64,000 nucleotides of DNA from Tubiluchus corallicola (lineage: Eukaryota > Priapulida > Priapulimorpha > Priapulimorphida > Tubiluchidae). Numbering within the stretch: position 1 is the stretch's first letter; each line of letters starts with the position of its first letter. Made by a program: the position numbers and the translations under genes. A model generated the notes under the pieces. The model had not been told where the DNA came from, searched no databases, and saw nothing but the letters and a program-made list of their open reading frames with translations. This document shows positions 1-64,000 of this stretch, piece by piece. The DNA is taken from assembly GCA_030141605.1 (NCBI GenBank), contig JAQGDQ010000251.1, positions 210,486 to 274,485 on the forward strand. Direction: 5' to 3'.

Positions 1-400
1 ATCAATGCAGAATGTGTAATTGTACTGACCACAAGAAGAAGTCATTATGTTTTCTGACCGGTTAATAGCCGATGCCAGTATTCCACTACGTCTGCATAGA
101 TACTGACTTTCTTTCTGTGAAAAAAATTGTTTCCACTGTACTTGTAGAATTGTGCAAATCTCCTTGGATAGGTATAGGAAATGTATTTCTCCTGTATCTT
201 TTTGCTAACTATGTTAATGCATCTTTCTACATTCTGTCTTATCTAATATTCTAGTTATGTGTACCGCAGACTCCTGGGTAATGTGGTTTGAAAAATTTAA
301 TCAACAATGTCGAAACATTTAGTGGTAATAGAAACTAAACAAGTTTTGCCATTCAGTATTCATTACTGTTTGACTTCTGCACTAAATGATTGTTCTTCAG

Positions 401-3400
401 CGCCCGAATCACCGCCGGATGTAACAATCACAGAAAGAACTGCTACATCAATGACTGTGTATTTACCACCAGCGTTTTCATCGAAGGGACCAATATCGTA
501 TGTAACAACACTGTTGTTTTATAAATTTAGAACATACATAAAAATGTGATAATTGTGGAATACATCTAAAATGTCTACAAAATGTGTCTCCTTGTATTAC
601 TTTTACAAATAGACTCTTTTAAACAAACTATAATTGTAAATTTTGGATGTCATGGAATTTTTATTCACAATGATTTGCTATTTATAGCTACATCATACAA
701 ATATCCAAAGTATCTATAACCTCTTGTTAAGAAATTATCAGTCTTAATAATGTGTTTACTCTTAGTGGTTTTTATTTCAGTGGCTATCATGTAGTACCAT
801 TTGACCTCTCTTCGCCAGTGAAATTTGATCCAGAGAATCTTGTAGGACATGAGGGTGCTCAAGCTCTCGGCTTGCCGTATTATTTAACAGCAAACTTGAC
901 TCACAGAAAAGCGCAAAGCTTGCATCGTTACTTCACTGTTGGCGATCATAACAATTATGGTGGATATTTTAATGCACCTTTGAACAAAGATAAGAAATAC
1001 ACTGTTATCTTCGGAGTTGTTAGCAGCTTAGATGGGGTAAGGAAATCCGCGAATTTTCAGTTTTCGTATAAGTCATTCAGATGAAGATAAAACGAGAATT
1101 TGATCATGAATGAATGATTATGAAGGTTCATTTAGCTTTAAGATTGTGTATGTTAATCTTGTGAAAAGTTTTGCTTTTTTGGCCTTTTAATAATTACTCA
1201 TTAAATAAATTGGAAGGCCAGTTTTTAAACCTATTTAAACCTAAACTTTTTAAAAGTGATTAGCCTATTTTTATCTGTTTTTAGGATATACAACATTACA
1301 AAAAACAGATTAAAATATTTAAAATTAACTAACTCTTTAGTTATCTGACACAATCTTAGTTTGCACATCTATTGCATACAAGGTAGTACCTGTTTTAGCT
1401 GTTTTTACAATATTTTTGTAGTTGTTTTTCCTTTACAGATTACAAAGTTAGCATATTCTAAATTTAGAACTTTTGTTGGGTCAGAAAATGACGATGGAAT
1501 AAATGTTTTTGAAAGTAAGTAGTAATGTTGCATAGTGATGAGCAATTAATAGATTAATCGAATTAATCCCGATTGCAACCATACTTAAATCGGTATGATC
1601 AGCGATTGAATTGTAATTCAATTAATCAAGAGTAAAATATACGCGTTACACACTGACTAAAAGGCAGTGTTTTAGCACAAATAAACGGAATCTCTGCGTT
1701 TTTTCTTTATTTTTCTCACCTTACATAATGCTTGCCATTGCAAACCACAGTATTACAAAGTGGGTGCTTCAAATTGTTCGTTGGCATGTGACATGTGTAG
1801 TGACGTAGTCTGAAAGTCTCAATATAAATAGTTTGCAAATAAAATAGCAGACAGGGACAAAAGCTGTGAAGAAAAAATTGCCGCAAAAGATTAATTGTGA
1901 TCTCGAATTACAAGAACAAGATTATAATCGAATTACAAAATTTCAAAATTGTTCATCACTAATTATTGCATAAGTGGGCCAAAGCTTTTAAATTGTTCTG
2001 TTATCAGCATTATGGTCACTTAGAGGAAGATTTGCAAAAAAAAATAAAGGAATCTGCATGAAATTGAATCTGTATGAAAAAAGAATGAAGCTTATAATGA
2101 AAAAACAGTTTTACATCTGATGTGTGTGTTGTAATAGGAAGTTAGATTTACTTTTTCAGTAAAAAGAGAAATCCGAAAGTATTATTTCTGAATGTTATAT
2201 TTAATTTTGTTAAAAAGAACTATGTATAGCTGTCCTTATTGAACGTTTTGGCTTTTTGCAACTTCTAATATTTTTTATTGCACCGGATATAGTAATTTAA
2301 AACAGACATCATAAAACTACATAAGTTAGTCTACAATAGTTTAACAAGTATATTAGTCTAAAATAGTTTAACAAGTATATAAACATTAAAAGCGAATTTT
2401 TAACTCTAACTGGCAAGAATAACACGCCTTGAATTAATTAGCTACGTACCTACTGGCATAGAGAGATAGTATTTGCTGTACGTGTCAAGAGATGTTATCT
2501 ACCAGCTTTTGGGTTTCAAAGCTTACATGTATAGGTTTGTTTTGGATTAAAACACTGGTTGGAGCAGATATTATGGTGGAACCCATGAATTGCATATCTT
2601 GTCATGGCATGTCGGTTCTGCCTCTTGGGTTTTTTCATTCATTATGAGTCATTGCTGGTGTATTATAGACTACCAGTTTTCTTTGAATATACCTTATCTT
2701 TGACCTTTTCTAAACATTTGTAGAATTTTTGAGTCTGGGGTACTTTGAAGTATATATAAATTTCAATGCTAAGTCTATCTGCATTACACAGCAAGAATTT
2801 TCGCATTTAAACTTCTTTGGTATTAAACATTTGTGATGTTTTTATTTTATTTAGATGTTGGAATTGCCAATAAGAAATTTGGAAGTGCAAGTGGTGCTTC
2901 AGAAGAACTCGATGCTTCTCAAAGACGACGAGCAAAAATTCTGGGTTCTGTGATAGGGCTGCTGCTGTTTGCTCTTCTGGCAGTTATCATCGTTTACCTC
3001 TTTTTACGATTTTATTGGTTCAAGAAAAAGCGTCGCAGTAGGATCGAACGGCAAGGGTTAACGAATCTTGCAGCACCAGAACTCCCTCCTCGGGTAAGCT
3101 GTTGTTTTCATATAATATGGCGATATCTTGGAAGAGGATGCATTTTGGTAGTGGCAGTTGTTTCTGTTCGTGTCAGGCAAAGCTGTGTTCACACATATAC
3201 TGTCAAATCATGTTAGAACACTACTAAATATGGCATTGTAGCGGAATTGGAGGTAGGGCGTTCATGAAATGTCAAAGCCGTTCTACTGTGTAACATCGAT
3301 TTTGTTTCCTAGTTAATTTTAATATGTGATAAATAGGTGTAGTATATAGCATTATTGTACCTATGTCAATACAACTGTTATACTGCACATTTTGCTGCAT

Positions 3401-6400
3401 TAACACTGCAGGTATAGTTCTACGCTGGTACCTTGCAAAACTTTTACATAATGCAAGGTAGAGGAGCAATCTTGTGAAATACTGGCAATTATTCAACTGT
3501 TGATAAGAAAAATATACAGCCACGCGGTCCACACTCCCAACATAACATTATTGGGCACCGCCGCACATAAGTTAATCTTGTGTCGAACCAGTACAGCTTT
3601 AACGGCCTTTAAATTGTACTGAATCGTAGCTATGCAGTTCTTGTACTAATGCATGCTTCTTGCTCAAAACCTGAACATTCACTTTCATAGAGTCACTTGA
3701 TGCGAAACCTAAATCTTAATTTAAACAACTTTTGATGTTCAGAGATTGTTGTTTTTACAATAGAATGGCTGTTTTTCTACAGCAATTCATTGTGCTCTAT
3801 CTTCATTGATATTATAACAGGGTAAGTTTATTATGTAAAATGGAGTTTTGACACAGCTGATATATTGGTGGATGGCAGTAAGTGAGGTTGGCATTACTTC
3901 TTATATTGTTTAAATTATTGCTGGTTTAAGTGGCTGTACATCTAGCTTAACTAACAATTTTAGTATCTCAGAGACTATCTAATAATGATGACTTCAGCCA
4001 CTATTGACGTTCATTCATTATTGTTTCACTTTTTTTCTTTTGGTCATGTTTGTTGTTAAAATAATTGTGGGTTTATTCCATAATTAAGGTTTGACGATTA
4101 TACAATAAATAATCATTTTGAAATTGAGATTTGTAATAATTAATGGATTGCTTGCGGTCTCTTCTAGCCTCTAAATGTAATTATTGTTGGTTAAACTATT
4201 TTTGACGGCTCTGCTTAGTGAGCTGTTATGATTGATTTAATACTTGCCATAAATAGAAAGGGGCATGCAGCTAGTGATTCTGGTATTCAAATTGCAATCC
4301 AAAGGTCCTTGTTCAAATCCAAACACAGTACCAACCTTTTTTCGCATTTCTTTTTTTGATTAAGTTGGGTTTCAAAATTCATTAAATATGTTTATTCTAT
4401 AGTTAGCCAATAATCTTCAAATCAAGATATAAGTAATTAACTAACTAGTTATGCAATTGTTTAAAATTATTTGGTAATCAATTGGGTACCACATGGTTTC
4501 TATAGAATGAGAATGGTATTTACATCAACGAAGAGTACGTTGATGACAATGGTGAAGTTGACATCAACATTCAACTTTCTGCGTTAAAAGACAAATGCTG
4601 GAAGATTCCGAATGAAAACATGCGATTTGCAAGCAGTGGGGAAGTGCTGGGTGTCGGACGCTTTGGTGATGTTCTCAAAGCAAAAATTGTAACATCGGAT
4701 AGGGGCAAAACAGCAGCACTCGTTCCTTACAGAGGTAAATACAGAGAAAATTTGTGGTGATTTTGATTTTTTTTAGAAATTTTTGAGGGTCATTAAATTT
4801 CAGCAGACTGTCTTCATAAAGAATAATATCTTTATGAAAAATAGCACAATAAAGAAATTATTTTTTTATTAATTGACGTTATTGACAGGTATTATTCCCG
4901 TTGTTAACACTTAGGTGCTATGCATTAGTGACCTTGTGCATGGTGTGAAATCTCAAAACGAAATTTTTTTCTCGAAATGAAGAATGAAAAATTGTTTTTG
5001 AACATTTAAACATTAGTAGTAATTGTCTTAACCTATTACGTCAGCAACTCTTTCTCATCTAAAAGGCTGGATTAGAACCTTCTGGGGTTTCTAGGCTAAT
5101 GAAATTATGATGCCCCTTCAGACAAAGTCAAGGGCCCTTTATCTTAAATAAGTTGCCACTTTTTTTAAATTGTGTTTTTAGACTCTCGGGCCGCCTTTTT
5201 AAAACTTGAAATTTTATTTTAAGTTAAGTGAGTCATTCAGCAATGCAAAATAGTAAAATATTATACTCATTTTTCAGAAAAAATCTTTTTAAAAATCTTT
5301 TAGCAGGGCCCCTCGAAGTTGGGGGGCCCTAGGCTGCAGCCTGTAATTGATTGAAAATTAGTAGCTTAAAAATGTCATGTCCTGAGACTGTTACTTATCA
5401 TACTGAAATATAATTCAGCAGTGTCAAAGTAGCAATCCCATTGTGTCAAAAACTGATTTTTACATTGCAACATTGCAACGATCACATACGCTACACGGTC
5501 ATAAAAATTTTTAACCAAGACCAAGGCAGGCAAATTATTAATTACAAATTGCATCATTTTTTACAGATTTAAATTCTAACCGATAAATTAATCATTAATA
5601 ATTTTTTCAGAAGAAAGAGGTGAAGATTTAAAGAGAGAGTTTGTTGCAGAACTTGATAAAATGATTAGACTGGGGAAGCAGCCTAATGCAGTGTCACTTA
5701 TTGGAATCTCAGAAAGAGAAGGTACAGCATCTCCTTGTACAACTTAATTCATGTGCATAAAATTGGTGACTCTTTTGCATTACGTATAGTCGTGATGATG
5801 ATGATGATTATTACTTCATTTAAAAATATACAGTTTGCAAAGACAAATGGATGTTAATAAAATAAATATTGGGAAGTTAGTAAATAACTTATTTACAATA
5901 ATTCAACTTTGTAATGCCCACTCATTTCTGTACTACTGTAATTGTATTTCAATATATGGTCTTGTAAGAATCTATACCTGGTATCTTAAAACACAATCTT
6001 TAAATGAGTTCTTTACCTTTAACTTTACATTTTCGTTTAGATTTACAGTACAGCCAGTATTTTAATCTTAAATTTACTTGACTGTCATTTACATAGCAGC
6101 CTAGCTTTGGAATTGGTCAACGTTCTAGACTTCGCAATTTTTGTCAAAAATTTTTTTACATCTATCTATTAACTAATTCCCATTTGTGTCCTAAAGATAT
6201 ATTAACAATTTGACCCTATCATTTTGTCTAAAATCGAATATTTTTCTATAAGCAGTGTTTGGTATACTGCCAATTTTGCATCCATATAACAGAATTGGTA
6301 GACAATATGTATTGATATGTATTGATTAGAGTCTTAATTTTTTTTTTGTGATCTGTCATAAATCACATAATTTATTCAGTTACATGATGACTATCACAGC

Positions 6401-9400
6401 AAATTAGATGGATGTTTTACTCAAGTAGTATCTAATCAGTTGACTGGTTGTTTTAGTTAAATTGGATATGAAATCTTGTGTGCGTATATTACAGGTTCTA
6501 TCCATGCTGCCATCGAGCATGTTTCTGGTCCAAATCTCAGAGATGCATTGAGAGCCAGCAGAACAAACACTAAGTCTGGTGGTCGGGTGTCACAGTTCAA
6601 CGAAGAGCAGTTATTCAAACTTGCTGTGGGAATTGCCCATGGCATGCAGTGCCTGTCTCAAAACAGAGTATGAATATTGTCTAGATATTACAGTAATATT
6701 AAAAATTTAAGTGTCATTAACTAGGCTGCACAATTGTCTTAATAGAGAAATAGGTGTAAAAGAACACCAAACTCTAACATTTTGATACATTTGTTCAAGT
6801 GTAATAGTGTTGTTATTTGAGATTTTTTAAATTTTGCGTCCATAGTTACTGAGAATTAATGTGATTCAATGTTGACAGTATGACAAATTGTCTATGTTTT
6901 TGATGTAGGGTTTTATTTCATTTATCATCAATTTGTTACTGTGCTAGAACAGACACAGCAAGACACATCAGAAATTTCAGAATTGTCTACTATTGGTAAG
7001 TATATTGTAAAGAGTCAGTTGCATCTGCATTGAGAGTATTAGTGCAGCATATATGTCTGTATTAAATGCTCACATATATAGTACATGGAAACAGATTTCT
7101 TCTCTTATCAGTTGTATAATTATTGTGGCATACATCAAGGTGTTCATTCCTACATTTATAATTATTATAAACACTTGTTATAAAAGCCGGCACTATCAGT
7201 TTTACGTGAGAGTGGATTCAAAATCCAGGTTTTTATATTTTAACATGATATATTAACAGGAAATTGTTTACCATATATACGTGTGTACAAGTCGACCTTA
7301 TGTACAAGCCAACCATAAAATATTAAGATCTAACAGATTAAATGATGTCAACAATGGCCGAGTAATAAATCAATAGCCTACTGTGTTAGTGTGTAAGGTA
7401 TGTGCAAGTGCCTGGGCCGAGTATATTATACCTACCTATGTGTGTATATATGTATATGTATATTCATGTTGAGGGCCCTCAATGCAATCCATGATAATGC
7501 AGCCTGGCCTTTTATCGCGCATAATTGTTTGTAATGCCTTTAACTCTAGGATATCGCGGCCAGGATATAAGGAAGGATTATTTCTTTACATATTCGTATT
7601 GTAGACAGTTTAGCGACATCTCCCAAAAACATATCGTAAGTATAAGTTGACCCCAAAAATTTCACCTTAAAATCGCTTCCCAAAAATTCGACATGTACAT
7701 AAGTATATACGGTAATTAAAGTATTTTGTGGTATTTTATGCTGTTGTCACTAAGCATTGTAAAATGGTTGAGGACATTTTTGCAAGAACGGAAAGTGGCT
7801 CTAAACAGCTTTAGAAATTCTGTGATTCGTAGACTTGAATTTAAATAGATTTTAATCTATGTTTATTTGATGTTAGTTTATGCATTGGCAGATGACATTA
7901 ATCTTACCAAAATCTTCACTTCTGATGTGTCTTGCTGTGTCATGGTTCAACTCAATTCAGCATATTAATATCGCAAACTGAATCTTAGATAATTTCAGGT
8001 CTCTTATGAAAGCATTAACATGCGAAATGTGTTAGATCATCAAGTAAATGTTTTGAATGGACTCCTTGTTATTAAAAGTTGTTCATAAATTTTTCTTTGC
8101 AATTTCAGATCATACACAAGCAGTTAGCTGCTAAAGTTATTGTGTTAGTAGATGGTAGTATACCCAAGATTACTCAGTTTAGCCTTTCTAAATATAGCAA
8201 TGAACGACAGGTAACTGTAAATATCACACAGCTGTACTTATATACAACTAACAATTGTATTTAAATGCTATTTACTTGAAAGGATATAGTCAAATCCTGG
8301 TAATACGATTTTCAAGAGACTAAAATATTTTTTCATAATAATGGAAGACAGGATGATTTTTCCTATACTGCCCCATTTTCAAGTTTGATAAAAAGTATAC
8401 ATTTTAACACAATTAATATTGCAAAAGTGTTTCTGATAATTAAATAATATATTAAAAACTTAATTAATGGCAGGTGATCCCAACTATTGATGACATCACA
8501 AACGAACATAATTTTCAACTGCAGAAATATTCCACGAGCGTCTTGCACGTGTTTGCAAAAGCGAAAATTGAAGTACTGTGCTACTATAAGATATTCAGTG
8601 TGTTATTCTGAAACTAGGCATGTTTTAAGATAAAAATTCAAATTTCAAATACCGCTGTGCTCACACTTGAGCTGTCAAACGTGTGTAGTTCGTCAGAAAC
8701 TAACACAGCTGAACTGAGAGGTACAGTACCTGTTCTTTTATAATGCCTTTCCGAAATGCAGGTGCTAGTGCCCGTCTAACTAGCGAATGGCAAAATGCAT
8801 GTAACAGCGAAGAACTAGTGCGGCGAATGCGAAATTGTATTTGTGTGGTAATAATTCTTTCACGTAAGTCATTTTTGAAAAAATAGTGTGTTCCCTTTCA
8901 ATATTTTAAAAAGTAGATTGTTTTGACCTATAGTTTAATATTGGGTCCGGTTTTGCTTTAAGCGTGTTTAGTAATATCCATTTCGCACATTGATCTTAAC
9001 TCCTAATATGTTATTTCTAATGTAAAATAGCAATTAACTGATGCTTATAGTCTTTACTTTGGTTTTCTTTTAATCGGTGAACATAATTTAAGCTTGTTTA
9101 GCCTTCAGTTTCCCATAAGTACAAACTACAAAGAACAGTTGCCAGTCAGTCTAGAAGCAAGAGGGTGCCAGAGAGTCTGTCGTTTTTTGCTGCTTTGGCA
9201 TCATAACTCGATAACTGTAAACAGACAGCAGTAACAAATATAAGTAACATATAGCAGGCAAATTTTTATTAGAATAGGTAGCGGAAGTCTTTTTGGAAAT
9301 CACTAATTTAGCTGTGTGCATTTAAACCTATGCAGCTACTGATTTAATCAACAGTAGGCCTAGCTGTGATGCTGTACGTACATGCATTATGTCATGATCG

Positions 9401-11906
9401 CATGATGAGTTGTAAGAAATCAGTTATTAAGCTATGGGTACTGTTGGCAACAAGTGAAGAGTACCTAGACGGGGCGAGTCTTTGAGAAATCAATGTATAA
9501 AATGGGCGTTTCGTGATAAATAGTTTCATATTAACCATAAATGATTACGTAGGTTTTATTATAATTTTGGCAGGAACATAATAAAATCATCGTACAACTG
9601 AGAGTTTCGTTATAAGCTGAATCGTATTTTCGGGATTCAACTGTACTTAGTTAATATCAAATAATATTATGTTGTGTTTTTTAGAAAAATGCTAAGAGCA
9701 TACTTGACTTTCCTGGCATTATTTATTAGGCAGAATTACAATGCCTAAACTTATTTCAGCCATTGATATCAGTTGCATTACTTAATGAAAGGGGAAATTA
9801 CAGTGTCTTTTTGACATAGCGTAATCGTATGTTTCAGATGGGAAGTTTTATGAGATGGCAATCTGTGGAAAGTCTTCGGCCTAAAATTTACACTTCCATG
9901 AGTGATGTTTGGTCATTTGGTGTAGTGTTGTGGGAAATAATGTCATTAGGTTAGTTAAAAAAACATCATGACTAATTATGGTACAGCAGTGTCATAAGTC
10001 CAGCTTTGATTCTAAATACATGAAATTTTTTTTAAAATTTGGTCTTATTACACAGGATATGCCATGTTATCTGTGTGTGTTTTTGCACCAGCACATCAGC
10101 TTGTCGAAATAAACTTTTAATTGTTTTTTTAGACTGATTCCCCTGTAAGTTATGAGTTATCCTATGGGTATAAGCCAACCTCAGTACTTGGTTTTGAAGC
10201 CAAAGTTGTTTAAACGCAAACCATTTTTAAGAAATTGTGGCTGTAATTATACAGAAGTATAATGTTTTGTTGTTAATTCCTAATTATACATCTATCATTT
10301 AAACACTCTTTTTTCGTTTGTTTAGTTTTTCATTACAAAATTCTATGTATCGTAACACTTTGTAGGAGGCACGCCTTATACAGAAACAAGGAGTCAGGAT
10401 TTGGATGAAAAATTGTCAAAAAATACCAGGTTGCCTCGACCTTATGGCTGCTCTGATGATTTGTAAGTACAGTTGTTACTCTCTTATCTCTTTACAATGA
10501 TACAACAGTAAAGTAACCGAACATTTGTAAATTTATATAAAGATACTTTATAAGAGTAAACAACCCTGTTGTAGTTTTACTTCTTACTGCTTTTAGTTTC
10601 TTTCTGATTAAGGCAACCGTGGCCACGCCCTGTTTTGTATCACACCTTTAGAGTAAAACCTTCAAAGTGTTTCGAAAGTAGCATTTTTCTTATCAGTTGG
10701 AGCGTGATATTATATTTCTTATATTATATAGTACTTAATATAAGCATAAAACATTGGCAAATTTTCCTACTGAGTATGAAAAAGTTTATGGTATGATTAT
10801 ATTCATTATCGTGCCCTACCGTATGATTATATTCATTGTTGTGGCCTACCATATTATATTCATTATCATGGCCTACCAATAGCATGACAATTTTTTATAG
10901 CTTTACAATAAAAGTACAGTAATGCAAAAGCATGAATATTGCATTTATACTGAAATTAAAAGTAATTCATTATTCCTAGCATTATTATTGTAAAAAAACA
11001 TTTTACTTCTAGTTCATTTTATATTAACTGTGCATTTTCAAATTTATGTATAAATAAATAAAGAATATAATTATTGATCAGAGCTTGTTAACTAGTTATG
11101 ATATTCATCAAGCTGTCACTGTTTTGCGTACGGCATTATTTTTAGTTGAATGTTGGTAATGATGGTCAAACAAATTTTGTGAGTTTATCACTGAACTGTA
11201 CTAAGCGACAAAAAGACAAAAATGTCAGACTGACCTAATTAGTTCCCAAAAAAATTCTGGTCATTTCCCAAAATTTAATACAGAACCTTTATCGTCGGAC
11301 TACTTCTTTCATTTCAAATATCATCTAACCTTATTAATGTAGTGGTTTTATGTTAACCATGTATATGTCCAGATGTAATGCTGTATTGTACTTTGTGGTG
11401 TAGTCATTCCCTTTATTATTCTATTGTCAGCTGTATAGGCATTGTGTCAAATGTTGTAAACACCTATGTAAAATAAATTTTACTTACTTTGATTGTAGGT
11501 ATCAAATAATGCTTCAATGTTGGGAACTGGATCCAGACAATCGACCGGATTTTGCTGAACTTTATGGAGTTTTACAGACTATGGGCTCTGAAAAAGTGAG
11601 TTACTGATTGCCACTTGTTCATGACTAGATGCTTATTGTAATTTTTATTTAACTGATGCCTTATAAATCCCATCTGTATAAATCTAGTTATGTCTGTTCC
11701 TAATGAATTGCTGACATATCAATGACATTCGTTTCCCATTGTAGTAAGTTAATAAAACTTGATGTGCTCAGTGATTTATCACACGTTTCTTTGCATTGGC
11801 TATAATTTTTTTAATGTTATTTTATGAATTTCAGAATCACTTGACACTAAATTGGCATCAGAAGTTTTACTATCAACCTATTGATGGGACAAAAGATAAC
11901 AACTAA
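401..11906 (+). CDS. Receptor tyrosine kinase-like pseudokinase with FN3 domain (5' partial, 12 exons)
   Basis: Exons read by splice consensus and frame: 401-497, 781-1036, 1439-1514, 2855-3093, 4506-4734, 5611-5721, 6495-6667, 8109-8210, 9838-9949, 10366-10462, 11499-11595, 11835-11906 (stop TAA). All phases join to give 552 residues; the start lies upstream of the window. Residues 1 to about 130 form a fibronectin-III module of the receptor phosphatase/kinase type ([17 protein letters not shown]). A transmembrane helix follows at about 171-198, then a basic stop-transfer KKKRR. The kinase fold starts with a good glycine loop GVGRFG (271-276) and an alpha-C glutamate (EFVAEL). The VAIK lysine appears replaced by Val (AALV), HRDLAARN reads HKQLAAKV (396-403), DFG reads QFS (416-418) and APE reads SVE. 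Structural motifs [11 protein letters not shown] and the CW-x6-RP helix ([10 protein letters not shown]) are kept. I infer a membrane signalling protein without phosphotransfer, comparable to RYK or PTK7-type pseudokinases; orthology is not established. Confidence 0.88.
1532..1961. mobile_element. hAT-like MITE, copy 1 (degenerate), in pseudokinase intron
   Basis: The element begins with AGTGATGAGCAATT and ends with the near-complement AATTGTTCATCACT, so it has short terminal inverted repeats of hAT type. Its interior matches 17460-17963 in inverted orientation (shared ACACACTGACTAAA and CAGTGTTTTAG blocks). The flanks (aatgttgc, aattattgc) are similar but not a clean 8-bp duplication. No transposase reading frame is present. 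Confidence 0.6.
4253..4346 (+). repeat. tRNA-like sequence (possible tRNA-Cys-derived relic)
   Basis: A B-box-like stretch TTGTTCAAATCC follows an AGCTAGTGATTCTGG segment and a TGCA that would sit at a Cys anticodon. The acceptor stem does not pair well, so this is at best a SINE or pseudogene relic inside an intron. Confidence 0.25.
5065..5348. mobile_element. Dispersed GGCTGGATTA/GGGCCC repeat, copy 1
   Basis: One end carries GGCTGGATTAGAACC and TTTCTAGGCTAATGAAA; the other carries GGGCCCCTCGAAG and GGCCCTAGGCTGCAGCC. The same pieces occur in inverted order at about 25870-26225. This is the pattern of a small non-autonomous DNA transposon; boundaries are approximate. Confidence 0.5.
7267..7716. 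mobile_element. MITE with ~33-bp terminal inverted repeats
   Basis: The left end TTTACCATATATACGTGTG, continuing into TACAAGTCGACCTT, is the inverted complement of the right end (7682-7715, TACATAAGTATATACGGTAA preceded by AAAATTCGACATG). There is no coding capacity. It lies in the intron before the exon with the degenerate catalytic loop. Confidence 0.65.
10784..10880. repeat. Short tandem repeat, about 3 copies of a ~33-38-bp unit
   Basis: TATGATTATATTCATT followed by TCGTGCCCTACC or a close variant recurs three times in an intron. Copies differ by a few substitutions and small deletions. Confidence 0.7.
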
Positions 11907-13264
11907 CCAACAAAGTTGCCTAAAAGTTAACATTTGCCATTATTAGCATTCCCCAATATTGTACAATTATTCTTTGTTAATTTTTTAAAGTAGTGTGTTT
12001 TTGCCAAGGCAAAACGTCCATTTGTTTCTCTCAATTGTGATTTCTTCTTTACAGAGCACAGTCAAACCTCATTATAACGCTCCTCCTTTATAATGCTAGC
12101 CTCGCTGAATGCCTTAATTTTTAACAAAACAAAATGTCTATATTTACATAGACATATGTATTAATGTGCCTCGTTATAATGCCGAACTCGTTACAATGCT
12201 AACTTTTTTTGTAGTCCCAAAGTAGGCAGTATAAAGAGGTTTGACTGTATGCACATTTGAAAATGGATACATGTATTTCTACTTTCTAATAATCTAATTT
12301 TCGATATTTTGCTTTAGTGTTTTTAAACACTTATGTATTTTAATTCCATTTTGTGCAATGAGACAAATGTTTTGCATGTTCTAAGACTTGTTTGTTAGGA
12401 AACATATTACGTTGTTATTTGTCAATTGTTTAAAATACATGGCAATTACACTTTCAACTGCATTCCTTTCATATTGCTCAATAATATTGATATTACAATT
12501 ACTAAAAGTTTATAGTGTGTGGCTTTTAATTAAATATATGCTATTTTGGTATTCGTGTCTTGCACTGATCATTCCTACTTTTCACATTAATTGTACTAAT
12601 TATGATGTACTTTGTAGTAATGTTTGTGTTATAGTTATGGGTATATCACTTTTAACTAAAAATTAAATTACTCAGGGTTTTTTGATGGGTTTAGAATCTC
12701 TCTTATATCGATCTGTCATTTTTGTACACTTATTTCATGTTGCTCTTTATTGCATCATCATTACCTGAAATTATTAATTTATTTGGGGTTTCCATTTATT
12801 AATGCTTTATTTTTTAATATTATTTGTTTCACAAGGATTAAATGGTTGTAACAGTTTTAGTATGACATTATATTGTCGTACTCTGTTGTAATAATGTGTT
12901 CTAGTATGTAATATTCTAGTACAAATGTGCTGTAGTGTAGACGAGTATTTTTATGTGAATCATGAAAATGGAATATTTAAATATTTAATTGTTTATTTTA
13001 TACTAGGTAGCTGGTATACTAGGTAGTTGATGCATTAAAGACACTCATGTTTTAATGATGGAACGTTCGTGTTCCTCTTTACTGGCAGCTATTTTTTATT
13101 TTTATAGGCACTTTGGCTAATAACTTTGTCGTATTTTGTTAAAAATTTCGTATTAAAACTTGTTCACGTAATAGTATTTAAACATCTTATGAATTCAACT
13201 TCTGAATTAAAATTAATAAAGTTTATGTAAAGTGAGGATTCACTTTTGCAGTAGCTTGAATAAA
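11907..13264 (+). other. Probable 3' UTR of the pseudokinase gene
   Basis: About 1.35 kb of AT-rich sequence follows the stop codon and contains no convincing coding exon. Candidate AATAAA signals lie at 13215-13220 and 13259-13264. A pogo-like MITE (12059-12247) is embedded. The exact transcript end cannot be seen from sequence alone. Confidence 0.4.
12059..12247. mobile_element. 189-bp pogo/Tc1-like MITE in 3' UTR
   Basis: It starts CAGTCAAACCTCATTATAAC and ends with TATAAAGAGGTTTGACTG, nearly perfect inverted repeats. The CAGT...ACTG ends and the TTATAACG motif are typical of pogo/Tigger-type elements. An internal TCGTTATAATGC block repeats the subterminal motif. The TA target duplication is only half preserved (ca on the left, ta on the right). 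Confidence 0.7.
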
Positions 13265-14780
13265 CTGTGTAAGTAACCAAAATGAAATTGTTTGTGTATT
13301 GTTTATGCTTTTTATGTGTGAGGTCACTGAGGTGGCTTTAAGATAATTGAGGCAGTAGCTGTAGTTACTGCTATTAGTGAACTGTGTGATTAGCAGTAAA
13401 GAAAATTCTGTCTAAACTCGTAATACGTAATTATCGGGGATATGCTGCAAAAATCATTATTATGATATTACATGGCTTGGCAGACGTCGTGCCTTGTAAA
13501 ATGCTCATGTTAGTGTGTATTTCGTATTACTGAACAGTACCGAGCATTGCAGGCTTGGCAAAATGGGTAAACTCTCCTTGTGTAGCAGAGTTACCTGCTT
13601 TGCTTTGCTGTCATTCCCGTAGCCCTTTGATAGGCGCTTATTAATCGAAAATATTGAATTTGAAAATGGATGCCTATTGTAGACATTGGGCAGGCAGAAT
13701 TCTAAAATAAAAGAAATCTGCCTTAGTCAGGTAAACGCAGCAGTAATCCAGCAACAAACTAGACACTGCTACGCCTGGTGGCTGGATAACTATAGTACCG
13801 TTACAAAGAGTGGGAATCGAATTGAATTGAGGTTCAACAGTAGCTGTAAAAATTACGCAAAGTAATACTAGGCGGCACCACTATTGCCACGTGAATTAGT
13901 GCTGCACGTGATATAGCCAGAGAGGCAGATTACTAACTTGATTATTATTTCTTAATTGTAAGTTACTTCTTTATTTTTTGCTTATTTGTAACACGAATTC
14001 GACGACGACGGAGATAGTTTAGCTATTTTCGTTGTTTCCGCGGTCTTTAGTTTGTCATTAAAGTTATAATCAGCATATTTTGTAGGTAATCATTTTATCA
14101 GATTTAGCCTTTTTTAGGTATTGGAATTTGGATTGTTACTACAAGTCCAACTTAACGACCGGTGTTTGAGTTTGAATGTATTTATTTTGCATAACATTAG
14201 CTTGCGTTGTAATCGTAGCAGCATAATTGTCAGGTCAATATTCAAATTCAAACCTGGTGCTTAAGTCGGCTTCTTACTTTTTGCTTTTTTTAAAGCGCAG
14301 CTCGACATACTGCAATCCGTAATCCAGCACTTAGTCTGGTTCAACTTATTTTTGAAACACATTCTAGCATGCTTCGAGCTAGAGTCCACTACTTATGGGT
14401 TGTACCAACTACCAAGTAAACGTTGAATAATTGCGACAAAAACAGACCTAGCTCATTCACAAAGTTAATTCTGTAACCTCAAACTATGAATTAATATCAG
14501 TGTCTTAGACATGGTTGGATGTGTATTACATGTACATCTGGCTCAACAACGTAAGCAGTTTGATAGATGAAACACCTAGAAGTAGTTGCTTGCATACCCA
14601 GCCATTCATTCACTAGATCTAGTGCTATTTAACTTTAGTGGCCAAACACATTCACTGACTAGTTAATGAAGTGAATCCATTTTTCATTTTAAATTTAACT
14701 TCCTGTTTCCTGGTATCGATGTCTCCATTTTACTTTCCTATATAACATTCATATTAAAATTGTTGTTTTGTTATTTTTCT
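13265..14780. other. Intergenic region and probable CTH 5' region
   Basis: No coding exon was found. A small CG-containing patch (13996-14045, CGACGACGACGGAGATAG and CCGCGG) stands out against the AT-rich background and could mark the promoter or a non-coding first exon of the downstream gene. That is inference only. Confidence 0.25.
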
Positions 14781-14787
14781 AGTTACA
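14771..14787 (+). promoter_or_regulatory. Splice acceptor immediately upstream of the CTH start codon
   Basis: TTATTTTTCTAG ends at 14782, five bases before the ATG at 14788, which sits in a good context (ACAATGG). This implies either a spliced 5' UTR or spliced-leader trans-splicing. Confidence 0.55.
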
Positions 14788-17700
14788 ATGGCAGAGTTTA
14801 CACCTTTTCCACACTTTGCAACTGATGCTATTCATGCCGGCCAAGAACCAGAACAATGGATGTCTCATGCCGTTGTGCCGCCGATATCGATGGCCACGAC
14901 ATTTAAGCAGTACGCTCCCGGAGAACATAGAGTAGGTTTCATAAGTGTGTCTGTTTGAGACTTATTTAAAAATCTTGTCTTCAGTAACTTTATTATAAAT
15001 ATTAGCTGTGCAAAGTTTAATTACCCCACACCCTTGGGTAGTTTAAAATTCAAATCATATGAGTCTTAATTTTAACCAAAGGTAATATTCAAATTTTAAC
15101 ATTTCAGGACTAGCATTCTAGAATTTGGGCTTTGTGTGCACATTTGAAATAATAATAGGTTGGCTGTTCATGTCTGGCTTTAGGCTACTAATGGCCAGTA
15201 CCTTGTAAAACAAACACTCATATTTGCTTTTACATTTTTGAATACCAAGAAATAGTCAAATTCATTGCTAGTCCTGTATGCTCTCTTCTCAATGGACATC
15301 AACTGCTGGATATTGATGTTCTTCGTCCCCCCCCCCATGCAACGAGTGGTGTAGGGCAGGGTAGTGGTTGAATTCATGATGACAACATTTCAAGCTATAT
15401 AGTATATCAAGTCACAAGGATTAAAACTAAAATGACAGATTTTAGGTGATAGAATCATCTAAACTACCTTCATTTGGTGTTTGTGTGAGTCGCAAACGGA
15501 ACTGCTAGTTATTTAACAGGTTTTATTAAAATATTAATTGGCAACAGCAATATATAAAGCTATCCAAAAGTGCATCATTATGACAATCTTGAATCAAACC
15601 ATAATTTTAAGTAATAAAATTAAGAACATGCAGGCCTTGGCAAAAGTGTCAGTGATTGTTTGGTAAATTGATGCACCCTAATGATTTATGACTGCAGTGA
15701 CATGGGGTCGATTCTCTTTTGTGTAGGGATACGAGTATGGTCGAAGTGGTAACCCAACAAGAGATGTTGTAGAGAAATGCATTGCCTCTCTTGAAAAAGG
15801 GAAGTTTTGTAAGTTTACAACAACAAAATTTTTGCATTACATTTTTTAATCGGAAGTTTGTGGTGTGCTGGTATTGGAGTGTACTGATATATGGGTGTTT
15901 TAGTGTAAAATTTATGCTCTTATTAAACATAAAATAAAAGTCTCAGTTCTTGAAATTTTGCTGGAAAATGCCTGGAATTATGGGAAATGATTTTTTTCCT
16001 TTTTTAGAGAGTAACCTTTTGTTACATTTATTATATAATTAATTGACTAGCTTGTTTGTTATTATTTTTGTGATTGTATGTTTTTAAGGTATGGTGTTTG
16101 CTTCTGGATTATCAGCGACAGCAACAATCACGCATTTACTAAATGGTGGTGATCATATTGTCTCTGTGCAAGATGTTTACGGAGGTAATGACTAATCTGG
16201 CTTACTTAAAGTATTGTTGCTGTGTTTACGTTTTAGCAGATTTTTGGCAATGCAACATTATTGTTGTAATGTGAGGTGCGTTGTTCAGTGGTTTTAGACA
16301 CCACGCGTGGTGATCGGAGTTCAGAATGACAGTGGCAGTGACGTAATAAGTGCTTGTTTTGCCCGGGAGCAAAAAAGCTTTTTAGAGGCTACTCTTTCAA
16401 CGTTTTCTCATTTGTTTCGTGCGTGAAGCTGCAAATTACGTGCGATTTTCGCATCCTTGAGCCCCACTTTCCTTTTTCAACATGATGAGATAAAGATAAA
16501 CAAATTTTTTCTAAGAATCACCCAGAGTTTGATGTGCAGTACTGTGCCAGAATAACTTTTCTATGCATTTGTTGCTCATAACTCAACAGTCCTTAAACAT
16601 TCAGCTCCAGCATTAAAACATTGGCATTTGGAGAATAGTGCCACAGTTTCTCCTAAAATTATCGGTCTGCTAAGGCACGTACCACTGTACACACACTGCT
16701 AAATATTAGCATTAGCTTTTTATGGTAGTAATTAAGTGTGATGACCTCGGATTTTGCTGCAGTTCGGAAATTTTTGTTAATTGTTATTGCCGGAATAGTA
16801 ATGAATAATTTTCATCCATTAAATAAACTCTAGAAGAATTTTGCAGATGATTGCCTCCTGTCACCCCCCTCCCCTGCTGCCCCTCTGGACACTGACACTA
16901 GTGAGTGAACGTGCTCGAGGCAGTTTCATCCTTCATGCTGATTCCTGCTGTTTGCCTTGTAGAGGAAAACTGTACCATACACATTTAAACGTGACTATGA
17001 CACCTCTGCTGGTTCAGTGCTTCGATAATAAATTGGATTTCAGTTTCACCATCTTCTTAGGATGTGCTCTGTCATAGTATGCTATGTTCTGACCTGCAGT
17101 GTTCCAAATTGTTTAAGTTTATGCTGCTGATTTAAATTTCTATTTTAGCAAATGTACAAAGTAACTGTTAGGTTTTCTTGGATACCGTGACTGATCTGTT
17201 TAAAAAATGTACGCATGATAAATAGTACGACAGGAAAACATTTTTTAGCAAAGTTGGCCCCAGATTGATCCCATGTGCTCTGGTCTACATTATTTAAAAA
17301 ATAATTGGTAAATAGTAATCTAATAATAGTATTATAATATATGATATTGATTTTTTGTCTCAGAATATCATAATATTTTGAATTGATTTTTTTATATCAT
17401 AATATTTGGTATTGATTGTTTTGTATCATAATATTTGGTACTGATTTTTGTGGGTGACTATAGTGATGGGCAATTTTTAAATTTTTTGATTCCTTTACAA
17501 TCTTGTTCTTGTAATTCAATATCACAATTAATCTTTTATGGTAATTTTTTAGTGTTTTAGCCATATTTTTCAAACATTGTAGCACTGAAATATAGCCTAT
17601 AAACTTCTTCATGGTTTTCGTCGTTCTCTGTCATTTTCATACTCGCAAACTATTTTGATAGACACATACATTCATTAACTACTTTATTACTATGTCAACT

Positions 17701-20700
17701 GCACACATCATGTGAAAGAGAATAAGAAGCCCCAGTTTGCATCACTACGGTTTGCAACTGTGTGCATTTTGTAAGGTCAGAAAAATGAAGAATTCTGTTT
17801 ATTTGTACTAAAACACTGCTTTGTTTAGTCAGTGTGTAACACCTATGTTTTGCTCTCGATTAATCTTGATTAACTGAATTACTGTTCAATAGCCGGTTAC
17901 ATATCAATTTATACGTGGTTGTAATCTCGATTAATTAAATTAATCTATAAATTGCCCATCACTGGGTGACTTCTACTGTCATTTCAAGCATTTAAAATCA
18001 AGTCTATATAGCTGTTGCATTTACACAGTGCATGTACAGGCAACCACACACTGGCCTTGAAATATAGTTTTATGCTTCGTTTTTATCTTGTCATTTTCTG
18101 TTCTACTTGCTGAAAGACATTTTGTGTTGCAATATTTGAACATCATAAATGCAAATATAGTAACCAAAGAATGCAGCAGTGGATTATGGCTAGGCAGACA
18201 GGCACCAAATAGTGTGTTGCATGAAATCAGTAGGGCAGACATAGTAGCTGCAACTTCTGTTAGTACTTTATAGAATGCCAGTACAACAAAAAGAAATTTC
18301 ACGCTTTCAACTAAGGCAAAAATTTATAATTAAAACACTTCTTATCAAATGAATAGTAAAATGAATCGTAGCTAAATGGGGAGTCGCTAAGTGAGAGCTG
18401 ACTGTGCATTATGTGCTGGTCAGCTACTGGTGCAAATTGGTTACTTTTAGACTATGGGCATCTATAAGAAAATTCCTCAGTATCTGGCATCGTTCATAAT
18501 AGAATACTGCAAAAATGTGTAAAGAGTCCAAAAGCAAATGTCTAAATTATTGATACTTAGTTTAATATTTTAAACAGGCCTGAAATCCGAGTTAATCATT
18601 GATTTCTGATCGGTGATGTATTATCGATAAAAGTACCAAAAATTCCCAGTTAACTTGAATTGGACTAATTTTAACTGATTGGATAATTTTACTTTGAACA
18701 ACAGTGAATTCTTAAATGGCATATCAACAAGTGATGAATATCCGTAATTTATCAAGAAAACACATCTCAAAAGCTTAGGATAGGATAGGATTTCTTATAT
18801 TTTGCAAACAACCGAAAAACTGGCTTGTGTAATAGCAGATTTATTTGCTTTGTAAATGACCGGGTTTATAACAAACTAATGTTGTATATTAGTAATACTG
18901 GCATGCAGTATACATGCCAGGGTTACTAATATACAGTAATACAATCCTAAATAAATTCTTTACATCTGATTTTCTGGCTTGCAAATTTCACAATTATGTT
19001 GTCAATTATATGAAGTCATTTAGATATTCATTTTCAATAGATTTTATGTTAATCAAGGTGCTTTTGTTGACAAGATGACCTCATATAGCTTTTAATTAGT
19101 CTAAGACTCTAACTTAGAAAATGATCTTTCTCTTCATTTAAAATCATTTAAGAAAAAACTATGGCATGTCGTAGGTTTTGCATCTGTTCCCTCACCCAGA
19201 AACATTTGTCATTTTTGTACTTTATTCATAACAATTCTGTACCTTTGAAAGCAAAATAAAAACCACTAATTTTTATTCTGTAGCAAACACTTGGCTGTTT
19301 AATCGTTGATACAGTTGACAAAATCGGGAACTGTCGGGGCCTCTGACGCTTGGAGGTCCTCCTGCACCACCGACAGAGCCGCCGTGGTAGTTGTGGCTCT
19401 GAGCGCAGAGTATTTATAACCAGGTTGGAATCATAGAAAATGGCCAGCTCTGATTAATTCAATTGGTGATTACAAGCTTATGCAATGTAAGATGACTGCA
19501 ACAGCCGTAATTTATTATGATGTGTCTTACAGGAACTAACCGATATTTTTCACAAGTTGCCTCGGCTTTCCACGTTGGAGTTACTTATGTTGATGCGGCT
19601 ACAGACGTTAAACACATCACCGATGCCATAACAGACAAAACTAGGGTGAGTTAGTAAAAGCTAAACTTTCTTTGATATGAGATATTTATGTTTATTGATT
19701 TGCTATTTGCTTTGCTTCTTGAGATTACTGTTTTTGTTTCTGTCTTAAATTCATTCAATAGATGAATTTATTCATCCAGTGAATACAATAATAGTATAAA
19801 TTTATTATTACCCAAATGCTAACTTTGTATTTAAATTCTTCATGTGATTACTATTTGTAACTTTACTTCTCTGTTATTTAAATTTGTGATGAGAGTTCGC
19901 AAAACTATTTTTGCCTCTACAGTATAAAATAACATGACAAATTAATTTTAATGTTGTATTATTTTTGTATAATAGCCAGTAATCACCCAAAAGTTTTCCT
20001 GCGCCTGTAAGTAAGCCTTTACTTTTAATAAGAGGCAGCTGATTAAGTGACGAACAGGCCTTTCACTGCTCTTTCTCAGTTATATTTAAATTTTTATGTA
20101 ATCATATTCTTTTTAAACAAAAAAAGTTGGGTTGAAAAAATAAAGCTGAGTTGAATTGAATTGCATTGTTCATTTTAATGAGAAGTTACTTGCTTACTTG
20201 TATAACATTGTTAATGAGCTAAAATTGTTTTCAGAATTTGCTTGTTATGAAAATAGTTTGTGCCATGTTCCCATATAGTGAAATAGCAAATCAGTCTAGT
20301 TTTATAGTGTAGGAAGGAGAATAGCTGCATGGTCAATATATGGGCATGGTAACTAAAGTTAATTATTGCTGAGATTAGTCAGGAGCAGGATGGGTGACTG
20401 CCAGAAAATTTTTTTTGTTGGTTTCATTTGCCATACTGACTCTTGTTATTAACCTCGTTAAGTTAGGATGTGTACACAGCCTAGATGGCAAAGGTGCTTC
20501 TGCTGATTAAGTTCCACTTTTCAGATGATTATTCTTGATAAGGCGCTAACTTCTGGTACTGCCACAAACAGCTACACTAAGTATATTCTGCCTTTGGGTG
20601 CTTCATTTCTGGTTGTAGTGTGACAAATTGCTTAAAAACAATGTACAAACGGATATCGCAGAAAAGAAGTCTTCAAATATTCTTCGGATAAAAACAAACT

Positions 20701-23700
20701 CTTTTTCATAATCTGCATTGAAGCATCGTATTATTTCAAGTTTTTCTTTTCAAAAGGCAGAACAATAAGCCTTTTCACAGTTCCAGCAATTGATGATGAT
20801 CATGAAAAGGTCCAAGGTTAAGTGAACCAGACAATGCATTTGTGTACACTTGACAATGCCTTGCAGCCCTTGCTATTGTAATAGTAACAATTTTAACAGC
20901 TAGCTAGAACATTACCTAGTTAATTTTTCTTGTTCCCAAGCAAGATACTGCTAGTAAAATACTCTACATTGCCCAGATTAATGCACAATTAAGTAAAGTC
21001 TGCGTAAAACAACTGAAGTTATTGAACTGATGTGACAGACGACTTTGATTTGCCTACATGTCACATGACTTTTGTAGTTAAGACATGTTTCTTGGGTTCA
21101 CTAAACCTTTGACCTACAGCAACTGTGCATGCACATAGCAAAACTGTGAAAAGGCTTATTACTTTCGTTTGAGCAACCAAATGAGCTTTTAAGTGTATTT
21201 AGTGTGATAGATTGTGAAGTGTCCACATGAATGCATACTCTAACTTTTCTTGGTTGTTACTTAGATGGTGTGGATAGAGACTCCGACAAATCCTACCTTA
21301 TGCTTGGTGGACATTAAGGCCGTTGCAGCTGAAGTCAAGAAACATAAGAACATATTTATGGTAGTTGACAACACGTTTATGACGCCTTATTTTCAGCGAC
21401 CGCTGGAGCTGGGTGCTGACGTTGTGCTTCATTCTTTGACTAAATATATGAATGGTATGAATTATGATTTACTGTTAACTGAGTTACCCTTTAATGCTGA
21501 AAGCATAAGTTATTTAACTTTTCTGTGAAACTGAACATTTTTAATGGGTTTCTTTACACTTTGAATTGCTCATGTTGTTGAGCACAATTGTGCAAATATA
21601 AATTTTACTGGTGGCTGGGAATAGCTGAAAAGATATTGAAAAAAACACAGGTATTTAACACTGTGATAGCATCTTTAGTGTAAAACATCCATGGTTTTCA
21701 ATGAAACAAGGTGACATTAAAATAAATTTTAGATACTTCAACACATAACCCATTGTATTAATGAATGTTTTCTCAGACGTTCGTAAACTTCAATGCTATA
21801 CACATGTTTCTTCTTTTTGTAAGTTTGCATTCAGTTATTTACATTAATATGTGAAGTTATCAAACACGTGTATTTCAAGTTTGACTGTCAAAAGATTGCT
21901 TTTGTAGTTGCTTGTGTTTTTGTTGCACAATTCTAATTCACATTTTCTTACATCTTTATGTATGTTGATGCTGTGCATTTTTTATCAGCATTTCAGCATA
22001 TTTTTTCCAGTATGTTGAATGGACATGTATCGAAGTTGCTAAGATTACGTCTGTTGCCATTTTGATTCTAAACATTATTTGATTATTTGTAGGTCATAGT
22101 GACTCTATTATGGGGGCTTTAGTTACAAACAGTGATGCTATAGAGGATAAACTAAGATTCTTACAAAATGGTAAGTTATGTGTAATTATATTTTCTTTGT
22201 GATTTTGTAAGTTGTTGTGTAGTAATTTGTATATTCTCCTTGTAAACTATGATGCACTTGCAGGTTGAATCCTTTTTATGTTACAGCAATTGGTGCGATT
22301 CCAAGTCCGTTCGATTGCTACTTGGTTAACCGAGGCCTGAAAACGCTGCATCTGCGCATGCAGTGCCATATGAAAAACGGTTTGGCCGTTGCTAGATATT
22401 TGGAAAAAGATCCCCGGGTACTGAAGGTCATCCATCCAGGTAGGTTTGGAAGATATTAGACTTCGTTAGCTCAAAGATGAGTGATGAGTTACCAAACAAT
22501 TTTGCAAAGATTACTTTGTTTAATAATTGACCGATTAGATGATTGTATTGGATTAAAGTGGTAGATTGCTAACAGTAAAAGAATTGCTATTCGTAAATCT
22601 CAGCATTAAGCCAAGTAGTCATCAGCAGTTATCATGCTTTACCGAGTTTCGAGGCTTAACTGGACACTCCACGTGGTGCCCACAATAGCAAAGATGATAG
22701 TTGGTTATTCCACCAGTGAAATTAGTTTTTCTCCTGTGTTGTGTAAGAATTTATGATTTTTTTATGGTATTATTTAAATTTTATGTCGAATGACTTGCAC
22801 AAGATACCTGTTGGTGATCGGTTAACTTCTAAATACAGTCACAAAATCAAAGCTCTACAATTACCGAATGAGAAACTATAAATTTTAAACCTTCCAAACT
22901 CACTTTATGTTTATAATGACACTCTTTTAATAAAACTTGTAATCAGCACTTACTGAGGCAATTATGGTCTGCGTCATTAACTCTATAATGCTGAATTATC
23001 AGAGGGCAGTATTGTTTTACGTTGGTTTATGACTCATTTTCATAAACAGTTGAGAATTAATTTAATTTTAACTTTCAGGGCTCGAGTCACATCCTCAGTA
23101 TCAATTGGCTAAGACTCAGTGCCGTGGATATTCTGGAATGTGCTCGTTTTATGTAAAAGGTGGCCTGAAAGAAGCTACAACTTTTCTAAGTTCTTTGAAG
23201 GTACGTAATTGCATATGATTGCTTTGGAGAAGTGCAACCATACCATTTTCTCATTTTGCTGCTGTTTATTTTCAGAAGCTGTTAAATTAGTTTTTGTTAC
23301 GGACTTGCAAATGTATAATATATGGAACATTTGTGTTATACATACGTAATGGAGATGACTATATGTCTGCCAGAAAATGGTCCAAAACTGGCGCATAAAT
23401 AATACCTGTGCAGTATACGTTCTTTGGGTCATAAGTTTTTAGAATACAACGAAAAAGTCTGTTTGTGCGTAACGTTATTGAAATCTTTCTTATCCTGATT
23501 TCTAGCTAATTTTTCTACTATGCAAAGTTGCTTATGCAAGTTAAGAGTTCAATGACTTTATATGTTTTCCCCAGAAACGCATTTATGATTTATTTATGCC
23601 AATGACTAATAAAAGTTGTATTGTCAGACAGATGGTATTAACAAAATAAAGGTAACTAGGCTGTCAGGCTTGCTGCTGAGTTTGTTCCCAGAGTCCTTTA

Positions 23701-25789
23701 CTACATGCAGAGAGTGTGAACAGTGTGCACAGCAACCAACAGTACTTTGCAATTTCATCTCACTATGACATTCATAGCCATAGTAAGAAGTTGTAAATAA
23801 GCGCCTTTACATGTTGACAGACATTGTAATATGTCTAATATAACACATTGGAAGAAGAGTTTAAGCTGTTTTTAAAATATCACAAAGTAATGTTACCATC
23901 TGAATTTAGGTGTTTATACTTGCTGAAAGTTTGGGAGGCTTTGAAAGTTTAGCCGAACATCCGTGAGTAACTCGGGCTTTTTCTAGCATTTTGCATTCTT
24001 TTCGACTGACAGTATACATCAATCAGCTAAGCGGCTAGAAGAACCCTGGCAAGCCCTAGGGGGAACCCTGTGAAACCAACATCTTCCTATATTATTGTAA
24101 AATAGTTTAATAAACTTTAACTGATATGCCTTTTTGATGTTTGTATCAGTTTGATTGTCTAAACTAGAAATTTGTCTTTACTAGTTTTAAAATAATGCAT
24201 GAAATGTGTTGGTTTCACTGGGTTCCCTGTCCACTTTCCAGGCTTTTTCAGCCCTTAGCTGGTTGTTGATGCTCTGTGACCTTAAAACAGACTTGAACAG
24301 CGTGGTTGTAATAAAAAATGTTTTTATAGACTTTGTTTTCAATTTTGTGAGTTAATTTTCTTAGTTAACATGCTGTTAACCTTGATAATAATTCTGTTAA
24401 TTTTGAATGTGCATTTGTCGTTGTTAAAATTTTAAAATAATACAGGAAATATGTTGGTTTTTACATTAATGAAATTAATAAAATTTACTAATTTAATTTA
24501 TTAGTTAATATGCTGTTAGTTTTGATAATAATTCTATTAATTTTGAATTCATTGTTTGAACATTGGCTAACCATGATAAATAACTACAATTTTGTTTACA
24601 TTTCGGCACACACAAGCTGTTACATTCCAGTACAAGTAAATAGTTGAACTGTATACACTATAGCCAATTTAAACTAGCCAAGTTTAATTCTTTTTCTCTT
24701 AATTTAGTGCTTTATTTGTTGTTTTTAGTGCTATTATGACACATGCTTCAGTGCCAAAGGATCAACGGGACACTTTAGGAATTGGTGATAATTTAATACG
24801 CCTTTCTGTTGGGCTTGAAGATGAAGAAGACTTGATAGGTGATATTGATCAAGCCCTTACTGCTGCTGTGAGTTGCTTTTCCACAAACATGTCTTTATTT
24901 TTTATCTATAAATTTTAACGCATAACTTGTATTTTATGTTCTTTTTAAACAAATTTGTACTTTTGTGCAAACATAATATGGATTGTGGCATTTATTAGTA
25001 ACATCATTTTATTTCGAGCTGATTTTACTAAAGTATCTCGTAAGAAACAAAGTGTTGTCAGTCAAGATTATTGGCACGATTAGTTTTAAAAAAGGGATTA
25101 CGATAGTAAAAAGATTAACGGGCCTAATTAATAAGCCTGTTATATCAATAGAAACCAAATAATTCTGGTAAAATATACAAGCAGTAACATCTTCTTAGAA
25201 ATTAACATGTAAAATGTAATCTAGAATTGATTGCAGCTGTGCTGTGTTTAAAAAATTATTATCATTTCTAAGCATTTGTAGCAGGCCATACTAACAAGTA
25301 TTTGTTGATTTCCTTATCAAAGCCTTTTACTCCATGATTTCTTTGCAAAAATATTATATCCATTTTCTAACGGATAACTACTACATTTCAGTGTGGTTAA
25401 TGTTGTTGCACAATGCACCTCCTTTATAGGAGATGAAGCCAGTCAGTGAAGCAGTAGTTGGTTTGTTTTGCTGGTTGGGTTAAGACATCACTAATTGCTG
25501 TGGCATCATTTTATTGATAAAATGCACCTTGACTTTTTTACTTTTCTTCTGCAATCTGTTGTGATAGTATGTGGAATTTTTCTCATAAAAGCTTATATTT
25601 AATAAATCAGAACATTTGATTTTTTTCTACCTTTTCTAACCAATCACCTCAGTCATGATTAAGTTAGTAAGCAAGTAGTTAAGTTAGTGTCAAATAACAA
25701 GACTCTTAGTGCAGTTTACTATGTGAGAATGTTGATTTGAAGTTAATGATTTTGTTTTTTTCCAGATGGCTGCTGCTAAAGAACAGTAA
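14788..25789 (+). CDS. CTH: Cystathionine gamma-lyase (11 exons, complete)
   Basis: PLP enzyme of reverse transsulfuration: it cleaves cystathionine to cysteine, ammonia and 2-oxobutyrate and can make H2S in the cytosol. Exons: 14788-14931, 15727-15808, 16089-16184, 19533-19645, 21265-21454, 22093-22170, 22287-22439, 23079-23200, 23910-23962, 24729-24867, 25766-25789. All have GT-AG borders and the phases join to 397 residues, close to the roughly 400 usual for animals. The start has the conserved [15 protein letters not shown] region. Family motifs in order: YGRSGNPTR (phosphate-binding Tyr/Arg of the neighbouring subunit), [31 protein letters not shown] with the PLP-ring Asp180, [12 protein letters not shown] with Schiff-base Lys205, and [20 protein letters not shown] near the C-terminus. 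Nothing essential is missing, so the gene appears functional. Cystathionine gamma-synthase is the nearest alternative, but animal context and length favour CTH. The long introns hold several MITEs. Confidence 0.97.
16917..17030. repeat. Dispersed repeat, matches 36314-36410
   Basis: Shared blocks include TTCATGCTGATTC, GCTGTTT and TAGAGGAAA, followed by CACCTCT and GGTTCAGTG. One copy is in a CTH intron, the other is intergenic. Family unknown. Confidence 0.5.
17460..17963. mobile_element. hAT-like MITE, copy 2, with perfect 8-bp target-site duplication
   Basis: The ends ATAGTGATGGGCAATTT and AAATTGCCCATCACT are inverted repeats of the hAT type. The element is flanked on both sides by gggtgact (17452-17459 and 17964-17971), a perfect 8-bp duplication as expected for hAT transposition. 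It has no transposase and is related to copy 1 at 1532-1961 in inverted orientation. It sits in CTH intron 3. Confidence 0.85.
18884..18934. repeat. 51-bp near-perfect hairpin in CTH intron 3
   Basis: Two 22-bp arms (GTATATTAGTAATACTGGCATG and its complement with two mismatches) enclose a 7-base spacer CAGTATA. It could form a cruciform or RNA hairpin; function unknown. Confidence 0.7.
20764..21160. mobile_element. MITE with AATAAGCCTTTTCACAGTT inverted repeats
   Basis: The left end AATAAGCCTTTTCACAGTT is repeated in exact inverted form at 21142-21160. A second inner inverted pair (AAGGTTAAGTGAACC against GGTTCACTAAACCTT) lies inside the ends. About 400 bp, non-coding, in CTH intron 4. Confidence 0.75.
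24022..24265. mobile_element. MITE with ~60-bp terminal inverted repeats
   Basis: The left arm (CAGCTAAGCGGC, GGGAACCCTGTGAAACCAAC) and right arm (GTTGGTTTCACTGGGTTCCC, CCCTTAGCTGG) are inverted complements with some mismatches. Non-coding, in the penultimate-but-one CTH intron. Confidence 0.75.
24345..24550. repeat. Direct duplication, ~141-bp offset
   Basis: A block of about 60 bp containing ATGCTGTTA, TTGATAATAATTCT and TTAATTTTGAAT occurs at about 24347 and again at about 24488, with a shared upstream TTTTAAAATAAT...TGTTGGTTT segment also at 24184. AT-rich intronic sequence. Confidence 0.65.
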
Positions 25790-25827
25790 CTAAAGACTGT
25801 TATGTAAAATATCTGTAGTGGAATAAT

Positions 25828-25833
25828 AATAAA
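25828..25833 (+). terminator. CTH: CTH polyadenylation signal
   Basis: AATAAA 39 bases after the CTH stop codon, the first such hexamer downstream. This implies a very short 3' UTR. Confidence 0.55.
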
Positions 25834-25861
25834 AATAATGAGAATGGTCTACACAAACACG

Positions 25862-26225
25862 CACGTGGGCAAGGCTGGATTGTCCTATAGGCTAGCATGG
25901 CATGGGCTGCAGCCCCTAGGGCCCTTCAAGTTTGGGCACCCTCAAGCTTTGATAACATTTGGTAAAAAACTATGTTGAAATAAGTGCTCATTTTGTTTGC
26001 AATAAATAGCAAAATTGTGGTATTTTTAAAGAACCTTTTTATTGACAAACAAAAGATAGCTATTCCAGCATATATAAAGAATTTGCAATAAATTTACTTC
26101 AAGCTGTGTAAATGTAGCTAAAATATATCAGGAGTAAAAATATTCAAGACGGATGTGCAGAGTTAGATGGTGGCTTCGTCTGAGCTTCATTAGCCTAGGG
26201 CTCCGAAAAGGTCATAATCCGTCCC
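25862..26225. mobile_element. Dispersed GGCTGGATT/GGGCCC repeat, copy 2
   Basis: It carries GGCAAGGCTGGATTGTCC, GGGCTGCAGCCCCTAGGGCC and, at the far end, GCCTAGGGCTCCG and CATAATCCGTCCC, so the two ends are inverted relatives of each other. It matches 5065-5348. Confidence 0.5.
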
Positions 26226-26229
26226 GCAC

Positions 26230-27260
26230 ACGTGTGTTTGCACAAGTTTTAAGTATGTGTAATGTCGCACAAATTGTAACGTGTTATGCATGCTTTACTC
26301 TATGTAAAATCTATAGTGCTTTAGATCCTAGCAATCGTTAAGTATCATGGAATCCAAATATCACAGATTTTAAAGAATCTGCGTATTTATTGTTTGTCAT
26401 TTAGTGATTTGATAGGTGGAATTCATCTAGGTTGGGCTGGATGTGACATGCTTCAAGGTGGTCCCATTTATTCTATAGTTTATTGTTTTTCAATGACTGT
26501 AAATGCCACTTTTCATTTGTTTTTTACTAGATATTGTTGATGTTAAAGGACCAAGGTCATTTAATTATGAGGGGAGGTATAATTGAATTCTAGTGCTCAG
26601 AGTTGTGCACCTGCTAGCTTGAGTTATTAAAATTTTTTGTTGCAACTTATTATGTAAAAAAGGAGCATTAAAAGTTTGGACAATGACTTAACAAGCATTA
26701 ATTTTGTTTTTTTTCAGTGATTATTGATAATGTGTCATGCAACTGTGATAATGTGATGCATTTTTACAATTATTCTTGATTCTTGTTGATTTTATATTTT
26801 GTGAAACTGAATCCATATTGAAACATTTACTCCTGCTTAAAATCACAATCAGTCTTGATCTCTTTGTGACTTTTTCATAATTATTTTCTTATAATATTAT
26901 AGCTACCTAATGCATGTGAGTCTTTTTACTGAGTATATTTAGCCTGAACTGTGACATTACAAGGTAGTAATCCTTGCTACATGAGTGATGCCGTATTTCA
27001 TGTACAGTAACACTGCATACTAATTGACAATTAAACTTGCTTTTTCACTTATTAGTAGTGAAACTTAATCTGATTTAGAATCATTAGAAACTTTAGAATA
27101 TAATTAGAATTCCTGACATTTGTTGGTGTCTTACTTATAAATTGGTGATTTTGCTGGATTTAATAAGAGAGCATTTTGAATGTAACACATTCAATTTGTG
27201 CTTAAGTTGGTTCAAAATTCTTGATCATAATTAATCTGACTGTTTTTCATTCATTGAGTT
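26230..27260. other. Intergenic AT-rich sequence
   Basis: About 1 kb in which I see no coding exon, inverted-repeat element or tandem array. Confidence 0.4.
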
Positions 27261-27261
27261 A

Positions 27262-27298
27262 TTATTTATTTATTTATATTTATTTACTCTTATTTATT
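27262..27298. repeat. (ATTT)n microsatellite-like tract
   Basis: Imperfect TTTATTTATTTA repeat at the left edge of the tandem-repeat element that follows. Confidence 0.6.
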
Positions 27299-27299
27299 C

Positions 27300-28340
27300 T
27301 CCGCAACTTTAACGCTCAACTCGCAGAGACGTACTAGAACGTACAACTGTATGGTGACCATTGACCACTGATCAAGGAGGGAAGGGCATGGACGTCGGTC
27401 ACTTTTTCCTTTGGGTCGCATCTGTTCCTAGAGCTTTTGGTTTTTCCAATTTCCAATTTTTTTTCACAAGTATTTGGGCACTGTGGGGGAGTGTGTACCT
27501 GGGATTTTAAAAAGCTGGCAAGTTTTAAATGCCCGAGGGAGGGGCCAATATGCAAAATTTGGGGTCCCCTCAGTTGGTGACCTCTTACATATTGAGGGCT
27601 ACGGACACAAAACTCACAGGGTACACTTATTGGGCAAAGTTATCTACGTATACGTGTGATCCGAGTTGCTGGGTCAAAGGTCACGGAGCGGGCTTGTCTT
27701 CATTTATTTTTCTTTAGAATCAATCTGCTCCATAGTTTTTAAGACAATATTTGATATGTGGTTAGGCGGGGACAGATTGTTGGATATGGCAGAATATTGG
27801 TCATTTGGAAAGGGGAAAAAATTTCCCCTATGAAGCAAAAACCGAAAAATGGGGGTTGGGAGCAGAAATGTTTAAGTGTCTTGGAATATTACCTTGTAGC
27901 ATATCAAATGAAAGGTCTCGATGAGACGAGTTGAATGGCAAAGGTTACAATGAGAATAGTTAATCCGCGACCCCGTTAGGGGGAAAAACTGAAAAATGAG
28001 GGTCGGGAACTGAAGTGCACCGAACGTTGAGCAATGATGCCTTGTAGCACATCAAATGAAAGGTCTCGATGAGGCATATTGAATGGCATAGGTTGCAACG
28101 AGAACAGCTAATTTGCGACCCCTCTAGGGGGCAAAAACCGAAACATTAAGGTCGGGAACAGAAATGCATCGAGTGTCTACGAATAGTACCATGTAGCATA
28201 TTAAATGAAAGGTCTTACTAAATGAGGCGAATCGAATGATATGGGTTATAGCGTGAATAGTTAACCTGTGACCCAGTTAGGGGCAAAATAGGGGTCGAGG
28301 AGACAAATGCCTTCCAGGGTCTACCAAAATGGACATTCTC
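27300..28340. repeat. Dispersed element with internal ~148-bp tandem repeats
   Basis: From about 27826 to 28310 three full units and a partial fourth recur, each with the order AAAACCGAAAAATG or variant, GGTCGGGAAC, CCTTGTAGCA, AAATGAAAGGTCTCGATGAG, then TTAATCCGCGACCCC or variant. The flank from 27300 is more GC-rich than its surroundings and appears part of the same element. A further diverged copy is at 44577-44890. Confidence 0.75.
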
Positions 28341-28724
28341 TGGTACACTTCATCATACTTCATCATTAATCATCGATCATTTCCACGATCATCATTAATC
28401 ACGGGAACTATAAAAAGGCTTATTTTGAAGTAAAAAACAGATTAAACTATTGGCAGCTTTATAAGTCAAATCAATCAAGTTGTCAGTTAATAAATTGAGG
28501 AGAACTAATAATTCAAAATAACTTCAAGCTGGTATAATATATATTAGTACAAAGTAAAGAGTTAATCACGGAATGAGCAAAAGATCGTATAAAAGCATGC
28601 AAACGTATACCAAATAAAACGCATAGAATACTTGTATACATGCATGCACCACAATCAATAAACATACAGTATACATTAAAATGTAAACACACGTAAATAA
28701 TGTCATTTGCAGAGTTCCAATAAT

Positions 28725-31700
28725 CTAGTAAGCCTTAAAGGGGAAGAAAAGGAATATTAAAGCATCTCAAAACCTTCCCACACAAACTTGCATTACTTAC
28801 CTGTTTGAAAGACTTATGTATGTGTAATTGGAAAAAATTCTTAATAATTTAAAATGTTTGACCAACTGATAAAACTGCACTGCATCGCCGTCCTCTGTTA
28901 ACTAAACTTGTCCCGGATAACGTTATTACCTACCGTCAAACTGGATACTACAAGTTTTATACAATATTACTGCTACTGCTAGCCATGTGCGCAAAAGGAC
29001 AGCACATAATATAAAATTTCAAGACGAATTTATTTATAAAGCCTTCTTTCTTGCGCTTTAAAAACGTTTTTCAGAATCTTAAATGTGTTGATTACAGTTC
29101 ACAGTATGTCTGTGTTTTGCTCAATACTTTTATGCGATTAAGGATCAACGAATGCGTAATTACGCGTATAAACTCTTATTAACTTACTCTCCTTTCCACA
29201 ACTGGGATACCCTTAAACACAGCGCAGCCAAGTTCAACATCAATTGGAACGTACATTTTAACATGCCTTCTTCTGTATCTGAAAAAATTAACACTTTTGC
29301 ATCATTTTAAAGATGAAATACGCAACGGGACGCTGAATAGAATGACCAGCGTCATTTTTGTGCAAATCGCCCAAATAAACACCAAGGGGCACTCAAAGTA
29401 AATGGCTAAAATGAAGATTTAAATAGATGTGCAGAAATACAATTCCACGATCAATTTACTAGCGAAAAAAGAAATTTGTTGACGTCTTCTTGAGTCGACT
29501 GAAGTGTTATATTCACGGAAACAATTTTCTTGTAGAGGATTTCACAGATAAGAAGCTCGAGGAAAAAGCCATGTAAGTGATATAACACTGTATCATCGTA
29601 ACTGAAGATCGTGTAAACAGGATAATTGACAGGGGATTTTGTCATTATTAACCCAGCAAGTGGTATAAATATAGAAATATACAACGATCAGCACTGTTAC
29701 ATGTTCGCTGATATTGGAACTTTTGATTTTGATTTTGCTCAATCTGGTTTTGCTGTACTGCTTTCTACCAATGAACTAAACAATTTGCGACCGACCTGCA
29801 AGCGTTGGTTAATTAAATTGAACTTCTTGCAATAAAAAGTCAAATACCTCAACGTTTGAATCTTTGAAATCAGGCTGTAACTACCTCTCTCAATTCTTCG
29901 CTGTAATTATTTTTTCATCCAAACTTTTCTAACTCTTTCCAATTTCGCATTTTTTAATCGTACAAGCTAACCCAATATAGACAACAAAACACGTCTGCAT
30001 ATTGGTGCCAAATTTGACTAACACTCCTTGTTGAGTAGTTATTACCAGAGTTTGACTGAGCAAAGTTTGATGCGTCTAAACACGCATCAGTTTTTAGACT
30101 GACCGTTTTTGTTTGTCAGTTTTAGTTTGACAGTTTAAAAACTGATCGTGTAAACGCTACATAAGGGAAAAGAACGTTAATTGTTGCTTTATCATACAAG
30201 GTTAAAGTTTGTTATCGTTTTTTTCTAACACACTTACCTTTAATATTTATTTATTGAACCATTAAGAAAAGAAATTACAGAAAATAAAGAAAAAAACGAC
30301 TTAAAAACATTATACATCTAAAAAAGAAACCACTTATAAGTGGTATAATTGTTCAAACACAAAAAACGCATACAACAGAGCAGCATACATATATATTATA
30401 AACTTAATATTACAGTTAATCAGTTAATCAAGCTTGCACTGAGTTATCTCAATCGGGCATGTCTTCAAATATTTTGTGGACCAATCTAGCATTAATTTTA
30501 ATAACTTCTACATTATGATGCATTTAAAAGCACGAACTGCTCTTTGGAAGACATATAATGAAAGTTAGGACAAACATCAGAAAGGATACCAGAACATTCC
30601 TCTCTTACATGAGCGCACAGTAGGCATTCAGTAATTACATGCAATTTATCCTCTACTTTGTTCAAACAACAATTTTTACATATTCGATGTTCAGATCCTT
30701 GTCCAACCACTAGGCAAACTAGGCAGTTGCGTCAGGCGTAAAATTGTTGGAGGGGGTGCCAACTTCTGAAAGTAATTCTTTAATTTTTAAGTTTGTCGTA
30801 AATAACGATGCAGTTAAATGCGTAATTGGTTAGGTGCTCTAAAGCCGCTCGAATTAATGAACGAATTTCCAGCGATATTTTCATCCACGACAACACGGAT
30901 CTGTCTTTCTACAACAAACATTTTCCACCCTCACTTTACTTGTCTTCCTAAGATTTACACCATTCCAGGCAGATGCTACAGATATTTTACACAATTTTTG
31001 CTCAAATTTCTATTGTATGCAACTATGCTTTGAGCAGCTAAGCAGTTTCTTGCAATATCATTTATCTAATTGTGGCATGTAAACCGAAATCGAAGCTTTC
31101 AGCCTTCAAGAATTAATGCAGGAAATGAACGTAAAGAAGCTGGCGGACATTCAAGTATTTGAACAGCAAAAAGATTCACTAATGAAATGTTTGAATTCAG
31201 GCCAGAGTTATAGTTGTGAAAATAGTGAAATGGGAATAGTTGAAAATGGGTAGTTAGGGAGTCAAGAATGTTCAGATGAATAGACTGAAAGAAAGGGTAT
31301 GTACATGAAGAATGTGCAGAAATTACAGAAATTCTGATTGTTCCTGAAGGCCCAGATTGAATGGGATCATAAATTCAATTTCAAATTCAATTAATACCAA
31401 GCTGTATGACACTTAATTAATACACTATAATGCACATATAAGCCTAACGCCCGGGTACCATTATAGTATCAAAAATTCAATTTTAGGGGCAGGGACCACG
31501 GGGAAGCCAGGGGCGTATTTAGCAATAGGCTAACTGGGCTGTAGCCTAGAGCGGCTAATTTTGAAGAGCGCAAGATTTTAGGGGCTCAGGGTTAAATATT
31601 CTTATTCGACTTGGAAGATGTTTATTTTTTCATATTCATATTAAGCACCTATTTTATAACACACCACAAGCAGTTACTAAGCGGCGTTTTATGTAAGAGC

Positions 31701-33630
31701 TCAACTAACATTGTATGTATTTAATTTATTAGTCAACAAAATTATAGTAAATTACAAATTGCAGGGTAAATATAACAAGTTAGTCATGTTCTAAGGCAGG
31801 TACACAGGCAAGTAAACTACTTTTATTACATAAAAGGTACTGCACCAGTAATTGTGTTGTGTGCTTACAGATCAACAACGTGTAAAAAGCTAATTAATAA
31901 TACCTACGTAGGTATTAGGTAGCAGTGATACTAATACACCACAAGTAATTGTTTATCAGATTCATATATATAAATAACCATAAATCCAAAATAGAAGTGA
32001 GTGTGACTGAACCGTCAGTTTAGGTCGTCGTAATGTCTTGATACGCCCTGGGGAGAATCCCTTGAAAAGGGGCATTAAAAAGACTTTTGCCTAGGGCGTC
32101 AAACTACCTAGAGCCGATACTGCCTTTATTAACAAATTATTAAAAGCACATTAGCTATTGAAGTCAAACATATTGGTCTATTGCTCCGCCCCCACTTGTA
32201 ACTTAAGCACGTTCAACAGCATTCGGGAAACAGCTCACGCAGGACAACAACTATCCAAGCTAAACTAAACAACATGATGGTCACTGATTGCGCTTTTTCA
32301 TAAACATAGATTTGCAGAGCAGCAGATGACTTTTCAATTTAAACAGAATAGAGACGAAGTTTCAAAGCACTACAAAATACAGAGACATAAGCATAATAAA
32401 GAAACCAAGCAAATTACTATTACAAAAATTAGCAACAAAAATATTAAGTCTCTCTTGCCATTAAACATACGAACATCAAACCTGCGATGTATTTTGCTAT
32501 ATTAACTGATAATGTGCTCGTCTGCAAGATTTCTTCAGTTTTTGTATTTTTCCGTTTGTCAGGCTACGGATATGGAACAAATTTGACTAAGTCCCAATGG
32601 CATCCTTAACCCATGATTATAGACAGAAAAATAGCGTAGAATTAGCTAATATTACATTGATGTATAATATAAGTTTTGACCACATTTGAATTATTTTGAC
32701 TGTGAAGATGAGGTTTATAAAAACTGGCCTGAAATGAAAACATTTTTGTCCTTATTTAAAGTTAATCTAGTAGTTGTTTTTATCTAACTTGCAAAGCCAT
32801 AAACTAAACTAAACTGCATATTTTCTTGATTGCAAAATGGTTTAAACAGCAACTCATAGACATAAGCGTTGTCCATTTCTTCCCATAAACGAAACTAGAC
32901 TATATATTTCCACTAATTCATTTGCAATTTCAATTGACAATAATAAAATCTAGAACCAGGCCAATATTTCTCCCGCTAACTAATGAAAAGTCGAGCATTT
33001 TTAATAACAGCAATAGGCGGAGCTGTAGCTAAATGTCCCGAACGTGCCTGCAGGGGTGCGAAACACTTGCATGCTGATTGGGCAGTCAACGAAAACGATT
33101 GACATTATGTTAGACGCCAATTGTTAGTTCAAGAATAACGATAGAAGACGGCGACAGAAACGCTTCAAATATGGTCGATGAACAACACAATGATATTGTA
33201 TACACTATAGTGCCTCCTTGACACTTGACGCTTCTGTAAAAAAATTAAGTGGCTTCACAAAATTGCGTAAACTTACTCCATGCGTTTTAATACCAGCCAT
33301 GCCAACACGTAGAAGGCTAGCACTCCTGCGCTTACTATAGCAACAGTCCATACACTTTTAGTGAGGCATCCATCCCATCAGACCGGGTAGGGTCTACTTG
33401 CTCACCAGTTTCTTTCACTGTTAAAAATATAAAAAATTAGTTCATGGTAATATTAGTAAAAATTTATTTTAAGCGAAAAAAGAAGGATAAAAATGCAACC
33501 GGCCTACCGATAATAAGGGACACAGTTGTATACTGGTCCAATTGTGAAGACATTTTATTTTTTCTATTACTATTATTATTATTATCATCATCATCATCAT
33601 CATCATCAACAACAACAACAACAACAACAA

Positions 33631-33693
<63 letters not shown>

Positions 33694-34150
33694 TAAACAC
33701 AGTGCTTGAGAAAACTTATAGCGATCCTTTCGTATGCTAATTATTTTTTCGTTTTCTAAATTAGCTCAATTCAAAAAAAAAATATTATCGTGCTTTTTAA
33801 ATCACCTTAATTCAATATCTACCAAAAACTCTGTAATTCTGTAATTTTGACGAGACTTTCACCTCACATTTGAAGAAAAAAGCAATTTATATCGAAACAT
33901 AATGATAGTGTTTAAAGCAAAGTATTTAATAACCCTGTTCAAGCTGGTGAAACATAATTTATTTTAATTCGTTTAATCCAGTTACGTATTATTAATATAA
34001 TATATTATTTAAACGATTATAATTATGATATCTGACGGAATCGAGCGATGACGTACCAATCTTCACTAAGTGACTACGTACACAGGCAATGACGTCATAA
34101 ATACTCACTCTTTACCTGGCCGACAACCGCGTCTCTTTGATATTTATCAT
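28725..34150 (-). CDS. Putative 83-aa single-pass membrane protein (5 exons, minus strand)
   Basis: Unrecognised. Minus-strand exons in order: 34164-34116 (ATG at 34150), 33354-33277, 29278-29188, 28839-28801, and a terminal exon from 28733 with a TAG stop at 28727-28725. Every donor is good (GTAAAG, or GTAAGT three times) and three of the four phase joins are informative and fit. Residues 1-12 are polar, then an uninterrupted hydrophobic helix (VWTVAIVSAGVLAFYVLAW, about 13-35) is followed by basic KRMEYRRRH and a 45-residue tail ending SFKQAY. The weak point is the acceptor of exon 2: the best-looking site is at 33417, but using it brings a stop codon into this frame, so the weaker AG at 33355-33356 must be used or the gene is decayed. 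Exon 1 also has a strong acceptor (TCTCTTTACAG) only 14 bases before the ATG. Introns are filled with repeats. Confidence 0.42.
29605..30165. mobile_element. Dispersed repeat with GATCGTGTAAAC motif, copy 1 (left-truncated)
   Basis: It aligns over about 550 bp with 45880-46560: shared CCAGCAAGTGGTA, TTTTGCTGTACTGCT, GAACTTCTTG, CTCAATTCTTCGCTGTA and CCAATATAGACAACAAA blocks. The right end (AAAACTGATCGTGTAAACG) mirrors the left end of the other copy. No transposase is visible. Confidence 0.65.
30440..30712 (-). pseudogene. LINE C-terminal remnant (CCHC-like tail)
   Basis: The minus frame reads CKNCCLNKVEDKLHVITEC followed by CAHVREE, the Cys/His pattern found just after the reverse transcriptase in many non-LTR retrotransposons. 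It continues, after an in-frame stop, to EDMPD and another stop. No reverse transcriptase remains next to it. Confidence 0.6.
31497..32125. mobile_element. Non-autonomous DNA element, GGGGCGTATTTAG-type ends
   Basis: The left edge CCAGGGGCGTATTTAGCAAT and GGCTGTAGCCTAGAG resemble ends of widespread small DNA transposons. The right part (GGGGCATTAAAAAG, TTGCCTAGGGCGTC, CTAGAGCCGATACTGCC) is a loose inverted counterpart. Ends are approximate. Confidence 0.4.
32160..33060. repeat. Dispersed repeat, partner of 62930-63620
   Basis: About 600 bp match the second copy: TATTGGTCTATTGCTCCGCC, GACGAAGTTTCAAAGCACTA, TGTGCTCGTCTGCAAGATTT, CATTGATGTATAATAT. The start CTATTGCTCCGCC and the end segment AATAGGCGGAGC (33013-33024) are inverted complements, hinting at a DNA transposon of about 850 bp. 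Confidence 0.65.
33556..33692. repeat. Compound ATC/AAC/ATT trinucleotide microsatellite
   Basis: ATT repeats run into ATC, then AAC, then a long pure ATC block. Lies in intron 1 of the putative minus-strand membrane protein gene. Confidence 0.98.
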
Positions 34151-35329
34151 TTTACCTAACAAATCTGTAAAGAGAAGGATGCTGTTCTTCAAGCAAAAAA
34201 GATTTAGTGAAATTTTTGTTTGTCCGAGGGTGGACGCATAGAGTCCGAGGAAGACAGGTACACAGAATTTAATAATATCATAATAGAATTTCTTTGTTAT
34301 TTATTTAGAAAAAAATATGATAAATAGCTTGGAGAACGATAGATGTATTATAAAACCTTAAATTTAAAACTCGAGAAATTACATAGAAACTCTGAAATGA
34401 AGACCAAGGAGCGCTTTTTGTCCTTATTGAAAAGAGGACCACAAAACTAGGTTAAGGCTTCGTGTTTTCTTAATTTTAACATCCAGAGGCAAACGCGAAC
34501 TATTGACGCACACTCCGGCTGTTGGGAGAGCATCTTTTTATGTTGGCTTTTGTAATGAAAGGTCTTACACTCAAGATTAATAAATCATAAGTTTTACCTT
34601 GGGGAGGTTAGCCGCTTTGGTTGGACGCCGGGTCCCGTTAGTATAGCTGTTTTTCCTAGAGCATTCCATGCGTTCGCCGTTCATTTCTCAGCTGATTCGT
34701 CCTTCATGCAATTCAGAGGAAACCTCAAAAGAGCTTGTTCGTCACAACACAAAAATTTTATTGACTGCAGTCTTCAACGGAAATCCAGCGACAATCAAAC
34801 ACAAACGCATAAAGTCACTGTAAATAAGTGACCGTCATTAAGTAAGTAAATAAGTATTTATTTTTTCACATAAAAATTCACAATAACCTGGCTACAAATG
34901 CAATCATTTTTTACCAGCGAAACATTTTTGCGTTTTTACTACTGTACTGTCATTATCGGCTGCTCGGCTGACACGTGTCATGTTCTCATATTACTTCGCC
35001 TAACAGTCGGGATTACGGGCGATTTTTAATTAAACATTGTAATTTAATTATTTACAAAAATTCTAAACAGTCAGAAGATATAATTGAGGCAACCACCAAT
35101 TCTAATGCGTTTAAATTTGTAAGAAATTTAATCATGTTTAAAAGGACTAATTTTTTGGTATACGTGTTGTGAACTTCCTTCCGTATCCCACATTACCAAA
35201 AGGGGTGGGCAGTACATTCGTCATGAAATCAGCTCAACAATAATAATTAACATGCTTAACATGTGAGGCAGCAAGTGCCTGTCACCCAGATAGCAAGCCT
35301 AATGAGAAGGCCACTTGGGTTTTTCTATA

Positions 35330-35575
35330 TTGTCGGCTTTGAGAGCATCAGAATCCGGTCATCCAGGTGTGCTCGCTTCCTGCCAGGGAGGTGTCTGGTT
35401 CAACTCCCGACCGAGTCATACCGCCGGTTCTTCGATCAAGCTTTATTGAAGTAACGTGCAGGTAATAATAATCAGGACCGCCTTGAAAATAAGCGTTGAG
35501 GTACTCAAGGTATAATCCCTTGACCATGCCCTAAACGAAATTATTATTACTTAAAAAATTGATATTCATTAAAAT
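35330..35575 (+). mobile_element. tRNA-Gly-derived SINE
   Basis: CTCGCTTCCTGCCAGGGAGG followed by TGGTTCAACTCCCGACC matches the anticodon arm (GCC) and T-arm/B-box of tRNA-Gly with decayed stems. A tRNA-unrelated body (GTACTCAAGG, CCCTTGACCATGCCC) and a TTATTATTA tail follow. A D-arm is not clear, so it is not a working tRNA. Confidence 0.5.
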
Positions 35576-35744
35576 ATCAGCCTCACTGGTTATTTTATTA
35601 AAGTAATATATTAAGTATGTAACATTTTGTTACTCTACACTCTACACAAACGCTAATTACTACTTAAATACACCGTTATAAGTTCTATATAAATATATAG
35701 GTTGAAAGCAAAACTAGTGCCGAATTTACAGAAAAGTGTAATGA

Positions 35745-35880
35745 TCATTCTTTCCGTCCAGGAGCTTATATAAACTCTTTCTTCACAGCGAATTGGACGG
35801 TGAAAGAAGAAGGCGTAGGTTCGAATCCCAGTTGGGGTGCAAAAGGTTTTCAGAGCTTTCGTGCGGAACCCAAGATAATC
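35745..35880 (+). repeat. Second B-box-containing tRNA-like segment
   Basis: GTAGGTTCGAATCCCAGTTG is a perfect B-box type sequence, preceded by a near-inverted pair (TTTCTTCAC, GTGAAAGAAG). No full cloverleaf can be drawn. Probably another SINE relic. Confidence 0.3.
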
Positions 35881-36313
35881 ACTGCTGGTGTTGCCAGAAA
35901 TAGCAGTTAAAGGCATACCAAATAGTTCACGTATAGCTTCACCAGGGAGGAACCAACGTAGAATTCTGAAGGCCTGCCTCGTCCATTGACAGAAAAAGAA
36001 CGTAGTGAATACGCCTAAGCTAGGGCTTTTGTTTATATTTTTTTATTTCTGTCATCTTTGTGCCCTAAGCGTGCATATGCATGATAAAAGTTAATATATC
36101 AAAGGGCAATTGCGCAATGATTTTTGGGTCTCAGTATCGTCTGCAGACGAGCAGCTATTATTACCAACACCCACTTTTGACAATGACACTGCACTTGTGT
36201 ATGTCTCTTATTTTGGCTGACCGGTTATGGCGTTGTGCTTGGTGTTGAAGTTAAGAATGCCGCACAGGCTGGTCAGTTAATGGATGAATGACAAACTTTC
36301 GTTCTCCCTCAAA

Positions 36314-36410
36314 GCAGGTTCATGCTGATTCTGGCTGTTTACCTCGTAGAGGAAAGTCGTACTTACATCTGAATGTGATTAAGCCACCTCTTCCAGTTCA
36401 GTGGCTCATC
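36314..36410. repeat. Dispersed repeat, matches 16917-17030
   Basis: Contains TTCATGCTGATTCTGGCTG, TCGTAGAGGAAA and CCAGTTCAGTG, as in the CTH intron copy. Confidence 0.5.
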
Positions 36411-36639
36411 TTAGTGGCTTTGCCTTGATAATAAGCGAGGTTCTAGTCTCGCCATAAGCATAAAATCAGTTTGAGCTGCTAATGAATGCTGGATTATAGC
36501 TTGCACGATTCCGAACTGTACAAAAAAGAACAATAATTACTGAATAATTAAAATAGACCCTTTAGTAGCGTTTTGTTAATCGTTTATTTAAAATTTATAC
36601 AGATGTCATCTTATACGGAAATGACGTGTAGCCCGGTTT

Positions 36640-36960
36640 AGGGACATTTTCCTGTGACGCCATAAACACTTCTTAGCAACAGCTTCTTAGTTACCACAAG
36701 AGGGCAAGAACTCGGAGTTGATCAGCAAGTCTACTGGCGGAGGTTTGTTAATTTTTATTTAAACTCCTGAAAAATTACGATTAAAATCGTTAAGCTTTGC
36801 GAGGCCAGCAGGTTTATGTGTTTTCGGGTTCTTATTTATTTCAGGAAGGCAAGACATCACAGACACTGTTAACGGCCCAAGATCTTAGAGGTTCTGCAAA
36901 GGTAGGGACCCCGGCAACAACCAAAGATTCTGAAGGAACTGCAAGGGTAAGTACTTGAAT
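36640..36960 (+). pseudogene. Gene-like module 1 (TFIIS-N/LEDGF-like family, degenerate)
   Basis: A conserved 5' block GTGACGCCATAAACACTT then TAGCAACAGCTTCTTAGTTA is shared with other modules. It is followed by LISK and, after a stop, TPEKLR, matching the protein frame of modules 4 and 5. An open 102-nt exon (36845-36946, phase 0/0) has a good acceptor (ATTTATTTCAG) and donor (GGGTAAGT) and reads EGKTSQTLLTAQDLRGSAK then VGTPATTKDSEGTAR. Domain naming is inference. Confidence 0.4.
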
Positions 36961-38377
36961 AGCAACGTTCTTGTATTGTTCATTTCGAAGGACTAATTTG
37001 CGAATAGGGAAACCTTTATTATATTATCGTATAATATATTAATGTAAATATGCTGTACATGTATTTGTGACAGATATTTGTAAGTATCATTAACTAAGAC
37101 CGTGATTACTTCTCTCATTGCAAATATAAAATAGAATCCACCTTGTCACATGCTGTCAAAAGACCTTTAACTATTTCAGCATCTACCAGTAGTTACTTCA
37201 GAGTGAAAATTGTTACATATATCAGCAGGTTCGATAACTATCTGCGGTGTGTTAACATGATCACAGTTGGCACATGATGATAACTGCAGTAGGCACTACA
37301 GTAACACTGCAGGACATTTGTAACAGACATGTTTCTACTCTATTTGTGTGGAGTTTTTACTCTATTTATTGATATAATTAACATATTAATATATGTTAAC
37401 AATTATTACAATTATCAGGCCCAGATAATAATTACAGTATATCTCCATGATGTAATAATTATACTTATATTATTATTATGATAATAAAAGTAACGATGTT
37501 TAAATAGCATCAATCGTGGCAGCAGTGGTATAGACTCGTTTCCCAGAAAATTTTTCCTCTCCGACAAAAAGTACAGAAATTTCACAGAAAATGTTTTTTC
37601 CCAGAAAAGATAATGCGCAATAAAAAGTAGTTTATTTTAACTACGTGTATTGATTAATAGGGATCATATAATGAAAAAATTGTCAACTCTTAAAGGCAAG
37701 ACAGTAGATGTCGATTTGTAACGTCAGAACGATTTGGTAGGGAATCATGTTGATATTTGAATATGCACAATAGTGAGTAATCACGGCGTGTGATTCGTTA
37801 CCGAAGTTAAGCAACGCCAAAGTTGCCTAAAAACTGTTTTATTGGGAGATAGCTTAGGAAAATTACTCTTGGGCTCACACTCAAGTTACTTTTACTGCGA
37901 TTCCGAACCATTTCGTTCATTTCTTGTTGTGTAGAGAAGATGTAAATGTATCCGTATGTAACTTTAGCAGTTCAGTGTTTCATCTGGCAGAATTATCTTT
38001 CAAATGAGCAAGGATCCGGTTCTGCCACAAAAGAACCTGTAAAAAAACCTCCTTAATTTATTGGAAAAATGTTGACCCCAAGATATTAACAAATCTGTCA
38101 GGTTCCCAAAGCCTTGGTGTTTTCACATTTTTATAATTTCTATTATTTATTAAGATATATTTCAAATGCTATGACAATCAATTGAATTTAAAGTGATTAT
38201 ATGCAGCAAATGATTCAGTGCAAATTACTGACAGAAAGGAATTTTATCCTAAAACAACTTTAAATTGTACCAACGAAGTTTCAAAACAAAATAATTTTCC
38301 AAAAAGAAAATTAAAAAAAAAATTGACACCTTAAATATTGAGTCACTTTAATGATTCCGATTGTTGATAGTCATTAG

Positions 38378-38668
38378 TCAAAGCACTGCAGATAAAGGAT
38401 GGCAGAAGAGAAACAACAAGAGGGAGGGAGGAGGTTCAGATGCAAATACATCGTCCCCCAATGAGATCAGCATGGTGAATGACACTGCACAGTTAGTATT
38501 GTATCTGTCCTCTATCCATTTATAAACCGTTTTTAGCATTGCTTCACTTTGGATGCTAAGTAGTTTTCGTAACCACTCGGTTTTTCCTCTTCCAATGGCA
38601 GGATTAAAAGCATACAATACCAGAGACGTATCTGGTATGTCTGTGAGATATCTATGACTGGAGATGTC
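38378..38668 (-). CDS. Unrecognised open frame or exon, minus strand
   Basis: About 100 codons with protein-like composition (DIPDTSLVLYAFNPAIGRGK, LLSIQSEAMLKTVYKWIEDR) and no low-complexity bias. A possible acceptor (TTGACCACAG) lies just upstream, so it may be a 3' exon; the frame runs to a TAA/TAG-type stop near 38378. No family recognised. It overlaps nothing on the plus strand except the border of module 2. Confidence 0.3.
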   Translation of the reverse strand, partial: DISSHRYLTDIPDTSLVLYAFNPAIGRGKTEWLRKLLSIQSEAMLKTVYKWIEDRYNTNCAVSFTMLISLGDDVFASEPPPSLLLFLFCHPLSAVL

Positions 38669-38689
38669 TTCAATATCTGTGGTCAACGA

Positions 38690-39300
38690 CAGTAGACGTC
38701 CTCACTGATGTCACAAATGTTAGCTCGTCATTAGATTTGGACGTCATAGCAACAGTTTCTTGGCTATTACACACATTAAGCAGATTGCTCAAAGAGGTCC
38801 ACGTAGATTGCTTCTATTCCGGGTGGATTCTCAAGTAAAAGCAAGTACGTTAGTGGCAAATTTCGTTAAATTCTCTTGCAAGACCATGAACCGTAATGCT
38901 AAAACGTTGCCTCAATCAACTCGCAATCCTTCACCTCTTTCAGAGACCCACACCAACGTGTAGACCGGTTTCTTTTTATCCCATAGGTTCTTGGCAGGAA
39001 ATTTACAGCTCCTTGAAAGGAAAAAACGGGGCTACAGGATGGTTTCGTTGGCTAAAGCCTCTGTTAGGATGAAAGGTAACGAGCTAGTTTTGCGGGAATG
39101 ATTTTTCTGACCGATTCTGCATTATCTATTTAGTTGAACTATTTTGCATTTACCGTTTCTAGCGAATTTGGAAGAGAGGACCAGAAGAGAATGGAGCAAC
39201 ATTGATGTACAAGTTTGATGATTTCTTCCGAAGTACGAAGGCAGAATTTAATTCAACTAGATTCAGAATAGCAGGTATTCAATTATTTAAAAAACTATTC
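38690..39300 (+). pseudogene. Gene-like module 2 (TFIIS-N/LEDGF-like family)
   Basis: The 5' block GACGTCATAGCAACAGTTTC is followed by a segment aligning with the exon of module 6 (ACACACATTAAGCAG...). The exon at 38987-39075 (acceptor CTTTTTATCCCATAG, donor GGTAACG) is open, reads LLERKKRGYRMVSLAKASVR, and its phase allows joining to exon 39801-39886 of module 3. The LAK-x-SV pattern resembles helix 4 of TFIIS N-terminal domains. A further open stretch starts at 39164 after TTTCTAG. Whether it is transcribed is unknown. Confidence 0.4.
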
Positions 39301-39639
39301 TTTTTTATATAGTCCTAAACCGTTTCTTGTAGCATCCTCTTGGCTCTGGGCGGAGAGATTCTCAAATCACAACACTGGGGAAGACGAAATTAAATTTTTA
39401 AAATGAACTTTAAAGTTTCATAGTTATTACATCTTTTCTCTTAAGCATTTATTAATTTTACAGTTCTTCCTACAGAAAAGTGTTATTATTATTTTTATTA
39501 AATTTATTATATAAATTAAATCTTATTGGTGATTTATGGAAGGCATAATAGCTGGTAATTTTCTTAAGACTACGGAGTGTATGCTCAGCTTAAATAATTG
39601 AATCTGAATAACAATATGATAATAATTATACCACTACAC

Positions 39640-40190
39640 CGTTAGGCACGGGACAACTTTGTCCAAACTTCTTCTTCATTGCAAATTTGGCGTGTTGGGA
39701 GTGAGGACATTCTTGGTGACATCATAAACACTCTTTCTTAGGTCATAGCAACATAGCAACCCATTATAAGTTTCTTGACTAGTTTTCATTTCTTACTTAG
39801 GATCCAGATCTAGAGCCAGGAAAAGACAGGAAATGCGAGAAATCGCTAGGACACATGCAGCATTATTAGGAGGAGACGCAGTAAAGGTAAGTTGTGCAAA
39901 TAGGGAGCCTACGCAAACCCGACAAGCAGCCCAGGGCACGCAAGACTTAAGGTACCCAGATTATAATATTATTTTGCTTGTTTAACTGGCATGAAAAATA
40001 TGGCTTTGCTTTGTTCAGGTATTGTGTTGGTGGTTCGTTTTAAATTTGTTCGAAACTTATACCTTATATCCGTGAAAACTACATATGAATGTTCAAAAAC
40101 GCAGTGACATTCCATATGGATAGAGGAAGAGCCAAGCGTGAATTTCAGTGAGAAATCCTTACAGCTATACTTCGTCATATTTATCAAGTA
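39640..40190 (+). pseudogene. Gene-like module 3
   Basis: Carries TGACATCATAAACACT and GTCATAGCAAC, then an open exon 39801-39886 (acceptor TTTCTTACTTAG, donor GGTAAGTT) reading SRSRARKRQEMREIARTHAA. It is homologous at DNA level to 43851-43938. Similarity to module 5 continues past the exon to about 40190. Confidence 0.45.
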
Positions 40191-40254
40191 TTGGTCTTTC
40201 TTCCTATCTAAATCGCTTAGCAGCTCTAAAATGGGTGTATGTAGACTATAGGGT

Positions 40255-40350
40255 GCGCGGTAAAAATGGTAGAGGGAAAAGGGACACGGTAAAATTGCAC
40301 AGGAAAAAATGGTACAGAAAAAACGGCACAAATGGAAAAGTAGGAAAAAT
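40255..40350. repeat. Low-complexity AAAAATGGCAC-type degenerate repeat
   Basis: Imperfect reiterations of GGAAAAATGG/ACGGTAAAA. The long minus-strand open frame here is an artefact of this composition. Confidence 0.6.
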
Positions 40351-41411
40351 GGCACGTGTTATTTTGATGGAATTGATTTTATAAGAAAACTAGAATGCGC
40401 TCAATAAGAAGCAGATTGGATTTCTATCGAGTAATGGACGAATGCTCCGCATAGTGTTCATCTGCCTTTTTCATCATTAATTTTGGCGGTAGTAATTAAT
40501 AGACTGACAATAATATGCGTATCAAGTCTATAAGGCTATACACCTAATGAGTAAAGGTTACTCGTGAAGTGATTTTCGAGTGTTTTTTATATGCGGTGTT
40601 CGGTCAAGTTTTGCGAAAAGAGAACTGGCGAAACGATTCCAATTTTTGCACTCTGTACCCGCCTTTCCTCACAAAGTTTCTGGAAATCTGTCAGATAGTT
40701 TTTGAGTAAAGGGCTTACTGCTGTAACAGACAAAAACAAACAACCAAACAAACAGTCAAACCAACTGTGTTGAAGCAGAAGTAAACTTAACTAAAAGAAT
40801 TTAGTTAACTAAAAAAAATTAATTAAATAATTTATTAAAGCTTCGTTATTTGTGTAACCAGCTAGAACCAATATCAGATCACATTTCTTTAGGCATCGCG
40901 TAGTTCAACATTGGAATCATCTTTCATCATCATCCATCAGTGCTTCATTAGTTGACAGTTTCAAAAGGCATTTGAGAGTGGACATTTTACAGACAGTTAC
41001 CATCTAGTCTTTATTTCTTTGGATAAGGTATTCCACAGTGCTGCTCTTCACAAGTAGTTCCCTATCATTACGCTTACCGCCAAAATAGCTCAACCAAAAA
41101 AAGAGAAGAAATACGATAGTATTGCGCACAAACGAAAATGACCTTGGTTCCTTACGTTCCTTGTGAGTTAAAATAACTCAATCGATTCGTGATAACTTAT
41201 TTACTTGTAGTATTTAATTTTCGTAGAACAACTGCTCTATGAGATCGGGTCGCACCAAAAACTTTAAAAATGGTACCTGCTGTTGCTTTGCCTGGCATAT
41301 GGCATTTAGGGTAAAAGTGGGGTAATAATAGTCTCTGTTATGTAGTTGTAGACTGCTATTTACAATCGGAGCTTATGTTAATTGTTTATCCAAAAAGCCG
41401 ACTTTAAATGA

Positions 41412-41445
41412 AGATCATCATCATCATCATCATCATCATCATCGT
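41412..41445. repeat. (ATC)n microsatellite
   Basis: Nine or more consecutive ATC units. Confidence 0.95.
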
Positions 41446-41854
41446 CATTTTCTAATATCCACAAAGTGACATTGATTATTTACGTTGTTTTTTAATTGAC
41501 GTCTGATGTCATTTCTTTGATACGCGCCACACTGATCCTTCAACACGTGATATCATTCTGTTGGCATAGCTGCTTATGTTCCTTCAATGTAGCCTGTTCT
41601 ACAGGTCCATTCAAAAATTAGGTAATTTTTCACTGGTACAGCTGGAGTTCATGAAAAAAAAAATCATAAACTGAATGTTTTACAAGATGATAAGTTTATG
41701 AGCTGGAACATGAACAGTACCGTAAACGAAATGGTAAGGTAATGGTAAGTCTATGCCTATAGTAGTTTTTGGCTATGTCCAGTTTACTGACAGTGGAGCA
41801 AATAACTGAACTGCAGTACAATGAGAATTGTGACACAAGTGCACGTTTAGTTAT

Positions 41855-41925
41855 AATATAATGTAACGTAACACAGCGTAACGAACGTAACGTAATGTAA
41901 TGCAATGTAACGCGATGAACTGCAG
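41855..41925. repeat. Degenerate GTAAC/GTAAT pentamer repeat
   Basis: TGTAACGTAAC, CGTAACGAACGTAACGTAAT, GTAATGCAATGTAACGC: a decayed simple repeat. Confidence 0.7.
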
Positions 41926-42789
41926 GATGAACATTAGTGTGAAGTGAAATGCAATGCGACTTGAACAGGAATGTACTGGTTCACTTTCATCATTATGGAG
42001 TTTTTAGAAGAGAACATTAAAATGTGTGCCGCAAAAAAGTTAGCATGCCATGGGTACTTACATGAGCGCAATAATTGTCTTTAAGATTTTGTTTAAGAAA
42101 TTTTGTTTTTAAGAAATTTTTGAAGTAATATTGTTGTCTTCACGACATCCTCAATGGATAGAAACAACGACGAGTTACGTCTCTATTTTGTAATTTTATG
42201 TTTGAATATTTTGTGATGTTTTTATCAACTGTGTCGACACAGGCGGCTGTTACATACAGGCAGGTAGCTTTATGATTTGGTCCTTTAAAAACTGCAGATT
42301 GATGATAATTTAAAGAAAGTTGTTGCATTTGCATCTTGCAGGCAATATGATAATGATTGCAATTATCATCTTACACATTTTTTGACAAACAAATGCCAGT
42401 CCTATGGACTGAGTTGTGGTAGGCAAATTACAGTAAGTGAACATCAAACTATTTGTGAATTATGGTGAAACCTGCGAGTAATTATAATATGATACAAAAA
42501 TATATTCATACTTCTGGTCATCTCACCCTCTCTCCTCTGCCTAAGTGATAGTTGCCTCACTTAAACCGTATTTTGTTACTGATATACAAGAACTGGTTCG
42601 TTATTAACGACTAATTTAATGATCATTGATAATTATGAAAATGTCTTAGACTGATAGGGTTAATCCTGTGCTAATATTCTTGTTATTGAAGATTTAAGCC
42701 TTGAGAGAGTTGCTAGTGCCAGGTTTTTTCCTTCTTCTGTACCTGGCAGACTGCCTAGGTACTTACACTACTTCTAGGCTTGTGATGTG

Positions 42790-43335
42790 ACGTTTCAATG
42801 ACGTCAGAAACGTTTACTCATCGTTTGAAGTCATAGCAGTAGTTTCTTGGTTACACTACACACCATTCAGCAGACGATGAAGGAGTCCACACGGGAAGGT
42901 TGCTTTGGCTGAAGTTCTTAAGTTAAAAGGAATGAATAGGTGAGTGTTGTGGAAATTTCTTCAAATTCTCTTACTGTGCTATACATATCCATAAACGTAT
43001 GATTTTCGCACGTGTAATTTGCCTGTTGATGTCATATTTTTACTTATTAATGATGTTAGTTATGTCTGTTCACGTCCTTCTTGCAGTAGATAAGGATGTA
43101 GCAACAGCTTCTTAGATGCCGTGCAAGGCAGGCTTTGATTAGCAAACTGCGTGTTGTTGATGGTTCGACTGTTCTACTCAAACCCCCGAAACATGAGAGA
43201 GAAAGCTCTAATCCTTTTCTAATTTGCAGTCTTACATATTTTTATTTCTTGCGGTATTACTACAGTACAGAAAAAGCTGGAAGCAGCACATTACCAAAAA
43301 TTACAGTTTCATACAGCCGTGTTGGGGAATAGCAA
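42790..43335 (+). pseudogene. Gene-like module 4
   Basis: Contains TGACGTCAGAAACGTTT and GTCATAGCAGTAGTTTC, then a segment (42868-42940) about 70 percent identical to the exon of module 6 but with stops in that frame, ending in a GTGAGT donor. After TTCTTGCAG comes a second exon-like segment reading DKDVATAS, a stop, then in another frame ISKLRVVDGSTVLLKPPKHE. Module 5 has the related ISQIIEDGSAVILKHPKH, so protein-level similarity survives. Confidence 0.5.
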
Positions 43336-43439
43336 TCCAATTTTCAGCCCGAAGAGCTAACACAACAGGACCTGGTCTTTAAGTATTTGTAAATTCCCTA
43401 AACAGTTTAAGCAGTCTATCATTAGTCCTGTGTATCATT

Positions 43440-43562
43440 AGTTAATGACTATAGACCTGTAGCTTTAACGCAAGTATTAAGCAAAACACTAGAACTTTCG
43501 ATCTTACATTTTCCGAAATCTGTTGTTTCACCGTTTTTGGACCCGTTTCAATTTGTATGAGA
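43440..43562 (+). pseudogene. Non-LTR retrotransposon RT fragment
   Basis: The frame reads NDYRPVALTQVLSKTLE and SVVSPFLDPFQF, the conserved N-terminal RT motifs (block 1-2) of L2/CR1-like LINEs. The frame stops within a few codons afterwards. It lies between modules 4 and 5. Confidence 0.7.
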
Positions 43563-43649
43563 TAATTTTTGTTAGTCCTACAGTTCGCTTTAGAAGGTCA
43601 ATAGCTCCATTAAAGTAATGTCTAGAATAAAATACGTGATTACCGATTT

Positions 43650-44190
43650 CGCACATGGGGTCATTTTCTGTGACATCATAAACACTTGTAGCTCGTAGCA
43701 ACAGCTTCTTAGTTGCATGAGAAACATAATTAGCCAAATTATCGAGGATGGTTCTGCTGTTATACTCAAACATCCAAAACACTAAAAGACAAAAGCCCTC
43801 AAGCTTTGTTGGTCCAAGTGTTCTTACCTATTCTTCATTTCTTGCTTAAGATCCAGGATCCCAGATCCAGGAAAGGCAGGAACCGCAGGAAAACTCAGCC
43901 ACAGGCAGCCTATAAGAGGTCCAAGAGGAGTGGCAAAGGTACGCACAGAAGTCAAGATTTACAGGTACATAAAATATTTTTATACTGTTTATTAATGAAT
44001 ACTGAAAAATGGTTTTGCCTTGGTCTGGCGTTGCGTTGATCCTTCCAACCTTTAAAAACAGTAGTAATCCATGCACTAAGAGGAATGTGAATTTCTGTGT
44101 AAAAGAATCATTAAGTCCATATTTTGTGTCAAGGATTATTAGACGCTTGTACAACAACTCCAACATGTAGGCTACAGAGCTGCTTGGATG
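43650..44190 (+). pseudogene. Gene-like module 5
   Basis: TGACATCATAAACACTT and GTAGCAACAGCTTCTTAGTT precede a segment reading ISQIIEDGSAVILKHPKH and a stop. A basic exon-like segment 43851-43938 (acceptor CATTTCTTGCTTAAG, donor GGTACG) reads DPRSRKGRNRRKTQPQAAYK. A possible second short exon ends at GGTACAT (43974). Similarity to module 3 extends to about 44190. Confidence 0.45.
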
Positions 44191-44576
44191 GAAGAAATCA
44201 AGCTATTATCTGTAATATCAGGCTCTAGTTTTGACATTTTGTTATGGTTTTTACAGAGCGCACAAAGCGATACTGATAATTTATGTTTTCTTTCGGCATG
44301 CTATGTCAATTTTCGTCACGTGATAAGCCCCACTGGTCCTATCTGTCATAGCTGTCTTTTTTATATAGTTAATTATTCCGGTCCTTCCACATACTTGGCT
44401 ATATTTCTTCATCGGCTGTACACCTGGTTTTGCCAGTCCTTTGACATACTGTGGTGCTGTATAACTGTAGTTACAGAAGAATTGATCCTCTTTCCCATTC
44501 TTTCCTGATCCCTCGCACGTTATCTTACATTTTTATTTCAGTTAAAATTTTACTGCGGCAAAACAAGACGTGCGTG

Positions 44577-44890
44577 TATAGAAAATATTTCCGCTAGGGG
44601 ACAAAATCTGAAAAATGGGGGTCGGGAAGAGAAATGCACCAAGTGTCGAGTAGTAGTACCATGTAGTATTTCAAATGAAAGGTCTTGATGAGACGAATCG
44701 AATGCTATATGTTACTATGAAAATGGCAAACCTGTGAACCCTCTGGGGGACAAAATATGGGTTGAGGAGACAAAGGCCTCCAGTATCAGCCGATCTAGCT
44801 AGTAGTACATTAAACCAAAGGTCTGCTTGAGATAAATTGAATGGTATAAGTTATGCCGAGATAGTTTGACCTCTGACCTTAGGTCACGGG
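44577..44890. repeat. Diverged copy of the 27300-28340 tandem-repeat element
   Basis: Shares GAAAAATGGGGGTCGGGAA, GTACCATGTAG, TCAAATGAAAGGTCTTGATG and GGGTTGAGGAGACAAA with the earlier element. About two units. Confidence 0.75.
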
Positions 44891-45821
44891 TTGAAAAGTT
44901 ACAAGTTGCGATTTCATTTTGAACTGCTGTTCCAATGAATTCAAGTAAAGCGAATTCTATAAAACAAAGTTAGACTTTCAAAGAAAAGCCTGGCATCTTT
45001 TCAGTAACCATTCTGTAACTACTGACTTCTACTGACTTGCAAAGTCTTCAGTTTCCGACCGCGGGGTCAGAAACATTGTCACCAGTTTACATTTGTTAAT
45101 AAGCCAAGATCAAAGTATAAGGTAATGTGCATCCAGCGGTCGAGTCGTTTACACTTCTGGTACGGAAGTGCTTTTCACATTTTGGCATTTTTGTCGCGCG
45201 TAGGGATGTTTAATTGGTCGATATGTACACGTATAAAAACAAGCATACTGCATTTTGATTTGAACAAAGCTATTTGAAGCTAAGCAAGAAACTGAGAAAA
45301 TTTAAGCATTGCTACAAGAAAGAGAAATTGCCACGAAAAAGGGTGCATACTGCACAAAGAGACATTACCACATAAAAATTTACAGTGTGCAAAAGTTAAA
45401 GGGCAAGAATACACAATTCTCACGCAAAGCCGAAAAAACTCGTCTTGAAAATATGTATCACGTACATAACATGCTGGCTTTGATTGCTTGCATTAGCAGT
45501 AGCGCTATATAAAACGTGTAGATTTAAATTTTAAATTCCTGCGCTGACCGGGCAGCCATTTTAAGGGGCAATCGTTGAACAAGTAATTTAAGCAAGTCTA
45601 AATAACATTGCGTATTATTACCAAGAATTTTCTTTTCTATTTAAATACGTCTTTCAAACAGGAAGTATAATGCTGAGTAATACAGCTTTGTATGGAAAGT
45701 TTTTTGAAGCGTATTTAAAATTGTCTTTTAAATTCCAAAGTACTGAGATCAAACTAATTAGTAATGGCGTAAGAAAAGGTCACTGTACACTCTTAGCATT
45801 GATTGAGAACTTTTATATCCG

Positions 45822-46562
45822 TTTAGACGATCAGTTTTTTTCGTCAAACCAGTTCCTTAGTTTTAATTTGACAAACTATTTTGATCGTGTAAACAGCGAA
45901 GGTAACAAACTTTTTGTTTCACAAACAAAGTTTGATGGTATCAAACCGTCCTAAGTTCATCAAACAAAAACCAACAAACTCAGACTCAATAGCCGCGCTC
46001 TCATTACATAATATCGATTGTTCATTTCGTAGCGGGGGGGGGGGGGCTGAAAATTTTGTCATTGTTAATCCAGCAAGTGGTACATGTACAACGATCAACA
46101 GTTTTACATGTCCATGTTATTGGAACTTGCAGGGTAGAAACAGTGGTAATAGAAATTAATTCTGATTTTGCTGTACTGCTGTCTATCAATGAACAAAACA
46201 ATTTGCGAATCACTTTGTTATACAATATACAGGCTTTGGTTAGATAAACTGAACTTCTTGTAGTAAAAAGTCAAACGTTTAGATCTTTGAAATTAGGCTG
46301 TAACTGTAATTTCTCAATTCTTCGCTGTAGTTTTTTCCATTTAATTTTTTTCTGTCCAATTTCTCCTTTTTTAATCACACAAGCTAGCCCAATATAGACA
46401 ACAAAGCACGTCTGCACATTGACGCCATAACTTGACTGACACTCCTCGCTGAATTGTTATTATAACCTTGATAATATGTCGTCTAAATACTCGTCGGTTT
46501 CGGTTTTTAGACTGGCTGTTTTTGTTTGTCAGTTTTAGTTTGATTTAAAAGCTGATCGATAC
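45822..46562. mobile_element. Dispersed repeat with GATCGTGTAAAC motif, copy 2 (both ends)
   Basis: The left end CGATCAGTTTTTTT...TCAAAC and right end (complement CGATCAGCTTTTAAATCAAAC) are inverted repeats, so this copy appears full length at about 740 bp. The interior matches 29605-30165. A 14-bp G run occurs at about 46034. No transposase frame is visible. Confidence 0.6.
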
Positions 46563-46782
46563 ATTTGTTATAATTTTATTCTTAATCCGAAATCTTTTGA
46601 ATTATATCATCAATGCCGCTGAGGTAAAATCAACCGAACTTGACGCATAGGTAGGAAACCTAACATTAGCGATGGAGCGTTACTAGGTGCCATGATGTTG
46701 ACATTGAAGGTTGGCAGAAGTCGAGTCACTGAGGCATCCAACAAGAAAGTTGATGGAGGTAATATAGCTGTATCGTGTTATA

Positions 46783-48397
46783 TCACGGCAGGGCCTGATC
46801 ACTGTGTGCATACATGTCACGGCAGGGCCTGATCACTGTGTACATGCATGTCATGGCAGGGCCTGATCACTGTGTGCATGCACGTCACGGCAGGGCCTGA
46901 TTACTGTGTGCATGCATGTCATGGCAGGGCCTGATTACTGTGTGCATGCATGTCATGGCAGGGCCTGATCACTGCAGGGCCTGATCACTGTGTGCATGCA
47001 TGTCACGGCAGGGCCTGATTACTGTGTGCATGCATGTCATGGCAGGGCCTGATCACTGTGTGCATGCATGTCATGGCAGGGCCTGATTACTGTGTGCATG
47101 CACGTCATGGCAAGGCCTGATTACTGTGTGCATGCATGTCATGGCAGGGCCTGATCACTGTGTGCATGCATGTCATGGCAGGGCCTGATCACTGGCCAGC
47201 AGGCTTACCAGTGTCACGGCAGGGCCTGATCACTGTGTGCATGCATGTCAGCAGGGCCTGATCACTGTGTGCATGCATGTCACGGCAGGGCCTGATCACT
47301 GTGTGCATGCATGTCATGGCAGGGCCTGATCACTGTGTGCATGCATGTCACGGCAGGGCCTGATCACTGTGTGCATGCATGTCATGGCAGGGCCTGATCA
47401 CTGTGTGCATGCATGTCACGGCAGGGCCTGATCACTGTACTGTAGCAGGGCCTGATACTGTGTGCAGCACGCAGGGCCTGATCACTGTGTGCATGCATGT
47501 CATGGCAGGGCCTGATCACTGTGTGCATGCACGTCATGGCAAGGCCTGATCACTGTGTGCATGCATGTCACGGCAGGGCCTGATCACTGTGTGCATGCAT
47601 GTCATGGCAGGGCCTGATCACTGTGTGCATTCATGTCATGGCAGGGTCTGATCACTGTGTGCATGCATGTCACGGCAGGGCCTGATCACTGTGTGCATGC
47701 ATGTCTCGACAGGGCCTGATCACTGTGTGCATGCATGTCTCGACAGGGCCTGATCACTGTGTGCATGCATGTCATGGCAGGGCTTGATCACTGTGTGCAT
47801 GCATGTCTCGACAGGGCCTGATCACTGTGTGCATGCATGTCACGGCAGGGCCTGATCACTGTGTGCATGCATGTCACGGCAGGGCCTGATCACTGTGTGC
47901 ATGCATGTCATGGCAGGGCCTGATCACTGTGTGCATGCATGTCTCGGCAGGGCCTGATCACTGTGTGCATGCATGTCACGGCAGGGCCTGATCACTGTGT
48001 GCATGCATGTCACGGCAGGGCCTGATCACTGTGTGCATGCATGTCACGGCAGGGCATGATCACTGTGTGCATGCATGTCACGGCAGGGCCTGATTACTGT
48101 GTGCATGCATGTCACGGCAGGGCCTGATCACTGTGTGCATGCATGTCACGGCAGGGCATGATCACTGTGTGCATGCATGTCACGGCAGGGCCTGATTACT
48201 GTGCGCATGCATGTCACGGCAGGGCCTGATCACTGTGCGCATGCATGTCACGGCAGGGCCTGATCACTGTGCGCATGCATGTCACGGCAGGGCCTGATCA
48301 CTGTGTGCATGCATGTCATGCAGGGCCTGATCACTGTGTGCATGCATGTCACAGCAGGGCCTGATTACTGTGCGCATGCATGTCACGCAGGGCGTGA
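46783..48397. repeat. 34-bp-unit minisatellite, about 47 copies
   Basis: Consensus unit: TGATCACTGTGTGCATGCAT followed by GTCACGGCAGGGCC. Variants alternate at a few positions (CAC/CAT/CTC before GG; TGATCAC/TGATTAC; GTGTGC/GTGCGC), and a few truncated units occur near 46975, 47195 and 47440. Each unit holds palindromes TGATCA and TGCATGCA and a 15-bp alternating purine-pyrimidine tract. Confidence 0.98.
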
Positions 48398-48689
48398 AAC
48401 ACAGTGCACATAACCGAAAAAACTGATGGGAAAGTAGCCGTTTAATTGAAAAACAATAATTATTTTATAAAATAAGTAAAACATTTTAAAGGTAAGGTTT
48501 ATTATACACAGATAAAAATCAGAATCCCGGAATTTTTTTATTATGCAGTTGTTAAGTTAGCTGTAATTAAACATGCAAAACGTACATGAAAAGGCCGGTG
48601 CATTGTGGGCATCACAAACTTAGCTCATTTAGCGTAATTTTTATTTTATTTTGTGATATGATAATCATAATAATGATAATTGTCGTCGT

Positions 48690-49265
48690 CCATTGAATCA
48701 TGCGTTCGATATCCAGGGACATGATTCTGTTCACCTCTTCACTCCAGGACTCACTGATCTGTGCTGAAGCGTTTTAATGTTGCTGTGCAAAATCCAAATT
48801 TGTTAACATTTGTCCTCCTGCAGATTTTCTGGCTGGTTCTATGGCTTGCTGAAGGGCTGTCTTCACTAGACTATCTTCAGTTAGTCTAAGCATATACCCA
48901 ATCCATCTTAAACAGCGCCTTTTTATTTTTATTTTCTGACGTTCTTCTCTTATTTATTCATATAATGTCATGATTTGAAATGTTCTTTGCCCATCTGATA
49001 TACAAAATGTTTCTGTAATTTCGCCGTTGAAATCCGTCAATTTCAGCTTTATAATTTGCTTTAAATGTTCAGAGCTCAGAGTTATGCAGTAGTGCAGTTT
49101 CAACTAAGGTTTTGTTTTCAAAGATGCTTCCCTGTTCTCAAAAACTTTTTGTGAGTTTTGAATATACTGATAATGCCACCTATCTTCAGTCTTGATGCAT
49201 TTCTCTGTTACTAGCAGACTACCAAGACATTTGCATTTTTCCATGATTGATCACCATGACGAATT
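48690..49265 (-). pseudogene. Non-LTR retrotransposon C-terminal remnant
   Basis: The minus frames read KCLGSLLVTEKCIKTED (the post-RT FKYLGS region) and, further on, RRCLRWIGYMLRLTEDSLVK, the RRLRWIGHVLRM-type motif at the C-terminus of RTE/Jockey-like ORF2 proteins. Several stops and frameshifts. Confidence 0.6.
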
Positions 49266-49734
49266 ATGTGAGTTAGTTTTACTTTTGTTTAATATAAGAT
49301 CCACTTTTCAGATTTAATTCTATTGAGTTTTTTATTTCATTTAATTCATCTTTGTTTCTTGTGATCCATGCCACATAATCAACTCACTTTTTAGGGATAT
49401 AAGTTGACAGGTTTGGTAGAAAGCTGTAACAGTGTTCTCGTCTTATTTCAGTTAGTATTAATTCAGGATAAAGTATCGTGTAAATGTGATATTCTAAATC
49501 TTTCAATGCTATAATTGTGTCCTTAGAGAGTTATGCATGATCAGTAAGAGCTAATCGCGATAATATCAAAATAATTATGGTCACTGTATGACAAGTATAA
49601 AATAAGTCCTAAATACGATTATTCTAATAATATTTGTACAAATTTTCAATTACAACATCTGTTTGCTTTACTTTAGCTTGGCTTGTACAGATAAGGTGCT
49701 TAGCTGTGAGACATCTAAAATAAGCTGGCTGATG

Positions 49735-50050
49735 TTATCTGACGTTTTCAATGATGTCATAAACGTTTATTCCCTACAGGCTTGGACGTCCCTACACACA
49801 TCCCTACAGGCTTCCCTACACACATTCTTAAAACAGTTGAAGAACTCCAACAGGAAGGTTGTGTTGTTGAAGTTCTGAAGTATTTGAAAGAGACCACTGG
49901 GTAAGTGTCCTGGAAATTTCTTCAAATTCTCTTACTGTTCCGTACACGTCCTGAAATATATTATTCTTATAATCTATTAATGCCTGCTAGTGACGCTAGC
50001 TATGCTTATTCACGTCCTTTTTGAAGCAGACAGAGCAGTTAAGAAGAACA
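49735..50050 (+). pseudogene. Gene-like module 6 with intact exon 49780-49900
   Basis: The block TGATGTCATAAACGTTTATT runs into acceptor TTCCCTACAG. The 121-nt exon is open and ends ACTGG|GTAAGT. It reads THILKTVEELQQEGC followed by VVEVLKYLKETTG, which fits helices 2-3 of a TFIIS N-terminal/LEDGF-type domain (leucine spacing, then V-x-V-L-K..T..G). Within it CCTACACACAT..CCCTACAGGCTTC is tandemly duplicated. The next exon expected from module 4 is truncated near 50045, just before the LINE. Confidence 0.45.
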
Positions 50051-50224
50051 TAAATTTCTGGTAAAGAATTCTATATAGTTAATTGTGTAAGAAACGCAAA
50101 AGAATTTTATTGCGAATCGTGTTGCATTTAAGCATGTCCAGGAAAAACATGAGAGCAAATTGATGAGATGTAAGAAATGTCCCGAAGAGGTTCTAATAAC
50201 ATCGTTTAGGTACCGACAAAAGTT

Positions 50225-53200
50225 ACTTAGTGTAGTAACCCCCCCCCCCCCAATAAATCCTCTATGATCAAGGAATTTTAAGTCCCTTTCCGTGAAGATC
50301 GTAATGGCTTGGGAGGGGGGATAGTTTTTTACACCTTGATATATCTTTCGCAACAAGAACGGATTTAGTTTTTAACACTAACTTTGAATTCATGTGTTTT
50401 GGAATTAATCTTACAAACTTAATTTTATATATGTGTGTCTGTTACCGGTCTCCTACTCAAGATGCTCCTATCGAGAATGAGTTTATAAATCAGTTACAAT
50501 TGTCTCACGACATGCTAATTAGCAATGTTTGCTATGCAATCATATATATAGGCGATTTTAACGCCAAGTGTGCAGTATGGTACCCTCCTGATGGTGAAAA
50601 TCGTTTTGGTTCCAAATTATAAACATTTACTGTTCAGGATCAACTTTCACAGTTAGAAACACATCCTACCCGTATTTCAGATGTGTCTAGCTCTTTGACT
50701 GACCTCATTATACTGATGCTACCGGTTTAATAACAGAGAGTGGTGTCATGTCACCTATATATACACTTGATCATAACTCTATTTATGGTAAAAAGCTTAT
50801 AAATCTTCCAACTGCAGCTTCCTACCAAAGAACATTTTTTTTATTATAATAGAGCAAACTGGTGTGGTTTAAATCAAGCTATTCATGCTACTGATTGGAA
50901 TTTACTTTTTGCAATTGAAACTGTTGATTCTGTTTATGCTAATTTTATTACTAATTTGTCAAATTTGATTGATGACTGTGTACCACATAGAACCGTAACC
51001 ATTCGGCCTTGGGACAAGTTGTAGATGAACAGCTATGTCAGAAAATTAAGAAAAGCTAAAGAAAAATCTCATAAATACTGCAAACTGCATCAAACTGCCG
51101 AATCTTGGGAGAAATACAAGCGATGTAGGAATTCTTATAATTCTTTAAAAAAAGCCAAATCTGATTATATGAAGAAACTAAATACTAAATTACTCGATTC
51201 ACAAACCTGCCCCAAGGCCTGGTGGAACAGTGTCAATTCATTTTACAAAAGCAAACATGATTTTGTTATTCCACCACTTAAAGTTAACAACTGTATTATA
51301 GCTAATACCAAGCTCAAATGTAATATATTTAACAAATTTTTTGCTGATAACTGTAGTGTAAATTGCGGTAATGCCGTACGTCCTTTCTCTTTGATCACTG
51401 ATAGTGTTTTGTCAACTGTTGACCTGTCTGAGCATATAGTTAGTAATTTCTTGAAACAATGTTCTCAGTCGCTTTCTGTGCCTTTAACGTTATTATTTAA
51501 AATGTCTGTTAACAACGGAATGTTCCCGTCAGTACGGAAAATAACTAATGTTGCTCTTGTATTTAAAAAAAGGTGCTGGGGAACTGATTACTAATTATAG
51601 GACAATTTCTCTACTTTCTTGTGTTTCTAAAATCTTGGAGTAGATTGTGTATAAAGAACTTTATAATTAACTTGTTATTGACAATAATCTGTTGAATGAG
51701 TGTAATTCTGGGTTCAAGCCAGGAGATAGTACAATCAATCAATTGGTATCCATTGTTCACAAAATATACTCTGATCTAGACGCCGGATATGAGGTACGGG
51801 CAGTTTTTCTCGATGTAAGTAAAGCTTTTGACAAGATGTAGCACAAAGGTCTCATATTCAAATTATCTCAGCTTTTGGAATCAGTGGTCCCTCACTACAT
51901 TGGTTAGCTTCTTATTTGTCTGGTAGTAGTTAACAAGTAGTTATGGAAGGTGCCCATCAGTCCCTGGCTGCTGGGGTGCCTCACGGCTCTGGGCTTTTTT
52001 TTGTTTCTTGTCTATGCAAATGACATTACTCATAATATACAGTGTGAGATTTTGCCGACGATACTTCCATAATGGATACAGTCACAGACCCGGTAGATTC
52101 TGCACTGCGACTAAATTTCGACCTAGAGACTTTGCAGTACTTGGCTGATAGATGGTGTGCTACCTTTAATCCACAGAAAGCTGAAGTAATGCTCTTCTCT
52201 CGTAAAATTCAGCAACGTCATCATATGCCACTTTATCTCAATAATATAGCTTTAAAACATGTTAAATCTCATAAGCACCTAGGGATACATTTTACATGTG
52301 ATCTAAAATGGGAACAACATGTAAATGAGATCATCGCATCAGTTCAGCCAAAACTAAGAAACTTGCGAGGTCAAGCGGCTCTAGCCACTATACTGCCGCG
52401 TTCAACTTGTGAATTCTTGTTCAAAACAATTACCCACTTTTGAATACAGTAGTATTGTAATAAATAATAGATAATTTTATGTCGTAAACATGGTTCAACG
52501 CAGTAATAATATAAGAACTAATGGAAGTTAGCCAAATGCGAGGGCAACGTATGACCACGTGGGGTTCTTTACAAGTTGCCCTTATTTAAAGATTAATGAA
52601 TTTGCAGTGGTTGCAATGTGAAGAGAAGGCAGTATTAACTCTTTTAAAATAAAGTCTAATTTAACTCTAGTAAAAGATACAAATTTGTATAAGTCTTACG
52701 AACTAAAGATTTCCTATAAATAAATTTTACTTCATAATTATTTTATGTTATGTTATTTATGAATAAGAATCTTACATAGTTAATCAGATTTTGAATTCCC
52801 TACAATGAAATATATCATTTTAAAGCAATGCATTATATATTTCAAATGTGTGACTTAATATTTTAGCACTGCATTAATTATTGCAATGAATATTTTGAAC
52901 GAACGATTTCACACTGTCTACTAATACGACATGATTCACAACTCCTGTTGTTTCTTTCACAGTTTTTTAAGTTGAGTGAATTTGTGAAAGTGTTTCCAGA
53001 ATATGAGGGCTAAGTACAGAAGCAACTAAGTTGAAACACGCGTGCAGAAAAGGCACTCAATGTTTTTTAACTTGAGTGAATTTGTGAAAGTGTTTCCAGA
53101 ATATGAGAGCTAAGTACAGAAGCAACTAAGTTGAAACACGCGCGGAAAAAAACCGCTTAATGTTTTTTAGACAAAGATCAAGAATGTATAGTAACTGTAA

Positions 53201-54030
53201 TTGTAAAATAAAATATGATATAAAGATGTAAGTGAAGGGAAATAGATAGAAAACTGGCAAAAGAATGGCACAAAATGAATAAGATGTACACTTTAAACTA
53301 TTTTTACAAGACCACATATTTCGCAATTAAGTAAAAACCACATTTTTTGATGCTGTTTAAAGGGACTGATTAACTGTTATATGACTAGGGAGGTTGTTCC
53401 ACAACTTGACCCCATTATGTTGAAAACTGTTGAATCCATGCTGGGTATTAAAGCGAGGCTGAAGGAAATAAAAATGTGTAATAAAAATGAATGTTGTATA
53501 TTTTTAAAAATTGTTTTTATATAGACTAGGCATATATAGACTAGTTTATATATTTAACATATCATTGTTAAATTTGAACATGAACATGAACATGAACAGG
53601 TATTCGAAATTTATCTGTACCATACTAGAATGAGAGTTGGTTTTTGTCAAATTAATTATGATTTGTACCCCAGAAAATGTAAAAATTACGACAGGTCGCT
53701 GGTATCATCTAATTGTCAATGTGGTTCTGCTCATGAAACAGTGGGCCATTACTTAATTAACTGCCCTCTTTACCACCAGGTCAGACACGATTTATTTACA
53801 AATCTCTGCACTCTTTTGTCAGCTTTTAACATCAATGTTTACAGTCTTGCAACAAATGAACTTGTACGTTTGTTCCTGCATGGGAACCATACCCTAGATA
53901 ATTTTGTGATAATCAAGAAGGACATTAAAACAAAGACACACCAGTGTTTTGTTCTCTACAATGAACACGCAGTAGTATCTGAGACAAACTATGTCCTACA
54001 TGTCAATACAAAGTTAAAAGTGCCTATTTA
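50225..54030 (+). pseudogene. Non-LTR retrotransposon (CR1/L2-like), broken, interrupted
   Basis: Endonuclease end: CYRSPTQDAP and IYIGDFNAKCAVWY (the GDFN catalytic motif). Linker frame 51025-51594 (LRKAKEKSHKYCKLHQT ... KAWWNSVNSFYKSK). RT: ITNYRTISLLSCVSKILE, FLDVSKAFDKM, and the catalytic FADD at 52051-52062, running into 52072-52443. The tail at 53630-54031 reads CQCGSAHETVGHYLINCPLY. At least six stops or frameshifts show it is dead. Between about 52450 and 53590 the ORF is replaced by unrelated AT-rich DNA. Family placement (CR1/L2 versus RTE) is inference. Confidence 0.85.
52960..53165. repeat. Tandem duplication, ~103-bp unit x2
   Basis: TTTTTTAAGTTGAGTGAATT through GAAACACGCG occurs twice in a row with few differences, inside the insert that interrupts the LINE. 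Confidence 0.9.
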
Positions 54031-54193
54031 GAAAATAGTGTGATTAAGTTGGTTTGGTTTCAACGAATTAAAGAGAAGCTGGCATGTTGGAAAAGCAGTT
54101 TTCCGAAATTCGCCTAAATGTACTAAAACTTATGAATATAAGAAACTACTTTGTAATATGCGTCTTTAGTGGCGTAATAAGGTCTAAATCGGT

Positions 54194-54467
54194 AGAAATA
54201 GAGAATCTTGAGTACTCTAGAAATAGAGAATCTTGGGTACTCTAGAAATAGAGAATCTTGGGTACTCTAGAAATAGAGAATCTTGGGTACTCTAGAAATA
54301 GAGAATCTTGTGTACTCTAGAAATAGAGAATCTTGGGTACTCTAGAAATAGAGAACCTTGGGTACTCTAGAAATAGAGAATCTTGGGTACTCTAGAAATA
54401 GAGAATCTTGGGTACTCTAGAAATAGAGAATCTTGGGTACTCTAGAAATAGAGAATCTTGGGTACTC
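54194..54467. repeat. 25-bp-unit minisatellite, 11 copies
   Basis: Unit AGAAATAGAGAATCTTGGGT followed by ACTCT, nearly invariant; single-base variants at units 1, 5 and 7. Confidence 0.98.
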
Positions 54468-54499
54468 GGCCAAGCCAAATCTGCAAGTTGGAATAGGTT

Positions 54500-55005
54500 T
54501 TATCATAGCGATCATAGGAAAATTTTCAGGTAAGTACATAAACTAAAGTGTGATTAAGTTTGCTGATCAGGTCAAGGCCAAAGCAAAATTATATTGAACT
54601 CACTCATCTATTTTATTTCAGCAAGCTGAAGAATAAATGCATTGCAAGAATGTTGGTACTTGATAAGGGACAAGGAATTCTGGAATGATCATGTCAGTAG
54701 ATGAGCAATGGAAAGGGATGATGTCATGAACTGAAGATGAGAACATGAACATCATCGATCCGGTAAGTTTGCATGTCTAGTCATACTTGTTGAGATGTTT
54801 TTAATATTCTGCTATGCGTATCTTCTTGATTTGTCCTGGGTTATTATTATTATTTATATTTATTTTCGTGCATCTTTAATAATTGCATGTGTGCAGAGTT
54901 ATCCATGCAGCTCATATTGAACACTCCCAAGGCAAGAGAAACTACGTTTATATGCATGTTCTGTGTCCTGTCCAGTGCTGTGTCCTCCTGTTTTTGAGCC
55001 AGAGT
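54500..55005. repeat. Segmental duplication unit A (partner 55785-56280)
   Basis: Shares AAAATTTTCAGGTAAGTAC, TGATCAGGTCA(A/C)GGCCAAAG, CATGAACATCATCGATCCGG and GTCCAGTGCTGTGTCCTCCT with the second copy at over 90 percent by eye, so the duplication is fairly recent. Confidence 0.85.
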
Positions 55006-55590
55006 GCAGTCATCAGCAAAGAGAAAATCTTTGAATGTGGTTACATGGGTCTTGGTGGTAGCTTGCAAGCGCCTGGAGTTGAAGAGGCTGCCATCTGTTC
55101 TGTATTTTATCTTAATGCCATCCTGGGTGTTTTCAAAAGCATCATGTAGCATGGCAGAGAACATCATGCTGAAGAGTGTTGGAACAAGTACACAGCCCTG
55201 TTTTACCCCATTTGTTACTTCAAAGGCTTCAGACATGTATCCATCATCTAAGACTCTGACCGTCATGCTTTCATGAAACTACCGCTCAATATCAATAAAC
55301 TTTTTCGGGCATCCATATTTTTCCATGATCTTCCAGAGGCCATTCCTACTGACAGTATCAAAAATCTTGGTGAAGTCTATGAATGTTGTGAAGAGGCTGA
55401 TGTTCTGTTCTTGGCACTTCTCTTGAAGTTGTCTTGCAGCAAAGATCATATCCACCATTCCTCTGCCTGCTCTAAAGCTACACTGGCTCTCTGGGAGGTC
55501 TTTCTCCAGGTGCAACAACAGTCGATTTAGTAGGACACGTGCCAGGATCTTAGCTGCTATGGAAACATACAATGTAAGTAAATACATATA
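54850..55590 (-). pseudogene. Non-LTR retrotransposon RT fragment, family B copy 1
   Basis: Minus frame: KILARVLLNRLLLHLEKDLP, CSFRAGRGMVDMIFAARQLQ, TFIDFTKIFDTVSRNGLW, then an in-frame TAG, then NGVKQGCVLVPTLFSMMFSA and the catalytic FADD (DFLFADDC). This is the RT core without endonuclease. Strongly similar to 57373-58870. Confidence 0.9.
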
Positions 55591-55784
55591 TTTTTTAATT
55601 ATATTGTATTTTTATAATCCAGCAATTTCTTGCAATTTAGTCTAATTAATGCCAACTCTTATTAATTCGATGACTAACGAAGTTTATTTATAACTAGATA
55701 TTGTGTTTAGTAAGATTTAGAACTGCAAAATTAACTATGACAAAATAGACATAATAATTATCAAAAATTATTATTGATATGGAA

Positions 55785-56280
55785 AATTTTCAGGTAAACA
55801 ACAGGTAAGTACTTAAACTAAAGTGTGGTTAAGTTTGCTGATCAGGTCACGGCCAAAGCAAAATTATATTGAACTTACTCATCTATTTTATTTCAGCAAG
55901 CTGAAGAACAAATGCACTGCAAGAATGTTGGTACTTGGTAAGGGATAAGGAATTCTGGAATGATCACGTCAGTAGATGAGCAGTGGAAAGGGATATATGA
56001 TGTCACGAACTGAACATGAACATCATCGATCCGGTAAGTTTGCATGTCTAGTCATACTTGTTGAGATGTTTTTAATAATGTGCTATGTGGCAGTATCCTC
56101 TTGATTTGTCCTCGGTTTTTATTATTTATACTTATTTTCGTGCATTTTTAATAATTGCATGTGCGCAGAGTTATCTATGCAGCTCATAGTGAACACTCCC
56201 AAAGCAAGAGAAACTACGTTTGTATGCATGTTCTGTGTCCTGTCCAGTGCTGTGTCCTCCTGTTTTTGAGCCAGGACCAC
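55785..56280. repeat. Segmental duplication unit A, copy 2
   Basis: Second copy of 54500-55005, with a 7-8-bp deletion near GAACTGAACATGAAC and substitutions. It ends at GAGCCAG where the LINE sequence of copy 1 continues. Confidence 0.85.
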
Positions 56281-56510
56281 AGTTTATGCGATTAAGTGAA
56301 GTCGAGTTTTTGTGCATGGCTGAATGTAAGTTATCACTGACACAGTCAAAAACGCCATCTAGTCTATACCTTATACTGGTCTTGCAGTAGTTATTATTAA
56401 TATTTTCTGAACAGTTTATTGCACAAGCCCCACTTTGCATAGTAAACAATCTTGTTCAGATACATAACTGAATCCTATTGATTTGCCCTAGGTTTCACTT
56501 ATTTAAGATT
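56275..56510. repeat. Duplicated ~220-bp block (partner 56745-56965)
   Basis: Both contain GACACAGTCAAAAAC, CATCTAGTCTATACC, TACTGGTCTTGCAGTAGTTA and CATAACTGAATC. No coding sense seen. Confidence 0.8.
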
Positions 56511-56744
56511 ATGCAATATTTGCAGAATGTTATTGAAATAAATCATTCATTATTGTTTCTCCACTACAACAGCGAATAACTCCAAAACTAGAGTACCTAG
56601 AGTTGCCAAACTTGTACGGTAGACACTAAGGGTAAGGGCTCAGGCAACGGTATAGCCCTGGATCAAAATTCGTGAAGTGGACGAATATTTATTTTCCCCT
56701 GGCTGTATGTGCCCCTTTAGTATTTGAGCTAGGCTGCAATTTAT

Positions 56745-56965
56745 GATGTGTGATTAAGGGTCGACTTACTCTGCACGGCTGAATATGAGATACCAGTGTT
56801 TTTGACACAGTCAAAAACCTCATCTAGTCTATACCTGATACTGGTCTTGCAGTAGTTATTTTTAATATTTTCTGAACAGTATGTTGCACGACTCACACTA
56901 TGTATAGTGAACGATCGTGTTCAGGTACATAACTGAATCTTATTGATTTCTCCCAGGTTTTTATT
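56745..56965. repeat. Duplicated ~220-bp block, copy 2
   Basis: Partner of 56275-56510. Between about 56965 and 57370 I see nothing recognisable. Confidence 0.8.
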
Positions 56966-57372
56966 ATTTAGAATATATAATACTTGTTAGCTATAATACT
57001 TCCTAGAAAGAATGTTATTGAAAATCAACTGTTCTGTGGGGGAGTTGGTGTAATTGGAATGTTTAAAGTCTGCAAAAATTGTTTGCTGTTAGATCTGAGC
57101 AAGTTTTTGTAAACCACTATCAATCATAAACTCCAAATAATTTTACTCAGCAGCTTATTATTTTGAAGTTTTATGTGTGATCTCTTTCCACTGAATATTT
57201 TACGAATGCATCACTGCCAAAAACCAGGTATTATCTACCCATCATTGCTTAGTTTACTTTAGTTATTGTAATTTCGTACAAGCATTTAATTTCATAATAT
57301 GTAAATTTGCTTAATGGAAACATGATGTTCATCCTTCGAATCGAAGATGACCATAGTGACAGGGATAAAGGG

Positions 57373-58870
57373 TCAGTTTGGGGGGTTGTCATTCCTTTGA
57401 TGAGCTCGAAGTTGACTGACTAGGCCAATTCTGGCCTTGAAACTTCTTTGGCATTTGGCACAGGTGAGGTTGGTTGGGCAGTGTCACATGCCTCGCTTCT
57501 CCTCTGCCTCGTCAATTCTTTTCGCCTCTGCTATCTTAGCACCTAGCACCATGCTGAGCGATCTTGTGCAAGGGTTTCCATTGAGCGGATATCTGCTGAG
57601 CTCCTTGAGTGAGGCCTTCAGGCTGTCTTTGAAGCGTTTCTTTGGTCGTCCAACGTTTCTCTTTCCAGACACAAGTTCTCCATAGAGCATCTTCTTTGGT
57701 ATGCGGTTGTCTGTATTGCGAATCACATGGCCTGCCCACCGAACTTGTGTTTTGAGGAGGAGTGTATGGATGCTGGGGAGGTCAGCTCTTTTAAGTACCT
57801 CTGTGTCTGGCACCTTGTCCTGCCACTTGATGTGCAGGATTTTCCTCAGACAGCCCATGTGAAAGTAGTTAAGCTGTTTTACGTGTCTCCTATATAATGT
57901 CCAGGATTCGCTGGCATAGCGGAGAGTAGTGATGATGACAGCTCTATACACCTTCAATTTTGTGGTGGTTCTGATGCCTCTCCATCCCATACGTTGGAGC
58001 GGAGTCTTCCAAATGAAGCACTAGCCTTGGCAATTCTGTTGTTGATTTCTGTATCGATGTTGGCAGCTGCGGTAAAGGTGCTCCCCAGGTATGTGAAGCT
58101 GTCAACAGAGATAAGTTCTTGACCATTCACTAAGATCTTTGGCTGAATCTGTGGGGCGCCTGGGGCTGGTTAGTACATAACTTCAGTTTTCTTTGTAGAG
58201 ATTCTTAGGCCGTAGTTCTTGCAGACTGATGCAAAGTGGTTCATTTTGTTTTGCATTTCTTCTTGGGAGGTGGCACTGAGAGTTCAGTCACATCAGCAAA
58301 GCGAAAGTCTTTGACTGTGGTTACATGGGTCTTGGTGGTAGCTTGCAAGTGCCTGGAGTTGAAGAGGCCCCCATCTGTTCTGTATTTTATCTTAATGCCA
58401 TCCTGGGTGTTTTAAAAAGCATCATGTAACATGGCAGAGAACATCATGCTGAAGAGTGTTGGAGCGAATACACAGCCCTGTTTTACCCCATTTGTTACTC
58501 AAAGGCTTCAGACATGTATCCATCATCTAGGACTCTGACCATCATGCCTTCATGAAACTACCGCTCAATATCAATAAACTTCTTTGGGCATCCATATTTT
58601 TCCATGATCTTCCAGAGGCCATTCCTACTGACAGTATCAAAAGCCTTGCTGAGGTCTATGAATGTTGTGAAGAGGCTGACGTTCTGTTCTTGGCACTTCT
58701 CTTGAAGTTGTCTTGCAGCAAAGATCATATCCACCATTCCTCTGCCTGCCCTAAAGCCACACTGGTTCTCTGGGAGAAGGTCTTTCTCCGGGTGCAGCAA
58801 CAGTTTATTTAGTAGGACACGTGCCAGGATCTTACCTGCTATGGAAACATACAATGTAAGTAAATACATA
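57373..58870 (-). pseudogene. Non-LTR retrotransposon, family B copy 2 (RT to zinc-finger tail)
   Basis: Minus strand: RT N-part 58869-58558 (KILARVLLNKLLLHPEKDLL, CGFRAGRGMVDM, FIDLSKAFDTVSRNGLW), the same TAG stop as copy 1, NGVKQGCVFAPTLFSMMFSA, then frameshifts. The C-terminal frame 57990-57484 reads RAVIITTLRYASESWTLYRR, KWQDKVPDTEVLKRADLPSI, WAGHVIR. After a frameshift a zinc-finger-like tail CAKCQRSFKARIGL ends at TGA 57375-57373. No endonuclease part is seen. Confidence 0.9.
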
Positions 58871-59075
58871 TTTTTTTAATTATATCGTATTTTTATAATC
58901 CAGCAATTTCTTGCAATTTAGTCTAATTAATGCCAACTCTTATTAATTCGATGACTAGCGAAGTTTACTTATAACTAGATATTGTGTTTAGCAAGATTTA
59001 GGACTGCAAAATTAACTATGACAAAATACACATAATAATTATCAAAAATTATTATTGATATGGAAAAGTTTATTA
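58870..59075. repeat. Flank shared with 55590-55790
   Basis: TTTTATAATCCAGCAATTTC, GCCAACTCTTATTAATTCGA and ATTATTATTGATATGGAAAA occur in both. The two LINE copies therefore share flanking DNA, which shows segmental duplication rather than independent insertion. Confidence 0.85.
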
Positions 59076-59219
59076 GATTGGAGTAAATTTCATTATCTTA
59101 GCGTGATATTAATGGGTTTAATTTGTCGAACTGACGTAATTATCCTTATTGCATTTTTTAGTTAAGTACAAAATTGTAAAGTGACTTTTTCATTTTGCAG
59201 ACAGCAGAAAAGTGAGTTG

Positions 59220-60248
59220 AAATATGGTAGTCATTGATTCTAGTACTGTCATTTATAGTCTTCACTATCAAGAAAATGCGAGCATAGTATGTGGACTAAA
59301 TAAGTCAGGCTTTGATGTAGATTCAGCATTTTAGGAGGCTTACTTGTGTGCTGCTAGAAAAATCACAGCTGAGTTCAAGTTCATTGCTGAGATATCACAA
59401 GATCATTTTGGTAGCCTTACTGTGAAACAGCTGAAAAATAGTTGTAGACAAAAGGGTTGAAAGTCTCTGGAACTAAAATTAAACTAGTTAAAAGGGCCAG
59501 GCACAACCAGCTTCAGAAGTCCACAGTGAAAAGAGTGTGCTCTTCCAATGCAGAAGTCTCACTTACAGATAGCACAAGTCAAGTCTCAACTTCCAGGTTA
59601 AATCATGTCAAATCAAGTCTAAGGTAAAATCAGCTTCTTTATCCCAAAAGGCAGACGTTTTGCAAAGCATTGTTAGAACTAGAGGAAAAGAAGAAAAACC
59701 TTTGCAGGCTGCATCAGTATTTGATGACGAGGAGCAGATTTTGAAGAAAACAAGGCAATACTTGAAAAATAAGATGAAACAATTGGGTACTACTAGAAAA
59801 CAATATCTTATATATCAGAAAATTAAAAATATGAAATAGCATAATTGTGATTATGAACATTCAGGTGCTGGCAGCAGCTTTTTCGATTAATTTCAGGCAG
59901 ACAAGTTGGTGATACCACCTAGTGTCAAAAATTGGATTGAAGAAAATTGGAAACTGAAATAAATGATCAGGCCTATGTCACACCAGCCACAAGGGATGTA
60001 TATGCTGTGGGTGCCATAGTTCTAGAGAATTTCCTGAAAGTGATAGAAAATGATTACTAACAAAATTGTGCTTACATAATGCAGTTTATGCTCAGAAAAA
60101 AATCAGTTACAAAATTGCAAGCAATTTAAGAGCTAAACAAACTAAGTCTGATTCGCAAAGAAGATTTAAGTTTGTTTTAAGCATTTGGGTCACGGAAACC
60201 ACAAAGCTGTTTACTATCATCTTCGTGGATGCAAAAATCAAACTGTAA
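59220..60248 (+). pseudogene. Decayed coding sequence with SAP-like domain
   Basis: From 59226 the frame reads VVIDSSTVIYSLHYQENAS and on to FGSLTVKQLKNSCRQKG. A one-base frameshift then gives GLKVSGTKIKLVKRARH, so together the pieces form a SAP (DNA-binding helix-extended-helix) motif. Further in-frame pieces are DDEEQILKKTRQYLKNKMKQ (59718 on), a Cys/His cluster HKGCICCGCHSS (about 59988) and KISYKIASNLRAKQTKSD (60096 on). Several stops separate them. The parent could be a domesticated or transposon-borne gene; no transposase catalytic motif is visible. Confidence 0.5.
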
Positions 60249-60332
60249 AAAGAAGCACTCAGTCTTACTAGGTGAGGATTTTTCTTCATGACAGAAAACA
60301 AGACCGCAGAAGAGTAACAATTAGAAGTCAAG

Positions 60333-60980
60333 AATACAATGTGTTACATTTGATAGCAGCCAAGAATACAATGTGTTACATTTGATAGCAGCCAAGAATA
60401 CAATGTGTTACATTTGATAGCAGCCAAGAAGACAATGTGTTACATTTGATAGCAGCCAAGAAGACAATGTGTTACATTTGATAGCAGCCAAGAAGACAAT
60501 GTGTTACATTTGATAGCAGCCAAGAAGACAATGTGTTACATTTGATAGCAGCCAAGAAGACAATGTGTTACATTTGATAGCAGCCAAGAAACAATGTGTT
60601 ACATTTGATAGCAGCCAAGAAACAATGTGTTACATTTGATAGCAGCCAAGAAGACAATGTGTTACATTTGATAGCAGCCAAGAAGACAATGTGTTACATT
60701 TGATAGCAGCCAAGAAGACAATGTGTTACATTTGATAGCAGCCAAGAAGACAATGTGTTACATTTGATAGCAGCCAAGAAGACAATGTGTTACATTTGAT
60801 AGCAGCCAAGAAGACAATGTGTTACATTTGATAGCAGCCAAGAAGACAATGTGTTACATTTGATAGCAGCCAAGAAGACAATGTGTTACATTTGATAGCA
60901 GCCAAGAAGACAATGTGTTACATTTGATAGCAGCCAAGAAGACAATGTGTTACATTTGATAGCAGCCAAGAAGACAATGT
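60333..60980. repeat. 32-bp-unit minisatellite, about 20 copies
   Basis: Unit GACAATGTGTTACATTTGAT followed by AGCAGCCAAGAA, almost identical across the array. The first two units have AATACAATG and two middle units lack two bases. It abuts the end of the decayed SAP-like gene. Confidence 0.98.
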
Positions 60981-60999
60981 AGTTTTACCTTTTGTGTTA

Positions 61000-62920
61000 A
61001 TGCATGACTGAGAGAAGCAGTAAGTAAATGAATTGTAAATGGAAATGCTCTGTGACGTCGCATTTAAGGGGGCAGTATAGGGAATTTTGCCAGGTATCTT
61101 GTTGGTTACTTGACTATGACCATTCACCTGTACTTATCTGTATTTACTTGGGCAAGGCTGTTGGTTGACTTTGATAACATTGACAGGTTTCATTACATTA
61201 GTAATAATAAATATAGTTTTCATAGCACAACAGTGTTGCATTTTGTTAGACACATCGGTAAGTAGAAAATTTGTGAGATGTAAGTAGTAACTTTTTCCTA
61301 CTTCATTTTGGATAATTGTAAACTAATAATTTGGTGGTCTTTAGTTTAATTAATGTCAACTCTTATTATTTCGACAAAATCTCATGTAAGTTAATAGAGT
61401 GACAGATTAGATTGATTTATAACTACATAATGTGTTCGGCAAAATTTAGGGCTGCAAAATTAACGAAAACAAAATTGACAAAATATTATTGGTAGGGAGA
61501 AGTTACTTAATTAAACAGAACAAATTAGCAATTGAACTGCCTTGTGTGCTGGCTAGGCTTTTCTACATGTGTATGTTTTCGGTCCTTATGGAAATTAGCT
61601 TACTTCAGTAAATAAATGCAAGAGTGAGAAGAGTATTATCTTGCTGTTGTCATTGGTAAAGCCTGCCAAGTCATATTAATCAGCATTTGCCTTTTAATAA
61701 TAATAAAATTTTTGCTATGTACTGCATGGGCTTTCTCTTTTCTTGATTCATTACTGATGTGCTATACTCGAAGCTAAGTTAATAAGGCTTGACATCCCCA
61801 AGGCATTTGGTAAGTCTATCAGAGATGCTATCATGAAATACATAAGCAATTTTCTAAGCCTGCTTTTGTGCCAAGTTTTGTTTAGCTCTTCTAAGTAGGC
61901 GCTTGTACGCTGCTGAGGTTATATTCCGAAATCTTGAAAATCAAAGAGTTTGTCAATATAATGATAGTATTGAAGATTTGAAGCATGTGTTGCTCATTTT
62001 ATGATCGAGAAAGAGAGAAGATAAATTAGCAAGGAAATACTGCAGAGGAGAAAATTAACTGGTTGTTATTTGGAGACAATCTTAATGATGGTAAAAACTT
62101 TCTTTATGAAATAAGGAAAAAGATAATATTCGTGTATAGTTTGACGGTGCTGGTTAATGTGATAGCCGATTGATAGCTTTTTTTGGCAACTTACTCTGAG
62201 ATAAACGTGTCAAAAGCACTGAGCCCGAATCTAAACCTGAAAACTAAGCAGTCAGAAGTGATGGTTACGGGCATAGACAATGTTGATCCAGACACTGGTA
62301 CGTGATGCTCTTACGACTACAACAGTAGATACTAATTCTACTCATATTTCTATGACTGGTGACGTGACGGAGGCAGTCCAAGTGATGATCAGGGCTATTT
62401 GACAGGGTTATAGTTTTGGAAATGTGGTAAAACAATGAAAGTAATATGCATGGAAAGAATGTGCAGAATTTAGAACTAAATAGCAAAAATACAGATGTGG
62501 TGACCTCCACATGAAACAACAACTTAATAGGATCTTAGCTTAGTGATGCAAAATTGACTAAATCTTTTCTGCTGAACACTAAAATCAAAAATGCGGAAAA
62601 AACTGAAGCTGCAAACATTCAAAAAATAAAAATATCCACAGAAACATTAACTGTGGATGATTCCCCAGCCACAAATCTAAAGGTGTTTTCCTGTAACGGG
62701 ATATACCCAGGATATACCTGAATGAACTGACAACATTGTACAATCGCAATATCAATAGAAAAAATGGGAAAACTTCATCACAAGATGTGAAGTCAATGAC
62801 GCAAGATTACACATTCAGCAGAAACATAACCAGGCACTCACCTCAACGCTCACCTCAAGTTTATAATAAGGCTGTGCTGGGTTTGAAGCTGGACAGACAA
62901 GATATCGAGCTTTTAGGCAA
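61000..62920. other. AT-rich stretch without recognised genes
   Basis: About 1.9 kb with only short open frames. Scattered stretches (for example QDVKSMTQDYTFSRNI near 62780) look faintly protein-like, but no family, splice pattern or repeat structure was recognised. 61340-61480 weakly repeats the 58920-59010 flank (GTCTAATTAATGYCAACTCT, GTTCGGCAAAATTTAGG). Confidence 0.3.
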
Positions 62921-62929
62921 TTGACGTCA

Positions 62930-63620
62930 CATATATTGGTCTATCGCTCCGCCTCCACTGTGATGTAAGCATACCCAGCGGGTTTCAGGACAACACCAGA
63001 TACTGGATAACAATTGTCAGTAAACTAAACAACACGACAGTCACAAATAATATCTAACCAGCAAATAAACTGATTTCACTATTTCATAAACACAAATTTG
63101 CAGAGCAGCAGCTGTTTTTACATAAAATTAACACCTCAAGTAGGGAAAAATGACTTTTCAATGTAAACAAAATGTAGAGACGAAGTTTCAAAGCACTACA
63201 AAATACAGAGACATAAGTATAATAAAGAAACTAAGCCAGTTTGCCTTGCTTTACAATAAATAAGCAACAAATATATTGTGTCTCTTGCGTTTGAACACAC
63301 AAACACCATGTATTTTTTCTATATTAATTGATCATGTGCTCGTCTGCAAGATTTACTCAGTTTTTGCATTTTTCCATTCGTTAGGCTATGCAAATGGAAT
63401 AAATTTGATTGCTCCATTCCATCAGCAACCCTTACATTGAATGCCCAAATTACACATGTCCCAATGGCATGTTTTAACCAGGATTATAACCAGAAAAATA
63501 GGGTAAAATTAACTAATATTACATTGATGTATAATATTTGTTTTGACCATATTTGACTTAATTTTGAAGATCTCATTGAGGTTTATAAAAACTGCCCAGA
63601 AAAGAAATCATTTTGCCTGA
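62930..63620. repeat. Dispersed repeat, partner of 32160-33060
   Basis: ATATTGGTCTATCGCTCCGC, GAGACGAAGTTTCAAAGCAC, CATGTGCTCGTCTGCAAGAT and ACATTGATGTATAATAT match the earlier copy in the same order and orientation. This copy has a 40-50-bp insertion near 63120 and lacks the right end. Confidence 0.75.
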
Positions 63621-64000
63621 AAAATTCTGAAAACCTTTTGCCTAAGTATGAGGTTACTACGGATGTGCTGGCTTAGTCATAATCATGACAGTCGTTACGG
63701 ATTCCCATGGATGGGTTCAGGCCTGCAGCTAGGTCTCAGCAGACCAAGGCCATCTAGCTTATTTTCTACAACATGCGCAAATCTATTTAGAGATGCAGGT
63801 TACCGTTCAATCATTTATGCTTGCCAACTTGGGCTTCAATGATCTGAAGTTATTAATTTCTTCTCAGCTCTAATAATAAATAATTTCTGTCTCAAGTAAG
63901 GTCTAATATGTTTAGTTTTACTTAAATTACTTGGTATATCATATGACTCATATTTACATCGTGGTAGTGACCATTTATCATTCCACCATGTCGTGCCATG

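Follow-up and report, generated by a model that had tools for sequence, protein, structure and literature searches.

A probable Wsck-type receptor pseudokinase gene in the priapulid Tubiluchus corallicola

A receptor tyrosine kinase-like gene of Tubiluchus corallicola, located at the start of a stretch of 64,000 nucleotides (the window; contig C1934, positions 210486 to 274485), most probably encodes a retained, catalytically dead receptor of the same kind as Drosophila Wsck. We assign this reading a probability of roughly 85%. A Wsck-type dead receptor kinase is already on record in the fruit fly, and the present gene is a further example; a striking catalytic loss met in raw sequence may belong to a family that has been recorded before. 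Dead receptor kinases under constraint reveal roles of the kinase fold that do without catalysis. Moreover, with a second Wsck-type gene that is complete and has traceable introns, two questions on the origin of this receptor become testable: is the dead state ancestral, and was the stalk derived from a receptor phosphatase?

For the gene model, 17 exons and 16 GT-AG introns form a single frame of 767 amino acids that ends in TAA. All exons are on the + strand, and 12 of them lie within the window (401-497 to 11835-11906). The other five, exons 1-5, extend the gene to about 4.4 kb upstream of the window (window coordinates -4390 to -537). Exon 1 (-4390 to -4345) encodes the signal peptide (residues 1-15) and is an ab initio pick among three candidates, of which two share one exon and differ only in the ATG. 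Exons 2 and 3 (-2922 to -2745 and -2095 to -1992) encode a WSC domain (residues 20-96; Pfam 2e-14), exons 4 and 5 (-1164 to -1058 and -744 to -537) an FN3 domain (residues 113-203; Pfam fn3 5e-16), and exons 6 and 7 (401-497 and 781-1036) a membrane-proximal FN3 of the type found in receptor tyrosine phosphatases (RPTPs) (residues 227-336; Pfam Fn3_PTPRU 1.3e-13). Exon 8 (1439-1514) holds the end of this FN3 and a linker, and is bounded by AG/GT with compatible phases. Exon 9 (2855-3093) encodes the transmembrane (TM) helix and a basic stop-transfer stretch. The helix spans about residues 386-408, where the 19-residue hydropathy reaches 3.17, the maximum of the protein.

The remaining exons encode the cytoplasmic part, with the tyrosine-kinase fold at residues 482-734 (Pfam PK_Tyr_Ser-Thr 8.6e-56). 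Exon 10 (4506-4734) contains the juxtamembrane region, the glycine loop GVGRFGDV and a beta3 strand AALV that lacks the Lys. The alpha-C helix with its Glu retained is in exon 11 (5611-5721), and the alpha-D/E region is in exon 12 (6495-6667), in which LSQNR is the end of alpha-E. Exon 13 (8109-8210) carries the altered catalytic loop HKQLAAKV and QFS in place of DFG, and exon 14 (9838-9949) carries a short activation loop, SVESL, and DVWSFGV. The alpha-G region (exon 15, 10366-10462) is followed by alpha-H/I (exon 16, 11499-11595), which is entered in phase 2, with the phase 2 intron preceding YQIML. Exon 17 (11835-11906) encodes the C-tail, which was aligned with that of Tie2, and the stop codon. 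The initial annotation had described twelve open exons with clean splicing at 4506-11906. The number is correct for the window as a whole, in one frame; that span, however, includes only the last eight exons, which encode the juxtamembrane and kinase regions and hence only the cytoplasmic part.

Several other features were observed around the gene. By eye, exon-sized frames resembling cystathionine gamma-lyase are present at window positions 14758-22456 (+), and frames resembling fragments of LINE reverse transcriptase/endonuclease are present on both strands at 50305-58020. Upstream of the window, frames resembling an RFX-type transcription factor (contig positions about 170600-198500, - strand; by eye) are arranged head to head with the kinase-like gene. 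The Rfam scan of the window returned no matches.

For this single-pass protein, the order of the encoded domains is signal peptide, WSC, FN3, RPTP-type FN3, TM, and tyrosine-kinase fold. WSC, fn3, and Fn3_PTPRU are the only ectodomain families over the Pfam cut-off, with no Ig and no EGF, and matches to the whole protein include neither Ig nor WIF, the hallmark of RYK. The PTK7 ectodomain carries Ig repeats, and that of Tie carries Ig and EGF domains. The initial annotation was thus right that the architecture, without WIF and without Ig in the Pfam scan, is that of neither RYK nor PTK7. It was also right in placing an RPTP-like FN3 next to a TM helix, given the Fn3_PTPRU match and the helix in exon 9. 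When contig names of the kinase matches listed were compared with those of 85 WSC matches from the 343.5-Mb assembly (2344 contigs), the window gene was the only one among the matches listed to pair both domains closely. Four contigs (C1831, C2110, C1901, and C32) have both WSC and kinase matches among those listed, located far apart. Identical-score WSC matches were seen on C354 and C2254, and at 342883-351547 and 377837-386546 of C2160; such pairs are of the kind that an inverted repeat, or contigs representing duplicates or haplotypes, would give.

For the catalytic residues, the predicted protein was aligned with six catalytically intact tyrosine kinases, i.e., Tie2 and EGFR from PDB and four from the same genome. 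The VAIK Lys is replaced by Val, HRD by HKQ, the catalytic-loop Asn by Val, and DFG by QFS. The glycine loop (GxGxFGxV), alpha-C Glu, and DVWSFGV are retained, as the initial annotation had stated. Among the 41 columns that are invariant in the six intact kinases, 30 are the same in the window protein and 11 are changed. The changed columns include the beta3 Lys (V), HRD Arg and Asp (K and Q), catalytic-loop Arg and Asn (K and V), and DFG Asp and Gly (Q and S), as well as a missing Pro that precedes the RW motif. The conserved columns include the glycine loop, the alpha-C Glu, three positions of DVWSFG (Asp, Ser, and Gly), and RPxF of the C-lobe. The losses are concentrated in catalytic columns (six of seven, compared with five of 34 other columns; Fisher p 0.0006), the seven being a set from general knowledge that was named after inspection of the alignment. 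The initial annotation had counted all main motifs as replaced, and this stands for the Lys, HRD Asp, Asn, and DFG Asp. It does not stand for the change of APE to SVE. Tie2 has AIE, EGFR has ALE, and the kinase on C419 of the same genome has PLE at this position, such that three of the six intact kinases lack the Pro and the change is not diagnostic of catalytic loss.

The initial annotation had also named an alternative exon with a normal catalytic loop as a finding that would count against a dead kinase. A tblastn search of window positions 1-13000 with seven probes returned only the known exons and chance-level pieces, and no in-frame HRDL/DFG signature occurs in the window, L009, or L010; no such exon was found by either approach. 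These patterns suggest that the kinase fold is catalytically dead, with no phosphotransfer expected from the sequence. Some kinases that miss a canonical residue are active, and residual activity through other residues, as in such unusual kinases, would agree with the retained glycine loop and alpha-C Glu. However, the protein simultaneously lacks the Lys that anchors ATP, both metal-binding residues (Asp and Asn), and the catalytic Asp, and its activation loop is short compared with that of Tie2. Residual activity is therefore considered highly improbable.

A dead kinase domain may be a retained one or a sign of a gene that is being lost. A recently dead pseudogene, or a weakly constrained gene on its way out, would account for the loss of five catalytic residues, the long branch of the gene in the kinase tree, and the last exon, which has a codon score like that of non-coding sequence (72 bases, -6.1). 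Nevertheless, the 17 exons contain no stop and no broken splice site. The coding score is positive in the other 11 window exons, and in all 12 the frame used outscores both other frames under a codon model for which five long open frames from this genome served as the training set.

In addition, a neutral frame would be disrupted well before it reached the amount of change that the catalytic losses require. The five catalytic codons are at least 10 of 15 nucleotides away from any codon of the ancestral residues. Neutral evolution was simulated for the 552-codon part in the window, with no insertions or deletions, the inclusion of which would only sharpen the result. The proportion of stop-free frames was 35% at distance 0.01, 0.5% at 0.05, and zero among 2000 at 0.10 and above. 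By comparison, none of 20000 runs at distances up to 0.20 altered 10 or more of the 15 catalytic nucleotides, and the proportion of runs that did so was 0.1% at 0.30, 1.6% at 0.50, and 24% at 1.00. Neutral frames thus gain stops far before such codon change, and long neutral decay does not fit. The open frame, despite at least 10 nucleotides of catalytic change, indicates that constraint on the protein outlasted or accompanied the catalytic loss. The terminal branch of the kinase part is 2.87, compared with a tree median of 0.97, such that relaxed constraint is compatible with the data, as is decay that set in very recently, given a single sequence. Taken together, the open frame, codon scores, and simulation uphold the initial view of a selected pseudokinase as opposed to a decaying gene. 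We consider it highly probable that the gene is a retained pseudokinase, and very unlikely that it is a pseudogene or a gene being lost.

For the kinship with known receptors, a table of 18 Drosophila kinase-like non-kinases includes WSCK_DROME (P83097, 809 aa), with TM at 12-34, WSC at 42-115, fn3 at 129-233, TM at 422-444, and a kinase-like domain at 511-768 (PMC2754085). The motifs listed there for the fly protein are HRQ, VFG, and APE, and the subfamily given as nearest to its kinase part is Eph (PMC2754085). WSC, fn3, TM, and kinase-like domain follow one another in the window protein as they do in these tabulated data. The spacing is also similar, with 67 residues from TM end to kinase start in the fly and about 74 in the window protein, and 293 and about 277 residues, respectively, from fn3 start to TM start, the TM helix of the window protein being taken here as about residues 390-408. 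In both proteins, the HRD Asp is replaced by Gln (HRQ in the fly, HKQ here) and the DFG Asp is lost (VFG and QFS, respectively). There are differences as well. According to the table, fly Wsck keeps APE and the DFG Gly, whereas the window protein has SVE and QFS. The window protein has a second FN3, whereas none is listed for the fly protein in PMC2754085. The nearest kinase kin is Eph for the fly protein in that source and Tie for the window protein in a small tree. Based on the published layout, the spacing, and the shared Asp to Gln change, the gene very likely belongs to the Wsck kind.

This kinship bears on the proposal in the initial annotation of a lineage-specific decoy receptor. The genome does lack a close paralogue, including the active one that had been suggested as a search target. 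A search with the kinase part returned the exons of the gene itself and other matches of no more than 51% over short pieces. However, the same layout with a missing HRD Asp is tabulated for Drosophila (PMC2754085), and with this matching order and spacing in the fly the term lineage-specific fails. Furthermore, the cytoplasmic domain retains its fold and tyrosines, which argues against a mere decoy. The proposal is accordingly regarded as highly unlikely. In searches for relatives elsewhere, none of 16 pattern matches in GTDB contigs was confirmed. One of four pattern matches in viral contigs (L047) is phage-like by its frames and was taken as spurious.

The FN3 stalk resembles those of receptor phosphatases in sequence as well as in gene structure. 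Among PDB entries, RPTP-mu matches the FN3 pair best (8a16; 3.3e-17). Fn3_PTPRU occurs at three places in the genome, i.e., the window gene, an RPTP gene that has PTP exons as well as FN3 repeats (C1820:597337-608499, +; L048-L049), and a LAR-like RPTP frame on C1923. The last of these (C1923:537456-543216, -; L051-L052) is a single, intronless open frame of 1920 aa for a receptor tyrosine phosphatase of the LAR type. At all five exon borders compared in the FN3 pair, the window gene and the RPTP gene on C1820 agree in aligned codon and in phase (1, 0, 1, 2, 0), and 69 of 219 aligned residues are identical. Receptor tyrosine phosphatases have a PTP domain after the TM helix, whereas the window protein has none; PTP is absent from the Pfam matches of the whole protein.

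These likenesses in sequence and intron positions, together with a joint between the TM and kinase exons that is predicted, are what a misjoining of two genes would produce, i.e., an RPTP-like gene up to the TM helix and a separate kinase gene. However, the phases fit across the joint, and no PTP signature (HCxAG or WPDxGxP) is present in the window, L009, or L010, which cover the window and 20 kb upstream. The order of FN3, TM, and kinase-like domain is also found in fly Wsck as tabulated (PMC2754085). Misjoining is therefore extremely improbable.

For the kinase part, Tie2 chains lead the single-domain PDB matches (201 bits), followed by RET (158) and FGFR2 (154). The top row is an EGFR tandem with 225 bits, which sums two 111-bit matches. 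The kinase part groups with Tie1/Tie2 (95/90) on a long branch in a tree of 22 rows, 11 of which are human domains entered from general knowledge, Tie1 included. A tree that joins the window kinase and the C1737 receptor as sisters is not rejected (p-AU 0.161), and Tie2 has a higher identity to the C419 kinase of the same genome (44.7%) than to the window protein (39.9%). The tails of the window protein and Tie2 are similar (KFYYQPID and KFTYAGID, respectively), a score reached by 37 of 20000 shuffles. Nevertheless, the catalytic residues that were compared are intact in Tie2 and not in the window protein, and the ectodomain is not that of a Tie receptor, as the Pfam scan returned neither Ig nor EGF. 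In a genome search with Tie2, long matches were at about 25-42% and shorter pieces at up to 73%, with no Tie orthologue standing out. By eye, the C2137 kinase is a better PTK7 candidate than the window gene. ErbB3, PTK7, RYK, and EphB6 are single-pass receptors with a kinase fold that lacks working catalytic residues; their ectodomains differ from that of the window protein. ERBB3, EphB6, EphA10, and STYK1 are among those named as pseudokinases in PMC9171411.

The function of the protein may be that of a scaffold or co-receptor that is phosphorylated by other kinases, a mode that we judge to have about an even chance. The WSC domain, described as a likely carbohydrate binder (PMC2754085), would bind a glycan or glycoprotein outside the cell, and the kinase fold could serve as a docking platform paired with an active kinase. 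The tyrosines present include those of YINE and EEYVDD in the juxtamembrane region and KFYYQPID in the tail. YINE conforms to pYxN, the motif bound by Grb2-type SH2 domains, and the tyrosine in the tail (KFYYQPID) occupies the place of a docking tyrosine in Tie2. The juxtamembrane and tail tyrosines would be phosphorylated in trans and not by the protein's own activity, and may then recruit adaptors.

A more speculative scenario concerns the origin of these receptors. Wsck-type receptors may be an old fusion of an exon-shuffled RPTP stalk and a Tie-like kinase, with introns that still show it. The kinase would have died early, with the HRD Asp to Gln change fixed before the split between insects and this lineage, and the receptor would act through its stalk as a non-catalytic bridge between RPTPs and RTKs. 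This scenario is considered unlikely. If true, the bridge would link two opposing enzyme classes. Literature searches, in which the name Wsck was not a query, listed no paper that describes Wsck as having shared introns or a stalk of the RPTP type.

Other kinase-like sequences with altered motifs were also noticed in the genome. Long, uninterrupted open frames on C1849 (L006 1396-3132, -; 578 aa read), C1602 (L007), and C1328 (L008) make up a small family. In these frames, a tyrosine-kinase-like domain comes after about four hydrophobic spans. In this family, the kinase-like domain has CRD, Ser for the catalytic-loop Asn, and KFG for DFG, and the family appears to be a second group of pseudo tyrosine kinases with an odd multi-span front. 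Finally, a kinase-like sequence at C147:127550-127990 (-; L024) has HGKLRACN and SDYALD where HRDLAARN and SDFGLS are expected.
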